From Candidatus Tenderia electrophaga (GTDB lineage: Bacteria; Pseudomonadota; Gammaproteobacteria; Tenderiales; Tenderiaceae), in contig CP013099.1 in assembly GCA_001447805.1 (NCBI GenBank), positions 682,001 through 746,000 on the forward strand: DNA of 64,000 nucleotides, given 5' to 3'. Made by a program: the position numbers and the translations under genes. Under the pieces are notes generated by a model. The model worked only from the letters and a program-made list of their open reading frames with translations. It was not told the origin of the DNA and searched no databases. Shown here piece by piece: positions 1-64,000 of this stretch; within the stretch, counting starts at the first letter, position 1; the number at the start of each line of letters is the position of its first letter.

Positions 1-714
1 GATCCAGCGCCGCGGCTTGTCCTTGTCCATGGCCAGTTGTTCGCGCCAGGCGCACAGTTGTTGCAGGATGGCCAGTTGCACACCACGCAGCTTATTACTG
101 CCCTTGACCCGTTGCCAGGTCCCTTGCGGGTCGACCTGGTAGCGAGTCGGGTCGATGAGGGCGGCGAAGTCCTCGTCCAGCCAGTCGGCTCTGCCCTGGC
201 GCTGCAGTGCCTCCAACTGCAGGGGATAGAGCCGCGCCAGGTGGCGCACATCGTCTTCGGCATAGCTGATCTGTTTGGCGTCCAGCGGCCGCTGCAGCCA
301 GTCGGTGCGGGTATGGCTCTTGTCCAGCTCGATGTCCAGCACATCTTTCACCAGGGCGGCGTAGCCGATCTGCTCGCCCTGGCCCAGCACGGTGGCGGCC
401 ACCTGGGTATCGAACAGGGGCTGGGGCAGCTCGCCGAACAGCAGGTAGAAGATTTCCAGGTCCTGGTCGGCGGCGTGGAACACCTTGGTCACCGCCGGAT
501 TGGCGAACAGTGCCTTGAGCGGACTCAGATCCTCGATGGCCAGGGGGTCGATGCAGGCGATGCGTGTGTCATCGGCGATCTGGATCAGGGCCAGCTGGGG
601 GTAATAGGTCTGCTCGCGCACGAACTCGGTGTCCACCGCGACGAAGCTGCTGTGGGCGAGTTCTCGACACAGGTGTTCCAGGTCGGCGGGTTGATTGATA
701 AAGCGGGTTTCCAT
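1..714 (-). CDS. rnd: Ribonuclease D (3' end outside window)
   Basis: 3'-to-5' exoribonuclease that trims tRNA and other small RNA 3' ends. The gene runs off the left edge, so 238 codons are visible of the usual ~370-380, covering the whole DnaQ-like exonuclease domain and the start of the HRDC region. All three exonuclease motifs are visible: DTEF near residue 28 (Exo I), HAADQDLEIF near 83 (Exo II) and YAEDDVRHL near 150 (Exo III). The ATG at 714 gives the conserved METRFI-type N-terminus. A short GC-rich hairpin sits just upstream. Orthology is very likely; the missing C-terminal HRDC domain cannot be checked. Confidence 0.95.
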   Translation of the reverse strand, partial: METRFINQPADLEHLCRELAHSSFVAVDTEFVREQTYYPQLALIQIADDTRIACIDPLAIEDLSPLKALFANPAVTKVFHAADQDLEIFYLLFGELPQPLFDTQVAATVLGQGEQIGYAALVKDVLDIELDKSHTRTDWLQRPLDAKQISYAEDDVRHLARLYPLQLEALQRQGRADWLDEDFAALIDPTRYQVDPQGTWQRVKGSNKLRGVQLAILQQLCAWREQLAMDKDKPRRWI

Positions 715-720
715 GGCTCA

Positions 721-739
721 GGCCTTTCTGGCAAAGGCC
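721..739 (-). promoter_or_regulatory. Hairpin in the rnd leader
   Basis: GGCCTTT (721-727) and AAAGGCC (733-739) form a perfect 7-bp stem with a 5-nt loop, ending 6 nt before the rnd ATG. It covers the place where a Shine-Dalgarno sequence would lie, and none is otherwise evident. E. coli rnd translation is known to depend on a leader stem-loop, so a similar role is plausible, but this is inference from position. Confidence 0.3.
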
Positions 740-894
740 GCCATTGTACCCGAGTTCATCAGGCCAGGCTGTCGTCGGCGACGGGGCTGGGACGGGGTCG
801 AACATGGAAAATCCTATAACGGCCACCTGACAGGGTGCCGATTTTTCCCAGATCGGGCGCGCCAACCAAGGCTAAGGATGGATTTGAAAAGCGT

Positions 895-2013
895 TTAATT
901 ATTTGCCGCGTAGCGGCGGCCCAGGCCGTACACCGCCAGCAGCCACAGCAGTATGTCGGCCGGGCCGCCGCCCGAGTCCGGCGCGGCGCTCGACTGAGCG
1001 CTGTTGACTGTATCGCTCTGCATCTCCAGATAGCCGATGGCCTGGCGGTAGATCGGGGTGGCGGCGGCGCCGTCTTCCACCAGGGCCAGGCTGAGGCTGT
1101 GCAGGCCTGCCGGCGGCGGGGTGTAGGCAGTGCTCAACCAGCCCAGACTGCGTTGTTGGCCGGCATCCAGGCGACTCAGCTCGATGCGCCCGAGCAGGTA
1201 ATAATCATCACCGGCGCCGGCCGTGCTGGCACGGATTTCCAGCGTCAGCGCACCGCTTTCCCGGGCGCGCCGGTTGCGCAGGGTGTCCAGGCCGACGCTG
1301 ATCCTGCCGGCGCCGATCTGGTAGCCGTTGACGCCCTCGAAGACGATGTCCAGGCTGCCTCGGGCACCGGCATAGAGGCGGTGCAGGCCCTGAATGTCGT
1401 CGCCCTGCAGGTGGTCCAGGTTGAGGCTGCGACTGCCGCTGTTCATGATGGCGTCGACCTGCTGGCCGGCCTCGTTGGGATGCAGCAGCCCGGCGGCGTG
1501 GCCGAACTCGTGCAGGGCGACGCGGATGAAATCGTATACGGGGCGGCCGTCGGCATCGTAGCGCTGCGGCCCGGCGTAGCGCGCGTATTGCAGGCTTGAA
1601 TTGAACAGTATGTCGGTGTCGTTGATATACCAGGTGCCGCCGACCCGGGTCATGGTAACCCGGGTGCTGGCGATGATGCTGCCCCAGTCGCCGCTGCAAC
1701 TGCGCTCCGACCAGCCGGTGCTGTTGATGCCGTCGTTGACGCAGGGGGTGGCGCTATTGCTGTCGGCATGCCAGTTGAAGTCGGCACCGGCCTCGTTCCA
1801 TTGGCGCAGGGCCAGACGCGCGGCGTCGTTCCACTGGGCGCCGAAGTTCAGCCCCATCGACACGTCGCGCTGATGCCAGGCGATGGGCTCGCCGCTGTCG
1901 GTGGCGCCGGTGTTGACCCCGGCCTGTTGGCCGCGATAGGCGAAGGCCCCGGCTTCGTTGAGGCACAGCCCCAGGGTTAGGCTCAGCAGCAGGGCAATGA
2001 GGCGGCGGCCCAT
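895..2013 (-). CDS. Secreted matrixin-type zinc metalloprotease with GlyGly-CTERM-like tail
   Basis: Predicted secreted metalloprotease of 372 aa from the ATG at 2013; a GTG at 2025 is an alternative start. An N-terminal Sec signal is followed by a matrixin/M10-like catalytic domain with the zinc motif HEFGHAAGLLH at about 168-178 and a Met-turn (DAIM) near 190. The middle 150 residues are beta-rich and unrecognised. The C-terminus has a Gly-Gly-Gly run near 348, a hydrophobic stretch and a terminal Arg-rich segment, which is the layout of a GlyGly-CTERM signal cut by rhombosortase after type II secretion. The start abuts the stop of the upstream secreted hypothetical gene, so the two are probably translationally coupled. 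Substrate unknown. Confidence 0.78.
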   Translation of the reverse strand: MGRRLIALLLSLTLGLCLNEAGAFAYRGQQAGVNTGATDSGEPIAWHQRDVSMGLNFGAQWNDAARLALRQWNEAGADFNWHADSNSATPCVNDGINSTGWSERSCSGDWGSIIASTRVTMTRVGGTWYINDTDILFNSSLQYARYAGPQRYDADGRPVYDFIRVALHEFGHAAGLLHPNEAGQQVDAIMNSGSRSLNLDHLQGDDIQGLHRLYAGARGSLDIVFEGVNGYQIGAGRISVGLDTLRNRRARESGALTLEIRASTAGAGDDYYLLGRIELSRLDAGQQRSLGWLSTAYTPPPAGLHSLSLALVEDGAAATPIYRQAIGYLEMQSDTVNSAQSSAAPDSGGGPADILLWLLAVYGLGRRYAANN

Positions 2014-2014
2014 G

Positions 2015-2605
2015 TTATTCACCACGCACCATGCTGGCGCGAATGTCGCTGATCAGGCCTTGCAGTGGGCGGCCCCGGCCTTGATCGGCGTGGCCGTGCA
2101 GGCTGCGGCCCAGCGCTACGCTGCCGCCGCCGTTCGCCGGGACGGCCAGCAGCCGCTCTGCGCGGCTGTCCCATTGCACCCGATAAAAGCCCTGGGTGAC
2201 GCCGGTAATGGGGAACATGGCGCGCCGGTTGCCGCGAATGAACAGCAGATAACGTTGGCCGCTCTGGAACTGGGGCAGGCCGGGGTAGAACTGGGCCTGG
2301 TCGCCCACCACGCCGCCGATCACCTTGAGGGTGTAGGCACCGTCCGGCGCCGGGCCTTTAATGGTTTCGATTGCGTTCAGACGGATGGTGGAAAAGATGG
2401 TGCCGGCCTCGCGGCCCTGGCCCCAGGCGCTGGCGATGTCGGTGACCGTGCCCACCAGGATTTGTTCCGACAGGGCCACCAGCTCGTCGAAGGAATGTTC
2501 CGCCGTCGTCAGGGCGCGGGCCGGGGCGGCGCACAGTATCAAGACAAAGGCCATCAGCCCTGCCATTCGCTTACTGCCGGCGCCACGATGATTGTGTCTA
2601 CGCAT
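2015..2605 (-). CDS. Secreted protein of unknown function
   Basis: 196 aa with a convincing Sec signal peptide: a basic N-region, the hydrophobic core LMAFVLILC and an Ala-x-Ala cleavage site near residue 30. The mature part starts LTTAEHSFDELVALSEQILVG and looks like a small beta-rich domain with no recognised catalytic motif. Met14 is an alternative start. It is the first gene of a two-gene minus-strand unit and its stop overlaps the start region of the metalloprotease, so it may be a partner, inhibitor or chaperone of that enzyme. That idea rests on adjacency only. The strand and signal peptide are well supported; the function is not. Confidence 0.6.
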   Translation of the reverse strand: MRRHNHRGAGSKRMAGLMAFVLILCAAPARALTTAEHSFDELVALSEQILVGTVTDIASAWGQGREAGTIFSTIRLNAIETIKGPAPDGAYTLKVIGGVVGDQAQFYPGLPQFQSGQRYLLFIRGNRRAMFPITGVTQGFYRVQWDSRAERLLAVPANGGGSVALGRSLHGHADQGRGRPLQGLISDIRASMVRGE

Positions 2606-2719
2606 GTCTACCCACCCCTTTGCTTACGCTCTATAGAAGGGGTCGTCCCGGCGGCGGGCTTATTGAACGGTGATGGGGGGATCTGTGACGTGCGTCGCAG
2701 TTTTTGACCGACGTCGGCC

Positions 2720-2759
2720 CGGTCACAGAACTGTCTTTAAAGTTTCATCGGGCTGTCAT
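2720..2759 (+). promoter_or_regulatory. Tandem PHO box (four half-sites) upstream of the plcP-agt pair
   Basis: Four 7-mers resembling the PhoB half-site CTGTCAT occur at an exact 11-bp period: CGGTCAC at 2720, CTGTCTT at 2731, GTTTCAT at 2742 and CTGTCAT at 2753, separated by 4-nt spacers. Matches are 6, 6, 5 and 7 of 7, counting CTGTCAY. A -10-like CATAGT lies 10 nt past the last half-site at 2770-2775, the spacing usual for PhoB-activated promoters. The GTG of the metallophosphoesterase follows at 2809. The 7+4 periodicity is directly visible; activation by phosphate starvation is inferred. Confidence 0.75.
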
Positions 2760-2808
2760 GAACGATTGTCATAGTGGCGCCAGTGAATAACCCGCTGGAG
2801 CAGCGCGA

Positions 2809-3618
2809 GTGTCGCCCATCCATGTCATCCGTCCGCTGAAATACCGCGCCATCTGGATCTCGGATGTGCATCTCGGTTCCAAATACAGCCGCGCGGAGTT
2901 CCTGCTCGACTTCCTCAAGTCCACCGAATGCGAGTATCTCTATCTGGTCGGCGATATCGTCGACCTGTGGGCCATGCGTAAGGCGGTGTACTGGCCGCAG
3001 AGCCGCAACAACGTCATTCGCAGCATTCTCGGCAAGGCCAAGCGCGGCACCAAGATTATCTATATCCCCGGCAATCACGACGCCATGGTGCGCGATTTCG
3101 CCGGGGCGCGCTTCGGCGAGGTTGAAATCAGGGACCACGCCATTCACACCACCGTCGACGGCAAAAAGCTGTTGGTCTTGCACGGCGACGAATTCGACAG
3201 CGTCATCCGCTGCAACGGGCTGATGAGTCTGGTGGGCTGCTGGGGCTACGATGTGTTGATGTGGTTCAACCGTGCCCACAACGGCCTGCGCCGGCTCTTG
3301 AACCTGCCTTACTGGTCGTTGGCCTCGTATCTCAAGCAGCGGGTCAAAAACGCGCGGGACTATATCGAGCGTTTCGAGACCATCGTGGCCAGGGAGGCCA
3401 AACGCCGCGGCGTGGACGGTCTGGTGTGTGGCCATCTGCACCGCCCTGAGCTGACCTATATCGACGAGGTGCTGTACTGCAACGACGGCGACTGGGTGGA
3501 GACCTGCACCGCCCTGGTGGAGCGTCACGACGGCAGCCTGCAGCTGCTGCACTGGGCCGACGAGAAACATACGCTCAAGGATGTGCAGGCCGAGGGAAGA
3601 CTTTCATGCGCATCCTGA
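2809..3618 (+). CDS. plcP: PlcP-like metallophosphoesterase (UDP-2,3-diacylglucosamine diphosphatase family)
   Basis: Calcineurin-like phosphoesterase of 269 aa. Metal-binding motifs in order are SDVHLG (near 19), GDIVD (near 49), GNHD (near 86), HGDEFD (near 125) and CGHLHRPE (near 205), followed by the conserved CNDGDWVE. The YLVGDIVDLW and YWPQS blocks resemble the PlcP branch, phospholipases C that release diacylglycerol from membrane phospholipid during phosphate starvation, more than genuine LpxH. The start is GTG at 2809, with GGAG 8 nt upstream. It overlaps the glycosyltransferase by 13 bp and follows a PHO box. Standard pipelines would call it LpxH-like; the PlcP assignment is inference from sequence flavour, partner and promoter. 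Confidence 0.8.
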   Translation: MSPIHVIRPLKYRAIWISDVHLGSKYSRAEFLLDFLKSTECEYLYLVGDIVDLWAMRKAVYWPQSRNNVIRSILGKAKRGTKIIYIPGNHDAMVRDFAGARFGEVEIRDHAIHTTVDGKKLLVLHGDEFDSVIRCNGLMSLVGCWGYDVLMWFNRAHNGLRRLLNLPYWSLASYLKQRVKNARDYIERFETIVAREAKRRGVDGLVCGHLHRPELTYIDEVLYCNDGDWVETCTALVERHDGSLQLLHWADEKHTLKDVQAEGRLSCAS

Positions 3619-4796
3619 TGCTGTCGGATGTCTATTTCCCGCGCGTCAACGGTGTCTCCACTTCCATCCAGAGCTTTGCCCGCGAGCTGCAACGCCAGGG
3701 GCATTCGGTCACCCTGATCGCCCCGGATTACGGCGCCGACCACAGCGACGAGCTGGAGCTGCTGCGAGTGCCCTCGCGCAAGGTGATCGTCGACCCGGAA
3801 GACCGCATGCTGAAGATGGACTGGGTGCTGCAACGGGTCGATCTGCTGGCCAAATGCGAATACGACCTGATCCATGTCCAGACCCCCTTCGTGGCCCATT
3901 ACCTTGGCCTGAAACTGGCGCGCCAGCTCGGGCTGCCGCTGGCGGAGACCTATCACACCTATTTCGAGGAGTATCTCTACAACTACATTTCCTACCTGCC
4001 CCGCAGCTGGCTGCGTTTTGCCGCGCGGCGTTTTTCCACCGCGCAGTGCAACAGCGTCGACCACGTGGTGGTGCCGTCGGCGCCCATCGAGCAGGCGCTG
4101 CGCCGTTATGGCGTGAAGACGCCCATCACCATCGTGCCCACCGGCCTGGAGCTGGACAGATTCAGCGGCGGCGACGGCGCGCGCTTTCGCGATGCCCACG
4201 GCATCGACCGCGACCGGCCGCTGGCGCTCTATGTCGGCCGCATGGCCCACGAGAAGAATATCGCCTTCCTGTTGCGCGCCATGAAACAGGCCATCCGCGC
4301 CATGCCCGAACTGCTCTTCGTCATGGCCGGCGAAGGCCCGGCTGAGCACTGGGCCTGGCAGTGGGTGGAGCGCGAGGGCTTGAGCGACAATGTGGTCTTC
4401 GTCGGTTACCTGGACCGCGCCACCCAGCTGCTGGACTGCTACCGCGCCGCCGACCTGTTCGTGTTCGCCTCGCGCACCGAGACCCAGGGACTGGTGCTGC
4501 TGGAGGCCATGGCCCTGGGGACGCCGGTGGTCTCCACCGCGGTGCTGGGGACGAAGACGGTATTGTGCGACGGCCGCGGCGTGCTCATCGCAAAGGAGAA
4601 CGAGGACGACTTCAGCGCCAAGGTATTGCAGCTGATGCGCGACGACACGGCACGCCAGACACTGTCGCAGGCGGCGCTGGACTACGTGCAGGATTGGTCC
4701 ATCGGCCGCATGGTGGAGCGCAAGCTCGAGGTCTACGCCCGACTGTTGGCAACCCAGCCGAACGGGCGCGCCGCGATCGGCGATTCCGCCGGCTGA
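3606..4796 (+). CDS. agt: Family 4 glycosyltransferase, Agt-like (diacylglycerol glycosyltransferase candidate)
   Basis: 396-aa GT-B fold glycosyltransferase. The N-terminal half carries the acceptor-side motif FPRVNGVSTS (residues 11-20) and the C-terminal half the GT4 donor-site region with SRTETQGLVLLEAMA (around 292-306). There is no signal peptide or transmembrane helix, so it is probably membrane-peripheral. It overlaps the PlcP-like gene by 13 bp. In PlcP-Agt systems the glycosyltransferase converts the diacylglycerol made by PlcP into glucosyl- or glucuronosyl-diacylglycerol, replacing phospholipids when phosphate is scarce. Sugar donor and product cannot be read from sequence. Other GT4 roles, such as exopolysaccharide or mannoside synthesis, are possible. 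Confidence 0.8.
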   Translation: MRILMLSDVYFPRVNGVSTSIQSFARELQRQGHSVTLIAPDYGADHSDELELLRVPSRKVIVDPEDRMLKMDWVLQRVDLLAKCEYDLIHVQTPFVAHYLGLKLARQLGLPLAETYHTYFEEYLYNYISYLPRSWLRFAARRFSTAQCNSVDHVVVPSAPIEQALRRYGVKTPITIVPTGLELDRFSGGDGARFRDAHGIDRDRPLALYVGRMAHEKNIAFLLRAMKQAIRAMPELLFVMAGEGPAEHWAWQWVEREGLSDNVVFVGYLDRATQLLDCYRAADLFVFASRTETQGLVLLEAMALGTPVVSTAVLGTKTVLCDGRGVLIAKENEDDFSAKVLQLMRDDTARQTLSQAALDYVQDWSIGRMVERKLEVYARLLATQPNGRAAIGDSAG

Positions 4797-4813
4797 TGCC
4801 CGGCAAGACGCAT

Positions 4814-4853
4814 TCATACAAATTGCATATACTCGAGGCAGGCATTTGTATGA
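4814..4853. repeat. 10-bp perfect inverted repeat abutting the exonuclease RBS
   Basis: TCATACAAAT at 4814-4823 is the exact reverse complement of ATTTGTATGA at 4844-4853, with a 20-nt spacer. A -10-like TATACT (4828-4833) lies in the spacer, and GGAGG, the ribosome-binding site of the next gene, begins at 4854 directly after the right arm. It could be a repressor operator around a promoter or, if transcription starts upstream, an mRNA hairpin beside the RBS. Confidence 0.6.
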
Positions 4854-4863
4854 GGAGGCGGTC

Positions 4864-6273
4864 TTGCTACAACTTCAGTTTCTCGGCGCGGCGCAGGAGG
4901 TTACCGGTTCCTGTTTTCTGCTGCGTGTCGGAGATAAAACGGTACTGGTGGAGTGCGGCCTGATCCAGGGCTCTTTCGAAGACGAAGCGCGTAACCGCAA
5001 TCCCTTTGCCTTTGATGCCGCCGCCCTGGACGCGGTGGTGCTGACCCACTCCCATCTCGATCACTCCGGCCGTCTGCCCCTGCTCGCCAAGGCCGGTTAT
5101 AGCGGACCGATCTACACCCAGCATGCCAGCGCCGATCTGTGCCGTATCCTGCTGAAGGATTCCGGCTACCTCAACGAAAAAGAGGTGGAGTGGGAGAACC
5201 GCAAGCGTCAGCGCAAACGCAAACCGCTGCTGGAGCCGCTCTATACCTTGAAGGAGGCCGAGGCGGTGCTGGATCAGTTTGTGCCCTTGGATTACGGCGT
5301 GGAGATGGAGATCCTGCCCGGTGTGCGGATTCGACTCAATGATGCCGGTCACATTCTCGGTTCCAGCATTGTCGAGCTGTGGGCCAGTCATAAGGGCGTG
5401 ACGCGCAAGCTGGTCTTCAGCGGCGACCTGGGCCATCGCGGCGCGCCCATCCTTAAGGATCCGACCCTGATTGAGGAGGCCGACCTGGTGCTGATGGAAA
5501 GCACCTACGGCGACCGCGCCCATCGACCCTGGGACCAGACCTGGGCCGAGCTGGAGCAGGTGCTGCTCAACGCCCGTCACGACAAGGGCATCGTCATGAT
5601 TCCCGCCTTCGCCGTGGGGCGCACCCAGGAGCTGCTCTACGCCTTCAATCTCAATTACGACAAATGGCAGCTGGATCGTTGGTCCATCTTTCTCGACAGT
5701 CCCATGGCCATCGAGGCCACCGAGGCCTATGCCCGCCACCGTAATCTCTACGATCGTGAAACCCGGGCGCTGCAAAAGCAGAACGGCAATCCCTTCATGC
5801 TGCCCAATCTGCATCTCAGTCGCACGGCGGAAGACTCCATGGCCATCAACCGCATCCGCAGCGGCGCGATCGTCATTGCCGGCAGCGGCATGTGCACGGG
5901 CGGGCGCATCAAACACCATTTCAAACACAACATCTGGCGCCAGAACTGCCATGTGCTTATCGTCGGCTTTCAGGCGCGCGGCACCCTGGGGCGTAAGCTG
6001 GTGGACGGCGCCAAGGAGATCAGCCTGTGGGGCGAAACGGTCAGTGTCGCCGCCCGGGTACATACCATCGGCGGCTTCTCGGCCCATGCCGATTGTCACG
6101 GCCTGCTCGATTGGTATGGTGGCTTCGAGGGGCGTCCGCCCATCGCCCTGGTACATGGTGAGCCGGACCCCATGAACGCATTGGCGCAGCAGGTGCGCGA
6201 GCTGGGTGCCACTAAAGTTTTCATCCCCGAGTCCGGCCAGACACTCGACCTGGTGCATATGAAACCGCTCTGA
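4864..6273 (+). CDS. MBL-fold beta-CASP RNA exonuclease-like metallohydrolase
   Basis: Metallo-beta-lactamase fold protein of 469 aa with beta-CASP and RNA-specificity (RMMBL) regions, the group related to CPSF-73 and RNase J and annotated as RNA-processing exonuclease. Visible are the N-terminal FLGAAQEVTGS, the zinc motif THSHLDHSG, NDAGHILGS, FSGDLG, the beta-CASP block SGMCTGGR and a C-terminal FSAHAD histidine motif. I place the start at TTG 4864 because GGAGG lies 5 nt upstream (4854-4858); a longer TTG start at 4846 would include that RBS in the coding sequence. The stop overlaps the next ATG by one base (TGATG). RNA is the likely substrate. Confidence 0.85.
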   Translation: MLQLQFLGAAQEVTGSCFLLRVGDKTVLVECGLIQGSFEDEARNRNPFAFDAAALDAVVLTHSHLDHSGRLPLLAKAGYSGPIYTQHASADLCRILLKDSGYLNEKEVEWENRKRQRKRKPLLEPLYTLKEAEAVLDQFVPLDYGVEMEILPGVRIRLNDAGHILGSSIVELWASHKGVTRKLVFSGDLGHRGAPILKDPTLIEEADLVLMESTYGDRAHRPWDQTWAELEQVLLNARHDKGIVMIPAFAVGRTQELLYAFNLNYDKWQLDRWSIFLDSPMAIEATEAYARHRNLYDRETRALQKQNGNPFMLPNLHLSRTAEDSMAINRIRSGAIVIAGSGMCTGGRIKHHFKHNIWRQNCHVLIVGFQARGTLGRKLVDGAKEISLWGETVSVAARVHTIGGFSAHADCHGLLDWYGGFEGRPPIALVHGEPDPMNALAQQVRELGATKVFIPESGQTLDLVHMKPL

Positions 6274-7682
6274 TGGATGCGGTTAAACGGCAGTACGAGC
6301 GCTTCCCGTATCCCCCCGTCAGTGCCCTGGCCCTGCCCCGTTCCGGGCAAGGACGGGGCCTGCGATACGAGCGTGCCGTGGAGCTGGCGCGGGACCGGCA
6401 CCTGGATGAAATTGCACCGCCGAGTCACCGCAGCATCCGCATCCTGGTAGCCGGCTGTGGCACCTTGGAGGCGCTGGTGGTAGCCCGCGCCCATCCCTAT
6501 GCCGAGGAAATCGTCGCCCTGGATTTGAGCGGGCGCGCCCTTGCCATCTTGCAGCGCCGCCTGCGTTGGGCGCGCATCCGCGATCTGTTCTATTTGGCGC
6601 CGCTGCGCGGGCGACCCACCGCGCCGGTGCGCACCGTGGCCGCGGATGTGCGCAGTTGGCACGATGCGCGGGGCTTTGATTACATCCTTGCCAATAACCT
6701 GCTGCACCACACCGAGCAGCCCGGCGCTACTTTGCAACACCTGGCCGGTTTGTTGAAGCCGGGCGGGGTGTTGCGCCTGGTCACCTATCCGGCCATGAGC
6801 CGTTTCTGGCTGCGTCAGACCAGTGCCTGGCTGCGCTGGCACGGACTCAGCGCCGACACGCCGGGGCTGAAACGGCGCGCCGGCGAGGTGATGGCTGAAC
6901 TGCCCCGGTCCCACCCGCTGCGCAGTTGTTTCCAGGCCCACAGCGAGACCGCCACCACCGATGGCTTGGTGGACGCCTTCTTCCATGCCTGCGAACGGCC
7001 GTTGTCACCGCTGCAGTGGCAGCAGGCCAGTGAGGCCGCCGGCTTGGAGTGGCTGGGTGAGACCCAGTCGGCCTACGCCCGGGCCGAATTTCTCAGCGAG
7101 ATCTTGCCCGCGACGGCCGCTCTGTCGGCCTGGCAACGCTTACAGGTGCTGGATGACATGCTGGAATTGAACAGCAATCCGGTGTGGTGGTTCCGCAGGC
7201 GCGGCGCGACCACGCCGCCGGCCGCCGCGCAGGGCTCAGGTGAAGTGGATGCCGCGCGCGGCGCTACCAGCGTTGCCGGGCTTATGTCGCAATCGGATCA
7301 AGAATGGTTTCTGCCCTCGGCCATCCATTGGCAGCTGGGTCGCAGCCTGCGCCGCGCCGACGCCTTGTTACAGCAGGCCGGATGTTCGGCGACGCAATTG
7401 CTCGCCTTGCTGCGCAGCGAAGTGGGGCCGCGGGTGGGACGCAACGGCCGCGACGTGCCGGGACTGACCCTGGGTGAGTATAGCGATGCGGCGCTGCTGC
7501 AGGCCGCTCAGCCGCCCGACACGGCCCAGTGGCGCCAGCTGCAGGATGGGCTTGGCCGGGGCGTCAGGCTACGTTATCGGGGACGCCCTGTGCCGGGTGA
7601 GGATTTGCAGCGGCAGGTTGAATGGTTGCAGCTCTATTATGGTCCCTTGGAGAGCCGCATCGGACCGCTGCAGGCGGGCTGA
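6273..7682 (+). CDS. Class I SAM-dependent methyltransferase
   Basis: 469-aa protein with an N-terminal methyltransferase domain. It opens with YERFPYPP, a motif typical of a group of uncharacterised methyltransferases. Motif I is ILVAGCGTLEAL (near 52), followed by an acidic VALDLS strand end, NNLLHH (motif IV) and LLKPGGVLRLV. The C-terminal ~200 residues, including RRADALLQQAGC, match no domain I know and may bind the substrate. Its ATG overlaps the exonuclease stop, so the two are translationally coupled and RNA is a reasonable guess for the target. No specific substrate can be assigned. Confidence 0.75.
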   Translation: MDAVKRQYERFPYPPVSALALPRSGQGRGLRYERAVELARDRHLDEIAPPSHRSIRILVAGCGTLEALVVARAHPYAEEIVALDLSGRALAILQRRLRWARIRDLFYLAPLRGRPTAPVRTVAADVRSWHDARGFDYILANNLLHHTEQPGATLQHLAGLLKPGGVLRLVTYPAMSRFWLRQTSAWLRWHGLSADTPGLKRRAGEVMAELPRSHPLRSCFQAHSETATTDGLVDAFFHACERPLSPLQWQQASEAAGLEWLGETQSAYARAEFLSEILPATAALSAWQRLQVLDDMLELNSNPVWWFRRRGATTPPAAAQGSGEVDAARGATSVAGLMSQSDQEWFLPSAIHWQLGRSLRRADALLQQAGCSATQLLALLRSEVGPRVGRNGRDVPGLTLGEYSDAALLQAAQPPDTAQWRQLQDGLGRGVRLRYRGRPVPGEDLQRQVEWLQLYYGPLESRIGPLQAG

Positions 7683-7735
7683 TTTGATGCCTATGTTAAG
7701 CTAATGGGTATCGCTTAGAGATCAAAGATGTCCCC

Positions 7736-8227
7736 ATGAGTAACGAATACAAGAAACACGAGGGCAAGGGCGCGCTGCACCAAGGTCATGCCCGTTCCGC
7801 CCCTTATCCGGTCAGCCGTCTCGGCGCCAATGTTGAATTGGTGGACCTGGTGCAGCAGATCGCCACCGCCGACAGCCATATCAATACCCGTGTCTCGGCC
7901 AAGCTGCAGGTGATTGCCGATCAAATCCGTAATCTGCAGGCGGAGGCGCGCGAGGTGCTGGAATCGGCCCAACGTGATCAGGATCTGCATCGCGCCCAGT
8001 GCAATTTCAAGCGCATTCCCGGGCGCACCTATCACCTCTACCAACGCAATGACGGCAGCAACTATTTTTCCATGCTTGGCCCCGACGACTGGGGCGGCCG
8101 CGCGCCCCATGAATTCCAGGGCAGCTATCGGCTGGAAAACGACATGTCATGGACGCCGGCCGATCAGGTCGACATGCCCGACGACAGCCGCGAGCTGGTC
8201 AGGCGTTTGCTGGGAGAGCGTTCATAA
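7736..8227 (+). CDS. DUF2452 domain-containing protein
   Basis: 163-aa soluble protein that matches DUF2452 over most of its length. It has an N-terminal YPVSRLGANVELVDLVQQI block, a helical segment at about 38-85 and a C-terminal region with GRTYHLYQR and FSMLGPDDWGG, then a stretch resembling FQGSYRLENDMSW. No enzymatic motif, signal or membrane helix is visible. It follows the methyltransferase on the same strand after 53 bp and may be co-transcribed. The family has no established function. Confidence 0.8.
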   Translation: MSNEYKKHEGKGALHQGHARSAPYPVSRLGANVELVDLVQQIATADSHINTRVSAKLQVIADQIRNLQAEAREVLESAQRDQDLHRAQCNFKRIPGRTYHLYQRNDGSNYFSMLGPDDWGGRAPHEFQGSYRLENDMSWTPADQVDMPDDSRELVRRLLGERS

Positions 8228-8312
8228 CAGCAGCACCCCTTATTTTCCCTTGCCGTTCGCACAATCCGGCAGCCGCCCGGTGAGAAATGCGGGTGAGGTG
8301 TGTCCCTGCGCG

Positions 8313-9038
8313 TTAATCCTTGTCCTTCCTGAAACTGACGACCTTTTTGAGTGGCGACAGGTTGATCTCGTCGATCACCGTGCCGGGGCGGCTGTCGAGG
8401 ATCATCCTGATGGCGGCGGCGACATCGGCGGCTTCGATGTAATTGGCGGCGTCTGCGCCGTGGCTGAAGCTGAGTCGGTCGAAGAAAGCGGTCTTCACCA
8501 TGCCGGGATTGATGATGCTGACGTGCACCCCACTGCCGCTGCATTCCTGCCGCAGGGCCTGGGCGAAGCCGCGCAGGGCGAACTTGCTGGCGCAATAGAG
8601 GCTGCCTTTCTGTGAACCTTCCAGCGCCGCCTCCGAACCGATGAAGATGATGTTGCTGTGGCTGCGTTTTTTCAATTGAGGCAGGAAGGCGCGGCAGACG
8701 AAGGCGTGGCTGGTGAAGTTGAGATCCATCAGTTTGTAGATCTGCTTGTAGCTGAATTCCTCCAGACTGGCGAAGCGTCCTTGGCCGGCGCAATTGATAA
8801 TGGCGTCCACCTCGGGGTATCGCCTGGCCAATGCGCCGAGCTGATCCGGCAGGGCCTTGATATCGCCCAGGTCCATTTCCGTTGCGATGAAATTGGCCGA
8901 GTCAATCTTGCATTTACTGAAATCGCGGGCGATGCCGATGACATGGTGGCCGTCCTGCAATAGCCGTTCGGCGCTGGCGCGGCCGATGCCTGAACTGGCG
9001 CCGCTGATGAGCAGGGTGCGGGGCGGGTTAGTCATCAT
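8313..9038 (-). CDS. Short-chain dehydrogenase/reductase
   Basis: Classical SDR of 241 aa with a Rossmann NAD(P) site, ISGASSGIGRASAERL (residues 10-25), the NCAG strand motif (about 85), active-site Ser in FIGSEAALEG and the catalytic YxxxK in YCASKFALRG (about 148-152). The C-terminal part has PGMVKT and a VAAAIRMIL segment. It is the last gene of a minus-strand trio; its start overlaps the 3' end of the SPL-like gene by 11 bp. Many SDRs of this kind reduce small carbonyls, and the substrate is not predictable. Its place in a putative nucleic-acid salvage/repair operon is unusual. Confidence 0.85.
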   Translation of the reverse strand: MMTNPPRTLLISGASSGIGRASAERLLQDGHHVIGIARDFSKCKIDSANFIATEMDLGDIKALPDQLGALARRYPEVDAIINCAGQGRFASLEEFSYKQIYKLMDLNFTSHAFVCRAFLPQLKKRSHSNIIFIGSEAALEGSQKGSLYCASKFALRGFAQALRQECSGSGVHVSIINPGMVKTAFFDRLSFSHGADAANYIEAADVAAAIRMILDSRPGTVIDEINLSPLKKVVSFRKDKD

Positions 9039-10023
9039 CCTGACAGATAAACAGTTTCTCTTCGGGCATTAACTGTAATAGTTTTTCCCGGCAAAAGGCT
9101 AGCATCTCCTGTTCCAGTTGTGTTTCGTAGGAGACCATCGGCTGCGATTCGGCCAGCGGCCCGGCGAACAGTTTCTCTTGTGGATAGAGTTTGACCATGT
9201 TGCGGTAAAAGCCCTGGGGCATACGAAAGGCGCCCAGACTGACCGAGTGCAATCCGTCCAGATCGATGCGGGTGAAGACCTGTTCAAAAAAATCACTGTA
9301 CAGCCGTTGATACTCGTCGCAGTAAATGAGCGGGTCGAAACGCAGCCCGACGGGCCAGCCGGCCTGTTGCAGTTTTTCCAGGGCGTCGAGCCGCTTCGGC
9401 AGCGGCGCGGCCTTGTGTTCCAGCGCCTCGGCCACTACCGCGGGTGAAAGACTGAAGGCGACCACGCAGTTCGGCATGGCCTCCATTTCCAGCAGGCTGC
9501 GGATCTGGGTGCTCTTGGTGCGCAGCTCCAAACGGGCCTTGTCTAGATTTCTGAACAGCGGCAGGGTGTGCTGCATAAAGCCGGTGACCGGTTCCAGGGC
9601 CAGACTGTCGCAGTCGTAACCTGAGAAGAACCACGTCGTCTCGTCCGACTCGGCGACGCGCTGTTCGATGGCGCCGTGAAAGTCTTCGTAGTTGACGAAC
9701 AACACATAGTTGGCCGAGCGGTACATGCCCTGTAAAAAACAATAACGACAGTCATAAATGCAGTTGAGCATGTGCGAGAAATAATAATTGCGTCGACCGC
9801 CGATGTTGTAGCCGAGCGGCGCCTCGAGGACCCAGTGGTCATGCTTGCGCGCCAGGATCAACGCCGGGCGTTGCTTTTGCAGGCGAAAGTTCTGGCCCTT
9901 GGGATTGAACACCTCGCCGTAGCGTTCACACGTGACGACCCGGGCGTGGGGGAAGCGCTGGCGTATGGCCACGCTGCGCGGGTGATCGAGGACCGCCTGC
10001 TCGATGTACAGCGTCTCGATCAT
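9028..10023 (-). CDS. Spore photoproduct lyase family radical SAM protein
   Basis: 331-aa radical SAM enzyme of the SPL family. The cluster-binding motif CxxxCxxC is C88-IYD-C92-RY-C95, preceded by the SPL-type GRRNYYFSHMLNC block. Downstream are FSGYDCDSLALE, LRTKS and VAFSLSP, matching SplB-type architecture. In spore formers SplB reverses 5-thyminyl-5,6-dihydrothymine with SAM. This organism shows no sign of sporulation, and the role of proteobacterial homologues is not established. It overlaps the upstream nucleosidase gene by 4 bp (ATGA) and the downstream SDR by 11 bp, so the three form a coupled operon. Confidence 0.85.
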   Translation of the reverse strand: MIETLYIEQAVLDHPRSVAIRQRFPHARVVTCERYGEVFNPKGQNFRLQKQRPALILARKHDHWVLEAPLGYNIGGRRNYYFSHMLNCIYDCRYCFLQGMYRSANYVLFVNYEDFHGAIEQRVAESDETTWFFSGYDCDSLALEPVTGFMQHTLPLFRNLDKARLELRTKSTQIRSLLEMEAMPNCVVAFSLSPAVVAEALEHKAAPLPKRLDALEKLQQAGWPVGLRFDPLIYCDEYQRLYSDFFEQVFTRIDLDGLHSVSLGAFRMPQGFYRNMVKLYPQEKLFAGPLAESQPMVSYETQLEQEMLAFCREKLLQLMPEEKLFICQDDD

Positions 10024-10835
10024 GCCGGGGCGAAGCTCAGCGGCATGGCATCAATGCGCTGCCTGAGTGCGGTGATGACCTGCCTGCTATTGCGGGCCCC
10101 GGCGAAATCCTCCACGTCGGGGCGTGTCTCGCCAAGCGCCTGGCAGCGCTGCAACAGGCGCTGCAGTTGGTGTTGTTGTGCGACGCTGAAGTGCCAGCGT
10201 TGCAGGAAGGTGTCCATGATCGCCGCCGTCGCTTGCTGTTCTGCCAGCTGCTGGTCTAGCTGGGTGAGCGTCTGCAATAGGGCATCAAGGCAGTCGAGCC
10301 GGGCGTCGATGAGCGCCTCGACCTGTACGGCGGTAAGCTGGTCGGCCGGATGGGCGGCGTTGTCCGAGATCACCTTGAATACATGCACCAGCTCATGGCT
10401 GTTGAACCGGCTCGCGGCGGCGTAAAACCCCGCGGCCTCCATGTCGTAGGCGCTGTTGTCGGGGTAGGCGTGCTCGGCTTGCGCGACGCTCACCAGGTCG
10501 ACCGTCGCGCAGGGCGGCTGAAACGGCAGCGGCGGATACCAGGTGTTGCCGCTGGCGGCGTCGCTGAGCTTGTGCGCCAGCACCGCCTCACCCACGTCGA
10601 GATGGGGATGACCGGCGACACCGAGATTGATCCAGACATGTCGGGCGCGGGGATCGGCGCCCTGCAGATAGGCGCAGGCCGCTGCCGCGGCGCAGCTGCC
10701 GATACCGCTGATGATCAGGCGCAGTTGTTCATTTTCATAGATACGAAAGCCGTTCTCGCGCTGCCGTCCGTGCAGGCGATAACGGCGAATCAGGGGCTTG
10801 GCCTCGCAGGGGAGGGCGGTGACGAGGTGGATCAT
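10020..10835 (-). CDS. Nucleoside phosphorylase/nucleosidase-like protein
   Basis: 271-aa protein of the PNP/UDP phosphorylase superfamily (MTA/SAH nucleosidase-like). N-terminal LVTALPCEAKPLI, SGIGSCAAAAA and WINLGVAGH follow the family's beta-alpha core. The substrate-binding YDMEAAGFYAAASRF (Met-Glu ribose contact) and VISDNA (purine-contacting Asp) sit near 155 and 180. The last ~70 residues are a helical, Gln/Leu-rich extension, longer than in Pfs-type enzymes. It is the first gene of the operon with SPL and SDR. Base and sugar specificity are unresolved; hydrolysis of methylthioadenosine or 5'-deoxyadenosine, the radical SAM by-product, is an attractive option. Confidence 0.75.
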   Translation of the reverse strand: MIHLVTALPCEAKPLIRRYRLHGRQRENGFRIYENEQLRLIISGIGSCAAAAACAYLQGADPRARHVWINLGVAGHPHLDVGEAVLAHKLSDAASGNTWYPPLPFQPPCATVDLVSVAQAEHAYPDNSAYDMEAAGFYAAASRFNSHELVHVFKVISDNAAHPADQLTAVQVEALIDARLDCLDALLQTLTQLDQQLAEQQATAAIMDTFLQRWHFSVAQQHQLQRLLQRCQALGETRPDVEDFAGARNSRQVITALRQRIDAMPLSFAPA

Positions 10836-10877
10836 GTCTCTGTGCCATAAAAAATGGAACAGAGATTTTAACAGCCT

Positions 10878-12071
10878 TTAGCCGGAGAGTTTGAACTGGC
10901 CCACCAGGGCCTCCAGGCCGCGGGCCAGCTCCGCGAGCTGCTGGCTGGTCTGGGTGGTGCGGCCGGCGCCGTCGGCGGTGACACGGGTGGCCTGGTTGAT
11001 GGCGTCGATGTTGCGGTTGACCTCTTCGGTGGTGGCGCTCTGTTCTTCGGTGGCGCTGGCGATCAGGGTGTTGAGATTGGAGATGTTCATCACCGCTGTG
11101 GTGATCTGGGACAGGGATTCGTTCACCTGAGCCACCTGCCCAGCGCCCGCCTGGCCCTGGCTGCGGGCCGATTCCATCACCTGTTTGGCGTTCTGGGCCG
11201 CGCTTTGCAGCTTGGTGATCACCTCTTCGATTTCGTGGGTGGAATCCTGGGTGCGCAGCGCCAGGGTGCGCACCTCGTCCGCCACCACGGCGAAGCCGCG
11301 CCCCTGCTCACCGGCACGCGCCGCTTCGATGGCGGCGTTGAGCGCCAGCAAGTTGGTCTGCTCGGTAATATCCTTGATTACATCCAGGATGACGCTGATG
11401 TTGCCCACATCGTCGCTGAGTTGATTGATGGCTGTGGCGGCGTCTTCCACTTCCTTGACCAGATCGTTGATGCCGTTCATGGCCTGGCTCGAGATATTGG
11501 CCCCTTCGCTGGTCTTGCTGTCCGCTTCCCGGGCCGAGGCCTCGGCGTCGGCGGCGTTGCGCGATACTTCTTGTACCGTGGTGGCCATCTCGTTCATGGC
11601 CGAGGCGGCCTGGTCGGTTTCGCGCTGTTGGCTTTTCAGTTGATTCTCGGATTCATCGGCGATGCTTTGCATTTGTTTGGCTTCGGCGGCGAGGCGGTGG
11701 GTGGACTGCGCCACTTCGGCGATGATCTTGTGCAGTTTGTCGAGGAAGGTATTGAAGTGGCGCGACAGCTCGGCGACCTCGTCATTACCCTTGGGGGTCA
11801 GGCGCTGGGTGAGGTCACCGTCGCCCGAGGCCAGTACCTGCAGCACCTCAACCACTTTTTTCAGGGGGCGGGTAATGGCGCGCGATACGATCAGGCCGTA
11901 GATGAACGCGATGACGCCATTGAGCAACAGGTTGGCCGCGATCGCCTCCAACGGGTGGGTGAAGCCTAGCAGTTCCCGTACGACAAACTCACCCAGTATA
12001 ATGGCGAGGATGACATTGATGGCGATGGCGAGTTGGATCTTGTGGCCTATCTTAAGGTCCTGCAACTTCAT
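10878..12071 (-). CDS. Methyl-accepting chemotaxis protein with minimal periplasmic loop
   Basis: 397-aa chemoreceptor. Two transmembrane helices (about 12-35 and 48-72) are separated by only a short loop, so there is no periplasmic ligand-binding domain. A HAMP domain follows ([14 protein letters not shown]), then a long coiled-coil signalling domain with the conserved hairpin tip [20 protein letters not shown] chose the ATG at 12071 because GGAGG is 6 nt upstream; an in-frame ATG 27 codons earlier adds a hydrophilic tail. It probably senses membrane-linked or cytoplasmic signals and contacts CheA/CheW. No other chemotaxis gene is present in the window. Confidence 0.9.
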
Positions 12072-12415
12072 AATCCCTCCGGCGGATTGGGCCTCATGCA
12101 CGTGTGCTAATAAACTATCTTGATTGTGGTTTTCGGGTGTTCTAGACGTCAAACTCAGGTGCCCCTCCCCTTTGTGTCGGCCGCCGGCCGACGATGTTTA
12201 GTTCGACAGTCCGCTTTCAGCGCTCAAGTTTTGAGCTCTGCGGTGGTGCGGGTTGCCTCGACATTGATCGCTTACGCCGCCCAGTCCCAGGGCCATGGCC
12301 GCGATCTGAGCTTTGCCGCGCACCTGCCGCGGGGGGCGGCGTCGATCTGTGTGAAATTTACTGGCGCGTCAGGATTGCCTGACAGCGTTGCCTCGGTCAG
12401 CGCGATGGTGACGCG
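12072..12415. other. Intergenic region with a 7-bp palindrome
   Basis: 344 bases between the chemoreceptor start and the end of the GGDEF-EAL gene, with no credible gene. The only structure I see is GTCGGCC (12176-12182) and GGCCGAC (12186-12192), a 7-bp inverted repeat with a 3-nt loop about 105 bp upstream of the chemoreceptor start. There is no U-tract. It could be the end of the GGDEF-EAL transcript or a regulator site. No clear sigma-28 flagellar promoter was found. Confidence 0.4.
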
Positions 12416-14848
12416 CTACTCGGCCAGTTCCTCCATCGGCACGGGCTTGCCGAAGAAAAACCCCTGTGCCAGGTTGCACTGACTGGCGCGCAGAAAATCG
12501 AATTGGGCGGCGTTTTCCACACCCTCGGCAATGACCTCCAGCCCCAATTTTTGTGCCAGTGAGATGCTGGCCTCGACAATGGCGGCGTCGTTGGGGTCGT
12601 GGGTGATGTCGCGCACGAAGGTCTGGTCTATCTTGAGCACATCCAGAGGAAAGCGTTTGAGGTAGGCCAGCGAGGAATAGCCCGTGCCAAAGTCGTCGAT
12701 GGCGATACGAATGCCCATGGCATGCAGCGCCTGCAACTGTTCGGCGGCGGCGGCCGGGTCGTGCATGATGGTGTTTTCGGTGATTTCCAATTCAAGCCGT
12801 TCAGGCGGCATGCCTTCCTCCGCCAGCACCCGGCGCACCTTGTCGAGCAGGTCGGGGTCGCTGAATTGGCTGGCGGAGATATTGACGGAGACGCGCAAGC
12901 CGTTGTGACACCCGTCCCGATGTTGCACACAGGCCTGGCGCAGCGCCCACTCACCGACGGCGATGATCAAACCGGTGCTCTCCAGCATGGGCACGAATTC
13001 GGCGGGGGGGATTAACCCGCGTTGCGGGTGCTGCCAGCGGATCAATGCCTCAATGCCGACGGCGCGACGGCTGGTGAGTTCCATCTGGGGTTGGAAATGG
13101 AGCCGGAACTCATCTCGTTCCAGGGCGCGACGCAGGTCGGTCTCCAGGGCCAGAAGTTCGTGGCCGCGATCATTCATTTCCCGTGTATAGAAGCGATACT
13201 GGCCACGCCCCGCGGCCTTGGCTCGATACATGGCGCTGTCGGCATTGCGCAGCAGATCCTCGACGCGGCTGCCGTCGTGTGGAAAAACAGCGATACCGGC
13301 ACTAAAGGTGACAAATATATCCTGATTTTCAATCATCAAAGGGCGCTCGAAGGCGGCGCGTAATTTGCGCAATACTGCCAATACGGCGTCGACCTGCTCC
13401 AGATCGGCGACCAGGATGGTGAATTCGTCTCCCCCGTGGCGGGCGATTGTGTCGTTGGGCCGCAGCACGGATTGCAGCCGCCGGGCCACCAGCTGCAGCA
13501 ATTCATCGCCGGCGGCATGTCCGAAACTGTCATTGACCCGTTTGAAGTTATCCAGGTCGATGAACATGATGGCGACAAAGCGGCGGCGCCGCTTGGCGCC
13601 TTTCAATTCAGCCTGCAAACGGTCCATTAACAGAAAGCGGTTGGGGAGCTTGGTCAAGCCGTCGTGGGTGGCTTGATGCTGAAGTTCGGCTTCGAAGCGT
13701 TTGCGTTCGGTAATGTCACGCGCAATCATTGAAAGGTATTCCACCGTGCCGGACTCATTGGCATGGACAAGCATGACCTGGGAGACAGGGATTTCTCTGC
13801 CCTGGGTGCTGTGCAGGACGGTTTCTCCGGCCCAGGGTTCTGGTTTGTGAGTGGTATGCATGATTTCTTGCATTATGTTATCTACCAAATGGCGCGGAAA
13901 AATGTCCTTAACACGGTATTCACGGACATCTTTCTCGCCTTCGAGTGCAAGCATGTCGCGTCCCGCGGCATTGATATAACATAGTCGCCCGCCGGGCTCG
14001 AACATGGCTACCAGGTCGGTCGTTGCCTCGAGGATGGTCACCAGGCGTGAATGCTCCTCGTCGGCCAGTATGCGCTCGGTGATGTCCCGGCCGGTGGACA
14101 CCAGGTGCGTAATCTCGCCCCGGCCGTCTTTAAGCGAGGTGATCACTTTTTCTTCGTAAAACAGTTCTCCGTTTTTGCGCCGATTAATCATTACGCCTTC
14201 GAATGCTTCACCGCGTCTCACCGTCGACCACAGCGCCCGATAAAAGGCCTCGTTATGACGGCCCGATTTCAGGAGCGAAGGTCGCCGACCGACAGCCTCT
14301 GCGCGGGTATAGCCCGTCAATTGTTCAAAGGCCGGGTTGACGTATTGGATGTGGCCGTCGGGGTCGGTGATAAATACACTGTCCGCGGCTTGCTCCACCA
14401 CCAATGATAATTTTTTTACCGTTTCCTGTACTTGACGCCGTTCGCGCCGCAAGCGGAATTCATGAATTTCACGATTCACGGCCGGCAGCAAGCGCGTCAA
14501 ATTATCTTTCATGATGTAATCCTGTGCGCCGCTGCGCATGGCTTCGACCGCGGTGTCTTCGCCGATGGTGCCGGATACAAAAATTAAGGGTAAGTCCGGA
14601 TCGTGTTGTTTGGTGATTGCAAGCGCCCTGATGCCGCTGAAACTAGGCATGGAAAAGTCTGACAGCACGATATCCCAGGGCTGTGTTAAGGCGGCCTCCA
14701 GCGTCTCTTGTTTATCCACCCTGTACCAGTCAATATTGGCGCCGGCAGTTTTCAAATGCGCCGCCAGTAACAGAGCATCGTCTTCAGAATCTTCTGCCAT
14801 CAGGATGCGCACTGTTTCAGTGTCCGGTTTCTCTTGCGGATGTTTCAT
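12416..14848 (-). CDS. REC-PAS-PAS-GGDEF-EAL cyclic-di-GMP regulator
   Basis: 810-aa response regulator that may make or degrade c-di-GMP. A receiver domain spans about 14-130, with phospho-acceptor Asp in DIVLSDFSMP. Two PAS domains follow (about 145-260 and 265-385, each ending in DITER). The GGDEF domain (about 395-555) keeps an intact HGGDEF and the EAL domain (about 570-810) keeps EALIRW, DDFGTGYSSL and EGVE, so both activities look possible. It is the last gene of a minus-strand unit, 21 bp after a stand-alone receiver gene and downstream of its sensor kinase, so phosphorylation by that kinase is likely. Confidence 0.92.
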   Translation of the reverse strand: MKHPQEKPDTETVRILMAEDSEDDALLLAAHLKTAGANIDWYRVDKQETLEAALTQPWDIVLSDFSMPSFSGIRALAITKQHDPDLPLIFVSGTIGEDTAVEAMRSGAQDYIMKDNLTRLLPAVNREIHEFRLRRERRQVQETVKKLSLVVEQAADSVFITDPDGHIQYVNPAFEQLTGYTRAEAVGRRPSLLKSGRHNEAFYRALWSTVRRGEAFEGVMINRRKNGELFYEEKVITSLKDGRGEITHLVSTGRDITERILADEEHSRLVTILEATTDLVAMFEPGGRLCYINAAGRDMLALEGEKDVREYRVKDIFPRHLVDNIMQEIMHTTHKPEPWAGETVLHSTQGREIPVSQVMLVHANESGTVEYLSMIARDITERKRFEAELQHQATHDGLTKLPNRFLLMDRLQAELKGAKRRRRFVAIMFIDLDNFKRVNDSFGHAAGDELLQLVARRLQSVLRPNDTIARHGGDEFTILVADLEQVDAVLAVLRKLRAAFERPLMIENQDIFVTFSAGIAVFPHDGSRVEDLLRNADSAMYRAKAAGRGQYRFYTREMNDRGHELLALETDLRRALERDEFRLHFQPQMELTSRRAVGIEALIRWQHPQRGLIPPAEFVPMLESTGLIIAVGEWALRQACVQHRDGCHNGLRVSVNISASQFSDPDLLDKVRRVLAEEGMPPERLELEITENTIMHDPAAAAEQLQALHAMGIRIAIDDFGTGYSSLAYLKRFPLDVLKIDQTFVRDITHDPNDAAIVEASISLAQKLGLEVIAEGVENAAQFDFLRASQCNLAQGFFFGKPVPMEELAE

Positions 14849-14869
14849 GCGCGCTTCACCCAGTATGTG

Positions 14870-15301
14870 TTAACCGATTGCGGGTTCATTGATGAGTAGC
14901 CAGTAAAGCCCAAGTTGTCCGGCCGCGCGAACGAATTCGTCAAAGTCTACCGGTTTGCGTACATAGCTGTTGGCACCCAGCGAATAACCCTTGAGGCGGT
15001 CCTCTTCTTCGTTGGAAGAGGTCAGAATCACCACCGGCAGGTAACGGGTCCGCTCGTCAGCGCGTATGCGCCGCAATACCTCGAGGCCGTCGATTTTGGG
15101 GAGTTTGATATCCAGTAATATTACGGCGGGCAGGGTGACCTCGGCATCGCTTGCCTCCGAACCAAACAGATACGCTAAGGCTTCAACGCCATCGCGCGCC
15201 ACAATCACCTTGTTGTTGATATTGTTTTTCTTCAACGCATGGAGGGTAAGTGCCTCGTCGTCGGGGTTGTCTTCTACCAGCAGAATGTCCTTGTGGTTCA
15301 T
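14870..15301 (-). CDS. Single-domain response regulator (Rcp1-like)
   Basis: 143-aa stand-alone receiver without an output domain. Acidic pocket residues lie in [10 protein letters not shown], the phospho-acceptor Asp in [15 protein letters not shown] and the Lys in [12 protein letters not shown]. The family is like cyanobacterial Rcp1, partners of phytochrome-like kinases. The ATG at 15301 overlaps the stop of the kinase gene by 4 bp, showing translational coupling; a start at 15370 would sit far inside the kinase. It probably receives phosphate from the kinase and relays it or acts as a phosphate sink for the GGDEF-EAL protein. Confidence 0.9.
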
Positions 15302-17481
15302 CGCGACTCCATCTGAGTTTGCAAAGTGAAATAAAAGCTCGTTCCCTGATCTACGCTGCTCTCGGCCCAAACGCGCCCGCCGTGTTTGCTGATGATTCGC
15401 TGGACTGTCGCCAGGCCGATACCGGTGCCGGGAAATTCACTGCTGGCATGTAAACGCTGAAATGCGCCGAACAGCTTGTCGACATAGGTCATATCGAAGC
15501 CGGCGCCATTGTCGTGCACAAAATAGGTATCGACGCCATCGCTGCTTGTGCTGCCGAATTCAATCTTGGCGATGTCGCGTTTGGCGGTGAACTTCCAGGC
15601 ATTGCCGAGCAGATTGTCCAATACAATACGTAGCAATCGGCTGTCTCCGGTAGTCTGTAGGCCGGGCTGGATTCGGACTTGCGCCTGTCGTGTGGGATCG
15701 CCTTTTTGAAAATCCCGTATCACGTCGTCGGCCAATCGGCTTAAGTCTACGGGCTCACGTTTCAGCTCCGCGCGGGTAACGCGTGAAAGCTTGAGCAGGT
15801 CGTCAATCAGCGCCCCCATCTTCTGGGCGGCGGCGCAAACGCGTTGCAAGTATTCGCGGCCGCCATCGTCGAGTTGTGCGCCGTACTCGTTTAGCAGGAT
15901 GCGGCTAAAGCCGTCGATGGCGCGCAGGGGGGCGCGCAGATCGTGTGAGACCGAGTAACTGAAGGCCTCGAGTTCGTGGTTGATGGACTCCAGTGCCTGG
16001 GCCCGCTGGCTGAGGGCCTGGTTCAGCTGTCGCACTTGTTGTTCCGCCTGTTTGCGAGCCGACGCGTCGCGGATAATGCTGGTGATCAGAGTGCCGGCTT
16101 CGGTGTATATCGGGCTCAGACTGACTTCCACCGGGAATTCACTGCCATCCTTGCGCAGGCCGTAGAGTTCGAGTCCGGTGCCCATGGGACGGACGATGGG
16201 CCTGGCGATGTATTCGTTGCGGTAGTCCTTGTGGTGATTGCGCAAATGCCGAGGAATGAGCACTTCGATCGCTCGTCCTATCAGTTCTTCACGGGTATAG
16301 CCGAACCATTGCTCGGCCCGTGCGTTCACCAGGTTGATACAACCTTGTTGGTCGACGATGACAATGGCGTCCGGCGCCAACTCAAGCAGGGTTCTGAAAC
16401 GGGTTTCACTGCTACGTAGTTCGTGCTCCGCCCAGCGACGTCTTGCCAGGTGATGGGCGCTCAGCCAGCTGATGGCGGCCAATAATATAATCATGACCGC
16501 AAAGATGATGCCCATGTTTTTAGCATAGTCCTGGGTTTGGTTGCTTAATATGTCGGTGGGCAGCCGGGTCATGACCAGCCAGTCATTCGGGCCAATTGCG
16601 GTGGGAATACCGGGGTTTCCGAGCGCAGTCTCAGGCGCTATCCTGCTATAGGTAAATAGGTTGTTTTTCAGGCGGAACTGGGAGTGTTTGGGGCCTTCGT
16701 TTATGATCGACCAAGCCGCACTATGGTGCTTGGCGAAGCTGGTGTCGCGGCGCTGCGGATACATAAAGCCCCATTCCAGCTCCGGACTCGGGCCAAGCAG
16801 CCAATATCCTTCCGCGTTAAGCAGCCAGATTTGCCCGGCGCCTTCGGCGGCGATGGCGCGGATGCGCTCGAGTAGTCGCTGCCCGAGGTAATTAAGCGCA
16901 ATCAGCCCACGTTTTTGCCCTTGCCGATCAAATACCGGCGTCGCGATACGCAGCGTCGGTTTGATGGGCTGCACGATTTCGCCGAACTCGACGTTAAGAT
17001 CAAAAGGCGTGGCGTATAGCTCGCCTTGTTTGAGGGGCAGGGCTTCTTGAACGTAATAGCGTTCTGATTTGTCCTGCAACGCTTGCTTAGGTACGGGTAT
17101 AACAGCACTTCCTTCACGGTTGACCCGTGCTTGCTCCAGGCCTTGTAGGTCGATAAAGCGGAGATGGTCATAGGCGGGCCGGTGCTGGAGAAAATTGAGT
17201 AATTCAGCACCGAACCGCTGGCGCGTCGCTGGAGTGTCTTGGGCGAGAAAGTCTTGCAAGGCAGGTAAGTTGGCCAGGTACAGTGCGTCATTGCCGAGGC
17301 TTTGCAGTTCGGTGGTGATGACTTGCCGCGCCAGACGGATCGACTGCCACTCGCGTTCGCGGGCAATGGTCAGCGCGGAGGCGGCCTGGGTACGATATAA
17401 CAGCCACAAGATGACAGCCAGTAATAGCATTAACGGCAGCCAGATCGATATGAATGTCAACCACGTGCGTCGGCTATTCAT
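15298..17481 (-). CDS. Membrane sensor histidine kinase (dCache-PAS-HisKA-HATPase)
   Basis: 727-aa hybrid-free histidine kinase. TM1 is at about 8-28; a periplasmic sensor of ~290 residues looks like a double Cache domain (with RYYVQEA and [20 protein letters not shown]); TM2 is at about 325-345. A PAS domain follows (about 360-480), then a HisKA domain with catalytic His in [14 protein letters not shown] and a HATPase domain with [17 protein letters not shown] and GTGIGLATV. The sensor would read a small extracellular ligand. It is coupled to the Rcp1-like regulator and followed by the GGDEF-EAL protein, so the output is probably c-di-GMP controlled behaviour. Confidence 0.9.
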
Positions 17482-17719
17482 GCGGCCTGGGTCCCGTCAT
17501 CTGCTACTGGGAATGAATCCTTGTGCATACGGAGCGGCAACTATCCTTAGTCTCAGTCTATCCGTGTTAGGCCTTGAAAGCGGTCGACAGGCCTGAAGCT
17601 ATTTCTGTACAGAATATGGGGAAGAGCGCGCGTATTATTGCCGTGTAAAACCAAACCCCCGCTTGAAAATAGATCATTTAATCAAGGAAGTACAGTGATT
17701 CGACGGATGGGTCCGCGGT

Positions 17720-18538
17720 CTAAGCCGGGTTAAATAAGGGCGCGAATTCCCGGATGATTTCCAGATTATTGTGTTTATGCGCACCCTTGAGCAGAACGCG
17801 CAGTTTGCTTTGCAGCATGTCTTCGGCGGCACGGCGATCCGCTTCCGCCAGCGCCTGCTGCGCGAGACATTTGTGCAGGGCCCGGATGCGGAAGCGGTCC
17901 ATGCCCCAGTGCTGTCGCGAGAGCTGATCCGCATGGCCGCCGTGTTTGATGATCAGCGGCTGCTCGCAGTACAGCACCGGATAACGCGCGCTGATGCGCA
18001 GCCATAGATCGTAGTCTTCGCAGGCCGGCAGGGTCTCGTCAAACAGGCCGATCTCATGGAATAGCTCGGCTTGTATCATGGTCGCGGAGGGCGAGATGGC
18101 GCACAGGGGCAGGCAGTGGTGAAAGATCCAGCCGCCGGCCTTGGCGTGTTTATCCATTGGATTGACACGCACGCCGTGGCGAATCCAGATCTCGTCGCTG
18201 TGAATCAGTGTATTGCCGGGCTGTTGTGCCAGCATATGCAGTTGCGTTGCCAGTTTATGCGGCAGCCATTCGTCATCCGAGTCGAGCAGGGCGATCCAAT
18301 CGCCGCGCGCCTGCCGAATGCCGCGATTGCGCGCCGCGCTGACGCCGCGGTTGTCCTGCTTAAGATAAATCACCGACGCATAGTGCTGCCGGACCAGCTG
18401 TTCGGTGCCGTCGGTGGAGCCGTCATCGACCACGATGACCTCGTCCGGCGCATGAGTTTGTGCCAATACCGAGTCCAGCGCGCGCGCCAGAGTATGAGCA
18501 CGATTATGGCTGGGAATGATGACGGAGACGCTGTGCAT
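17720..18538 (-). CDS. Family 2 glycosyltransferase
   Basis: 272-aa GT-A fold enzyme. The N-terminal SVIIPSHNRAHTL and VVDDGSTDGT bind the nucleotide sugar, ALLDSDDEW holds the metal-binding DxD-like motif and ACEDYDLWLRI is the typical GT2 acceptor/catalytic-base block. The last ~60 residues are helical. There are no transmembrane helices. It lies directly after a glutamine amidotransferase gene on the same strand, with no polysaccharide genes nearby, so the acceptor is unknown. Confidence 0.88.
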   Translation of the reverse strand: MHSVSVIIPSHNRAHTLARALDSVLAQTHAPDEVIVVDDGSTDGTEQLVRQHYASVIYLKQDNRGVSAARNRGIRQARGDWIALLDSDDEWLPHKLATQLHMLAQQPGNTLIHSDEIWIRHGVRVNPMDKHAKAGGWIFHHCLPLCAISPSATMIQAELFHEIGLFDETLPACEDYDLWLRISARYPVLYCEQPLIIKHGGHADQLSRQHWGMDRFRIRALHKCLAQQALAEADRRAAEDMLQSKLRVLLKGAHKHNNLEIIREFAPLFNPA

Positions 18539-19246
18539 TTAGAGCTTAACCAGCGGGCGCAGCCAGCGTTTATAGAGTGCATCAGCGTGAGACTGGAGTG
18601 TGGCGATGCGCTGTTCCAGGTCCTGGCTGAGTTGTTCCAGGGTTTGAATACTGTCGCCAGCGTGGGCGATTTCATCGGCATGCAGTCGCGCCCAATCCAT
18701 TACCATATCCGCAGTCATCTCCACATGGCATTGCATGGCCAGGGTGTTGCCCATGACGAAGGCTTGGTGTGGGCAATGGCGGCTGCTCAGGATGTTGCTC
18801 GCGCCCTCGGGAATGGTGAAGGTCTCGCCATGCCAGTGGAAGGCGGTGAAGCTTGGCGGGAGTCCTGCCAGCCAGTCGGCCGCGGCCGGGTTGCGCGCTT
18901 GCCGCACCTCGAACCAGCCCAGTTCCTTGACCGGATTGGGGCGGACCGTGCCGCCCAGGGCCTTGCTGATCAACTGTCCGCCGAGGCAGTGACCCAACAC
19001 CGGCATCTCGATCGCGACGGCGCGGCGGATCAGGGCCAGCGCCGGGCCGATCCAGGGAATGTCATCATTCACGCTCATGGGGCCGCCCATGAATACCAGC
19101 GCGGCGCAGTCCTCCGGGGTGGCGGGTACCGGTTCGCCCAGGTCGAGATGGATGACCTGAAACGGCAGATGATGGCGCTTAAGAAATGTGCCGAAGTAGC
19201 CCGGCCCTTCGGCGGCGACATGGCGCAAGATACAAATCGGTTTCAT
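18539..19246 (-). CDS. Class I glutamine amidotransferase-like protein
   Basis: 235-aa type 1 GATase domain protein resembling GMP synthase glutaminase domains. The nucleophile is Cys in VLGHCLGGQLIS (about 87), preceded by the FMGGPMSV oxyanion-strand motif; the catalytic His is in FHWHGETF (about 160). It has no synthetase domain, as in stand-alone proteins that act as glutaminases or gamma-glutamyl hydrolases. The C-terminal ~50 residues are a helical tail. It is immediately upstream of the GT2 gene. Confidence 0.85.
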   Translation of the reverse strand: MKPICILRHVAAEGPGYFGTFLKRHHLPFQVIHLDLGEPVPATPEDCAALVFMGGPMSVNDDIPWIGPALALIRRAVAIEMPVLGHCLGGQLISKALGGTVRPNPVKELGWFEVRQARNPAAADWLAGLPPSFTAFHWHGETFTIPEGASNILSSRHCPHQAFVMGNTLAMQCHVEMTADMVMDWARLHADEIAHAGDSIQTLEQLSQDLEQRIATLQSHADALYKRWLRPLVKL

Positions 19247-19335
19247 ATGCTTGGTCGGGTGAAAACACGATGGCGTAGTGACTTATTGTGGCTTAACATG
19301 GTGGCCGGGTCCAATCGGTCATCTGATGTAAGGCC

Positions 19336-20505
19336 ATGAGCGCAGACGCTATCGTTTTTTACATATTCGTCATCTTCACCGGCGCCGCCTTGCTGGCCAC
19401 AGTGGGCCTGTATGCGCGTCAGTCCCTGTTGGTGGTGTATATGCTGCTAGGTGTGTTGGCCGGGCCGTCGGTGCTGGGCTTGGTCAGCGATGCGGAGGTG
19501 GTCAAGGGTATCGCCCACATAGGCGTGATCTTTCTGCTGTTTCTCATCGGCATTAATCTACCGCCGCAAAAACTGATGCAGATGCTGGGCAAGACCAGCA
19601 TCATTGCCGGCATCAGTTCCGTGTTGTTCATGATCATCGGCACCCTGTGTGGAATCGCCTTCGGTTTTGGCGTGGCCGAATCTTTGATCATGGGCGCGGC
19701 GATGGTGTTTTCCAGCACCATCATCGGCCTCAAGCTGTTGCCCACCACGGTGCTGCATCACCAGCACATCGGTGAGATCATTATCAGTATCCTGCTGCTG
19801 CAGGACATTCTCGCCATATTCATCCTCATGCTGTTGCCGGCGCAGTGGCATAACGGCGCCCCCTGGCTCGACATGCTGACGATGGTGTTTTCCCTGCTGG
19901 GCCTGATCGCCTTCGCCTATCTGTTCGAGCGCTATGTGCTGATCAAGTTGATCCGGCGCTTCAACCGCATTCATGAATATATCTTTCTGGTGGCCATCGG
20001 CTGGTGCCTGGGCATGGCGGAACTGGCCGAGATAGCGGGGCTGTCGGCTGAGGTGGGGGCCTTCATCGCCGGCGTGGCCTTGGCCACCAGTCCCATTGCC
20101 TTGTTCATCGGTGACAATTTGCGGCCGCTGCGCGATTTCTTCCTGGTGATCTTTTTCTTCGCCCTGGGGGCCGGCTTCGAGCTGGACATGCTGGGCAGTG
20201 TCCTGTGGCCCAGTCTGGTATTGGCGCTGTTGGCCCTGGTCTTGAAGCCGCTGATCTTCAAGCTGTTGCTGGTGCGTTATGACGAGACCGATAAGGTGGG
20301 CATGGAGGTGGGCGTGCGGCTGGGGCAGATTTCCGAGTTTTCCCTGTTCATCGCCGTGTTGGCCTTGGAGTTAGACGTGATCGGACAGCAGGCCTCCTAC
20401 GTGATCCAGCTCAGTACCATGCTCACCTTCGTGTTTTCATCTTATTTTATTGTCATGCGTTATCCCTCGCCCATCGCCCTGTCTGACGAATTGCGGCGGG
20501 ATTGA
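19336..20505 (+). CDS. CPA2-type cation:proton antiporter
   Basis: 389-aa inner-membrane protein that is almost entirely hydrophobic, with about 12 transmembrane helices. It matches the monovalent cation:proton antiporter-2 (KefB/Na-H exchanger) fold: LLGVLAGPSVLGLV, IGVIFLLFLIGI and the GLSAEVGAFIAGV block. It lacks the cytoplasmic TrkA-N/RCK domains of KefB/KefC, so it ends at the membrane domain. It probably exchanges K+ or Na+ for H+. The small cupin gene follows after 8 bp. Confidence 0.88.
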   Translation: MSADAIVFYIFVIFTGAALLATVGLYARQSLLVVYMLLGVLAGPSVLGLVSDAEVVKGIAHIGVIFLLFLIGINLPPQKLMQMLGKTSIIAGISSVLFMIIGTLCGIAFGFGVAESLIMGAAMVFSSTIIGLKLLPTTVLHHQHIGEIIISILLLQDILAIFILMLLPAQWHNGAPWLDMLTMVFSLLGLIAFAYLFERYVLIKLIRRFNRIHEYIFLVAIGWCLGMAELAEIAGLSAEVGAFIAGVALATSPIALFIGDNLRPLRDFFLVIFFFALGAGFELDMLGSVLWPSLVLALLALVLKPLIFKLLLVRYDETDKVGMEVGVRLGQISEFSLFIAVLALELDVIGQQASYVIQLSTMLTFVFSSYFIVMRYPSPIALSDELRRD

Positions 20506-20513
20506 TCCGATCA

Positions 20514-21002
20514 ATGAAACTGTTTGATGATGCATTGTTGGACGGGTTGGTGGCGCAGGCCAAGGCCGCGCCGCGGCTGCGCGCCAATCATAACGTACAT
20601 GTTCATCTGGACGAGCCGGTGCAACGTCTGTTTATCGCGATTGAGCCAGGCAGCTATGTGCGCCCGCATCGCCATCCGGAAGCGGGTAAGTGGGAGTTCT
20701 TTCTGGTGTTGCGCGGCCGTATCGACGCACTGTTGTTTGACGCCGGCGGCACGCTGCTGCAGCGTGAAGCCTTGACGCCCGGCGGCCCGGTGCAGGGGTT
20801 CGAAATCCCACCCAACACCTGGCATTGTGTGCTGGCTTTGGAATCGGGCTCGGTGTTCTTCGAGGTCAAGCAAGGCCCCTATGCGCCGCTCGGCGACAAG
20901 GACTTCGCCGCCTGGGCGCCGCCGGAGGGCGCCGCGGGCAGCGCCGAGATGTATGACTGGTTGGTGCGTGCCCGTCCCGGTGACTCGCCGCCGGACCTGT
21001 GA
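20514..21002 (+). CDS. WbuC family cupin-fold metalloprotein
   Basis: 162-aa cupin of the WbuC family. The first metal-binding cupin motif reads RPHRHPEAGKWEFFLVLRG (two His and a Glu), and the second is near IPPNTWHCVLAL. The N-terminal helix MKLFDDALLDGL and the RLRANHNVH block are typical. I use the ATG at 20514; a TTG at 20502 would overlap the antiporter stop. It sits between the antiporter and a PLP enzyme gene, which it overlaps by 4 bp. WbuC genes are often in O-antigen loci, but no such genes are near. Function not established. Confidence 0.8.
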   Translation: MKLFDDALLDGLVAQAKAAPRLRANHNVHVHLDEPVQRLFIAIEPGSYVRPHRHPEAGKWEFFLVLRGRIDALLFDAGGTLLQREALTPGGPVQGFEIPPNTWHCVLALESGSVFFEVKQGPYAPLGDKDFAAWAPPEGAAGSAEMYDWLVRARPGDSPPDL

Positions 21003-21883
21003 TGGTGTTGCTCCCCCGGCCCACGCCCGTACAGACGCTCCATGATCCCCTGTTGGAGCGCGCCGGCGTGGAGCTGCTGATCAAGCGGCTTGATCGGGTT
21101 CACCCGCTGATCTGCGGCAACAAGTGGTACAAGCTCAAATACAATCTGCCGGCGGCGCGTGAGCAGGGTTACGAAACCGTGCTCAGTTTCGGCGGCGCCT
21201 GGTCCAATCACATCCATGCCCTGGCCGCCGCCGGGCGCGCATACGGCTTTGAAACCGTCGGCGTGATCCGCGGCGAGGCGCCGCGCAGTCTGACGCCGAC
21301 GCTGCGCTTCGCCCGCGATCAGGGCATGCGGCTGCACTTTCTCAGCCGCGCCGATTATCGGCGCAAGCACAATGCCGAGATCGTCGAACGGTTGCGGACT
21401 GAATTCGGTGATTTTTATTGGCTGCCGGAAGGTGGCAGTAATGCCTTGGCGGTGCGCGGCTGCGCGGAAATCGTCGCCGACGTCGATCAAGCCTTTGATG
21501 TTATCGCCTGTGCCTGCGGCAGCGGCGGCACACTGGCGGGGTTGGTGAGCGGGCTGGCGGGCAGGCGCCGGGCGCTGGGCGTCGCAGTGCTGAAGGGGGC
21601 GACGTTCTTATATGACGCGGTACGGGCACTGACGGCGGCCGATTATGACAACTGGCATATCGATCTGGATCATCATTACGGTGGTTATGCCAAGACCACA
21701 CCGGACTTGTTGGCGTTTATGCATGAATTCGAGGCGCGCCATGCCATGCCGCTGGACCAGGTGTACACCGGCAAACTCATGTCGGCCTTGTACGATTTGA
21801 TCGCCCGGGGCGCGTTCGCCCGGGGCAGCACGCTATTGGCCCTGCACAGCGGCGGTTTGCAGGGCCGCGCCGGGCTGGCGTAG
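20999..21883 (+). CDS. PLP-dependent ACC deaminase/D-cysteine desulfhydrase family protein
   Basis: 294-aa fold type II PLP enzyme. The PLP-binding Lys is in GNKWYKLKYNL (about 40-50), and the SFGGAWSNHIHALAAAG block and the phosphate loop ACGSGGTLAGL are typical of the ACC deaminase/D-cysteine desulfhydrase group. It probably breaks down D-cysteine or a related amino acid to pyruvate, ammonia and sulfide. ACC deaminase activity is less likely without supporting context. It starts 4 bp before the WbuC stop. Confidence 0.85.
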   Translation: MMVLLPRPTPVQTLHDPLLERAGVELLIKRLDRVHPLICGNKWYKLKYNLPAAREQGYETVLSFGGAWSNHIHALAAAGRAYGFETVGVIRGEAPRSLTPTLRFARDQGMRLHFLSRADYRRKHNAEIVERLRTEFGDFYWLPEGGSNALAVRGCAEIVADVDQAFDVIACACGSGGTLAGLVSGLAGRRRALGVAVLKGATFLYDAVRALTAADYDNWHIDLDHHYGGYAKTTPDLLAFMHEFEARHAMPLDQVYTGKLMSALYDLIARGAFARGSTLLALHSGGLQGRAGLA

Positions 21884-21915
21884 AGTAAGGACGATTGAGC
21901 TCTGAGACTGTTCCC

Positions 21916-22311
21916 ATGAATAAAGCGATTCCCATCAAGGTGGAGATGACGCCGGAAACCAAATGCGGCTTTTGCACCGCCTCCAAATGTTGTACCTATA
22001 TCACCCATCAAATCGACGGGCCGCGCAGCAAGGCCGAGTTCGATTATCTGCTCTGGCAGGTGTCCCACGAACGCGTGGCGGTGTTCAAGGACGACGACGG
22101 CTGGTTTCTGCTGATCAATAATCCCTGTACCCATCTGCTGCCCGACGGTCGTTGCGGTATTTACGCGACCCGGCCGCAGATTTGCCGCGAGCACAGCAAT
22201 GATAACTGCGAGTTCGATGCCAATATGGAAGAGGAATTCGAGCTCTATTTCGACAGCTATGAGGCCTTGTTGAGGTACTGCAAAAAGCGCTTCAAGCGCT
22301 GGGGGGCGTGA
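21916..22311 (+). CDS. YkgJ family cysteine cluster protein
   Basis: 131 aa from the ATG at 21916; a TTG at 21895 gives a slightly longer protein with a poorly spaced RBS. The CxxCxxxxCC-type motif reads CGFCTASKCC, and further Cys lie in NNPCTHLLPDGRCGIY and RPQICREH, an 8-Cys pattern typical of YkgJ/Fe-S or zinc cluster proteins. No membrane segment. Its 3' end overlaps the convergent yrfG gene by 20 bp. The cofactor and function of the family are not settled. Confidence 0.85.
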   Translation: MNKAIPIKVEMTPETKCGFCTASKCCTYITHQIDGPRSKAEFDYLLWQVSHERVAVFKDDDGWFLLINNPCTHLLPDGRCGIYATRPQICREHSNDNCEFDANMEEEFELYFDSYEALLRYCKKRFKRWGA

Positions 22312-22951
22312 TTTCCTCGAACTGGTGGAAGTAGGGGAATTCCGCGCTGTAACGGGGCGATTGTTTGCTGTCGGGATGACAGGCCGCCAGCAGATGGCGG
22401 ATGCCGAACCGCGCGGCGGAGCGCAGGGCGTGTAGATTGTCGTCCACCAGCAGGGTCCGGTGCGGGGTAAAGGGGCTGCGCGCCTGCAACTCGGCCCAGA
22501 ACTCGGGCGCCTCTTTGGGCAGGCCCAGTTCATGGGCCGAAATCAGTTCATCCAGGTGCGTGTCCAAGCGGGTGTGCTCCAGTTTCAGCGCCAGGCTGCG
22601 GGGATGGGCGTTGGTGACCAGCACGGCGCGTTTGCCGAGTCGGCGCAGGCTGTCAAGAAAGACCAGCGCGCCCGGCTTGATGGCGATCAAGTGGGCCACC
22701 TCGCGCTTCATGGCGGCGATGTCCAGCGTCAGTTCGCGGCTCCAGAAATCCAGGCAGTACCAGTTGAGGGTACCCTCGTGGCGCTTGAAGCAGGGCGCCA
22801 GCACCCGCTTGGCGGTGGGGATGTCCAGGCCGCGGCTGAAGGCGTAGCAGTGGGGGACATATTCCTGCCAAAAATGGCTGTCATAATTGAGGTCCAGCAG
22901 GGTGCCGTCCATATCCAGCAGGACGGTACTGATATTATTCCAGTCAGGCAT
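22292..22951 (-). CDS. yrfG: HAD-IA phosphatase, GMP/IMP nucleotidase family
   Basis: 219-aa HAD hydrolase. Motif I is LLDMDGTLLDL (nucleophile Asp14), motif II is AVLVTNAHP, motif III has a Lys in LGLPKEAPEF and motif IV is LLVDDNL. Length, the YVPHCYAFSRG cap and the FWQEY block match E. coli YrfG, which dephosphorylates GMP and IMP. It is divergent from nudE, with 48 bp between, and its 3' end overlaps the YkgJ-type gene. In E. coli yrfG also neighbours nudE, which strengthens the call. Confidence 0.88.
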   Translation of the reverse strand: MPDWNNISTVLLDMDGTLLDLNYDSHFWQEYVPHCYAFSRGLDIPTAKRVLAPCFKRHEGTLNWYCLDFWSRELTLDIAAMKREVAHLIAIKPGALVFLDSLRRLGKRAVLVTNAHPRSLALKLEHTRLDTHLDELISAHELGLPKEAPEFWAELQARSPFTPHRTLLVDDNLHALRSAARFGIRHLLAACHPDSKQSPRYSAEFPYFHQFEEITPPSA

Positions 22952-22987
22952 GATTCACTCAGGAGGCCGAGGCGCTGCAGCTCGGGC

Positions 22988-22993
22988 TATAAT
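22988..22993 (+). promoter_or_regulatory. Consensus -10 element for nudE, suggesting a leaderless transcript
   Basis: A perfect TATAAT ends 6 nt before the nudE ATG at 23000. If it is used, transcription would start at or within a base or two of the A of the start codon. No Shine-Dalgarno sequence is visible in this gap. No good -35 is seen 16-18 bp upstream, so the call rests on the -10 and on the lack of an RBS. Confidence 0.5.
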
Positions 22994-22999
22994 ACAGAC

Positions 23000-23554
23000 A
23001 TGCGCAGGAAACCTGAAATACTGGCGGCCGAAACCATCATCCAGACGCGGCTGTTTCATCTCGAACGCGTGGATCTACGCTTCGCCAATGGCATGGAGGT
23101 GCAATACGAGCGCCTCAAGACCGGTTCGGGCGGCGCTGTGCTGGTGGTGCCCATGCTGGATGACGATACGGTGATGCTGATCCGCGAATACGCCGCCGGC
23201 GTGCACCGCTACGAGTTGGCCCTGCCCAAGGGCCGCATCGAGGCGGGCGAGGACCCGCTGGCGGCGGCCGATCGTGAATTGATGGAAGAAATCGGCTACG
23301 GCGCCAAGCACTTGGAGCACCTGACCACGTTTAGCGTAGCCCCCGGCTATCTTGGACATCAGACCCAGGTAATCCTGGCCCAAGGGCTGTATCCGCAGCG
23401 CCTGGCCGGCGATGAGCCGGAGGAGATCGAGGTCGTGCCCTGGTCGCTCACCAATCTATCTGAACTGGTGGGGCGGGAAGACGTTACCGAGGCACGTAGC
23501 ATCGCGGCTTTATATTGGGTGCGCGACCTGCTCGCCGACAGGCGCGGGGCATGA
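23000..23554 (+). CDS. nudE: ADP compounds hydrolase NudE
   Basis: 184-aa Nudix hydrolase that cleaves ADP-ribose, Ap3A, NADH and similar ADP compounds. The Nudix box is GRIEAGEDPLAAADRELMEE, with the expected Gly and RE..EE residues at about 79-100. The N-terminal RKPEILAAETI and the FSVAPGY block fit NudE. The ATG at 23000 gives the usual length; longer upstream frames are antisense to yrfG. The stop overlaps the cysQ ATG by 4 bp (ATGA), so the two are co-translated. See the -10 note for its possible leaderless start. Confidence 0.9.
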   Translation: MRRKPEILAAETIIQTRLFHLERVDLRFANGMEVQYERLKTGSGGAVLVVPMLDDDTVMLIREYAAGVHRYELALPKGRIEAGEDPLAAADRELMEEIGYGAKHLEHLTTFSVAPGYLGHQTQVILAQGLYPQRLAGDEPEEIEVVPWSLTNLSELVGREDVTEARSIAALYWVRDLLADRRGA

Positions 23555-24366
23555 GTCCCTCGGCGCCCTACAGCGAGCTGCTCGAGCCGGTCAAGGCCGT
23601 CGCTCACGCGGCCGGTGATGCCATCATGAAGGTCTACCAAGGCCATTACTGTGTCGAGCAGAAATCAGACGACAGCCCGGTAACCGAGGCGGATTATGCC
23701 GCCCATAACGTGATCGCCGAGCGCCTGGCGGCCTTGACGCCGGATTGGCCGGTATTGTCGGAGGAGGGCGAGGCGGTGGCCTTCGAGCGGCGCCGGCAGT
23801 GGCGGCGCTACTGGCTGGTGGACCCCCTGGACGGCACGCGCGAGTTCATTAAGTGCAATGGCGAGTTCACCGTCAACATCGCCTTGATCGAAGACCATCG
23901 GCCGGTACTGGGGGTGATTCAGGTGCCGGTCAGCCGGGAGTGCTATTTCGCCGCCGCGGGCGACGGTGCCTGGTTTCAGCCGGATGGACAGGCGGCCTAC
24001 GCCATCCGTGCCAGGCAATGGGACGGCGGGAACATCACCATCGCCGGCAGCCGTTCGCATCGCAGCCCCATATTTTGTTCCTTTTTGGAGTTTTTCGACG
24101 ATTATCGCGTGTTGTCATTAGGCAGTTCGCTCAAGTCCTGCTACGTGGCCCAGGGGCGGGCCGATATTTATGCCCGTTTCGGACCGACCTCGGAGTGGGA
24201 CACGGCGGCGGCGCAGTGCGTGGTCGAAGCGGCGGGCGGTCGGCTCACCGATCTGGCCTTGCGGCCCCTGCGCTACAACACCAAGGACTCGCTGATCAAT
24301 CCGCCCTTTTTCGCCTTCGGCGACAGGCGCCACGACTGGTGCCGCTATGTGCCCAAGGGGCGATAA
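23551..24366 (+). CDS. cysQ: 3'(2'),5'-bisphosphate nucleotidase CysQ
   Basis: 271-aa inositol monophosphatase-fold enzyme that converts PAP to AMP and clears the by-product of sulfate assimilation. Metal-binding residues are in VTEADYAAH and LSEEGEA, the DPLDGTREF motif holds the Mg-binding/active-site aspartates, and WDTAAAQCVVEAAGG is the C-terminal block. The start ATG overlaps the nudE stop. It would also take PAPS turnover from sulfur metabolism in this autotroph. Confidence 0.92.
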   Translation: MSPSAPYSELLEPVKAVAHAAGDAIMKVYQGHYCVEQKSDDSPVTEADYAAHNVIAERLAALTPDWPVLSEEGEAVAFERRRQWRRYWLVDPLDGTREFIKCNGEFTVNIALIEDHRPVLGVIQVPVSRECYFAAAGDGAWFQPDGQAAYAIRARQWDGGNITIAGSRSHRSPIFCSFLEFFDDYRVLSLGSSLKSCYVAQGRADIYARFGPTSEWDTAAAQCVVEAAGGRLTDLALRPLRYNTKDSLINPPFFAFGDRRHDWCRYVPKGR

Positions 24367-24373
24367 GGCCGAT

Positions 24374-24805
24374 TCAGTCGATCTGCTCTTCGCGCAGCTC
24401 TTTGCCCTTACCGTGGGGATAGGGCCACTTGAAATGTCCGTAGCGGATGGCCAGCACCGCCAGGGCCAGCAGGACAATGGCGCTGGATACCGCCATGATC
24501 TTCCAGGCGTCCATGTCTTTGGCGTCCAGGATGAGATATCGCGCCAGGGCGACGATGCCGATATAGATGGGCATGCGCACCGGCAGCTTGCCTGATTCTA
24601 GATAGACCCCGACCATGGCGATCACCTCCAGGTAAAGGAACAGCAACAACAGATCGGCCAGGGTGACCCTGCCGGCCTTGATCATATGCATAACCTCCTG
24701 GCCGCCGGCGATCAGCGTGGCGATGGCGATCACAAACAGGCCGCCGTATTCGAGGAGGCGAATACCCTTGCGGCTGATATGATCCGGGTCTACAGACATG
24801 TTCAT
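24374..24805 (-). CDS. psiE: Phosphate-starvation-inducible PsiE family protein
   Basis: 143-aa inner-membrane protein with four predicted transmembrane helices: YGGLFVIAIATLIAG, LADLLLLFLYLEVIAM, MPIYIGIVALARYLI and MAVSSAIVLLALAVLAI. It matches the PsiE family by length and by the YLESGKLPVRMPIYIGIVA block. ATG 24805 is preceded by GGGAG at a normal distance; the longer frame upstream is antisense to rsmJ. No PHO box was seen upstream, unlike the plcP-agt promoter. Its 3' end converges with cysQ. Function unknown beyond the E. coli induction data. Confidence 0.85.
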   Translation of the reverse strand: MNMSVDPDHISRKGIRLLEYGGLFVIAIATLIAGGQEVMHMIKAGRVTLADLLLLFLYLEVIAMVGVYLESGKLPVRMPIYIGIVALARYLILDAKDMDAWKIMAVSSAIVLLALAVLAIRYGHFKWPYPHGKGKELREEQID

Positions 24806-24886
24806 AAACTCTCCCTGCGAGTTATTAATTGTCCACTGTATGTGAGGGTGGCAACGACGGTTTTCAAGCAGAATGAACGTTTTATT

Positions 24887-25663
24887 GTGCAGACACATGA
24901 ATTGAGCCGCCTGGCGGTGTATGCCCCGGCGGGGACGCTGCAGGCCCAGGCCGTCCAGCTGGCGCTGCGCCTGGGCTTGCCCATGATAACAAAGCCAGCT
25001 GAAAATACGTTCTTGTTGCGCATGACGCCGCAGCGCCTGGAACTGGTGCAGACCGGCCCCGGGGCGCCGGGGCCGGTGTATGTGGATTTTGTCGCCGGCG
25101 CCATGGGGCACCGGCGCCGCTTCGGCGGCGGCCGCGGACAGCTGGTGGCCAAGGCGGTCGGTATCAAAAAGGGTTTTATCCCCAGCGTCATCGATGCCAC
25201 TGCCGGTCTGGGGCGGGATGCCTTCGTGCTGGCCCAGCTGGGTTGCCGCGTCCACATGCTGGAGCGCTCGCCGGTGGTGGCGGAATTGTTGCGCGACGGC
25301 ATGCAACGCGCCGCGCGGGATGTGGAGGTGGCTGAGACCGTCGCGCGTCTGTCGCTGGCGGTGGGGGAGGCCGGGGACTACTTGCGCAATCTCGATGTCT
25401 CACAGGTGCCTGACGTGGTCTATGTCGATCCTATGCATCCGGCGCGCGGCAAGGCCGCCGCGGTGAAAAAAGAGATGCGCCTGTTCCGGCAGCTGGTGGG
25501 CGCTGACGAGGACGCCGCCGAGTTATTGCAAGCGGCGCTCGCGGTCGCCGGAAAACGCGTGGTGGTCAAGCGGCCGCGCAAGGCTCAGGCCATTGCAGGC
25601 CCTGCGCCGAATCTGGTGTTTGAGGGCAAGAGCACGCGCTTCGATGTCTATTTAAAGCACTGA
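24887..25663 (+). CDS. rsmJ: 16S rRNA (guanine-1516-N2)-methyltransferase RsmJ
   Basis: 258-aa SAM methyltransferase that modifies G1516 of 16S rRNA. Strong blocks are VDFVAGAMGHRRRFGGGRG, DATAGLGRDAFVLAQLGCRV (SAM motif I), the catalytic-type VYVDPMHPARGK and KRVVVKRP. These align along E. coli RsmJ. The start is uncertain: GTG 24887 gives the E. coli-like length, but GTG 24842 or 24848 and TTG 24902 are possible and no convincing RBS is visible. Its upstream sequence overlaps the psiE 5' region on the opposite strand. slyX follows after 13 bp. Confidence 0.92.
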   Translation: MQTHELSRLAVYAPAGTLQAQAVQLALRLGLPMITKPAENTFLLRMTPQRLELVQTGPGAPGPVYVDFVAGAMGHRRRFGGGRGQLVAKAVGIKKGFIPSVIDATAGLGRDAFVLAQLGCRVHMLERSPVVAELLRDGMQRAARDVEVAETVARLSLAVGEAGDYLRNLDVSQVPDVVYVDPMHPARGKAAAVKKEMRLFRQLVGADEDAAELLQAALAVAGKRVVVKRPRKAQAIAGPAPNLVFEGKSTRFDVYLKH

Positions 25664-25676
25664 CAGGGGTTGACGA

Positions 25677-25877
25677 ATGGAACAGCGATTGGAAGATCTG
25701 GAAGTCCGCATCACCTACCTGGAATCAACCGTAGACGAGTTGAACCAAGTGGTGATCAAACAGCAAGGCCACATCGATCTGTTGATCGAGGAATTGAAAC
25801 GCCAAAAACAGCAGCTGGAGCAGGGCGGCGAGTGGGTACGGCCCTTATCGGAAGAGACCCCGCCGCCTCACTATTGA
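25677..25877 (+). CDS. slyX: SlyX family protein
   Basis: 66-aa protein predicted as a single coiled coil: ERLEDLEVRITYLES-like heptads with Leu at regular spacing over residues 4-48, then the family's C-terminal P-x-P-P-H-Y ending. The length and tail match SlyX, a small protein of unknown function in gammaproteobacteria. It lies 13 bp after rsmJ. Its last 7 bp overlap the convergent MoeA-like gene. Confidence 0.88.
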   Translation: MEQRLEDLEVRITYLESTVDELNQVVIKQQGHIDLLIEELKRQKQQLEQGGEWVRPLSEETPPPHY

Positions 25878-26887
25878 GGCGGCTGCTGTGCGTCCTGAGG
25901 CAGTTCCTCCTCACGGCCGAGCAGCTTGGCGATGGCCGGCACGCCGAAGAGTTTGAAGCCTCTCAAGGCTTCCGGCGGATGACCGGCCACGCACACCAGG
26001 GGCTTGCCGTCAGCGACGCCCATGATCAACGGCCGTCCCGACTTCATTGGCACACCGTCCACCAGCAGTTCGCCCACCTGTTTGATCAGATCGGAGATGA
26101 AGTCGCGGCCGCCCACGGCGGTGCCGCCGGCGATGACGATCATGTCCGCATCCTGCAAGGCTTGTTTGACCGCGCCGACGAAGCTGTCGAAATCATCGCC
26201 CATGATGCCGCCCAGTGCGGGCACGGCGCCGGCGCTGCGCACCGCCGCCGCCAACATGGGGCTGTTACAGTCGCGGATCATGCCGGGTTTGAGTCCGGCG
26301 GTGTAGGGGATGACCTCGTCACCCGAGGCAAATAGGGTCACGCGCGGCTGACGCGCGACCTGGACCTGATCCAAGCCGAGGCTCGCCAGGGTGCCGATGT
26401 GGGCGGCCTCGATCAGCGTGCCGGCGCTGATGATGGTGTCGCCCTGCTGGATATCGCAGCCTTGATCCTCGATGAAAAAGCGCGGCGGGAAGGGGCGGCT
26501 GATACTGATCTGATCACCGTCGCGCTGGGCCTCCCACATGCGCACGATGGAGACCTGGCCGTCGGGCAGGATGCTGCCGGTGTGCACCTCCACCGCCTCG
26601 CCGCTGCCGACGCTCGGGCAGCGCGCATCCCCCGGCGCCACGTGCCCCACGACCTTGAAACGTTTCGGCTTGTCTTGCGTAGCGCCCTGGGTCTCCGCGG
26701 TGTTGACCAGAAAACCTTCCACAATGGCGCGGTGGTAGGGCGGGGCGTCTTCCGGGGCCTTGAGATCGGCATGCAGGGTCCGGCCCAAGGCCTGATCCAG
26801 CGCCACCGTCTCGGCCGTCATGGCGCCTGCGGCCAGCGCGTTGATGAATGTCTCCTGGGCGTCCGGCAAGGGTGATTTCTCTGACAT
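25871..26887 (-). CDS. MoeA-like molybdopterin-binding protein lacking domain IV
   Basis: 338-aa protein with the MoeA N-terminal domains (VALDQALGRTL, APPYHRAIVEGFLVN, VKVHTGS-like TGSILPDG) and the MoCF/MogA-like domain (TLFASGDEVI, MIRDCNSPML, ADMIVIAGGTAVGG). The C-terminal MoeA domain IV is absent. The usual LPGNPVS loop reads VAGHPPEA, and the usual DYAMDGFAV site reads YHRAIVEGFLV, so key positions differ from canonical MoeA. It may bind molybdopterin without inserting metal, or serve another enzyme system. No other molybdenum-cofactor gene lies nearby. Confidence 0.8.
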   Translation of the reverse strand: MSEKSPLPDAQETFINALAAGAMTAETVALDQALGRTLHADLKAPEDAPPYHRAIVEGFLVNTAETQGATQDKPKRFKVVGHVAPGDARCPSVGSGEAVEVHTGSILPDGQVSIVRMWEAQRDGDQISISRPFPPRFFIEDQGCDIQQGDTIISAGTLIEAAHIGTLASLGLDQVQVARQPRVTLFASGDEVIPYTAGLKPGMIRDCNSPMLAAAVRSAGAVPALGGIMGDDFDSFVGAVKQALQDADMIVIAGGTAVGGRDFISDLIKQVGELLVDGVPMKSGRPLIMGVADGKPLVCVAGHPPEALRGFKLFGVPAIAKLLGREEELPQDAQQPPQ

Positions 26888-26995
26888 AAGGCCTCTTCGC
26901 TGTTGGCTGTTTGGCTAGCCCGGGGATAATACTATCTTTCTGATTCGAAACATAACGGCGCGGTAAAGCGCGGGGCCGTTAGCGCGCGGTCAGAA

Positions 26996-27769
26996 TTAGC
27001 GACATTCGCCCACCGAGCCGGAGCGGCAGCGGCTGCGGTCGTTCCAAGTGGTATAGCTTAACTGCGCGCCGCTGATATCCACGTTGATCATTTCGGCCTG
27101 GGCCAGGGTGGCGCTGCTGAGATTGCTTTCGGACAGATCGGTATTGACCAGAAAGGCCTGGTCCAGTTTGGCCTTTTCCAGGTCGGCCCGGTGCAGCACA
27201 GTGTCTTCCAGATTGGCGCGTGACAGCACCGCCTTTTGCAAATTGCTTTGGCTCAGATCGGCGGCGGTCAGCTGGGCCTGGCTCATGGTGGCGCCCTTGA
27301 GATTGGCCTTGATCAAGGTGGCGCCGCTGAGATTGGCGTCATACAACTTGGCGTCTTCCAGATAGGCGCCGTTGAGATTGGCCTGACTGAGATTGGCGCG
27401 GTCGAATGTGGCGCCCTTGGCCAGGACATTTTCCAGATTGGCCTGGCTCAGATCGGCGGCAACCAGGTAGGCGTCGAGCAACTTGCTGCGGCTGAGATTG
27501 GCGCGTTGCAGCCGGGCGCGGCCCAGGTAACTGTTGCGCAGGTTGGTGTTGCTGAGATCGGCGCCTTCGAAGTTGACGCCGTCGAGCACGGCGCCGCGCA
27601 GATCCATGCCGCTCAGGTCGATGCCCGCCTTGTCGCAGTCCTTCCAGTTGACATTGGGGGCGGGGGGATCACTACAGTCGGCCTGGGTCAGCGGACTGGC
27701 GAGCACGAGCGCCGCAAACAGCAGGCCAGGCAGTGAATGGCTGGAACGGTGTGTTTTTGTTTTTCGCAT
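26996..27769 (-). CDS. Exported pentapeptide repeat protein
   Basis: 257-aa protein with a Sec signal peptide (hydrophobic LLFAALVLASPLTQA, cleavage near residue 31) and tandem A(D/N)LxX pentapeptides from about residue 50 to 240, forming a right-handed quadrilateral beta-helix. Examples are GADLS, ANLSR and ADLSQ. The signal peptide makes it periplasmic, while the DNA-gyrase-protecting Qnr/MfpA members are cytoplasmic, so that role does not fit. Two N-terminal and one C-terminal Cys pairs may form disulfides (CSDP, WKDC and CRSGSVGEC). It lies downstream of rimO on the same strand. Confidence 0.85.
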   Translation of the reverse strand: MRKTKTHRSSHSLPGLLFAALVLASPLTQADCSDPPAPNVNWKDCDKAGIDLSGMDLRGAVLDGVNFEGADLSNTNLRNSYLGRARLQRANLSRSKLLDAYLVAADLSQANLENVLAKGATFDRANLSQANLNGAYLEDAKLYDANLSGATLIKANLKGATMSQAQLTAADLSQSNLQKAVLSRANLEDTVLHRADLEKAKLDQAFLVNTDLSESNLSSATLAQAEMINVDISGAQLSYTTWNDRSRCRSGSVGECR

Positions 27770-27807
27770 GATCTCTCTGACAACCGATTCCTGCCAATGT
27801 TAGCAGA

Positions 27808-29133
27808 TCATTGCGTGGTCAGGCGTTCACCCCATAGATCATGTTCGCCTGCCGCGACGATCGTGGCGTGGACCCTGTCGCCCGGCGCCAGGCCGGGGGC
27901 GTCTTCCAGAAACACCTGGCCGTCGATCTCGGGGGCGTCGGCATAGCTGCGGCCGACGGCCTGTTCGCCGTCGCTTTCGTCGATGAGGATCTCCAGGGTC
28001 TGGCCGATGCGCCGGCGCAGCTTGGCGGCGCTGATGTCGGCCTGGAGTTCCATGAAACGCTCCAGCCGTTCCTGTTTTACCGCTTCCGGCACCGGGTCGG
28101 GGAGGGCATTGGCGGCGGCGCCCTCCACATCTGAATAGGCGAAGGCGCCGACCCGGTCCAGTTGCGCCTGGTCGAGAAATTCCAGCAATTGCACGAAGTC
28201 TTCCTCCGTCTCGCCGGGGAAGCCGACGATGAAGGTGCTGCGCAGCACCAGTTCGGGGCAGGTTTTGCGCCAGCCCTGGATGCGCGCCAGGGTGCCTTCG
28301 ATGTTGCCGGGCCGTTTCATGGCCTTGAGGATCTTCGGACTGGCATGCTGCAGCGGTACGTCCAGATAGGGCAGGATGAGTCCCTCCGCCATCAGCGGAA
28401 TCACCTCGTCGACATGGGGATAGGGGTAGACGTAGTGCAGGCGCACCCAGGCCTCCAGTTCGCCCAGGGCGCGGGCCAGCTCGGTCATGCGCGTCTTCAG
28501 CGGGCGGCCGCCCCAGAAGCCGGTGCGGTATTTGACGTCGACGCCGTAGGCGCTGGTGTCCTGGGAGATCACCAGCAGCTCGCGCACGCCGGCATCGACC
28601 AGGTGTTCCGCCTCCTGCATCACCTCGCCCACCGGCCGGCTCACCAGGTCGCCGCGCATGGAGGGGATGATGCAGAAGCTGCAGCGGTGGTTGCAGCCCT
28701 CGGAGATCTTCACATAGGCGTAGTGTTGCGGCGTCAGCTTGATGCCCTGGGGCGGGATCAGACTGGTGAAGGGGTCGTGCTGCGGCGGGAGATGCTGGTG
28801 CACCGCGGTCATCACCTCCTGGGTGGCGTGGGGGCCGGTAACCGCCAGCACGCTGGGGTGGGTCTGCTGCACGATGTCGCCCTTGGCGCCGAGGCAGCCG
28901 GTGACGATGACCCGGCCGTTTTCCGCCAGCGCCTCGCCGATGGCCTCCAGCGATTCCTCCACCGCGGCGTCGATGAAGCCACAGGTGTTGACCACCACCA
29001 TGTCGGCACCGGCGTAATCGGGGGCGATCTCATAGCCTTCGGCGCGCAGCTGGGTGATGATCTGTTCGGAATCGACCAGTGCCTTGGGGCAGCCGAGGCT
29101 GATGAATCCGACTTTGGCTGGAGGGTGTGACAT
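27808..29133 (-). CDS. rimO: Ribosomal protein S12 methylthiotransferase RimO
   Basis: 441-aa radical SAM methylthiotransferase that adds SCH3 to Asp88 of S12. It has an N-terminal UPF0004 domain ([16 protein letters not shown], with Cys clusters including VNTCGFID and VTGCLG), a radical SAM domain with CxxxCxxC in [10 protein letters not shown] (about 150-160) and a C-terminal TRAM domain (LEILIDE...YADAPEIDG). The ATG at 29133 is separated from an upstream intrinsic terminator by only a few bases, and the AGG of its likely RBS is inside the terminator's 3' arm. The pentapeptide gene follows downstream. Confidence 0.95.
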
Positions 29134-29134
29134 G

Positions 29135-29162
29135 AAAAAAGCCTGCTTGAATGAAGCAGGCT
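29135..29162 (-). terminator. Intrinsic terminator merged with the rimO leader
   Basis: Read on the minus strand, AGCCTGCTT (29162-29154), the loop CATTC and AAGCAGGCT (29148-29140) make a perfect 9-bp stem, followed by five more T residues and one base before the rimO ATG at 29133. It would end the transcript of the hypothetical gene at 29200-29631. The AGG 8 nt before rimO's ATG sits in its 3' arm. Confidence 0.75.
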
Positions 29163-29199
29163 ATTCTAACCGACATCCTTGTCCGAGGATATGTGGGCG

Positions 29200-29631
29200 T
29201 CAGGTAATGACGAACAGCTCACGCTCTGCCGTGCCATAGCGGCGCCGGGTCGGCGGGCCGTCGCTGTCGCGGTGCGGGGCGGCCATGCGTCGACTGAGTT
29301 GCTCGCGGGTGCTATCCAGGGCCTTGGTCACCAGGGCACCGGCTTGGTAATGATAATAGCTCAACAGGCACCGAACCGGTTCATGCAAATTGGCGCGGCC
29401 GGCGGCCTGAAAATCGGTCCAGGCGATGATCGGGAGGTCGTTCAGACTGCTGTCCACACAGACCCAGGAGTCCTCGTCGAGGATCATGTTCATGTGCGAC
29501 AAGTCTTTTAGTTGCAAGATAATGGGTCCGGGCAGGCGGCGCAGGGCCAGGCGCACGGTGTTGTAATCCCGGGCTTGGACCCGGCTCTCGGCCTGGGTGT
29601 ATTTGGGAACGTCCTTCAGTCTCCACATCAT
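29200..29631 (-). CDS. Conserved-looking hypothetical protein
   Basis: 143-aa protein from the ATG at 29631, preceded by GGAG 8 nt upstream; a second ATG follows at once (MMWRLK). Recognisable traits are a compact alpha/beta core with LRRLPGPIILQLKDL and ILDEDSWVCVDSSLNDLPIIAW, then RCLLSYYHYQAG and a basic C-terminus. No signal peptide, membrane helix or known motif is seen, and I do not recognise a family. Longer N-terminal extensions in the same frame are Arg-rich and look non-coding. It ends in the terminator before rimO. Confidence 0.55.
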   Translation of the reverse strand: MMWRLKDVPKYTQAESRVQARDYNTVRLALRRLPGPIILQLKDLSHMNMILDEDSWVCVDSSLNDLPIIAWTDFQAAGRANLHEPVRCLLSYYHYQAGALVTKALDSTREQLSRRMAAPHRDSDGPPTRRRYGTAERELFVIT

Positions 29632-29907
29632 GGCGTAGTCTCCGTCGGTTGTGGCGCTATAAACAGGCAGCAAGTTCCATGCCGCAAAATCCCGCCTACA
29701 CCTTAAGACAACGGCAGCCGGAAATCCTTCCTTTAGTCCCCTTTCTCGCCACCGTCCGGAGTGAGATGATTTCGGGGGGCGGTATGGCTGGCGTGCGCGA
29801 CCGAGGCGCGCACAGGCATGCTTGACAGTCTGTCGAGCACGCTGACGAGGCCGGGCCGGGCGTCGCAGCAAGGAGGGGATGAGAAAAAGGGGATAGGGGA
29901 TGAGTGA
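29632..29907. other. Gene-poor stretch before the acyltransferase remnant
   Basis: About 276 bases between the hypothetical gene start (29631) and the first recognisable codons of the remnant. Only low-complexity, frame-inconsistent ORFs are present on either strand. It probably contains the promoter of the minus-strand hypothetical gene and eroded sequence left when the 5' part of the acyltransferase gene was lost. No inverted repeat or transposase footprint was seen. Confidence 0.4.
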
Positions 29908-30204
29908 TCGGCAACGAGCATTAATGCGCATATCGACAGCATCGAAGGGGTGGCCGACCTGATTGCGGAAATCGATCAGGATGAAAAGGGCGTGCCCATC
30001 CTGCTGAAACAGTATCTGAAGCTGGGCGGTCAGGTGTTGGAATTTAATGTGGACGACCCGTTTAGCAATGCTCTCGATGGCTTGATCATGGTCGATCTAA
30101 TGGCCACCGATCGCCGTACCCTGAGTAAGTACATGGGTCCGGCGGGGATGGAGCGTTTTTACAAGTACCGGCGCGACATGGCTGCGACAGCGTCGGCCGC
30201 TTAA
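29908..30204 (+). pseudogene. 3' remnant of a GNAT/PlsC-type lysophospholipid acyltransferase gene
   Basis: In one frame, after a stop at 29905, the reading is SATSINAHIDSIEGVADLIA, then GVPILLKQYLKLGGQVLEF, NVDDPFSNALDGLIMVDL and KYMGPAGMERFYKY, ending in a stop at 30204. These match the extreme C-terminus of the hemolysin-like GNAT/PlsC acyltransferase family, whose normal members are several hundred residues long, so about 85-95 residues survive. No catalytic HxxxxD region exists upstream. A GTG at 29950 could still start an 84-aa product, but I see no RBS. The 3' end overlaps the convergent DUF1631 gene by 4 bp. Confidence 0.6.
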
Positions 30205-32570
30205 TCGGCCTGGCGGCGCTGCAGGCTGTTGATCACCGCGTCCACGGCGCGTTCGAATATGGGCAGGCTTTCCACCAGCGCGGCCTGGCCGGCGCGGAAC
30301 TTGGACGCCAGTTGATTGAAGCTCAGATCGGCGGCGATCTTGAATTTCCAATTGATGAAGGTGCATTCGCCCAGCATGTCACTCTTCCAAGACAGTTTGA
30401 TCTTCTGCTGCTTGCCTTTGCTGTCCGTCAGCGAGATCCATTGTCCCTGTTTCAGGTCCTGCACCATGGACCAGTAGTGGTCGTCGATCTCGGGGAGGGT
30501 TTTTTCATTGACGAATGCGGATGACATGACGATCTCCTCTACCTCAGTGTCGAAAAATTGCGCCGCTATCGCTTGTTTGCGCGACGGTGCGGACCCCGGA
30601 CGATCGGGATTGATGTCGCTGAGCAGGTCGTCCAGCATGTCGTCCACGTCACCCAATTCTGACAGGGATTGGCGCATGGCATCCAGCTCACGGTTGATAT
30701 CCACGCACGCGGCGGCCGGATTGTCGTGCGCCGCCTTGACCTTGACGGTCTTGTGCTGGCCGCCGGCGTCGCCGCGCAGATTGGCCAGGTGCAAGGCCTC
30801 CAGTTCAGCCAGCAGTGCGTCCAGCCGCGCTGGCGGATAATAGATATTTTCCAGCTCACCGCGCAGTTTGCGCACCAGTTCGGGGACGATTCTGCCCAGT
30901 CGCTGCCGTTCGGGCTTGCCGCTGACATCCACCGACCAAATGAGTAAATCGATAAACAGCAGGTTTTCCTGCCAGTGGTCGCTCTCTTGGCCGTCGTTGA
31001 GATAGGTCTCGATCATCACTTCTTTCCACGGGCCGTCGAGCAGCTCGAAGACGGGTTTGGGCAGACGGCGGTCGTTAATGGCGGCGGCGATCACATCCGT
31101 CACCCAGGCGCGGCTCAGGGCGTGTTGTTCGCGCGCCTCGATGCGTTGGCGGCTGATCTCCTGGGACTGATGCTCCTGTTCCGATTCATGCGCCAGAAAC
31201 TGCTCGAAGGCCTGCAACAGCTCGACAAAGAGCGACACGTCATCGTTGAAATCGTTGCAGATACGGCTGACGACGTCGTCTATGCTTGCAATCAAGGGGC
31301 AGTTGTCACGCGTGATGTCATTGCCCAGTCCCACCGCGGCCTTGGCCATCTGGTTCAGCAGTTTTTTGGCCGGATGTTGTTTGCTGCCGAAGAACTCTCG
31401 GTCCACCAGCGCCACCTTGATCATGGGGATCTGCAGCCGGGCCAGCAGGGCCTTGGCGATGGTGGGCAGGTGATCGTCGTCGAGGATGAAATCGAACAGC
31501 ATGTCGACGATGTTGATGATGTCGTTATCAACGGCGCTGATCTTACCGCGGCGTCTGAGCGCGTTGATCTCGCCGCGGAAGCTTTCGGCCGAGGTGGCCA
31601 GGTTGAATTGCTGCAGCCTGGACAGCACGGCCATGACGGCGGCGCTGTCGGCGCTTGAAGCCCCGCCCTGGGCGGTGCCGTGCGGCGCCTGATCAAGCCC
31701 GGCATGCTGCCGCTGCAGCAGACCGCGCAGGGTCTCCAGGGTGGAAGATGGCAGCGCGTCGCGATAGCCGGCGCCGTTGTAGAGCGAGGCCTGGGTCGGG
31801 CTGACCGCACTGTCGTCAAGCCAGGCGATATCCTCCGGCGGTGCTTGGTGGCGCGGCGAGGCATGGTCCCCGTTCGGTTGCTTGTTGACCTGCATCTTCA
31901 GCCTCGGCAATACACCCGCCGAGATAAACAGCACGTTGGTTTCGTCATACAGGGGCTGCAGATGGGCGAGCACATGCCGGTCGAACAGTTTATAGATGAT
32001 GAGTTTGATCTTGATGTCATTGTCCAGCGCGTTGACCGCTTCGTGGAAGGCATGGCAGATGGCTTTAGGGCCGATGGGGATGCGTTCCCGCGCCGATGCG
32101 GCGTCGCCGATGATGGCCTGAAAGCGTTGCTCGATGGCGTGGAGTTCCCGCGGGTAGCGACTCTTGACCTTGGCCGTCATGCCGGTGAGGGCCAGCGACT
32201 CTTCCAGGTCGCGCTCCTCAACCAGGCTCATCTCCTCCGCGTCCAGTTGTGCTGATCCCTGGGGCGAGGCGCCCTGTGCGGAGCATTGCAGAAACTCAAC
32301 GAAACCGCGTTCCAGATGTCGTTTGAAATCTTGTTCCAGATCGCCGCGCGCCAGGCGCAGTTCGCGCATGGCGTCGAAGTAGCTGGTTTGCTCCTGGTTG
32401 CTCTCGGCCTTGTCCGCCAGTTCGAAAAGGATATCGTCGGCATTGTCCAGCATTCTCTGCAACAGCGCCGGCAGGTACTTGAGCGCGATGTTCCGGCTCT
32501 CATCAACGAGATAGCCGGGCCGGGCCGACTTTGGGTTGGTGTTGAGCGGAATGACTTTGCCGTGTCGCAT
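30201..32570 (-). CDS. DUF1631 family protein
   Basis: 789-aa largely helical cytoplasmic protein matching DUF1631. The N-terminal part has LPALLQRMLDNADDILFELAD, a common feature of the family, and the central part has LFDFILDDDHLP and LPMIKVALVDREFF-like blocks. The C-terminal ~110 residues are beta-rich (WISLTDSKGKQQKIKLSW), resembling a PilZ-like or nucleotide-binding barrel, but no RxxxR...DxSxxG motif is seen. It has sometimes been mislabelled as thymidine phosphorylase, without catalytic support here. Function unknown. Confidence 0.8.
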   Translation of the reverse strand: MRHGKVIPLNTNPKSARPGYLVDESRNIALKYLPALLQRMLDNADDILFELADKAESNQEQTSYFDAMRELRLARGDLEQDFKRHLERGFVEFLQCSAQGASPQGSAQLDAEEMSLVEERDLEESLALTGMTAKVKSRYPRELHAIEQRFQAIIGDAASARERIPIGPKAICHAFHEAVNALDNDIKIKLIIYKLFDRHVLAHLQPLYDETNVLFISAGVLPRLKMQVNKQPNGDHASPRHQAPPEDIAWLDDSAVSPTQASLYNGAGYRDALPSSTLETLRGLLQRQHAGLDQAPHGTAQGGASSADSAAVMAVLSRLQQFNLATSAESFRGEINALRRRGKISAVDNDIINIVDMLFDFILDDDHLPTIAKALLARLQIPMIKVALVDREFFGSKQHPAKKLLNQMAKAAVGLGNDITRDNCPLIASIDDVVSRICNDFNDDVSLFVELLQAFEQFLAHESEQEHQSQEISRQRIEAREQHALSRAWVTDVIAAAINDRRLPKPVFELLDGPWKEVMIETYLNDGQESDHWQENLLFIDLLIWSVDVSGKPERQRLGRIVPELVRKLRGELENIYYPPARLDALLAELEALHLANLRGDAGGQHKTVKVKAAHDNPAAACVDINRELDAMRQSLSELGDVDDMLDDLLSDINPDRPGSAPSRKQAIAAQFFDTEVEEIVMSSAFVNEKTLPEIDDHYWSMVQDLKQGQWISLTDSKGKQQKIKLSWKSDMLGECTFINWKFKIAADLSFNQLASKFRAGQAALVESLPIFERAVDAVINSLQRRQAD

Positions 32571-32873
32571 GGGACTCTCTGTTAGATGTCTTCAACCGTC
32601 TTGTCGGTATGGGATGCTACGTTCGGGTTAACGACAGTCTGCGGTAGAGGCTTAAGCACAGAACCGCCGCTGACATGAGCGGGCCGGTGTTTTTGTGATG
32701 CCGATCAAGAAAGTGCAGCGAGACGGCAGCAGTGCCGCCGTGCTGTTGCGACGCTCGGGCGCCGACCGCAATCCGGCGTTGTGAGCACTGCTGCGATGGG
32801 CTATATACAAAGTGAGTGAATAGACGTGCGCTAAAAGGGACTTGGTCCAATTTTGCAGCAGGAGGATGAGAAA
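32571..32873. other. Divergent promoter region, DUF1631/host-attachment gene
   Basis: 303 bases with no credible gene. The plus-strand promoter TTGTGA-N17-TATATA lies at 32779-32807. The left part, the DUF1631 leader, has nothing I can name. Confidence 0.4.
32779..32807 (+). promoter_or_regulatory. Sigma-70-like promoter of the host-attachment family gene
   Basis: TTGTGA (32779-32784) and TATATA (32802-32807) are 17 bp apart. Each matches 4 of 6 consensus bases. The ATG of the next gene is at 32874, giving a ~60-nt leader with GGAGG 8 nt from the start. Confidence 0.45.
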
Positions 32874-33389
32874 ATGAGTGATTTTTGTGTGGTTGTGGCG
32901 GACAGCGCGCGGGCGCGTTTGTTTACCCTGGAAGAGTCCGGTGTCGCCGAGGGCGGCCCCAATCTGGTGGAGATTTCCAGCCTCGCGAATGCAGCGGCCG
33001 AGGCGCAGGACAACGAGATCTTTGCCGCAAAACGAGGTCGCAACACGGCCCCCGCCGAGGGCGGGATCCATGCCTATGACGACCATCGTGAGGACCATAA
33101 TCAGGAAAATGAGCGGCGTTTCGCCAAGGATGTTATCGCTGCAGCGGTGCAGACCCTGCAGCGTGAAAAGGCGGGGGTCTTGGTGCTGGCTGCCAATCCC
33201 CGCATGATGGGCTATCTGCGCGAGGCCCGCGACGCGGCGTCGCTCGATGTCAGAGTCAAGGAGGTGCACAAGGATTTGACCAAGCTGTCGGTGCATGAGG
33301 TGCATCGACACCTGACGGCGGACGGCTTGTTACCGCAGCGTGAGCCGGCCGAGAGCCAGCGTTACACGCCCTCAGGTCAGCCGCAATAA
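32874..33389 (+). CDS. Host attachment family protein (AtsE-like)
   Basis: 171-aa protein of the host attachment/baeRF family. It has the N-terminal VVVADSARARLFTLE, a disordered acidic-basic segment with many His (HAYDDHREDHNQENERRFAKD) and the C-terminal LVLAANPRMMGYLREARDA and VKEVHKDLTKLSVHEVHRHL blocks. Despite the family name, its members are widespread outside plant-associated bacteria and the fold resembles the archaeal release factor eRF1 domain 2. Start ATG 32874 has GGAGG 8 nt upstream. It is followed by an intrinsic terminator. Confidence 0.82.
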   Translation: MSDFCVVVADSARARLFTLEESGVAEGGPNLVEISSLANAAAEAQDNEIFAAKRGRNTAPAEGGIHAYDDHREDHNQENERRFAKDVIAAAVQTLQREKAGVLVLAANPRMMGYLREARDAASLDVRVKEVHKDLTKLSVHEVHRHLTADGLLPQREPAESQRYTPSGQPQ

Positions 33390-33407
33390 GCACTGGCCCG
33401 TGAGCCG

Positions 33408-33433
33408 AAGGGTCTGCGACGCAGGCCTTTTTT
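33408..33433 (+). terminator. Intrinsic terminator after the host-attachment gene
   Basis: AAGGGTCTG (33408-33416) pairs with CAGGCCTT (33422-33429) with a single bulged G and one G-U pair, then the T-run extends to 33433 (TTTTTT in total). It lies 19 bp after the stop. Confidence 0.65.
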
Positions 33434-33532
33434 GGCATTGCAGATACTTCGTTGTGCCCCGGGGCGCAGGGTCGCGCCCAGCGCCGATCCTTTTTCTATG
33501 ATCAGGAAATGTTTATATAGAACCGCCAGGCG

Positions 33533-33557
33533 AAAAATCCCGGGCATCGCCGGGATT
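33533..33557 (-). terminator. Intrinsic terminator for the small minus-strand gene
   Basis: On the minus strand, AATCCCGG and CCGGGATT make a perfect 8-bp stem around a 6-nt loop (33536-33557), followed by a short T-run (33533-33537 read as T). It lies 18 bp beyond the 68-aa gene's stop. Confidence 0.65.
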
Positions 33558-33575
33558 ATCAGCGGGCGCTTGAGC

Positions 33576-33782
33576 TCAGGCAGCCGTCTGGCCGCGTGGT
33601 CTCGGGGCAGGTCGAGGACGGGGAGTCCGGATATGTGGAATCACGTGGTCGGCAGTGACGCCGTACCATGTGCCGCAGGCGATCAATGCGCTATCCACAG
33701 TCTTAAAGGTGAATAGATGATGGCCTTCGCGGGTAATCAGCGTGGCCGATTTGTCTGCCCATTCTTTGATGTAAAACGCCAT
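33576..33782 (-). CDS. Small protein of unknown function
   Basis: 68-aa protein starting MAFYIKEWADKSATLITREG and ending in a Pro/Arg-rich tail (TPRPRPAPRPRG). AGGAG lies 8 nt before the ATG and a clean intrinsic terminator follows, so it looks like a real, independently expressed gene. The folded part has beta-strand patterning with a repeated WY/GTWYGVTADHV region. I see no known motif; the basic tail may contact nucleic acid or another protein. Confidence 0.6.
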   Translation of the reverse strand: MAFYIKEWADKSATLITREGHHLFTFKTVDSALIACGTWYGVTADHVIPHIRTPRPRPAPRPRGQTAA

Positions 33783-33886
33783 GACGACCTCTCCTGGTTC
33801 AGATTCGGAGCCGTCATTGTGCGGCGCGACGCTTACAGTTTTATGACGAGCGGATGGCGCTCGTATGACAGGCGGCTGCGCCGGCG

Positions 33887-34207
33887 TTATTGATCCTCTT
33901 CCACATCGCGCTGCGGATCCCAGCCCTGTTGTTTGGCCCGTTCCACGGCCTCGGTCTGGATACGCTCAAAACGTTCGCGCAGCTCGGGCGGCAGCTTGCT
34001 CACCTGGAAGCCGTATTTGCCCCACTCGTTACTGGTCTTATGCCATAGGTCTTGGATGCCTTCGGATAGCCAGCCCTCGCAGGTCTGGGTTTCGGGAATG
34101 ATGCCGAAGATCCAGGCGTCGCGGATGATCTTGCCGGTGTCGGTCATGCCGCCGTAACGATCGTTATGGATGCCGACATATTTCTTTTGTCCTTTGCTGC
34201 TGCGCAT
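33887..34207 (-). CDS. Conserved-looking hypothetical protein upstream of cbbL
   Basis: 106-aa soluble protein: MRSSKGQKKYVGIHND, then GGMTDTGKIIRDAWIFG, CEGWLSEGIQDLWHKTS and a charged helical C-terminus. It is transcribed divergently from cbbL across 274 bp. The single Cys and aromatic-rich centre are not a known motif. I do not recognise a family with confidence. Its position next to the carboxysome operon promoter is worth noting, but no functional link is visible. Confidence 0.6.
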   Translation of the reverse strand: MRSSKGQKKYVGIHNDRYGGMTDTGKIIRDAWIFGIIPETQTCEGWLSEGIQDLWHKTSNEWGKYGFQVSKLPPELRERFERIQTEAVERAKQQGWDPQRDVEEDQ

Positions 34208-34353
34208 GACTTGATTCTCCCGTTGTGGACGTGGCGATTATACCAGTCTTGCGCAGGCAAGACCTCGCCACAACACATTTGTCCGGTGTAAATCGCAGCC
34301 AATCACGGCGCTTAGTCGCTTGCTCGTTGCATCGGTCATTCTCAATGGGGTGC

Positions 34354-34398
34354 ATTCAGCACCGTGAATCATTGAGTATTGTGAATGTTGCGGATTCA
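34354..34398. promoter_or_regulatory. Symmetric ATTCA/TGAAT array, candidate CbbR operator of the cbb/cso operon
   Basis: Four pentamers lie between 34354 and 34398: ATTCA (34354), TGAAT (34365), TGAAT (34382) and ATTCA (34394). They make two inverted repeats, ATTCA-N6-TGAAT and TGAAT-N7-ATTCA. The right edge is 83 bp before the cbbL ATG. LysR-type regulators such as CbbR bind interrupted dyads of this size upstream of RuBisCO operons, and the cbbR gene is 9 kb downstream. The DNA pattern is visible; the CbbR link is inferred. Confidence 0.6.
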
Positions 34399-34481
34399 AA
34401 CTATCGATTGGTCACAATGCGCCCCCGGGAATAGTCTTAGCTCCGAAGGCTTTTGGACAACCACAGCAGGAGTAACTGACT

Positions 34482-35894
34482 ATGGCAAAGAAATATGATG
34501 CGGGCGTTAAAGAGTACCGCGATGTGTACTGGACACCGGACTATGTCCCCCTGGATACCGACTTGTTGGCCTGTTTTAAGGTCACCCCGCAGGAAGGTGT
34601 GCCCAATGACGAGGCCGCCGCAGCCGTTGCCGCCGAATCATCCACCGGCACCTGGAGTACCGTATGGTCGGAATTGCTGACCGATATGGAGTTCTATAAA
34701 GGTCGCGCCTATCGTATTGAAGACGTGCCCGGCGACAAAGACGCCTTTTATGCCTTTATTGCCTATCCCATCGATCTGTTCGAAGAAGGTTCCATCGTCA
34801 ACGTGCTGACCTCCCTGGTCGGTAACGTATTCGGCTTCAAGGCGGTCAAGCATCTGCGCCTGGAAGACATCCGTTTCCCCATCGCCTTCGTCAAGACCTG
34901 CCTGGGTCCGCCCAGCGGCATCCAGGTGGAGCGCGATAAGCTTAACAAATACGGCCGTCCGCTGCTGGGCGCTACCATTAAACCGAAGCTGGGTCTGTCG
35001 GCCAAGAACTACGGCCGTGCCGTGTACGAGTGTCTGCGCGGCGGTCTGGACCTGACCAAGGACGATGAGAACGTCAACTCCCAGCCCTTCATGCGCTGGC
35101 AAAACCGTTTCGAATTCGTCGCCGAGGCGGTACAAAAGGCGCAGCAGGAAACCGGCGAGACCAAGGGGCATTACCTCAACGTCACCGCCAACACGCCGGA
35201 AGACATGTACGAGCGCGCTGAGTTCGCCAAGGAGCTGGGTCAGCCGGTCATCATGCATGACTTCCTCACCGGCGGCTTCACCGCCAACAGCGGTCTGGCC
35301 AAATGGTGCCGCAAGAGCGGCCTGTTGTTGCACATCCACCGTGCCATGCATGCGGTCATCGACCGTCATCCCAAGCACGGCATCCACTTCCGCGTGCTGG
35401 CCAAGTGCCTGCGACTGTCCGGTGGCGACCACCTGCACACCGGGACCGTCGTCGGCAAGCTGGAAGGCGACCGCGCCTCCACCATGGGTTACGTGGATCA
35501 GCTGCGTGAGTCCTTCGTCCCCGAAGACCGCAGCCGCGGCATCTTCTTCGACCAGGACTGGGGCTCCATGCCCGGCGTCTTCGCCGTCGCCTCCGGCGGT
35601 ATTCACGTCTGGCACATGCCCGCCCTGGTCACCATCTTCGGTGATGACTCCATCCTGCAGTTCGGTGGGGGTACGCAGGGCCACCCCTGGGGTAACGCCG
35701 CCGGCGCCGCCGCCAACCGTGTCGCCCTCGAGGCCTGTGTCAAGGCGCGTAATCAAGGCCGCGACCTGGAACGCGAATCGCGCGAAATCCTGGAAGGTGC
35801 CGCCCAGCACAGTCCCGAGCTGGCCATGGCCATGGAGACCTGGAAAGAGATCAAGTTCGAATTCGAAACCGTGGACAAACTCGATATCGGCTGA
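34482..35894 (+). CDS. cbbL: RuBisCO large subunit, form IA
   Basis: Fixes CO2 onto ribulose-1,5-bisphosphate. 470 aa, the usual form IA length. Active-site blocks are [11 protein letters not shown] (K167/K169), the carbamylated Lys in LTKDDEN (K193), HDFLTGGF and loop-6 KLEGDR (near 326). AGGAG lies 9 nt before the ATG. It leads a plus-strand operon with cbbS and the carboxysome genes, so it is the carboxysomal enzyme; the form IA clade is supported by this context. A putative CbbR operator lies upstream. Confidence 0.98.
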
Positions 35895-35924
35895 TCCCGG
35901 ACGCATTCAAATTAGGAGAACACC

Positions 35925-36275
35925 ATGCAAAACACACCCACTCAAATGGGCGATTACCGCACCCAAGAGACCCTGGAGACCTTCTCTTTCCTGCCGCCGC
36001 TGACGCAGGAAGAGGTCTATGAGCAGATCAACTATATGCTCGGCGAAGGCCTGACGCCCGCCATCGAGCACGAAGAGCCGGCCAAGGCCAATAATCATTA
36101 CTGGACCATGTGGAAGCTGCCCTTCTTCGGTGAGCGCGATCTGGGCAATGTGGTCGCCGAATTGGAGGCCTGTCACCGCAACTACCCGGATCATCACGTG
36201 CGCCTGATCGGTTACGACAACTATGCCCAAAGCCAGGGCGTTTGTTTCGTCGTCTATCGTGCCAAGAGCTGGTAA
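35925..36275 (+). CDS. cbbS: RuBisCO small subunit, form IA
   Basis: 116-aa small subunit of the L8S8 enzyme. It begins MQNTPTQMGDYRTQETLETFSFLPPL, includes the family's EQINYML and HYWTMWKLPFF segments and ends LIGYDNYAQSQGVCFVVYRA. The gene follows cbbL after 30 bp, with a good RBS. In alpha-carboxysomes the CsoS2 N-terminal repeats bind at the CbbL/CbbS interface. A GC-rich hairpin follows the stop. Confidence 0.97.
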   Translation: MQNTPTQMGDYRTQETLETFSFLPPLTQEEVYEQINYMLGEGLTPAIEHEEPAKANNHYWTMWKLPFFGERDLGNVVAELEACHRNYPDHHVRLIGYDNYAQSQGVCFVVYRAKSW

Positions 36276-36282
36276 GGCGGGG

Positions 36283-36305
36283 GCTGCCGCCATAGCGGCG
36301 GCAGC
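36283..36305 (+). promoter_or_regulatory. GC-rich hairpin between cbbS and csoS2
   Basis: GCTGCCGCC (36283-36291) and GGCGGCAGC (36297-36305) form a perfect 9-bp stem with a 5-nt loop, 8 nt after the cbbS stop. No U-tract follows, so it is not a normal terminator. It could protect the cbbLS mRNA 3' end or partly block read-through, which would make RuBisCO more abundant than shell proteins. Confidence 0.65.
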
Positions 36306-36337
36306 GACGAACGCGAATCCAACATGAGGTAACAGAA

Positions 36338-38236
36338 ATGGCCCAGCAAACATTGTCAGGCCGAGCCGCCTCTCTGGCGCGCCGGCAGGCCCAGGTGCAC
36401 GGCAAAGCCGCGTTACCGCCCAAGGGCAGCGGCGCCAAGGCGTCCGCGCCGCAGGCCGCTGCGAGTCGGCCGGCCGCCAGTGCCGGCGGTGACAGCGGTC
36501 GCGATGCCGCCCGCGCCCGCCGCCGCGCCATGGCCACCCACGGCAAGGCCGCGGCTCAATCCGGTGATCGCCAGCGCATGGTGGACACCATGCGTCATGC
36601 GCGTCAGCAGACCCAGGGGGATAAGGGTAAAGACTGCGGCTGTGGTTGCGGCGGCAGCGGCGAGTGCGACAAGCAGGCCGCGGCGGCATCCCCGGGTGAT
36701 TCCCAGCGTAGCCCCCAGAGTAAGTCGCAGAGTAAGCCGCTGAGCACCAGCGCTGCGGCGGCCAAACCGATGCCGCGGCGGCGTGAAGTCAAACCGGTAA
36801 CGGCCGCCAATGCCGGGCGCCTGAATGCCCGAATGCGGCGCCTGGCCCTGGCCCGCCACGGTAAGAACGGCGTCGACGCGACGGCCAAGGGGATGAACTC
36901 GGCGCAGCTGGTCAAGCAGCAAAATCCGGACATTTCCGGACGCGAGCTGGCCCGCAGCGTGCGTGCCCAGCGTGCCTGCAACGGCGCTCAGGGTAAGACC
37001 CGGTCGGCGCCGGTGGGCAGGCAGCGTCCGCCGCGTCCGGCGGATGACGTCACCGGTACCCACGTCGGTCACAGCACCAAGACCACCGGCAGTGAGACCG
37101 GCTTATGCCGCAGCATCACCGGCACCGAGTACTTCTCTGGCGCGGTGTTCAGCGAATTCTGCCAGGGCCAGCCGCCCCAGGCGCCGCGCAAGGTCGATGT
37201 CACCACCACGCTGCGCGGCGGCCAGGTGACCAGCGGCGGCCGGGTGGGGCGCGCGTCCCACGTTACCGGCGATGAGCGCGGCAGCTGTCGCAACGTCACC
37301 GGTAACGAATACGTAGGGCGCGAGCAGTATGACGATTTCTGTCCGTCGCGGCCCGAGCCGGGCAGTGCCAAGGTCAGCCATTCGCAGACCAGTCGCGGCC
37401 AGATCGTGTCCGGCTCCAAACCGGCCCGCTCGGAGCGGGTGACCGGTGACGAGGCGGGCACCTGCAAGGCGGTCACCGGCACGCCCTATGCCGGCGCCGA
37501 GCAGTATAAAGACTACTGTGCGCCGGACCAGGCCCGCTTGGCCGAGACCCGCAGCCAGCGGCGTCCCGCCATGGCCGGCCGCGACATCACCGGCCTGCAG
37601 CCCGGACTGGGCGGCCTCACCGGCGCCGAGAAGGGTGCCTGCGAACCGGTCAGCGGTACCGGCTATATCGGTGCCGCCGAGCGTCAGGCGGTATGTGGTA
37701 CGGCCCCGGCCCAGCCGGGCGAGGCCGATTTTCCGCAGTCCTTGGCCGCGGCCCCGTGGGGCGCCTTCAGCGTAGTCGCCCCCGGCCATGCCACGCAGGG
37801 CGCGGCCGAGCCGCATGGCGTTACCGGTACCCGCTATGAACAGGGGCGTATCAGCGGCACCTTCTCCCTGGCCGAGGGCAAGATCACCGGCACCGAGCAG
37901 TTCCGTTTCGGCGAACGCCAGGGCCGTGCCGCCGAGGCCGCTCAGGCTGTCCCGGCGGCGGCGTCGCAAAGTGCGCGCGGCATTACCGGCGAGGGCATCG
38001 ATACCGGTCTCAAGATCACCGGTGACGATTGGGACCGCGGTGATCGGGTCACCGGCACCGAAGGCATGTCGGCGGTGAAGCGGAATCCCACCCGGCGCGG
38101 CCCTGTCAGTGCCATGCCGGCGCATGCGCCCAAGCGTAACGAGGATCTGCCTCAAAGCGAACTGCTGGTCACCGGCGGCAGTGGTAATAGCGACAAAGGG
38201 GCGGCGGTGACTGTGTCCGGCGGTGCCCGGGGATAG
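36338..38236 (+). CDS. csoS2: Carboxysome scaffold protein CsoS2 (short form)
   Basis: 632-aa intrinsically disordered scaffold that links RuBisCO to the shell. Four N-terminal basic helical repeats of the type ARRQAQVHGK lie near 8-23, 58-72, 163-176 and 201-217. A Cys cluster is at 100-110. The middle region has three clear VTG-rich repeats with Cys pairs (238-275, 296-335, 354-394) and a fourth divergent one (416-453). The C-terminal domain (about 465-632) anchors to the shell and ends VTVSGGARG. CsoS2 of Halothiobacillus is longer, with six middle repeats, so this is a reduced form. Confidence 0.95.
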   Translation: MAQQTLSGRAASLARRQAQVHGKAALPPKGSGAKASAPQAAASRPAASAGGDSGRDAARARRRAMATHGKAAAQSGDRQRMVDTMRHARQQTQGDKGKDCGCGCGGSGECDKQAAAASPGDSQRSPQSKSQSKPLSTSAAAAKPMPRRREVKPVTAANAGRLNARMRRLALARHGKNGVDATAKGMNSAQLVKQQNPDISGRELARSVRAQRACNGAQGKTRSAPVGRQRPPRPADDVTGTHVGHSTKTTGSETGLCRSITGTEYFSGAVFSEFCQGQPPQAPRKVDVTTTLRGGQVTSGGRVGRASHVTGDERGSCRNVTGNEYVGREQYDDFCPSRPEPGSAKVSHSQTSRGQIVSGSKPARSERVTGDEAGTCKAVTGTPYAGAEQYKDYCAPDQARLAETRSQRRPAMAGRDITGLQPGLGGLTGAEKGACEPVSGTGYIGAAERQAVCGTAPAQPGEADFPQSLAAAPWGAFSVVAPGHATQGAAEPHGVTGTRYEQGRISGTFSLAEGKITGTEQFRFGERQGRAAEAAQAVPAAASQSARGITGEGIDTGLKITGDDWDRGDRVTGTEGMSAVKRNPTRRGPVSAMPAHAPKRNEDLPQSELLVTGGSGNSDKGAAVTVSGGARG

Positions 38237-38249
38237 TCGAACTGTCCCT

Positions 38250-38272
38250 GGCCGGCGCTCATGGCGCCGGCC
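38250..38272 (+). promoter_or_regulatory. GC-rich hairpin between csoS2 and csoSCA
   Basis: GGCCGGCGC (38250-38258) and GCGCCGGCC (38264-38272) make a perfect 9-bp stem with a 5-nt loop, 13 nt after the csoS2 stop. No U-tract follows. Its stem length, loop length and position match the hairpin after cbbS, suggesting a common role in operon mRNA processing or attenuation. Confidence 0.65.
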
Positions 38273-38309
38273 GCGACGGAGAGTGAGCCAGGTAACTTAG
38301 TGACAACGG

Positions 38310-39818
38310 ATGAAGACGATGTTCAATACACGAGCTAAAGTCAGACGCACCCTGCCCGGGCCGCCACCACGGCGTCCGCTGGCGGCCGCCTCTGGTGCCG
38401 GCGTCGGTATCGGGCACCATCCGTTGGTGCGCGGCGATGAAAACGCCCGCCTGTATCAATACGAACAGGCGGTCAAGCAGGCCTTCGCCGGCATCGAAGC
38501 GGTACTGCGTCAGCTCGCTGCCTGGCAACACGAGTCCGATTTCGTCGGCCGTGCCCAGGGTCACGCCCGCGCCACGCTGGGGTTTGAGCTGCCGGCCGAG
38601 CTGTTGCAAGACACCTGGATCCAAGCCTTGGATACCGGCCGCCTGTATGCCTGGTGCGTGTTTGAGACCTTTCGCCGCATGTCGGCGGAGTTCTTTGAAC
38701 AACGGCCGCTGGCAGTGGAGGGCGCGGCGAGCTTCCACGCGTTTTTGCAGCAGTGCGGCTTTCATACCTTGGATATATCGCCCTGCGCCGACGGCCGCCT
38801 GGCCCATGTCATCCGCTATGTGCTGCGCCTGCCGCACGAGCCGGTGCGGCGTAAGTCCTATGCCGGCGCCCTGTTCGATGTGGAGGACAGCCTCGAGAAG
38901 TGGGTGGAGACCGAGATGCTGCGCCAGCGCGAAGGCCGGCCCAACGCCGCCGACGCGCCGACACGTTATTTGAAGGTGGCGGTGTATCACCACAGTTCCA
39001 CGCGGCCCGATCAGGAAGGCTGCGCGGCCCACGGCAGCGACACCCGGCGTGCGGCCCAGGGGGCGCTGGAACGGTTGCAGGCGTTTCGCCAGGGCGTGGA
39101 AAACAGCTTTTGCTGCGGCGCCTCCATTGACCTGCTGCTGATCGGCGTCGACACCGACACGGATGCCATCCGCCTGCATCTGCCGGATGCGGACGGCGCC
39201 ATGGATGTGGATGACTACATCGATGCCAACGAGCTTTATCACGCCACCGCCAATGCCGCCATGGGCGACGCGGAGGCCACCGTGCAGGATCATCTGCGCC
39301 GTCACTGCAGCGCGGCGAATATGACGGTGCCGGCGCCCGGCATGTTGCGTCTGGCGGCGCGCCTGCTGTGCGCCAATCTGGCACAGATCGATTACGTGCG
39401 CCGCTATCACGGCGGCCGCTATGCCGACATCGGCCATCAGGAGCGTTTCATCGGCATGGGCATCGGCTTTGAAGAAGTGCAGTTGCGCAATCTGACGTAT
39501 TTCGCCTATCTGCGCACGGTGGAAGAAGGTGCCCAGGATCTGGACGTGGGGATCAAGATCTTCAACGGCTTGAATGTGCGTCGCGGTCTGCCCATACCGG
39601 TGGTGATCCGCTACGACTACCACGGCCAGGTGCCGGGTGCCCGGGCGCGGGCCGAGGCGCGTTGCCAGCAACTCGAAGCGGCCTTGCAGCAGCGCTATCA
39701 CGCGTACGTCGAGCAGGGTCTGTTGCATACCCTGTTGATGGTGCGCGACTGCCATGCCGGCGCGTCGGCCGAGGTGGTGGGGGGTTCCCTGCTGTGTAGT
39801 GATCAAGAGGTGCACTGA
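38310..39818 (+). CDS. csoSCA: Carboxysomal carbonic anhydrase CsoSCA
   Basis: 502-aa epsilon-type (beta-like) carbonic anhydrase (also csoS3) that turns bicarbonate into CO2 inside the carboxysome. Likely zinc ligands are C159 and C238 with H227 or H228; the catalytic Asp161-Arg163 pair lies in CADGRLAH. The ~45-residue basic, Pro-rich N-terminus (TRAKVRRTLPGPPPRRP) resembles the RuBisCO-binding tail of the Halothiobacillus enzyme. It overlaps csoS4A by one base (TGATG). Confidence 0.95.
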   Translation: MKTMFNTRAKVRRTLPGPPPRRPLAAASGAGVGIGHHPLVRGDENARLYQYEQAVKQAFAGIEAVLRQLAAWQHESDFVGRAQGHARATLGFELPAELLQDTWIQALDTGRLYAWCVFETFRRMSAEFFEQRPLAVEGAASFHAFLQQCGFHTLDISPCADGRLAHVIRYVLRLPHEPVRRKSYAGALFDVEDSLEKWVETEMLRQREGRPNAADAPTRYLKVAVYHHSSTRPDQEGCAAHGSDTRRAAQGALERLQAFRQGVENSFCCGASIDLLLIGVDTDTDAIRLHLPDADGAMDVDDYIDANELYHATANAAMGDAEATVQDHLRRHCSAANMTVPAPGMLRLAARLLCANLAQIDYVRRYHGGRYADIGHQERFIGMGIGFEEVQLRNLTYFAYLRTVEEGAQDLDVGIKIFNGLNVRRGLPIPVVIRYDYHGQVPGARARAEARCQQLEAALQQRYHAYVEQGLLHTLLMVRDCHAGASAEVVGGSLLCSDQEVH

Positions 39819-40072
39819 TGAAGATCTGCAAAGTTGAAAAGCCGCTGGTGGCCACCAACCGCATCCCCGGCCTGGAACACCGACACCTGCAAGTGGTGCT
39901 GGACGGCAGTTCGCGTCTGGTGGCGGTGGATGCGGTGGGTTGTACCCCCGGCGATTGGGTGATCTGCGTCGGCAGTTCGGCGGCGCGCGAGGCGGCCGGC
40001 AGCAAGGAATATCCCAGCGACCTCACCATCGTCGGCATCATCGACTACTGGAGCGAGGAGGCGCAGGGCTGA
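39818..40072 (+). CDS. csoS4A: Carboxysome vertex protein CsoS4A
   Basis: 84-aa bacterial microcompartment vertex (BMV) protein that forms pentamers to cap the icosahedral corners. It starts MKICKVEKPLVATNRIPGLE and shows VDAVGCTPGDWVICVGSSAA, the family pore-side block. It overlaps csoSCA by one base at its start and csoS4B by one base at its end, so the three genes are tightly coupled. Confidence 0.95.
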   Translation: MKICKVEKPLVATNRIPGLEHRHLQVVLDGSSRLVAVDAVGCTPGDWVICVGSSAAREAAGSKEYPSDLTIVGIIDYWSEEAQG

Positions 40073-40326
40073 TGGAGATCATGCAGGTGGTCGGACCACT
40101 GGTATGCACTCGCCGTCACCCTGGTCTGTATCAGCACAGCCTGCGGGTGCTGCGCGATGCCAAGGGCAGGATACAGGTGGCCCTGGATACCAGCGGCTGC
40201 CGGCCGGGCAACTGGGTATTCGTGGTGAGCGGTTCGGCGGCGCGCTATGCCTGCGGGGATGCGCGTGTACTCACCGATCTCACCGTGGGCGGGATTATCG
40301 ATTTTTGGGACAGGACTGAACATTAA
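40072..40326 (+). CDS. csoS4B: Carboxysome vertex protein CsoS4B
   Basis: 84-aa BMV pentamer paralogue of CsoS4A: MEIMQVVGPLVCTRRHPGL, LDTSGCRPGNWVFVVSGSAA and LTVGGIIDFWDR. The ATG at 40072 overlaps the csoS4A stop; longer upstream starts would lie inside csoS4A. It probably caps a minor share of the shell vertices. Its stop is followed by a 50-bp spacer before csoS1. Confidence 0.95.
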   Translation: MEIMQVVGPLVCTRRHPGLYQHSLRVLRDAKGRIQVALDTSGCRPGNWVFVVSGSAARYACGDARVLTDLTVGGIIDFWDRTEH

Positions 40327-40376
40327 CCAAGTAAGCGTATTTTTAACGAGTCACAACTCAAGATGGAGAGAAGACA

Positions 40377-40685
40377 ATGAGTGAACACAACTACGGTATT
40401 GCATTAGGCATGATCGAGACCCGCGGTCTGGTGCCCGCCATCGAGGCGGCGGACGCCATGACCAAGGCGGCGGAAGTGCGCCTCATCGGTCGCGAATATG
40501 TCGGCGGCGGTTATGTCACCGTGCTGGTGCGCGGTGAGACCGGCGCAGTCAACGCCGCCGTGCGCGCCGGCGCCGACGCCTGCGAGCGGGTCGGTGACGG
40601 TCTGGTGGCGGCCCACATCATCGCCCGTCCCCACAAAGAGGTCGAGCCGGTGCTGGGTAGCAACCTGGCACTCGACGCCAAGTAA
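40377..40685 (+). CDS. csoS1C: Carboxysome shell hexamer protein CsoS1 (copy 1)
   Basis: 102-aa BMC-domain protein forming the hexagonal shell facets. It starts MSEHNYGIALGMIETRGLVP and includes AEVRLIGREYVGGGYVTVLVRG and VAAHIIARPHKEVEPVLG. The C-terminus differs from copy 2, ending LGSNLALDAK. Its ORF begins 50 bp after csoS4B. It is almost identical at DNA level to the next gene over the central ~270 bp. Naming as C or A is by position in the Halothiobacillus order and is arbitrary. Confidence 0.96.
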   Translation: MSEHNYGIALGMIETRGLVPAIEAADAMTKAAEVRLIGREYVGGGYVTVLVRGETGAVNAAVRAGADACERVGDGLVAAHIIARPHKEVEPVLGSNLALDAK

Positions 40686-40718
40686 TTCTTTTCGCCATAG
40701 ATATAGGAGATAAAGACC

Positions 40719-41015
40719 ATGGCAAATGATACATACGGTATTGCATTAGGCATGATCGAAACCCGCGGGCTGGTGCCCGCCATCGAGGCGGCGGACGCCA
40801 TGACCAAGGCGGCGGAAGTGCGCCTCATCGGTCGCGAATATGTCGGCGGCGGTTACGTCACCGTGCTGGTGCGCGGTGAGACCGGCGCGGTCAATGCCGC
40901 CGTGCGCGCCGGCGCCGACGCCTGCGAACGGGTCGGTGACGGACTGGTGGCGGCCCACATCATCGCGCGTCCGCATCGCGAAGTGGAGCCGGTGCTGGGC
41001 GGCCCGAAAGAGTAA
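40719..41015 (+). CDS. csoS1A: Carboxysome shell hexamer protein CsoS1 (copy 2)
   Basis: 98-aa BMC-domain shell protein starting MANDTYGIALGMIETRGLVP. It has the same pore loop and core as copy 1; the visible changes are at the N-terminus, Lys-to-Arg near HREVEPVLG, and the short C-terminal tail GGPKE. It follows copy 1 after 33 bp. A third CsoS1 paralogue, as in Halothiobacillus, is not present in the window. Confidence 0.96.
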   Translation: MANDTYGIALGMIETRGLVPAIEAADAMTKAAEVRLIGREYVGGGYVTVLVRGETGAVNAAVRAGADACERVGDGLVAAHIIARPHREVEPVLGGPKE

Positions 41016-41108
41016 CCGGGTAGGGTCCGGGTGGGGGTGGGGAGTGCTCCTCTCTAGCTTTCCGCCGGCGCCCGGGCCCGATTTTACAGTGCAGTCTGGA
41101 GACGGTTC

Positions 41109-41567
41109 ATGACACAGGATCCTGCCATTCTGGGGTTTCTGGGACGTGCCCTCAGTTTCGAGCTTTCCGCGGTGCAGCAATATCTGTCGCTGGCGCGACT
41201 GTTGCAGCTGCGCGGCATGACCGAAGTGGGGCAACGTCTGCGACAGGAGGCGCAGGATGAGATGGAGCACGCCGATCGCATTATCGGTCGCATGTTGGCT
41301 CTGGGCGTGGCGCCCAATGCCAGTCAGTTGCGACCGCCGCGTCTCGACGGTTGCGTGACCGATGTGCTGCAGCATGCGGCACGCCTCGAGCACGACATCA
41401 TCAGCCTGTATACGCAGGCCGTAGAGTATTGCGCGCGGCGTCAGGATCATGAAAACCGACTCTTCTTCGACACCTTGTTGCAGGAGGAACGGCAACACGC
41501 CGGTGCCATCGACCAGTGGCAACAATCGTTGACGGCGGGTGAGTGGGGCCGGGACACGAAAACTTAA
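41109..41567 (+). CDS. Bacterioferritin/ferritin-like protein of the carboxysome operon
   Basis: 152-aa ferritin-like four-helix protein. Metal-binding residues fit a di-iron site: Glu in FELSAVQQYLSLARL, the EMEHAD pair, Glu in RLEHDIISLY and the EERQHA motif. It is related to the bacterioferritin-like gene that occurs in many cso operons. Its role there is not established. It lies 93 bp after csoS1 copy 2 and slightly before acRAF. Confidence 0.85.
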   Translation: MTQDPAILGFLGRALSFELSAVQQYLSLARLLQLRGMTEVGQRLRQEAQDEMEHADRIIGRMLALGVAPNASQLRPPRLDGCVTDVLQHAARLEHDIISLYTQAVEYCARRQDHENRLFFDTLLQEERQHAGAIDQWQQSLTAGEWGRDTKT

Positions 41568-41595
41568 TTATCAGCAAGCGAGGAGTATGACCGTG

Positions 41596-41856
41596 ATGAA
41601 CGATTGGAAACTACGCAAACGTCCGGCGCGTCTGGAGCGTCGCATCGAGTTCGACGACTATGAGCAGACCCGCGAATTTCTCGAACGGGCCGCCGAGCTG
41701 GCCGAACGCGAAGGCTATTACCCGGACCTGAGTTTCGGGCGCACCCATGTCAACCTCACACTGCAGCCGCAGAACGATGCCGATGAGATCGGCGAGCCGT
41801 TGATGCAATACGCCCGCGAAGTGGATGCCTTACTGCCGGAGCGCCAGGTGAACTGA
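41596..41856 (+). CDS. acRAF: RuBisCO assembly factor acRAF (PCD-like)
   Basis: 86-aa protein with the pterin-4a-carbinolamine dehydratase-like fold. It starts MNDWKLRKRPARLERRIEF and has AELAEREGYYPDLSFGRTHVNLTL, the degenerate active-site region typical of acRAF, a form IA RuBisCO assembly chaperone. I use the ATG at 41596, with AGGAG 10 nt upstream; GTG at 41593 fits the spacing slightly better. It follows the ferritin-like gene after a 28-bp spacer. Confidence 0.85.
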   Translation: MNDWKLRKRPARLERRIEFDDYEQTREFLERAAELAEREGYYPDLSFGRTHVNLTLQPQNDADEIGEPLMQYAREVDALLPERQVN

Positions 41857-41900
41857 GATCGGCGCATACCCCCGCTAAATCGCAGCGCAGGAGAACAGCA

Positions 41901-42089
41901 ATGACGAACAAAGCAAATGATCAGAAACCCAGTGGTGCCGCCGGTGAGGCGGCGCCAGCGACAAAAGACCGCGGCACTGCTGCACAGCGTGCACCAGCAA
42001 AGAAAGCGGCGCCGCGCGCGCAGGCAGCAGCGAGTTCTGAAAATAAAGACAACGACCCGTTCGCATCACGCCGGGTATGGCCGGACTGA
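41901..42089 (+). CDS. Small disordered protein, orphan McdB-like candidate
   Basis: 62-aa protein rich in Ala, Lys, Pro and Gln with no predicted fold over residues 1-48, ending in the conserved-looking C-terminus DPFASRRVWPD with a single Trp. The ATG at 41901 is preceded by AGGAG about 9 nt upstream. It follows acRAF in the cso operon. Alpha-carboxysome positioning protein McdB is small, disordered and has a conserved Trp near its end, so this is a candidate. It is shorter than typical McdB, and no McdA ParA-type ATPase is in the window. The homology claim is tentative. Confidence 0.55.
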   Translation: MTNKANDQKPSGAAGEAAPATKDRGTAAQRAPAKKAAPRAQAAASSENKDNDPFASRRVWPD

Positions 42090-42223
42090 GCAGCGTCGCC
42101 GACGCTCGCTGAGTTTTATCGACTTTCTTCAATAGCTCCGGTTGGCAATATCAATTGGCGTCGATCTCATGCCTCAGTGATAGTAGAGCTTGATAGCTCA
42201 CCACTAAACAGCGGAGAAATAAG

Positions 42224-43264
42224 ATGGGAAGTTTGACCAATTTGTTGTTGCCGGCGGTGCTGTTTTTTGCCTTGGGGTTTGTCGCCCGGGTGATCAAGTC
42301 CGATCTGCGTTTTCCTCCCGATCTTGCCAAGGTGTTATCGATTTATCTGCTCATGGCCATCGGCCTGCACGGCGGTTATGAGCTGGCTAAGGCCGATATA
42401 ATGACGGCGGTGAATTCCATCGTCTGGGCGCTGGTCCTGGGCTTCACGCTACCCATTATCGGTTATATCGCGCTGGTGCTGACGCGCAAGGTGAATCCTA
42501 TGGACGCGGCGGCGATCTCGGCCCATTACGGCTCGGTGAGCGCCGGCACATTTCTGACCGCCATCGCCTATCTGGATAGCGCCGGGGTCTCCTACGAGAC
42601 CTATCCTCTGATTATGCTGGCGGTGATGGAGTCGCCCGCCATCATCGTCGGTCTGTTGCTGGCGGCCAAGGCGCGCATGTCCCTGGCGGCGCGCGACGAC
42701 GTCGTGGCAGCGGGCGACGGTACGACGGCAATGAGCGCCGATGACGGCAACGAAAACGACGCCCATAGCATGGCCGCGCTGCTGCGTGACGCCTTTACCA
42801 ACGGCAGCGTGGTGGTGTTGATCGGCTCCATGATCATCGGTGCCATCTCCACCCCCTCAGGCATGGAAAAACTGTTCCCCTTCATCGACGACATCTTTAT
42901 GGGGGTGCTGTGTCTGTTTCTGTTCGATATGGGCATGGTGGCGGCGCGCCGCATCGGCGATTTCCGTAAAGTGGGTCTGGTGTTGGCGGCCTTCGGCGTC
43001 CTGATGCCCTTGCTCGGCGGCGTGGTGGGCGCCTACGTCGGCTTTGCCATTCTCGACTTCAGCGTCGGCGGCGCCACCCTGGTGGCGGTGCTCGGCGCCA
43101 GCGCCTCCTACATCGCCGTGCCGCCGGCCATGCGCCTGGCGGTGCCCGAGGCCAACCCATCCTTTTATCTAACCTTGTCCTTGGGGATCACCTTTCCGTT
43201 TAATGTGCTGGTGGGAATTCCCCTGTATCACAGCCTGGTGCAGAGCATGGCAATGTCAGGATGA
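42224..43264 (+). CDS. sbtA: Sodium-dependent bicarbonate transporter SbtA
   Basis: 346-aa inner-membrane bicarbonate transporter of the SbtA (DUF897) family with about ten transmembrane helices in two inverted halves. ISAHYGSVSAGTFLTA and LGASASYIAVPPAMRLAVPEA are the hallmark substrate/sodium-site blocks. A charged loop around residues 155-180 separates the halves, where SbtB would dock. GGAG lies 8 nt before the ATG. It supplies cytosolic bicarbonate to the carboxysome and sits just upstream of an sbtB-like gene. Confidence 0.93.
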   Translation: MGSLTNLLLPAVLFFALGFVARVIKSDLRFPPDLAKVLSIYLLMAIGLHGGYELAKADIMTAVNSIVWALVLGFTLPIIGYIALVLTRKVNPMDAAAISAHYGSVSAGTFLTAIAYLDSAGVSYETYPLIMLAVMESPAIIVGLLLAAKARMSLAARDDVVAAGDGTTAMSADDGNENDAHSMAALLRDAFTNGSVVVLIGSMIIGAISTPSGMEKLFPFIDDIFMGVLCLFLFDMGMVAARRIGDFRKVGLVLAAFGVLMPLLGGVVGAYVGFAILDFSVGGATLVAVLGASASYIAVPPAMRLAVPEANPSFYLTLSLGITFPFNVLVGIPLYHSLVQSMAMSG

Positions 43265-43303
43265 GGACCGTTGATTGAAACTGGCGAACAAAATAGGTGA
43301 ACT

Positions 43304-43624
43304 ATGGTAGCGTTATATCCTGAAAAGCTTCTGACTATCATCTCTATTGATTCCATGGAAGAGTCGCTGGTGGCTTCGTTTAAAAAGTACGGCATAAGTG
43401 GTTATACCGTCATACGTGCCCGCGGCGAGGGAGCATCCGGAATACAGGCGGACATGACCGGCTTCGATGCCAACATCATGGTCAAGGTGGTGCTGCCGTT
43501 AGAGCGTTTGCAGCCCTTGCTCGAAAGCCTGGAACGCAAGATACGCAAAGGCCACCACTTGACCGTGTTCGTGGCCGATGTGCAGGTCATCACGCCGGAT
43601 AAATTCACACGATCTCTGCGCTAG
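43304..43624 (+). CDS. sbtB: SbtB-like PII family regulator
   Basis: 106-aa PII-like protein. The N-terminal LLTIISIDSMEESLVASF and the T-loop region IRARGEGASGIQADMTGFDANIMVKVVLP fit the SbtB family, which gates SbtA in response to adenyl nucleotides. It ends DKFTRSLR and lacks the C-terminal CGPxGC R-loop seen in cyanobacterial SbtB, so redox/apyrase-type control may be missing. It starts 39 bp after sbtA. Confidence 0.85.
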   Translation: MVALYPEKLLTIISIDSMEESLVASFKKYGISGYTVIRARGEGASGIQADMTGFDANIMVKVVLPLERLQPLLESLERKIRKGHHLTVFVADVQVITPDKFTRSLR

Positions 43625-43666
43625 GGGCATGGCGATGCCGCAGTCGCGAAGATCGAGAGTTGAAAT

Positions 43667-44698
43667 ATGATAAACAACGATGCTAACCCCAGATTCAAAG
43701 GCGGCTTGCCCGACTATTTGATTCGGCATGTCACCTTTCGGCAGATGCAGATCTTCGAAGCGATTGTGCGCCTGGGCAGTTTTACCCGCGCCGCCGAGGA
43801 ACTGTTTTTGACGCAACCCACGGTGTCGACCCAGTTTAAGAAGCTCTCCGACACCATGGAGTTGCCCCTGCTCGACCAGTCGGCGCGCCAGTTCAAACCC
43901 ACCGAAGCGGGCGAGGAACTGTACCAGACCATTCGCAAGATCTTCGACTCGCTGGCCGATCTGGACACCCGCCTGGCCGAACTCAAGGGCCTGCGCCGCG
44001 GCCGGCTGCGCCTGGGGGTGATCACCACCGCCAAGTATTTCGCGCCGGAGATCCTGGGTGATTTCTGCCGCCAGTATCCCGGGGTCGACGTGGCCCTCAA
44101 AGTTACCAACCGCGATCGTATATTTCAGCGCATTCACGAGAATGAGGATGACGTCTACATCCTCGGTCAGCCGTCGGAAAAGGAATTGGGCGTCAAGTCC
44201 TATCCCTTTGCCCCCAACCCCATGGTGGTGATCGCCGCCAAGGACCACCCGCTGTGCGCCGAAAGTGATATCTCGTTGGCGCGTCTGGTCAAGGAGCCAT
44301 TCATTTCGCGCGAGGTCGGGTCGGGCATACGCGACACCGCCATGAAGATGTTCGCCGCCCACGGCCTGATCCCCAACATTCGCATGGAGCTGGGCAGTAA
44401 CGAGGCCATCAAACACGCCGTGGTCGGCGGTCTGGGCGTGGCGCTGCTGTCGTTGCACACCCTGTCGCTGGAAGGGGCGGACGGGCCGGTGGACGTGCTG
44501 GATGTGAAGGGCTTTCCCATCGAGCGCAAGTGGTACCTGGTGCATAGCAAGGACAAGGAGCTGTCCCCCATCGCCCGCGCCTTTCTTGAATTCGCCATGA
44601 CCAAGGAGGCGCCGATTCGCGCCCACATGGCCGATCTGTTAGAGAAATTCTCCAAGCGGCACAGGCGTCGCCGCGCCGCGCCCAAGCGCAAGACCTAA
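43667..44698 (+). CDS. cbbR: LysR-type regulator CbbR
   Basis: 343-aa LysR regulator. The N-terminal winged HTH reads FRQMQIFEAIVRLGSFTRAAE with LTQPTVSTQFKKL as recognition helix (residues 25-75). The C-terminal effector domain spans about 110-310 and ends in a basic tail (RHRRRRAAPKRK). It probably senses Calvin-cycle metabolites. Unlike many systems it is not divergent from cbbL; it lies within the plus-strand island after sbtB. The target array at 34354-34398 is inferred. Confidence 0.9.
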   Translation: MINNDANPRFKGGLPDYLIRHVTFRQMQIFEAIVRLGSFTRAAEELFLTQPTVSTQFKKLSDTMELPLLDQSARQFKPTEAGEELYQTIRKIFDSLADLDTRLAELKGLRRGRLRLGVITTAKYFAPEILGDFCRQYPGVDVALKVTNRDRIFQRIHENEDDVYILGQPSEKELGVKSYPFAPNPMVVIAAKDHPLCAESDISLARLVKEPFISREVGSGIRDTAMKMFAAHGLIPNIRMELGSNEAIKHAVVGGLGVALLSLHTLSLEGADGPVDVLDVKGFPIERKWYLVHSKDKELSPIARAFLEFAMTKEAPIRAHMADLLEKFSKRHRRRRAAPKRKT

Positions 44699-44722
44699 CC
44701 CTCATCAATCTGGATTGCGGCT

Positions 44723-45337
44723 GTGATTAAGCTTCGCACGTATGTGTTTATTGATTCCCTGCAACCGCAGTTGGCGGCCTATATGGGGACAGTGGCGCAA
44801 GGCTTTCTGCCGGTGCCGGGGGATGCCTGTCTGTGGGTGGAAGTGGCGCCGGGGATGGCCATCCACCGCCTCAGCGATGTAGCCCTCAAGGCCACCCGCG
44901 TGCATCTCGGGGCGCAAGTGGTGGAACGCGCCTTCGGCTCGATGGTGTTTCATCACCGTGATCAAAGCGATGTCTCCGAAGCGGGCAGGGCGCTGCTGTA
45001 TGCCCTGCATACCCGCGAGGAGGCACGCCAGAAGTGCCGCATCGCCTGGAGCGAGACGGTGCGCTCCATTACCCCGGATCACGCCGTGTTGATCAATCGT
45101 CAGGACCGCAAGGGCTCCATGATCCTGCCGGGTCAGAGCATGTTCATTCTGGAGACCGAACCCGCCGGCTATATCGTCTATGCCGCCAATGAGGCGGAAA
45201 AGGCGGCCAGTATTACCTTGGTGGATGCGCGTGCCGTGGGGGCCTACGGTCGTCTTACCCTGGCCGGGCGTGAGGCGGATATCGATGCCGCGGCGCAGGC
45301 GGCGATTCACGCGGTGCAGGCGCTGTCAGGCGTATAA
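44723..45337 (+). CDS. csoS1D: Tandem-BMC carboxysome shell protein CsoS1D
   Basis: 204-aa trimeric double BMC-domain protein that may form a gated pore for large metabolites such as Ru[40 protein letters not shown] and [15 protein letters not shown] match cyanobacterial CsoS1D very closely. The long disordered N-terminal extension of the Prochlorococcus protein is absent. It lies 25 bp after cbbR, separate from the other shell genes, and ends the island. Confidence 0.93.
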
Positions 45338-45386
45338 GCCACGTGTCTTACCGCAGATTTATCGCGATTGCCCGAGGCTGCTCTGG

Positions 45387-45977
45387 CTACGACCCGTGCT
45401 GAGACATGGGGGATAAACGGGCGCCGCCTCTGCGCACGCGGCGTGTCTTGTCCACCATGCGATGCAGCGACAGGGCGTTGTTGAAACGCGATACCTGATG
45501 CAGCGGCACCCAGGCCACTTGGTGGGATTCGTCATTACCCGGCAGGGGCAGGCGGTCATCGATCTCCAGTAGAAAGCGGATATCGAAATGGGTGTGACGC
45601 GGGTCGTGTTCGCTCTCGTGCACCACGTGTACATCGACGTCGAAGATGGCGTCGTCGAGCAGGCGGATCTGCGCCATATCGATACCCGACTCCTCCGCCG
45701 TTTCCTGCATCACCACCCGGTGAATATCCGTCTCGCCGTCGGCATGACCGCCCGGCTGCAGCCAGCGCTCCAATTTGCGATGATGCAGCAACAGCACCCG
45801 GTCGCGCGCCGGATTCACCACCCAGGCCGAACCGCTGACATGGCCGTGCATCAGTTCGCGATTGAAACAGTCCGGGTGTTGCGCGACGAAGCGGCGCGTG
45901 CGCGCCACCATGCCCGCCTCTTCCATGTAGGGCGTACGGTAGCGGGCCAGCAGCTGCAAGAGTTGTTGCCGATGCAT
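45387..45977 (-). CDS. NUDIX hydrolase
   Basis: 196-aa NUDIX enzyme. The Nudix box reads GHADGETDIHRVVMQETAEE (near 77-96). Upstream is SAWVVNPARDRVLLLHHRKLERWLQP, and a His-rich beta segment HVVHESEHDPRHTHFDIRF. It resembles the broad NUDIX branch with a long N-terminal helical region. Substrate unknown. It converges with csoS1D and marks the island's right boundary. Confidence 0.88.
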   Translation of the reverse strand: MHRQQLLQLLARYRTPYMEEAGMVARTRRFVAQHPDCFNRELMHGHVSGSAWVVNPARDRVLLLHHRKLERWLQPGGHADGETDIHRVVMQETAEESGIDMAQIRLLDDAIFDVDVHVVHESEHDPRHTHFDIRFLLEIDDRLPLPGNDESHQVAWVPLHQVSRFNNALSLHRMVDKTRRVRRGGARLSPMSQHGS

Positions 45978-46098
45978 AGGGGTGATGGTTCCTCAGCGGG
46001 TTGCTCGGACGCGACTTTGATGAATAGCTTAGCGCAATGCTGGCGTCGCCATGATTGTGATGTTCTATGGCGGGTATTGAGGATGGTGAATGCCTCGG

Positions 46099-46365
46099 CT
46101 AGCGGCGGCGCTTGTCGACGAAGGCGATGGCTTCGGCCACGGCGTCGTGTACCGATTCGCCAATCAGCCGGTGCTCGTCGGCGGTGAGGTAAAAGGCCAG
46201 GTCGACGTGGTGACGCACATAGCGTGCCGGCAGGCGATTGAGGGCGACGCAGGCGACGTCTTCGAGAAAGTCTTCGTCGGCCTTGAGTTTGTGTTTCTTG
46301 AGGCTGTGTCTGATCTCCGTGAAGACCAGACGTTCATAATAGTTGTGTACCGAGTCGAAGGCCAT
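46099..46365 (-). CDS. ComFB family protein, possible cyclic-di-nucleotide receptor
   Basis: 88-aa ComFB-domain protein. From ATG 46365 (GGAG 9 nt upstream) it begins MAFDSVHNYYERLVFTEIRH and has DFLEDVACVALNRLPARYVRH, the family core. Homologues in cyanobacteria bind c-di-GMP or c-di-AMP and affect motility and competence, so it may read the c-di-GMP made elsewhere in this genome. A longer start at 46431 looks less likely. Confidence 0.82.
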   Translation of the reverse strand: MAFDSVHNYYERLVFTEIRHSLKKHKLKADEDFLEDVACVALNRLPARYVRHHVDLAFYLTADEHRLIGESVHDAVAEAIAFVDKRRR

Positions 46366-46481
46366 AAGGGAATTCTCCTGGAGGCCGGATAGGCGAAACT
46401 TTGCCAAGTTGCTGAAGTCTGATACATTCATCGGGCCTGATAGGTGTTAACTTGAATTCGAGAGCTGTCGATAGTCGAGCG

Positions 46482-46832
46482 ATGATGTTGCGTCAAAGCC
46501 AAAAGATATTCGCCGCCTTGCTGGCGCTGGCCCTGTTGCTGGCGCCCGTCGAGTTCGTCTATGCCCATGACGTCGAGCCGGGGCCGATGCCGATGCAGCA
46601 TCAACATCACGCCGAGGCCGACCACGCCGCTGCGGCGCAGGGCGTCGACAGCGGTGCCCACGCCTGCGGCAGCCAGGGTGGCTGCAGCCTCTGCGTGTAT
46701 TGTAGTCCGGCCCTGAGTCATGCCCCCCAGGTCGGCATAGATCGGCCCCAAGCGCCGCGCATTGCCGCCGCGGCGCCGGCCTACCACGGTATCGATCTGC
46801 CGGTCGATATCCGACCTCCGAAAACGCTCTGA
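46482..46832 (+). CDS. Small His/Cys-rich exported protein of the Cus operon
   Basis: 116 aa from the ATG at 46482. An N-terminal Sec signal (FAALLALALLLAPVEFVYA) precedes a mature part with HQHHAEADH, CGSQGGCSLCVYC and a Pro-rich C-terminus. The His and Cys residues suggest copper or other metal binding. It leads the plus-strand CusCBA operon, with a 77-bp spacer before cusC. It may be a DUF2946-like member, though the match is only suggestive. Confidence 0.7.
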   Translation: MMLRQSQKIFAALLALALLLAPVEFVYAHDVEPGPMPMQHQHHAEADHAAAAQGVDSGAHACGSQGGCSLCVYCSPALSHAPQVGIDRPQAPRIAAAAPAYHGIDLPVDIRPPKTL

Positions 46833-46842
46833 AGCATGATTT

Positions 46843-46859
46843 GACGGCCCCCGGCCGTC
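46843..46859 (+). repeat. GC-rich inverted repeat upstream of cusC
   Basis: GACGGCC (46843-46849) and GGCCGTC (46853-46859) form a 7-bp stem with a CCC loop, 50 bp before the cusC ATG. No U-tract follows. It may modulate read-through from the small gene into cusC. Confidence 0.4.
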
Positions 46860-46909
46860 CGCGATGCGCCTGAACCGTCGGGCGTTGACGATTGCTTTGG
46901 AGATCGACC

Positions 46910-48184
46910 ATGAACAACTTTTCAGTCAGCTGCGTGGCTGTGGTGCTGATGCTGGTGCTGGCAGGCCGCGCGCTAGCCGCGCCAGCCCTTGAAACCGATA
47001 CCTTGTCACTGCCCGAGGCGCTGCGCCAGGGCCTGGCACAAAGTCCGGGTCTGGCCGCCAGCCGTGCCATGGCCCTGGCGGCGCGGGCGCGGGTACCCCA
47101 GGCCGGCAGCTTGCCCGACCCGCGCTTGAACATCGGCCTGGCCAACCTGCCCAGCGACAGTTTTTCGCTTTCCCAAGACCCCATGAGCCAGATCCAGGTG
47201 GGCATCAGCCAGGCCTTGCCCTTTCCCGGTAAGCGCGGTCTGGAAGAGGAGGTGGCCGAATACCACGCCGAGGCAGCCAGACAGGGCAGTGACGAGGCCC
47301 GCCTGGCCTTGCTGCGCGACATCAAGCAGGCCTGGTGGGGCTTGTTCTATTTTGATCGCGCCCTGGAGACCAATGCCAATAACCGCGGCCTGTTCGAGCA
47401 GCAGTTGGAGACGGCCCAGACCCGCTACACCGTCGGCCGGGGCGAGCAGCATGACATCCTGTTGGCGCAGCTGGAATTGGCCCGCCTGGACGATGAACGC
47501 TTGCAGCTGCAACAAGCGCGCGGCGAAACCGAGATCCTGCTCAATCGTCTGCTCAACCGTCCCCCGGAGACGGCTATCCACCTGCCTGAGCAGAGCGCCG
47601 CCGCCTTGCCCCTGCTATCAGATATGGCGCAACTGCAGGCCGTTGCCCTGAACCAACGTCCGGATCTTTTCGCCGCCCAGGCCCGGCTGGAGGCAGCCCG
47701 CGCCCAACGTGCCTTGAGTGCGCGGGACCAGTATCCCGATTTTACCCTGGGCGCCATTTATGGTCGGCGTGACGGTCGTCAGGACCTGGCCTCCATCCAG
47801 TTTTCCATGAGTCTGCCCTTGTATGCAGGGCGCAAGCAGTCCAAGGCCGAGGACCAGCGCCAGGCCGAGTTGATTGCCGCCCAGGAACAGCTGCGCGACC
47901 TGCACAGCCGCGTGAGTGCGGCCGTGGCGTCGGCGGTGCTGCGCTACCGGCGCGCCCGGGATCAGGTCACCCTGTTCGAGCAGGCCATCCTGCCGCAGGC
48001 GCGCCAGACGGTGGAGGCCATGCTGGCGGGCTATCAGGTCAACAAGACGGCCTTTATCAATCTGGTGCAGGCCCAGGCTGACTTGTACGACTACGAAACC
48101 CGCTATTGGCGGGTCTACAGCGCCGCCCATCAGGCCCTGGCCGAGCTGGCGGCGGCCATCGGCGAGGAGAGGATGTATGAATAA
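46910..48184 (+). CDS. cusC: TolC-family outer-membrane channel of the Cu/Ag efflux system
   Basis: 424-aa outer-membrane efflux protein with a Sec signal (MLVLAGRALAAP). The two TolC coiled-coil repeats are visible: LPEALRQGLAQSPGLAASRA and LPFPGKRGLEEEV in the first, and QLQAVALNQRPDLFAAQARLEAAR in the second. GGAG lies 8 nt before ATG 46910. It is the outer-membrane part of the tripartite pump with the next two genes; the adaptor ATG overlaps it by 8 bp. Confidence 0.9.
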   Translation: MNNFSVSCVAVVLMLVLAGRALAAPALETDTLSLPEALRQGLAQSPGLAASRAMALAARARVPQAGSLPDPRLNIGLANLPSDSFSLSQDPMSQIQVGISQALPFPGKRGLEEEVAEYHAEAARQGSDEARLALLRDIKQAWWGLFYFDRALETNANNRGLFEQQLETAQTRYTVGRGEQHDILLAQLELARLDDERLQLQQARGETEILLNRLLNRPPETAIHLPEQSAAALPLLSDMAQLQAVALNQRPDLFAAQARLEAARAQRALSARDQYPDFTLGAIYGRRDGRQDLASIQFSMSLPLYAGRKQSKAEDQRQAELIAAQEQLRDLHSRVSAAVASAVLRYRRARDQVTLFEQAILPQARQTVEAMLAGYQVNKTAFINLVQAQADLYDYETRYWRVYSAAHQALAELAAAIGEERMYE

Positions 48185-49526
48185 GACAGTGATCATGGTG
48201 GCGCTGGCGGCGCTGGGACTGGGGGCGGCCGGGGGCTACTTGTTGAATGAGAGACTCGGCGCGCCCGCCAGTGCCAAGCACGAAGCGACCTCGGGCCAGC
48301 GTGAGGTGTTGTTCTGGCGTAACCCGATGAACCCTGAAATTACTTCGCCGGTATTTACTCAGGACGAGATGGGGATGGACTACATCCCGGTGTATGCCGG
48401 CGGCGACGACGCTGCGGACACGCCGGCGGGCACGGTGAGCATCGACCCGACCGTGGTGCAGAACATCGGCGTGCGCACCGCCGTGGTGGAGCAGCGCCCA
48501 TTGGCGCGCCGTATTCATGCGCTGGGCCACGTGGATTTCAACGAAGAGCGCCTGGCACGGCTGCACCCCAAGACCTCGGGCTGGATCGAACAACTACGTA
48601 TCGAAGAGACCGGCACCGCCGTTAAGCAAGACACCATCCTGCTAAGCATCTATGCGCCCGACCTGGTGGCCGCTCAGCAAGAGTATCTGGTGGCCTTGAG
48701 CAACTGGGAGGCGCTGCGCAACAGCGGCGCGACCGCAGTGAAGAATAGCGCCAAGCGGGTGTTGCAGAGCGCCCGCCAGCGTCTGGAGCTGTTCGATGTG
48801 CCGGCCCACCAGATCCACGAATTGGAGCAGTCGCGGGAATTGATGCGCAATCTGCATATCCATTCGCCTTTCGCCGGTCGTGTCATGAACATCGGCGCAC
48901 GCGAGGGGCAGTACGTTACGCCCCAAGACGAGCTCTACCTTATCGCCGACCTGAGCCGCATCTGGGTCTCGGTGGATGTCTACGAAGACGATCTGCCCTG
49001 GATCGAGCTGGGCGACAGGGCTGAACTGGAGGTGCGCGCCGCGCCGGGTGAGGTGTACGAAGGCGAGGTGAGCTTCATTCATCCGGTGCAGGATCGCCAA
49101 ACCCGCACCGTGCGCGTGCGTCTGGCGGTGGACAATCCCGATCTCACCCTCAAGCCCGGCATGTTCGCCAATGTGGTACTGCACGCCGACCCACGCCCCG
49201 ACGCGGTGGTAGTGCCCAGCGAGGCCATCGTCCGCTCCGGTCAACGCGAGCAGGTCTTCGTCGCCCGGGGTGAAGGCAAGTTCATCCCCCGCGACGTGCA
49301 ATTGGGCATCAGCGCCGGCGGTGAGACCCAGATCCTGTCCGGCGTGGAACCGGGCGAGCGGGTGGTGGTCTCCAGCCAGTTCCTGATCGACTCTGAATCC
49401 AAGCTCAAAGAGGCGACGGCCAAGATGATGGCGCCGGAGCCCGTGGATCACGGCATGTCCATGGAAGGGATGGAAATGGACGACATGAGTATGGATGACA
49501 TGGATATGTCGGAGATGGGGGAGTAG
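48177..49526 (+). CDS. cusB: Periplasmic adaptor CusB with heavy-metal-binding domain and Met-rich tail
   Basis: 449-aa membrane-fusion protein. After a signal anchor (VALAALGLGAAGGYLLNE) comes a heavy-metal-binding domain (FWRNPMNPEI...EMGMDYIPVY, about 41-68), then barrel-sandwich and hairpin domains (DFNEERLARLHPKTSG, LAAQQEYLVAL). The last 23 residues contain 9 Met alternating with Asp/Glu, a likely Cu(I)/Ag(I) site. The HMBD and Met tail indicate copper/silver specificity. It overlaps cusC by 8 bp, with AGGAG before its start, and is followed by a 167-bp spacer before cusA. Confidence 0.92.
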   Translation: MNKTVIMVALAALGLGAAGGYLLNERLGAPASAKHEATSGQREVLFWRNPMNPEITSPVFTQDEMGMDYIPVYAGGDDAADTPAGTVSIDPTVVQNIGVRTAVVEQRPLARRIHALGHVDFNEERLARLHPKTSGWIEQLRIEETGTAVKQDTILLSIYAPDLVAAQQEYLVALSNWEALRNSGATAVKNSAKRVLQSARQRLELFDVPAHQIHELEQSRELMRNLHIHSPFAGRVMNIGAREGQYVTPQDELYLIADLSRIWVSVDVYEDDLPWIELGDRAELEVRAAPGEVYEGEVSFIHPVQDRQTRTVRVRLAVDNPDLTLKPGMFANVVLHADPRPDAVVVPSEAIVRSGQREQVFVARGEGKFIPRDVQLGISAGGETQILSGVEPGERVVVSSQFLIDSESKLKEATAKMMAPEPVDHGMSMEGMEMDDMSMDDMDMSEMGE

Positions 49527-49608
49527 ACCATGGCTAGGAATATAGATGTAGGTGTGACGACAGGGGCTGAGGTGACATCCTTTGCTGGGTGTCCCATCGC
49601 GGGCGGTG

Positions 49609-49653
49609 AAATCCCCCCTCGCCCCCCTTTGCAAAGGGGGGATGGGGGGATTT
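49609..49653. repeat. Palindromic C6/G6 intergenic repeat between cusB and cusA
   Basis: A 45-nt near-perfect palindrome: AAATCCCCCC (49609-49618), a second CCCCCC (49622-49627), TTTGCAAA (49628-49635), GGGGGG (49636-49641) and GGGGGGATTT (49644-49653). Similar C-run/G-run palindromes are scattered in many proteobacterial genomes as an intergenic repeat. It is in the transcribed spacer of the pump operon and would fold into a very stable hairpin. Confidence 0.75.
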
Positions 49654-49693
49654 TTCAGCGTCGCAGCGATGATCCGTGCACGGGTGAGCGGTC

Positions 49694-52600
49694 ATGATAG
49701 AAAAAATCATCTCCGCCTCCCTGCGCGATAAATTCCTCGTCCTCACCGCCACCCTGCTGTTGGTGGCGGCCGGTGTCTGGGCGCTGAAGAATACCCCGCT
49801 GGACGCCATTCCCGATCTCTCAGATGTGCAGGTGATCGTCTTCACCGAGTACCCCGGCCAGGCGCCGCAGGTGGTGGAGGATCAGGTCACCTATCCCCTC
49901 ACTACGGCCATGCTGGCGGTGCCCCGGGCCAAGACGGTGCGCGGCTACTCCTTTTTCGGTTTCTCTTTCGTCTATGTCATCTTCGAGGACGGCACCGATA
50001 TGTACTGGGCCCGCTCGCGGGTGCTGGAGTACCTCAACTATGCCGACAGCCGTCTGCCCGACGGTGTTTCGCCCTCGCTCGGGCCGGACGCCACCGGGGT
50101 GGGTTGGGTCTATGAATACGCCCTGGTGGATAAAACCGGCGAGCACGATCTGGCCCAGCTGCGCTCCATCCAGGATTGGTATCTGCGCTATCCCTTGCAG
50201 ACCGTGGCCGGTGTGGCCGAGGTCGCGTCGGTAGGCGGCTACGTTAAACAGTATCAGGTGGAGGTCGATCCCAATGCCCTGCTGGCCTATAACATCCCCC
50301 TGTCCAAGGTGACGCGGGCCATCCAGCGCTCCAACAACGACGTGGGCGGCAAGCTGGTGGAAATGGCCGAGACCGAGTACATGGTGCGCGGCCTGGGCTA
50401 TATCCAGTCCATCGACGATCTCAAATCCGTTCCGGTGGCGGTGGGCGACGACGGTGTGCCCATTCGGCTGCAGGATGTGGCCCACATTCACCTGGGGCCG
50501 GAGCTGCGCCGCGGTCTGGCCGAACTCAACGGTGAGGGCGAGGTGGCCGGTGGCGTGGTGGTGATGCGCTTTGGTGAGAACGCCCTGGCCACTATCGAGC
50601 GGGTCAAGGCCAAGCTGGAATCCCTCAAAAGCGGTCTGCCCGCGGGGGTGGAGATCGTGCCGGTCTATGACCGCAGCGATTTGATCAAGCGGGCGGTGGA
50701 CAATCTCAAGCACAAGCTCATGGAAGAGAGCATTGTCGTTGCTCTGATCGCCATCCTGTTTTTGTTGCACGCGCGCTCGGCGCTGGTGGCCATCGTCTCG
50801 TTGCCCATTGGTATCCTGGCGGCGTTCGTGATTATGAAATGGCAGGGCATCAACGCCAACATCATGTCTCTGGGCGGTATCGCCATCGCCATCGGCGCCA
50901 TGGTGGACGGCGCTATCGTCATGATCGAAAACGCCCACAAGCATCTGGAAAATGCCGCTACCCGCATCGGCCGTGAACTGAGCAATTCCGAGCGCTGGCA
51001 GGCGGTCGGTGATGCGGCGCGGGAGGTCGGCCCGGCGCTGTTCTTCTCGCTGCTGATTATCACCGTCTCCTTCCTGCCGGTGTTTACCCTGCAGGCGCAG
51101 GAGGGGCGTCTGTTCAGTCCGCTGGCCTTCACCAAGACCTACGCCATGGCCGCCGCGGCGGTGTTGGCCATCACCCTGGTGCCGGTGCTGATGGGGTATT
51201 TCATTCGCGGCCGGATTTTGCCCGAGGCCAAGAATCCCATTAATCGCTTTTTGCATTGGCTGCATGCGCCGCTGTTGCGGGTTGCCATCCGCTGGCGCGG
51301 GTTGACGTTGTTGCTGGCCGTGGGCCTGCTGGCGGCCACCCTCTATCCCTTGAGCAAACTGGGCAGTGAGTTCATGCCGCCGTTGGACGAGGGGGATATC
51401 CTCTATATGCCCACCACCTATCCCGGTGTTTCCATCACCAAGGCCAAGGAGCTGCTGCAGCAGACCGACAAGATTCTGCGCAGCTTCGCCGAGGTGGAGC
51501 AGGTGTTCGGCAAGGTGGGACGGGCCGATAGCGCCACCGACCCGGCGCCGCTCTCCATGCTGGAGACCACAGTGAAGTTGAAGCCGAAATCGGAATGGCC
51601 CGATCCCGGCAAGAGCACCCGCGAGCTGATGGACGAGATGGACGCGGCCATCCAGTTCCCCGGCCTGGCCAATGCCTGGACCATGCCCATCAAGACCCGC
51701 ATCGACATGCTCTCCACCGGCATCAAGACGCCGATTGGGATCAAAGTCAGTGGCCCCGACCTGGCGGTATTGCAACAGGTGGCCGGCGCTATCGAACAGA
51801 CCCTGAAGCAGCTGCCCGACACCCTGTCCGCCTTCGGCGACAAGGCCGCCGGCGGCTACTACCTGGACTTCGATATCAACCGCGCGGAGGCGGCGCGCTA
51901 CGGCCTCACCGTCGGCGATGTGCAGGACATTATTCAGAGCGCCATCGGCGGCATGAATGTCACCCAGACCGTGGAAGGACTGGAGCGCTATCCGGTCAAT
52001 GTGCGTTATCCGCGTGAAATGCGCGACAACTTAGATCAGCTCAAGCGGGTGTTGGTGCCCACGCCCACTGGGGCGCAGATCCCCTTGTCGCTGGTGGCGG
52101 AGTTGAAACTGCGCCGCGGCGCGCCGTCTATCAAGTCGGAAAACTCACGTCCCAATGCCTGGGTCTATGTGGATATCACTAGTTCCGACATCGGTGGTTA
52201 TGTGCAACGGGCCAAGCAAGTGGTGGCGGAGCAAGTGGAGATTCCCCCCGGCTACACCCTGGTCTGGTCGGGGCAGTACGAATATATGGAACGCGCCGCC
52301 CAGCGGTTGAAGATTGTGGTGCCGTTGACGCTGTTGATCATTCTGCTATTGCTCTACTTCAACTTCCGCAATCTTGCAGCACCGCTGGTGGTGATGCTGT
52401 CGATTCCGTTCGGTCTCATCGGCGGTTTCTGGCTGGTCTATTGGCTTGGTTTCAATCTCTCGGTCGCCGTGGCCGTGGGCTTTATCGCCCTGGCCGGGGT
52501 GGCGGCGGAGATCGGAGTATTGGTGCTCACCTTCATCGATCAGGCGGTCGCCAAAATGCGTCGTGAACACGAAACACTGTCTGCGCAGCAGATCATGCAG

Positions 52601-52858
52601 GCGGTACACGACGGCACGGCCGAACGGGTGCGCCCCATTGTCATGACCGCCACCGCCATCACCGCCGGCCTGCTGCCCATCATGTGGGGCAGCGGCACCG
52701 GTTCCGAAGTGATGCAGCGCATCGCCGCACCCATGGTGGGGGGCATGGTGAGTGTGACGGTGCTGAGCCTGCTGGTGCTGCCGGTGATCTACGGCCTGGT
52801 CCTGCTGATGCGGGAGCGCGGCAAAACACAAACTCAAATAACAGGAGAAGCGCAATGA
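49694..52858 (+). CDS. cusA: Cu/Ag efflux RND inner-membrane pump
   Basis: 1054-aa HME-RND transporter with 12 transmembrane helices and two large periplasmic loops. Visible: DQVTYPLTTAML, GYSFFGFSFVYVIF, MVDGAIVMIEN in TM4 (proton relay Asp/Glu), EGRLFSPLAFTKTYAMA and RVRPIVMTATAI. The segment GEGR-like EGRLFSPLAFTKTYAM and the HMBD-bearing partner place it in the CusA branch rather than CzcA. It exports Cu(I)/Ag(I) with proton uptake. Its stop overlaps the following ATG by 4 bp. Confidence 0.92.
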   Translation: MIEKIISASLRDKFLVLTATLLLVAAGVWALKNTPLDAIPDLSDVQVIVFTEYPGQAPQVVEDQVTYPLTTAMLAVPRAKTVRGYSFFGFSFVYVIFEDGTDMYWARSRVLEYLNYADSRLPDGVSPSLGPDATGVGWVYEYALVDKTGEHDLAQLRSIQDWYLRYPLQTVAGVAEVASVGGYVKQYQVEVDPNALLAYNIPLSKVTRAIQRSNNDVGGKLVEMAETEYMVRGLGYIQSIDDLKSVPVAVGDDGVPIRLQDVAHIHLGPELRRGLAELNGEGEVAGGVVVMRFGENALATIERVKAKLESLKSGLPAGVEIVPVYDRSDLIKRAVDNLKHKLMEESIVVALIAILFLLHARSALVAIVSLPIGILAAFVIMKWQGINANIMSLGGIAIAIGAMVDGAIVMIENAHKHLENAATRIGRELSNSERWQAVGDAAREVGPALFFSLLIITVSFLPVFTLQAQEGRLFSPLAFTKTYAMAAAAVLAITLVPVLMGYFIRGRILPEAKNPINRFLHWLHAPLLRVAIRWRGLTLLLAVGLLAATLYPLSKLGSEFMPPLDEGDILYMPTTYPGVSITKAKELLQQTDKILRSFAEVEQVFGKVGRADSATDPAPLSMLETTVKLKPKSEWPDPGKSTRELMDEMDAAIQFPGLANAWTMPIKTRIDMLSTGIKTPIGIKVSGPDLAVLQQVAGAIEQTLKQLPDTLSAFGDKAAGGYYLDFDINRAEAARYGLTVGDVQDIIQSAIGGMNVTQTVEGLERYPVNVRYPREMRDNLDQLKRVLVPTPTGAQIPLSLVAELKLRRGAPSIKSENSRPNAWVYVDITSSDIGGYVQRAKQVVAEQVEIPPGYTLVWSGQYEYMERAAQRLKIVVPLTLLIILLLLYFNFRNLAAPLVVMLSIPFGLIGGFWLVYWLGFNLSVAVAVGFIALAGVAAEIGVLVLTFIDQAVAKMRREHETLSAQQIMQAVHDGTAERVRPIVMTATAITAGLLPIMWGSGTGSEVMQRIAAPMVGGMVSVTVLSLLVLPVIYGLVLLMRERGKTQTQITGEAQ

Positions 52859-53334
52859 AAAAGCAGTTGCTGGTGACGACCTTGGCGGGCGCCTTCGCCC
52901 TCTCCGGCGCTGTCTATGGCAGCGGCGATCATGACCACAGTCATGACGAGGAACACAAGGGTATGACGCAATCGGGCCATGATGAGAAGGGCGGGGCACA
53001 TAACAAGACTGACATGTTCCTGAAACAACGGGCCGTCGACGGCTATCAGATCAGTTTTCACGTGATGCGGGCCAAGTCAGGTATGGAGCACGGCGGCAGT
53101 CACAACCTGATGGTCAAGGTTGAGCAGGGCGATAAGGCGCTGAATGATGTGGTCATCAACTCCAAGGTGGTTTACCCCGATGGCGGCGCGGATATCAAGC
53201 CCCTGATGAAAATGGGGGATTGGTACATGACCGGTTACGACCTGGGCGAGCAGGGGGAGCACCAGCTGCTGATTCTGTTTGAGACGGCGGACGGCGCAAA
53301 ACACAAATCCGGCGTCTATTATTCTGTTGAATAA
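52855..53334 (+). CDS. Exported His-rich protein of the Cus operon
   Basis: 159-aa periplasmic protein with a Sec signal (TLAGAFALSGAVYG), a His/Asp-rich segment (DHDHSHDEEHKGM) and a beta-sandwich-like region with VDGYQISFHVMRAKSGM and LMVKVEQGDKALNDVVI. It is not clearly CusF, which is smaller and has a W/M copper site. The His cluster and Met residues suggest a metal chaperone. ATG 52855 overlaps the cusA stop, so it is co-translated with the pump. Confidence 0.75.
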   Translation: MKKQLLVTTLAGAFALSGAVYGSGDHDHSHDEEHKGMTQSGHDEKGGAHNKTDMFLKQRAVDGYQISFHVMRAKSGMEHGGSHNLMVKVEQGDKALNDVVINSKVVYPDGGADIKPLMKMGDWYMTGYDLGEQGEHQLLILFETADGAKHKSGVYYSVE

Positions 53335-53369
53335 GCCGTTTTGAAAAAACTGACTTCTGAAAGGAAACT

Positions 53370-54005
53370 ATGATGTTTGAGATTATCCCGAACTGGCATC
53401 CGATCTTTGTGCATTTCACCGTGGGCTTGTTGAGCATCTCGCTGGGATTGTATGTGATTGCCACCGTGATCGACCATGATCCGCTGCGCCTGGTGGCCAA
53501 GTGGAATCTCTGGATCGGTGCCGCCATTACCCTGGCGACCGTTGGCGCCGGCTGGTACGCCTTCAATACGGTGGAGCACGACGATCCCTCCCACGCGGCC
53601 ATGATCGAGCACCGCAACTGGGCGCTGACCACGGTTGCAGTGCTGATTCCCGTGCTGATCTGGTCGGTGCTGGCCGAGCGCAAGGCGCAACGGCTGGGCT
53701 GGGGCTTCATCATATTATTCGGCGTCGCCGGGGCCCTGCTAGGTAGCACTGCCTGGCATGGCGGGGAGCTGGTGTATCGCTACGGTTTGGGGGTGATGTC
53801 CCTGCCCAAGACCGACAGTCACGCCCATGGCGCGGGCGACGATCATGCGCACCAGGCGCCGGGGCATGACGACGGCCATGATGAGCCCGGGGCCGGCCAC
53901 GACGACGTACCCATGGATGCCGGGACGTCGGATATGGATTTCTCGGGCATGGAGATCGGGGCGGGCGACGCCCCCCATGACGACGGCCACGATCACAGCC
54001 ACTGA
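53370..54005 (+). CDS. DUF2231 membrane protein with His-rich tail
   Basis: 211-aa membrane protein. DUF2231 spans the first ~150 residues with four helices (starting IIPNWHPIFVHFTVGLLSISLG, which carries two conserved His). The C-terminal ~60 residues are extremely His/Asp/Gly-rich (GDDHAHQAPGHDDGHDEPG and DDGHDHSH), a likely metal-binding tail. It ends the plus-strand Cus operon, 13 bp before the convergent lipoprotein gene. Confidence 0.8.
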   Translation: MMFEIIPNWHPIFVHFTVGLLSISLGLYVIATVIDHDPLRLVAKWNLWIGAAITLATVGAGWYAFNTVEHDDPSHAAMIEHRNWALTTVAVLIPVLIWSVLAERKAQRLGWGFIILFGVAGALLGSTAWHGGELVYRYGLGVMSLPKTDSHAHGAGDDHAHQAPGHDDGHDEPGAGHDDVPMDAGTSDMDFSGMEIGAGDAPHDDGHDHSH

Positions 54006-54018
54006 AGCGGAGACGCCG

Positions 54019-54474
54019 TTATTCACCCTCTCTCCAGGCGGGGGCGTGCGCCGGGACTTCATGCGTTTCGGTATAGAAATGCGTTATCCGCACGGTACTG
54101 CCGGGTGCCAGCGGCAACGGCAGTTGAGTGCTGAATGTGGCGCTTGAAGATCGCGCGCTGCGGCGTACATAGCCGATGTCGGCTTGTTTCAGTGTCTTGC
54201 CGTGCGGATCGATCAGGGTGATATGGAGGTGGCCGGGGATGGCGCCGCGCCCGACGGCACGGCGTGTCACTTCGCCCCTCAACAACAAGTGGCCGTTCAT
54301 CCGGGTGAGGTAGGCAGCGCTGATGCGTGCCCCTTCGGAATCAACGCGCTCTATGTTGAGGGCGGTTTCCTTGTTGACCTTGCCGGTGGTCGAGCACGCC
54401 GTGACGGTGAATACGGCAAGCGCGGCGATCAGCAGGCCGGGGAGACAGGTGCTACGGGTGATGCTTGTCGACAT
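54019..54474 (-). CDS. Hypothetical lipoprotein at the end of the Czc operon
   Basis: 151-aa protein with a lipobox (LAVFTVTAC, Cys near residue 27) after a hydrophobic signal sequence. The mature part is beta-rich: RVDSEGARISAAYLTRMNG, LLLRGEVTR, GHLHITLIDPHGKTL and VRITHFYTETHEV. I recognise no family. It follows czcA after 11 bp on the same strand, so it is probably a Czc accessory protein. Confidence 0.65.
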   Translation of the reverse strand: MSTSITRSTCLPGLLIAALAVFTVTACSTTGKVNKETALNIERVDSEGARISAAYLTRMNGHLLLRGEVTRRAVGRGAIPGHLHITLIDPHGKTLKQADIGYVRRSARSSSATFSTQLPLPLAPGSTVRITHFYTETHEVPAHAPAWREGE

Positions 54475-54485
54475 GATGAACTCCT

Positions 54486-58923
<4,438 letters not shown>

Positions 58924-58927
<4 letters not shown>

Positions 58928-60183
58928 GGTTGTTCTCCTGAGTGCAGGGCCGCACCCGTCAGGCGTTCGATTTCGATTTTCAGGCGGTGGTAATTGGCCG
59001 CGGTCATCACCGCTTCCAGGCGGGCGTCGAGCAGGGTGGCCTGGATCTGGTTCAGCTCCAGCAGCGCGAAGCGGCCGCTCCGGTAACCCTCTTCGTAGTC
59101 CGCCGCGGCGCGCTGCGCGGCGGGAATGATGCGTTGGCTCAGTGCCTCATAGGCGGCGCGGGCATGCAACAACTCCTGGTAGATCTCATACAGGCTGCTG
59201 TACAGCGCCAGGCGCCGTTGTTGATAACGCAGCGGCTCCTGTTCCGACAGGCGCTGCATTTCATCGATCTCGGCCTGGGCGCGTGCGCGTGCGCCAAGCG
59301 GCATGCTGAGGGAAAACACCAACGCCGCATCGTCGGCCGCGTTGAGGTAACGGATACCGCCCGCCAGCGCCAGGTTTGCCGTGCGGCGCGATTGTGCCAG
59401 CCGCACGCGGGCCTGGGCGATGCGCGCTTCCGAGGCAAAGCGCACCAGGTCGGGGTTGTCGGCCAGCAGGGTCTCCAGTCGGGCGAACGGGGCGACCGCC
59501 GGCAGCGCAAACAGGTCGGCCCGGGCGCGGGAAAAGTCGGGCCGGGTTGCCCCCCACTGCGTTGCCAGCTTCAGGCGCGAAGTGCTCAGTTCGTGCTCGG
59601 CGTGTTCCAGTTCGATCTCCGCCCGCGCCAGATCGATCGCCAGGCGCCGCTGTTCGGCTATATGGCTTTTCCCGGCCGAAACCCGTTGCGAGACGATCTC
59701 ATGGGTATGGCGCACGAGTGCCAGCTGATCCTCGGCGAGCTTCAGGCGATGTTGGTCGACGACAACATGGATGAAATTTTCCGTCGCCTCGGCCAACAGG
59801 TCCAGGCGTTCGCGATCCTGCTCGTTGCGCAACAGCCTGCTGCGCTGCCGGGCCAGATCACTGCGCGAGGAAACGGCACTCTCCGGTTCCAGCACTTTGG
59901 CCAGGCTCAGGGTGGTTTCCATGCGCTTCACACCGCTGTGGTCGCCGCTGCCGGCCAGGTTATCCAAATCGAGTTGGAGTTCCAGCGGCGTGCTCTGGGC
60001 GGCCTGGCGTATGCGTGCCGCGGCCGCTTGCGCCTCGTAATCGTGAACGCCGAGTCGGGGGTTGTGTTCCAGCACTCTGACGATCACTTGATCCAGTGTG
60101 ATCGGGCCTGGATCTGTGCTTTCCATGGCATGGGCGACGGGTATGCTGATGCACGCCAGCGCCAGAATCATTGCGAATCGCAT
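58924..60183 (-). CDS. czcC: CzcC-like outer-membrane efflux protein
   Basis: 419-aa TolC-superfamily protein with a signal peptide (LALACISIPVAHAME). The repeats LDQVIVRVLEHNPRLGVHDYEAQAAAA and LLADNPDLVRFASEARIAQAR are typical of CzcC. ATG 60183 is preceded by a 210-nt leader with three stem-loops. It is the first gene of the czcCBA set and overlaps czcB by 4 bp. Confidence 0.9.
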
Positions 60184-60243
60184 TTTTTTACCTCATGTCG
60201 GCCTGTTTCCCAGGCGTAATGCTTACCTCAAGCTGCGTCTGCA

Positions 60244-60325
60244 GCGGGCCTGAGCCCGCCCCGGGCGGATCGGCGTTCGAGGCCGATCACTAGGCCGCAA
60301 GGGGCGCGATTCGGGCGCCTGCGGC
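60244..60325 (-). promoter_or_regulatory. Three consecutive stem-loops in the czcCBA leader
   Basis: The 210 nt between the upstream hypothetical gene and czcC holds three GC-rich stems: GCGGGC/GCCCGC (60244-60259), GATCGGC/GCCGATC (60268-60288), and a bulged 11-bp stem GCCGCA...GGCGC with GCGCC...TGCGGC (60294-60325). I see no U-tract and no match to the NiCo or cobalamin riboswitch conserved bases. It could be a metal-sensing or protein-binding leader, or simply stable GC-rich RNA. Confidence 0.4.
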
Positions 60326-60393
60326 AAAGCCACGATGAAACGCCTGGCGCGGGCTGCGTCAGTGCTTACGGGGGTGGTGGAACCGGGCAGGAA

Positions 60394-60828
60394 TCAGCGC
60401 GGCGGTGCGCGCAGTTGCGGCGGCAAGGCCGCGCGCCAGCGGATGTAGGGGGGGATGTCGCGGCGGCGTTGCAAGACCGGCGCCTGGCCCGGCGCGAGCA
60501 GAAACAGCAGGCCGAGGCCCACGAGGGCGCAAGCGAGCAGCGTCGAGGCGAAGGACTTTTTCAGGCCGTCGGGTGAAATGTCGACGGTCAAGGTGGCGCC
60601 GTCGGGGTGGTGTTGATCGGGCGCGTGGGCGGTGCTGTCCAGGGCGTTGCCGAAATGCGCCTGGTGCAGGTCGGCTGCGTGACTGTGCCCGGGCGTGTCA
60701 CTGCCTTGTTGGTGGGCGGCGTGAACGTGGATATGCGGTTGCAGCGCCAGCATGAAGAACAATGCCGGCAGCAGGCAGACAAGCCACAAGGACGGGAAGC
60801 GCTTTATCCGTTCACGTAGTTTTCGCAT
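60394..60828 (-). CDS. His-rich membrane-anchored hypothetical protein
   Basis: 144-aa protein. An N-terminal membrane anchor (LWLVCLLPALFFMLAL) precedes a periplasmic-looking His-rich segment (PHIHVHAAHQQG, HSHAADLHQAH, HAPDQHHPDG), then a second hydrophobic helix (TLLACALVGLGLLFLL) and an Arg-rich tail. The His clusters suggest zinc/nickel/cobalt binding, matching the czc genes downstream. No clear RBS marks the ATG at 60828; a TTG at 60849 is also possible. Not assigned to a family. Confidence 0.6.
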   Translation of the reverse strand: MRKLRERIKRFPSLWLVCLLPALFFMLALQPHIHVHAAHQQGSDTPGHSHAADLHQAHFGNALDSTAHAPDQHHPDGATLTVDISPDGLKKSFASTLLACALVGLGLLFLLAPGQAPVLQRRRDIPPYIRWRAALPPQLRAPPR

Positions 60829-60862
60829 AGCGTCGGATTTGACCAGCAATCATCACTCGATG

Positions 60863-62260
60863 TCAAGTGATGGCGCCCGCGCGTTGGCGCAACGGCTGCG
60901 GCAGGTCGATCACGAATGTGGTGCGCTCGGGGTCGGACGTCACGCTCACGGTTCCGCCATGCGCCTGGACAATCGATTTGACAATGGCCAGGCCCAGTCC
61001 CGCGCCCTCGCCGCTGCGTTGGCGCGAGGGGTCGGCACGGTAGAAGCGATCGAACAGTTTTTCGAGATGCTGCGGCGCGATGGGCGGTCCCGGGTTCGCG
61101 ACCGTGATTCGAGCCGCGCCCGCGCTCTGGCTGAGCGCGACGTTTACCCATGTGCCCGGCGGGCTGTGGCGGATGGCGTTGGCGAGCAGGTTGCCGAGGG
61201 CGCGGCGCAGCATCAAGCGGTCGCCCTGTAGCCGCGCGTCGCCCTCCAGCTGCAGCGCAAGCCGGCGTTCTTCCGCCCAGGCCTCGACGTACTCGAACAG
61301 CTTTTCCACCTCGCCGTGGACATCGATCGCTTCGCTGTGGGGCGGACTGAGGCCGTTGTCGGCCTTGGCCAGAAACAGCATGTCGCCGATCATTTGTGCC
61401 AGGCGTTGGTATTCCTCCATATTGGAATAGAGTATCTCGCGGTACTGCGCCGCACTGCGTTGCTGGGTGAGGGCGACCTGGGTCTGGGTCATCAGGTTGG
61501 TGACGGGGGTGCGCAGTTCATGGGCGATATCGGCGGAGAAATTGCTTAGCCGGGCGAAGGATTGCTCCAGACGCCGCAACAGCTCATTGAACGCATGCGG
61601 CAGCCCGGCAAGCTCGGCGGGCACGGTGTCAGGGCTGAGGCGCGTGTTCAGCTCGTCGGCGCTGATCCGGCCGATCTGCGCCACGATGCGATGCAGCGGC
61701 CGATGGCCGTGCCGCACCACCGCCCACCCCATCAGGCCTGCAACGCCGATGCCGCCCAGGATCATCAGCCAGAGGCTGCGGTGGAAATCGTTCAGGAAGT
61801 CGAGGTGATAGTCGATGGCAACGGTGATGACGATGCTGTACGGGCCGTTGCCATTGACGGTGACGCGCTCGGTGAGCACGCGGTAGTGGTGTTGGGCGTC
61901 GCGCCATTCCCGCACCGCGCCCGGCTCGCCGGCGCTCAGGGGGATGGCTGAAAAATCGGGGCCCGGGCTGGTGTAGAGCGGCGTGCCCGCCGCGTCGCGA
62001 ATCTGCAGCGCAGCGCCGTGGTGGCCCACCAGCAGATCGTCCAAGCGTTGCTCGATGCGGGGCAGATCGTCATCCGAGCCAAGACCGGCGAGCGACTGCT
62101 CCACCGCCCGGGCGACCACTTCGAGTTCCTTCATGTCCCCGGCATGGAAATGCGCCTCAAGGGCGCGCTCAACCACCCAGCCGAAGATCAGGAACACCAC
62201 GGTGGCGGCGCCGCCGAACAACAGGGTCAGTCGCGTCGTCAGGGATAAGGGGCGCTTCAT
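60863..62260 (-). CDS. cusS: Heavy-metal sensor histidine kinase (CusS/CzcS-like)
   Basis: 465-aa membrane kinase. TM1 (about 10-30), a ~130-residue periplasmic sensor, TM2 (about 167-187), HAMP, a HisKA domain with phospho-His in FSADIAHELRTPVTNL and a HATPase domain (NLLANAIRHSP, GEGAGLGLAIVKSIV). Length and order match heavy-metal kinases of the CusS/CzcS/IrlS group. The stop codon is immediately followed upstream by the response regulator gene; the pair reads cusR then cusS on the minus strand. Confidence 0.9.
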   Translation of the reverse strand: MKRPLSLTTRLTLLFGGAATVVFLIFGWVVERALEAHFHAGDMKELEVVARAVEQSLAGLGSDDDLPRIEQRLDDLLVGHHGAALQIRDAAGTPLYTSPGPDFSAIPLSAGEPGAVREWRDAQHHYRVLTERVTVNGNGPYSIVITVAIDYHLDFLNDFHRSLWLMILGGIGVAGLMGWAVVRHGHRPLHRIVAQIGRISADELNTRLSPDTVPAELAGLPHAFNELLRRLEQSFARLSNFSADIAHELRTPVTNLMTQTQVALTQQRSAAQYREILYSNMEEYQRLAQMIGDMLFLAKADNGLSPPHSEAIDVHGEVEKLFEYVEAWAEERRLALQLEGDARLQGDRLMLRRALGNLLANAIRHSPPGTWVNVALSQSAGAARITVANPGPPIAPQHLEKLFDRFYRADPSRQRSGEGAGLGLAIVKSIVQAHGGTVSVTSDPERTTFVIDLPQPLRQRAGAIT

Positions 62261-62947
62261 CTAGGCACTGCCGTCCGGCGCGTCGATCATGTAACCCATG
62301 CCGCGTACTGTCTGGATCAGCTTGGTGTCACAGCCATCGTCGATCTTGGCGCGCAGGCGGCGGATCGCCACATCGATGACGTTGCTGTCGCTGTCGAAGT
62401 TCATGTCCCAGACCTGGGAGGCGATCAGGGAGCGGGGCAGCACCTCGCCCTGGCGCCGCACCAGCAGTTCCAGCAGGGCGAACTCCTTGGCGCTCAGGTG
62501 GATGCGCCGGCCGCCGCGCATGACCCGGCGGCGCGCCAGGTCCAGCTCCAGCTCGGCTACAGCCAGGCGCGTGACCGCCGCATGGCCTGCGCCGCGCCGC
62601 AACAGGGTGCGGACACGCGCCAGCAGTTCGGCGAAGACAAAGGGTTTGAGCAGGTAGTCATCCGCCCCCAGCTCCAATCCCTTGACACGATCATCGACAC
62701 TGTCGCGGGCGGTCAGAAACAGCACCGGCACCTCCTTGCCCGCCTCGCGCAATGAGGTCAGAATCCGCCAGCCGTCCACATCCGGCAGCATCACATCCAG
62801 AATGATCAGGTCGTGGTCTTCCGTCATCGCCCGGTGATGGCCGTCCAGGCCGTTGCGGGCCAGGTCGACCATGAAGCCGGCCTCGCTCAGCCCTTGGCTG
62901 AGGTATTCGCCGGTTTTGAGTTCGTCTTCGACGATCAGTATTTTCAT
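62261..62947 (-). CDS. cusR: Heavy-metal response regulator (CusR/CzcR-like)
   Basis: 228-aa OmpR/PhoB-type regulator. The receiver domain has [14 protein letters not shown], phospho-acceptor Asp51 in [17 protein letters not shown] and Lys in [15 protein letters not shown]. The C-terminal winged-helix domain has [20 protein letters not shown] and [15 protein letters not shown]. It probably binds the palindrome at 63036-63053 between itself and copA. CusRS family members respond to Cu/Ag; in the same genome it may also serve the czc genes downstream. Confidence 0.92.
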
Positions 62948-63035
62948 CGCCCGCCGGTAGATCCTTCTCGTTAAATCAGCGTATGCCGTCTGCAGCCAAA
63001 TTAGCGCACCTCACCTGCCGGTGAGATGACTAAAA

Positions 63036-63053
63036 CATTACAAAATTGTAATG
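63036..63053. promoter_or_regulatory. CopR/CusR-type palindromic box
   Basis: CATTACAA-AA-TTGTAATG is an 18-bp interrupted palindrome with 8-bp arms. It matches the cop-box pattern (TTACA-N4-TGTAA) bound by CusR, CopR and PcoR. It lies in the 188-bp gap between the divergent cusR and copA genes. A second dyad, CTCACC-N4-GGTGAG, is at 63010-63025. The box would activate copA and probably cusRS. Confidence 0.75.
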
Positions 63054-63135
63054 CACACGTCACCTTGGCGACAGGCGCCGGTGATTACGATGGTAACCGC
63101 TAACAGTCACGTACATGACCAGAGGACGGATAAGG

Positions 63136-64000
63136 ATGACACGCAGGACTGCGGATTACCACGACTCTCACCCCTGGAAATCGTCCACTCTGCCGCGCCG
63201 GCGCTTTATCCAGGGTGTCGCTGCGATGGGGTTGCTGGCCGGGCTGGACGCCCTGGTGCCGGCCTGGGCCTGGCAGAAAGGCGGCAACCTGACCGCCGCC
63301 AGGCGGGTCGACGGCGACAGCGACATTTTCGAGCTGGCCATCCGCCGCACGCCGATGAGCATCGGCGGGCAGCCCGCCAGGCCCATCACCCTCAACGGCT
63401 CCATTCCCGGCCCCCTGATCCGCATGCGGCAGGGGCGCGACGCGGTGCTGCGGGTGACCAACCACCTGGACGAGGACACCTCGATCCACTGGCACGGCAT
63501 CCTGTTGCCTTATACCATGGACGGCGTGCCCGGCGTGTCCTTTGCCGGGATCAAGCCGGGCGAGACCTTCGAGTACCGCTATCCGGTCGAACAGAGCGGC
63601 ACCTACTGGTACCACAGCCACTCCGGCTTGCAGGAGCAGCTGGGGCACTACGGCCCGCTCATCCTCGACCCCGCCGAGCCGGAGCCCTTCGAGTACCAGC
63701 GCGACTATGTCGTCATGCTGTCCGACTGGACCTTCGACGATCCGGGCTGGGTGCTGTCCCGGCTCAAGAAGGGCGAGGGCTACTACAACTACCAGAAACG
63801 CACCGTGGGGGATTTCTTCCGCGATGTCGCCGCGCAGGGCTGGAGCCGGACCTGGGCCGAACGCGGCATGTGGGGGCGCATGCGCATGAGCTCGCGGGAT
63901 ATCGCCGATGTCACCGGCGCGGCCTACACCTATCTCATCAACGGCCTGCCCTCGGAGTCCAATTGGACCGGATTGTTTCGTCCGGGCGAGAAGGTGCGCC
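63136..64000 (+). CDS. copA: Copper resistance multicopper oxidase CopA/PcoA (3' end outside window)
   Basis: Periplasmic Cu(I) oxidase that protects against copper. The first 288 codons are visible of the usual ~550-600. A Tat signal with twin Arg (LPRRRFIQGVAAMGLLAG) is followed by the mature enzyme. Copper-binding motifs of cupredoxin domain 1 are HWHG (after SIHWHGIL) and HSHSG (YWYHSHSGLQEQLG). AGGAT... gives a weak RBS before ATG 63136. It is divergent from cusRS with the cop box between them. The downstream T1 copper residues lie outside the window. Confidence 0.93.
   Translation, partial: MTRRTADYHDSHPWKSSTLPRRRFIQGVAAMGLLAGLDALVPAWAWQKGGNLTAARRVDGDSDIFELAIRRTPMSIGGQPARPITLNGSIPGPLIRMRQGRDAVLRVTNHLDEDTSIHWHGILLPYTMDGVPGVSFAGIKPGETFEYRYPVEQSGTYWYHSHSGLQEQLGHYGPLILDPAEPEPFEYQRDYVVMLSDWTFDDPGWVLSRLKKGEGYYNYQKRTVGDFFRDVAAQGWSRTWAERGMWGRMRMSSRDIADVTGAAYTYLINGLPSESNWTGLFRPGEKVR

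Follow-up and report, generated by a model that had tools for sequence, protein, structure and literature searches.

Upstream of two adjoining genes in Candidatus Tenderia electrophaga, one for a metallophosphoesterase and the other for a GT4 glycosyltransferase, lies a row of repeats that resembles a Pho box. The locus raises the question of whether the pair exchanges phospholipids for glycolipids, as PlcP and Agt do under phosphate starvation, and of whether its glycosyltransferase is an Agt enzyme. The features are listed in Table 1 by their positions in the window, which is the whole stretch of 64,000 nucleotides that was analysed. The preferred reading, with a probability of roughly 0.8, is that they constitute a PhoB-controlled two-gene operon for phospholipid-to-glycolipid remodelling with a diacylglycerol (DAG) glycosyltransferase that does not belong to the Agt clade. 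It is this partner that sets the operon apart as a variant of the known PlcP-Agt kind.

Table 1. Features of the plcP-GT4 locus and their positions in the window
Feature	Position	Strand	Remarks
Pho-box array, four CTGTCAT-like half-sites with an 11-bp period	2720..2759	+	23/28; conserved in congener
-10-like hexamer CATAGT	2770-2775	+	From sequence and congener comparison; presumed function
plcP, PlcP-type metallophosphoesterase (phospholipase C), 269 aa, GTG start	2809..3618	+	
GT4 glycosyltransferase, non-Agt LafA/MGS-related clade, 396 aa, putative diacylglycerol glycosyltransferase	3606..4796	+	
Overlap of plcP and GT4 gene, 13 bp	3606..3618	+	Not conserved in congener

The promoter region and the gene pair

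The initial annotation described four half-sites at an exact 11-bp period, and this description is accurate. The half-sites are CGGTCAC at position 2720 (5/7 matches to CTGTCAT), CTGTCTT at 2731 (6/7), GTTTCAT at 2742 (5/7) and CTGTCAT at 2753 (7/7), and each step between them is exactly 11 bp. Their summed score of 23/28 is the highest that the window contains. When the 64-kb sequence was shuffled 200 times under a first-order Markov model and both strands were scanned, the top four-site scores were 16-20, never above 20. The array belongs to the 5' leader of plcP, with 49 bp between its end and the start codon. In a Pho regulon promoter, two or more CTGTCAT half-sites are spaced 11 bp apart and followed, about 10 bp further on, by a -10 box, and this arrangement is found here: the hexamer follows the array after 10 bp, the classical spacing of a PhoB promoter.

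A congener (G003), whose PlcP fragments are 88 and 91% identical to the PlcP of the window, has the array with the same four steps (GTGTCAC/TTGTCTT/GCTTCAC/CTGTCAC). The gap behind it is also 10 bp and is followed by TATAGT, a better -10 hexamer than the CATAGT of the window. Across plcP loci the conservation of the array is genuine, though partial: of 105 loci, 44% reach p<=0.05. The genome-wide PhoB motif scan proposed in the initial annotation warns against relying on the motif by itself. The 18-bp Pho box with at most 3 mismatches has 209 matches in the genome compared to 99 for a reversed control, and most of the better single matches found by this pattern search lie inside genes. The Pho site is credible through its periodicity, position and conservation, and not through its match to the consensus.

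The genome contains phoB (C1:2299737; 346 bits against a curated cut-off of 296). A Pho-like array that scores 20/28 over four steps precedes this gene; its best pair lies 65 bp before the start of the gene as matched, and the PhoB site of the species therefore resembles the consensus used. One point against the preferred reading is the weakness of the Pho site preceding the genome's pstS-like gene. A three-step 11-bp repeat, TTGTAAT/CTGTAAT/CTGGCAC (G000:C1:2576905-2576933), is found before the gene of a PhoB-like OmpR-family regulator at 2576991.

The GTG start of plcP is supported by the congener, because an ATG is found there at the same codon. The metallophosphoesterase and GT4 genes and their 13-bp overlap are exactly as first described in the window, but the overlap is lost in the congener, where a short spacer separates the genes; it was rejected as a conserved feature. 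The gene behind the glycosyltransferase (about 4864-6273) encodes a beta-CASP family protein. It has its own TATACT-like element, conserved in both genomes, so the operon probably comprises just plcP and the GT4 gene. An inverted repeat, CATACAAAT (4815-4823) and ATTTGTATG (4844-4852), occupies positions 4815-4852 of the window upstream of the beta-CASP gene. The TATACT-like element lies between its arms, and the repeat is partly conserved in the congener.

The first gene encodes PlcP

The assignment of the first gene to PlcP holds; the protein is an addition to an already known family, and its predicted activity is the hydrolysis of phospholipids to DAG. Over 254 aa it shares 46% identity with a Sinorhizobium meliloti protein, which we take to be SMc00171 because its gene adjoins those of an AHL synthase and a regulator of the LuxR type. 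The window protein is 47% identical over 245 aa to a Pseudomonas aeruginosa protein, presumably PA3219, as judged by its position beside Agt1 and an adenylate cyclase. In the record examined, the P. aeruginosa plcP-agt1 segment is on a plasmid. The metal-site motifs of metallophosphoesterases (DxH, GDxxD, GNHD, HGD and GHxH) are invariant in an alignment of 14 rows. In a 37-row IQ-TREE phylogeny the LpxH rows, including the genome's own LpxH, split from the PlcP-type rows with 100/100 support, and the 34 rows that contain the window protein also include the characterised PlcPs.

The glycosyltransferase lies outside the Agt clade

The initial annotation named the second gene Agt, and this name is not supported. 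The window glycosyltransferase is 30% identical to Agt1 of P. aeruginosa. The Agt rows are 45-63% identical to one another and the window-type rows 49-65%, but between the two sets identity is 27.5-34%. With Agt1 as the query, the Agt-like partners of other plcP loci score mostly 270-370 bits, and the window enzyme 87. The Agt rows (98/93) and the window clade (96/99) are separate in the GT4 tree, and the window clade joins the LafA-type proteins with a support of 91/98.

The catalytic residues tell the same two groups apart. The Agt clade has a His-Asp catalytic dyad with the motif FPSxTDTFG (PMC8231724). The catalytic acid is the Asp of TDT(F/Y)G in the Agt clade and the Glu of TETQG in the window clade and in LafA. 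In the window enzyme His117 is present, and Glu292, in FASRTETQG, takes the place of Asp. This residue is diagnostic of the clade because an Asp-to-Glu change cost the Pelagibacter Agt enzyme more than 90% of its activity (PMC8231724). The separate clade, the identity to Agt1 and the catalytic Glu speak against the name Agt for the partner. The Agt1 query found no Agt-clade gene in this genome; its best match was the window glycosyltransferase itself with 84 bits, and the next reached 34.

The window enzyme is the genome's best match to the monoglucosyl-DAG synthase model NF049988 (132 bits compared to 61 for the next gene). This is far below the curated cut-off of the model, 400 bits, so homology does not decide between acceptors and donors; LafA itself scores only 277. 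The enzyme is 33% identical over 361 aa to a Listeria GT4 protein and is closer to it than to Agt1 in a direct comparison. The gene of this protein lies in the order fba, GT4, GT4, YbhN, rho, from which we take it to be lmo2555/LafA. Lmo2555 (LafA) has been reported as a glycolipid gene (PMC2764115). The partner is thus characterised as a non-Agt, LafA/MGS-related GT4 enzyme and a putative DAG glycosyltransferase. A third group of glycosyltransferases near plcP (L093, L099 and L038, from Chromatium okenii, Thiocapsa imhoffii and G045) forms a supported clade of its own and scores 113-125 bits to Agt1.

Association of the glycosyltransferase clade with plcP

The association of the two genes was examined in 370 gammaproteobacterial genomes, drawn evenly from the GTDB class. 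The limit of the window clade was set at the score gap between 318 and 219 bits. PlcP genes were found in 106 genomes, the glycosyltransferase clade in 42, and both in 33. Thus plcP is present in 33 of the 42 genomes with the clade (the other 9 have no plcP match) compared to 73 of the 328 others, an odds ratio of 12.8 (p 1e-12). Kinship was treated up to the family level: plcP occurs in 24 of the 28 families with the glycosyltransferase (p about 1e-7, whatever reasonable total is assumed). The two genes are no more than 10 kb apart in 16 pairs, which show at least three arrangements, namely plcP and the glycosyltransferase in the same direction, plcP-agt with the glycosyltransferase facing, and a divergent pair in Thiodictyon.

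Some clade members that are not placed behind plcP have four-step Pho arrays of their own, as at L188 (22/28), L170 (21), L181 (20) and L168 (18), scores that none of 200 shuffles reached. The PAP2-phosphatase signature SRxxLGLHYPxDV is found in a small gene adjoining the window-type glycosyltransferase at 12 of 29 clade loci (L162, L163, L165, L166, L169, L171, L173, L178, L179, L180, L183 and L188), and both signature genes that were examined were confirmed as PF01569. For two of the PAP2-adjacent loci the genome gave no plcP match, and therefore the PAP2 protein may supply DAG in place of PlcP.

Closer to the window, 6 further genomes of the genus were searched, and 5 of them, drafts 77-95% complete, gave no plcP match. 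Thiohalobacter thiocyanaticus has the same plcP-glycosyltransferase arrangement, with a 20/28 array. The nearest relatives of the window plcP (L075 and L035) are in plcP-agt loci with a window-type glycosyltransferase facing. The simplest history would combine a loss of agt in the window lineage with a move of the second glycosyltransferase to its place behind plcP. In its widest form, the proposal is that the LafA/MGS-related family with a catalytic Glu is a second, uncharacterised family of DAG glycosyltransferases, that in Gammaproteobacteria it serves PlcP and also PAP2-type phosphatases as a general partner under Pho regulation, and that it replaced Agt directly behind plcP in the lineage of this carboxysome-bearing autotroph. 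The chances of this wider proposal appear evenly balanced.

Proposed pathway and alternative explanations

On phosphate starvation, phosphorylated PhoB would bind the four-repeat array and activate transcription from the -10 box. PlcP would then hydrolyse phospholipids to DAG and a phospho-headgroup, the phosphate of which could be reused. The GT4 enzyme is predicted to add a sugar from a UDP-sugar to DAG, resulting in a phosphorus-free glycolipid; the sugar would more likely be glucose than glucuronic acid. The array and its conservation, the PlcP clade, the separate lpxH, the separate glycosyltransferase clade, and the co-occurrence and linkage with plcP are read directly from the DNA. The lipid-remodelling operon is real, and it is probably functional and Pho-regulated.

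It is very improbable, and already largely refuted, that the first gene encodes an LpxH-like UDP-diacylglucosamine hydrolase and that the pair takes part in lipid A or LPS synthesis. The protein has distant sequence similarity to LpxH structures, and public pipelines name its relatives 'UDP-2,3-diacylglucosamine diphosphatase'. This label is misleading, as first suspected, since the S. meliloti and P. aeruginosa PlcPs identified by context (L155, CP090106.1, and L156, NZ_CP137508.1) carry it too. The LpxH equivalog models give the window protein 44 bits (TIGR01854, cut-off 190) and 48 bits (PRK05340, cut-off 134), a genuine lpxH (305 bits) is found elsewhere in the genome, and the split from LpxH in the tree is clear. 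The tree and the search for a separate lpxH had been suggested at the outset as checks, and both, together with the model cut-offs, agree with the PlcP reading. The Pho array and the DAG-glycosyltransferase-like neighbour also speak against LpxH. Another alternative keeps PlcP as described and gives the glycosyltransferase a different acceptor, either phosphatidylglycerol, as in a GlcNAc-PG synthase, or a polysaccharide intermediate. The scores leave some room for this, because the GlcN-PG synthase model gives the window enzyme 121 bits compared to 133 for the DAG model, and at L188 it is slightly the higher of the two (131 compared to 121). However, a product that still contained phosphorus would be hard to reconcile with Pho control, and the glycosyltransferase is linked to two possible DAG producers, PlcP and PAP2, and is closer to LafA than to Agt1. 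A different acceptor is therefore unlikely.

A weightier alternative concerns P. aeruginosa Agt2 (PA0842), which makes glucuronosyl-DAG (GADG) (PMC8528852). If the window clade were the family of Agt2, the product would be GADG and the partner would already have been characterised as Agt. Many genomes, represented by the loci L162, L163, L165, L170, L174, L175 and L075, have both an Agt-clade gene and a window-type glycosyltransferase beside plcP, and P. aeruginosa likewise has agt1 and agt2. PA0842 is 35% identical to the Phaeobacter Agt (PMC8528852), which is less than the identities within the Agt clade and just above those between the clades. However, PA3218 itself is only 41% identical to the Phaeobacter Agt, so the percentage is not decisive, and PA0842 was judged here by this published figure. 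The plasmid and phage collections searched for Agt2 gave no Pseudomonas match; synteny of the high-identity plcP regions with the PA3219 region is absent. That the clade is the Agt2 family is possible, but we would not expect it. If PA0842 does belong to the window clade, the partner is already known and its product probably acidic; a position of PA0842 in the Agt clade would support the new partner family.

Significance and autotrophy

Lipid remodelling is sought in genomes and metagenomes by means of plcP and agt. With a second glycosyltransferase partner, organisms that lack agt can carry the pathway, and carbon-fixing sulfur bacteria are among them. The LpxH label that databases give to PlcPs hides the pathway. 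The glycosyltransferase family can be expressed, and its product decides whether neutral or acidic glycolipids take the place of phospholipids.

The initial annotation laid stress on a carboxysome-bearing autotroph that uses the lipid switch. An alpha-carboxysome is indeed encoded in the window, with the RuBisCO large subunit at 34482-35894, CsoS2 at 36338-38236 and CsoSCA at 38310-39818. However, plcP is not unique among autotrophs, being found also in Thiohalobacter thiocyanaticus, Thiobacillus, Nitrosomonas, Halochromatium, Thiocapsa, Chromatium and Thiodictyon, and this angle is weaker than was stated. A search of the open-access literature found no specific study of PlcP remodelling in a chemolithoautotroph, the closest being on methanotrophs (PMC9239053). 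A second Pho-like array of four repeats, CTGTCATACGAGCGCCATCCGCTCGTCATAAAACTGTAAG, is present at 33832-33871 on the minus strand. It scores 21/28, above every shuffle, and is intergenic, 50 bp upstream of a 68-aa open reading frame (33782-33576, minus strand) beside the carboxysome operon. This reading frame has no Pfam match.

Comparison with known systems

The PlcP of S. meliloti (SMc00171) has the same metallophosphoesterase motifs as the window protein, but its gene has no glycosyltransferase beside it. The plcP-agt genes of Methylosinus trichosporium OB3b and other methanotrophs provide a case of PlcP-based remodelling in one-carbon specialists (PMC9239053). The OB3b partner is an Agt-clade enzyme. 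In some type Ia methanotrophs the gene beside plcP encodes another putative DAG glycosyltransferase, which has been likened to that of Bacillus subtilis (PMC9239053). LafA (lmo2555) of Listeria monocytogenes and the alpha-monoglucosyl-DAG synthases (NF049988) share the HEKN and TETQG motifs and a full-length model match with the window glycosyltransferase; unlike it, they are not linked to plcP or to Pho control, and the window enzyme, which is below the model cut-off, belongs to a sister clade. PlcP-Agt1 of P. aeruginosa (PA3219-PA3218; PMC8528852) is, like the window pair, a Pho-controlled pair of PlcP and GT4 enzyme encoded by overlapping genes. The two PlcPs are 47% identical, whereas the glycosyltransferases belong to different clades and differ in the acid of the catalytic motif.

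Follow-up and report, generated by a model that had tools for sequence, protein, structure and literature searches.

Why does a carboxysome operon carry a gene for a small McdB-like protein with no mcdA beside it, and what might such a protein do there? The locus that raises this question lies in the genome of Candidatus Tenderia electrophaga, in a stretch of 64,000 nucleotides (contig CP013099.1, positions 682,001 to 746,000 of the forward strand) that is referred to here as the window and whose numbering is used throughout. Carboxysome and carboxysomal Rubisco genes of this organism were reported to be relatively more expressed at 470 mV (PMC5371394). The original prediction had proposed an orphan McdB-like protein that acts independently of McdA, or else a different carboxysome client.

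The cso core (34482..41015, forward strand) consists, in this order, of cbbL, cbbS, csoS2, csoSCA, csoS4A, csoS4B and two csoS1 genes; the first two were identified by inspecting the translation and the others by families. It is followed on the same strand by a bacterioferritin-like gene (41109..41567, PF00210), acRAF, encoding a Rubisco assembly factor (41587..41856, Pterin_4a, PF01329, 2.4e-9), the gene under study, the bicarbonate transporter gene sbtA (42224..43264, PF05982, 1.5e-111) and a PII-like gene in the SbtB position (43304..43624, PF00543), and then by a LysR gene and a CcmP/CsoS1D-like BMC gene. The gaps from acRAF to the gene under study and from there to sbtA are 44 nt and 134 nt, respectively. 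The cso cluster ends, behind the LysR gene, with a BMC-domain protein (44723-45337) that is nearest to CcmP, with a score below the curated cut-off, and is probably CsoS1D. We also noted that the csoS4B frame is 40072-40320, the listed open reading frame at 40104-40319 being an out-of-frame decoy. After the carboxysome cluster, the region 46892-52858 holds outer-membrane efflux and CusB-like membrane-fusion genes and then a 1054-aa open reading frame. A DUF1631 gene (30201-32570) is adjoined by two frames (29200-29931 and 32652-33311, minus strand) that code for 243 and 219 aa and match no Pfam family.

The gene itself (P0001; 41901..42089, forward strand) is intact from ATG to TGA and encodes 62 amino acids (MTNKAN...DPFASRRVWPD). 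An AGGAG ribosome-binding site (41889..41893, forward strand) stands 7 nt before the ATG. The protein contains 17 alanines among its 62 residues, 6 lysines, 6 prolines, 5 arginines and a single tryptophan, and its net charge is +4 overall and 0 over the first 20 residues. Single-sequence AlphaFold2 gave a pLDDT of 63 and no secondary structure. For alpha-McdBs, an R(V/I)WPD consensus and lengths of 51-169 aa have been described (PMC11321042); at 62 aa, disordered, of low hydrophobicity and with a biased composition, the window protein agrees with this picture. The window holds a single R(V/I)WPD followed by a stop, where chance would give 0.01; the whole 3.76-Mb genome (two contigs) holds two, both at the end of an McdB gene, and the reversed control none. 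Frame, AGGAG, composition and family assignments of the neighbours all agree with the predicted disordered protein ending in RRVWPD, with its own ribosome-binding site between acRAF and sbtA, and its likeness to McdB holds in that the alpha-McdB C-terminal motif is present. A chance reading frame was ruled out by the low expectation for tail matches in the window (0.01) together with synteny. A CsoS2-like or encapsulation peptide was also considered and rejected, as no such repeat was seen in the sequence by eye.

The Pfam and NCBIfam profile libraries returned no family for the window protein or for its type 1 partner (see below), so that membership in McdB rests on the motif, the context and a profile built here; when the genome was searched with the window protein, the type 1 McdB was recovered only at an E-value of 9.2. 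In G006, a relative of the same genus, a 23,165-base contig encodes a closely similar McdB, with its last 12 residues and its ribosome-binding site preserved. The two proteins differ at 13 of 62 residues, and dN/dS is 0.13/0.21 (~0.6); selective constraint outside the tail is weak.

A class to which such a protein could belong has been defined: alpha-McdB type 2 is the name for a second mcdB that stands in the cso operon apart from any mcdA, in genomes with mcdAB elsewhere, and whose product lacks the charged N-terminus; the same review calls its role undetermined (PMC8262871). Because motif, context, partner and N-terminus were all tested, we regard it as almost certain that the window protein is an alpha-McdB type 2.

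The partner was found in the same genome. The second R(V/I)WPD-stop site lies ~0.7 Mb from the window gene and ends a 54-aa McdB (MSERAQTGTKLANSVRQAK...FAARRVWPD). The start of this McdB overlaps the stop of the gene at G000:C1:1423154-1423783, which encodes a ParA of 210 aa bearing the motif KGGTGKTT. This pair of mcdA and type 1 mcdB (G000:C1:1423154-1423947) was located by the genome scan and the ParA/McdA profiles; the ParA scored 201 bits against NCBIfam ParA_partition NF041546 (cut-off 180) and 393 bits against the McdA profile, which includes this ParA. In the 54-aa McdB, single-sequence AlphaFold2 predicted helices at residues 3-22 and 37-51. The predicted lack of McdA is hence correct for the operon, where acRAF is the neighbour, and wrong for the genome, in which the search for a ParA partner turned up a McdA directly before its dedicated McdB. 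Carboxysome positioning in the window organism would be done by this distant pair.

To place the arrangement in a wider context, we surveyed 73 cso genomes, that is, carriers of PF08936 (csoSCA), made up of 8 of the 11 genomes of the order and 68 of 369 genomes drawn evenly from the class, two overlapping sets; many of the 73 are metagenome assemblies. Searches with the R(V/I)WPD pattern and the McdA model were run over 76 genomes and then combined, with eight rows whose last codon is TGG left out of the combined survey table. In 37 of the 73 genomes, mcdAB follows close behind the cso core and there is no orphan, while in 26 an orphan R(V/I)WPD frame stands 2.1-2.7 kb after the csoSCA domain. 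Five further genomes have mcdAB elsewhere only, and five show neither arrangement by the R(V/I)WPD pattern. No genome in the combined survey of cso genomes has the orphan and mcdAB together at this position. Two genomes in which the type 2 gene and csoSCA are on different contigs (G006 and G085) were added from sequence reading, from which the loci L145 and L147 (start not usable) were dropped, giving 28 type 2 genomes including that of the window. A McdA with an adjoining McdB is encoded elsewhere in 22 of these 28 (the McdB ending in R(V/I)WPD in 15 and in RCWPD or RTWPD in 7), and in some of them (G004, G007, G201 and G294) the type 2 gene and mcdAB share a cluster, with mcdAB following 4 to 11 kb further downstream. 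Three of the cso genomes scored with the McdA profile are unmatched by the R(V/I)WPD-stop search: G046 has an in-place McdAB ending in LRWPD, and no McdA was found with the McdA profile in G162 and G239. The survey provides a sequence rule by which the McdB types can be told apart.

Neighbouring genes are well conserved. acRAF is directly upstream in 26 of the 28 type 2 loci (one exception being a contig end, the other lacking an acRAF match), and sbtA is directly downstream in 19. The same position is occupied by mcdA-mcdB in all 20 in-operon loci checked (of 37), in 19 of them behind acRAF. Several side observations were made. Of the 28 type 2 loci, 20 have a relative of the BMC protein at 44723-45337 downstream of the type 2 gene. 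In two mcdAB loci (L217 and L218, in G137 and G345), mcdAB is followed by sbtA and a PII-like gene, the same succession as behind the type 2 gene in the 19 loci mentioned. One genome (G136) has two csoSCA loci, on C30 and C56, each with its own mcdAB. The survey also contained several motif sites without a McdA within reach. In a separate scan of named genomes with nearby acRAF sequences, all 28 named loci had an RxWPD frame ending 201-363 nt after acRAF, a proportion that is biased, as the scan was built from type 2 neighbours, and the set overlaps with the surveyed genomes. Thiocapsa marina 5811 and T. roseopersicina DSM 217, which are in culture, are among the carriers, and each of these two genomes has a McdA with R-V-W-P-D-stop ~0.3 kb behind it. 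A ParA over the family cut-off is present in 20 of the 28 named genomes; the other 8 were not counted as McdA-less, their completeness not being known.

The tail of the protein is its most recognizable part. FxSxRVWPD, which the window protein has, was found in 18 of 28 type 2 proteins compared to 1 of 62 type 1 proteins, a contrast inflated by relatedness. RVWPD is present in all 28, but the search pattern itself had demanded R(V/I)WPD. For Halothiobacillus neapolitanus McdB, the last 10 residues were reported to be sufficient for carboxysome association (PMC11321042). By analogy, the predicted carboxysome-binding tail of the window protein, DPFASRRVWPD (42054..42086, forward strand), very probably binds the carboxysome.

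Type 2 genes were also found in genomes without McdA. The McdA profile, built from nine McdAs, gave best matches of 198-402 bits in 9 McdA-bearing genomes, some of which are also in the profile. No McdA was found in the type 2 genomes G131, G245, G210, G212 and G305, which are 97-99% complete; their best matches reached 49-89 bits, and the NCBIfam model agrees. G006, an 88% assembly, likewise yielded no McdA. As G131 and G245 belong to one genus, the five genomes represent four lineages. G210 and G212 have same-genus relatives with McdA (G081 and G085), so that McdA was probably lost in these two while the type 2 gene stayed. When the McdA-less genomes were searched with the relaxed pattern RxWPD-stop, the matches examined, which leave out the true-stop site G131:C5:155475, were all short chance frames. 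Retention of type 2 in five McdA-less genomes favours a job outside McdA-driven positioning. The proposal of McdA independence stands in a restricted form, namely that the McdA-binding N-terminus is missing (see below) and that the protein persists in five genomes without McdA.

A different history would be that mcdAB once stood at this place, that mcdA was lost after mcdAB had moved, and that the leftover mcdB has been drifting since, with only its tail still recognizable. The fact that type 2 occupies the exact place of mcdA-mcdB and the weak constraint outside the tail would both fit such a relic. Against it, the gene is kept in 28 genomes with its type-favoured FxSxRVWPD tail, and also in the four McdA-less lineages. 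A tree of 61 ParA rows bears on the same question: the McdAs of type 2 genomes need three changes relative to the in-operon McdAs. Of the 22, 20 group together with weak support (89/84), and those of G089 and G255 fall elsewhere. The three changes imply that the arrangement with mcdAB elsewhere would have arisen at least three times or been gained and lost, and an operon type 2 gene is present in each group. We therefore consider a relic unlikely.

We then asked whether the window protein still has the means to engage McdA. In H. neapolitanus McdB, the first 20 residues, above all Lys7, bind McdA and are sufficient for this binding (PMC12204374). A profile of the first 28 residues of the 37 in-operon McdBs, tested on proteins outside the training set, matched 25 of 25 held-out McdA-linked McdBs at 9.0-42.8 bits, whereas all 28 type 2 proteins stayed at or below 8.2 bits and shuffled controls at or below 6.3; the margin is narrow, with the lowest type 1 protein at 9.0 bits and the highest type 2 protein (G360) at 8.2 bits. 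The window protein scored 2.0 bits, a shuffle-like value. The net charge of the first 20 residues ranges from -2 to +6 in type 2 (mean 1.4) and from -1 to +8 in type 1 (mean 3.0), and as these ranges overlap, the N-terminal motif separates the two types better than charge. Overall, type 1 McdBs are about as basic as type 2 and similar in composition, with a difference in leucine (0.8% in type 2 compared to 3.5% in type 1). Judged by sequence and prediction only, the window protein appears to lack the N-terminal helix by which McdBs bind McdA, single-sequence AlphaFold2 models of disordered McdBs being weak evidence, and it is likely to be unable to bind McdA. It could nevertheless still be a McdA partner that binds the distant McdA via other residues, beside the McdA-linked McdB. 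McdA is indeed present in 22 of the 28 type 2 genomes, and H. neapolitanus McdB was reported to use non-basic N-terminal residues as well (PMC12204374). Since the N-terminal profile match and helix are absent, leucine is nearly missing from type 2 proteins and these persist without McdA, we regard such a partnership as improbable.

Taken together, we consider it rather probable that the window protein is a type 2 adaptor that docks on the carboxysome, is unable to engage McdA and acts as a shell coat. Its C-terminal FASRRVWPD would dock on the carboxysome, as suggested by the work on H. neapolitanus McdB, and without a McdA-binding N-terminal helix it would neither recruit nor activate McdA. 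The type 2 protein may instead form a soluble, disordered coat on the shell by filling the sites for McdB. Where mcdAB is also present, as in the window organism, it would dilute the McdA-binding McdB on each carboxysome and thereby tune the pull of the latter; where McdA is absent, it would stop carboxysomes from sticking together. This role as a coat or buffer, taken by itself, is put forward tentatively and somewhat short of an even chance, and it is preferred because type 2 survives without McdA.

Other functions were weighed. The tail could bind the carboxysome while the rest of the protein, basic and disordered, forms joint condensates with Rubisco or CsoS2 during assembly. The conserved order with acRAF and shell genes, the composition and the reported correlation of McdB condensate formation with carboxysome association (PMC11321042) are compatible with such a condensate or cargo factor; yet type 1 McdBs share the composition and act from the carboxysome surface, and no CsoS2-like repeat was seen in the sequence, which makes this function unlikely. 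Less probable still is a DNA tether, in which the Lys-rich disordered part would hold carboxysomes directly on the nucleoid and replace McdA. The persistence of type 2 without McdA would suit a tether, as would the KKAAPKKAAP repeats of the G009 protein (L091 3588-3872); such Lys-Ala-Pro repeats of some type 2 proteins presumably recall histone-H1-like tails. The window protein, however, has a net charge of only +4, and type 1 proteins are about as basic. A tether was dismissed as first choice on account of this charge and because H. neapolitanus McdB did not bind DNA.

At the level of the family, type 2 might be a separate class of carboxysome-surface clients, distinguished by the FxSxRVWPD tail and by a job of its own. 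Its persistence in the operon, in three or more separate cases with mcdAB elsewhere and also where McdA is gone, would then indicate that the shell has a McdA-independent coat protein controlling clustering, a generalization that we offer as speculative. If true, a natural McdA-independent anti-clustering factor would be useful for engineering carboxysomes into other cells. The two Thiocapsa strains named above provide cultured carriers, and the McdA-less type 2 genomes listed here are where a McdA-free role is testable.

The idea of a McdA-independent McdB role is already in print, as orphan McdBs in cyanobacteria and proteobacteria were taken to suggest it (PMC8406218). The function of a second McdB is also treated as open in a further review that places the extra copy away from the cso locus (PMC12918739), a placement that differs from PMC8262871 and from the window locus. 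Our literature search found no experiment on any type 2 protein. Compared to known systems, the window protein shares the C-terminal tryptophan and disorder with beta-McdB of cyanobacteria (PMC11321042), which is longer (132-394 aa, PMC11321042) and has a coiled coil (PMC8262871). With alpha-McdB type 1 of H. neapolitanus it shares the R(V/I)WPD C-terminus, disorder and small size; type 1, however, follows mcdA and has an N-terminal helix of the KLxxSVRxxK type, neither of which applies to the window protein. From alpha-McdB type 2, as described by MacCready, Vecchiarelli and colleagues, it shows no essential difference: it is an orphan in the cso operon with mcdAB elsewhere, ends in RVWPD, is disordered and appears to lack the McdA-binding N-terminus. 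It is not new, but a good example of a known yet unexplained family.
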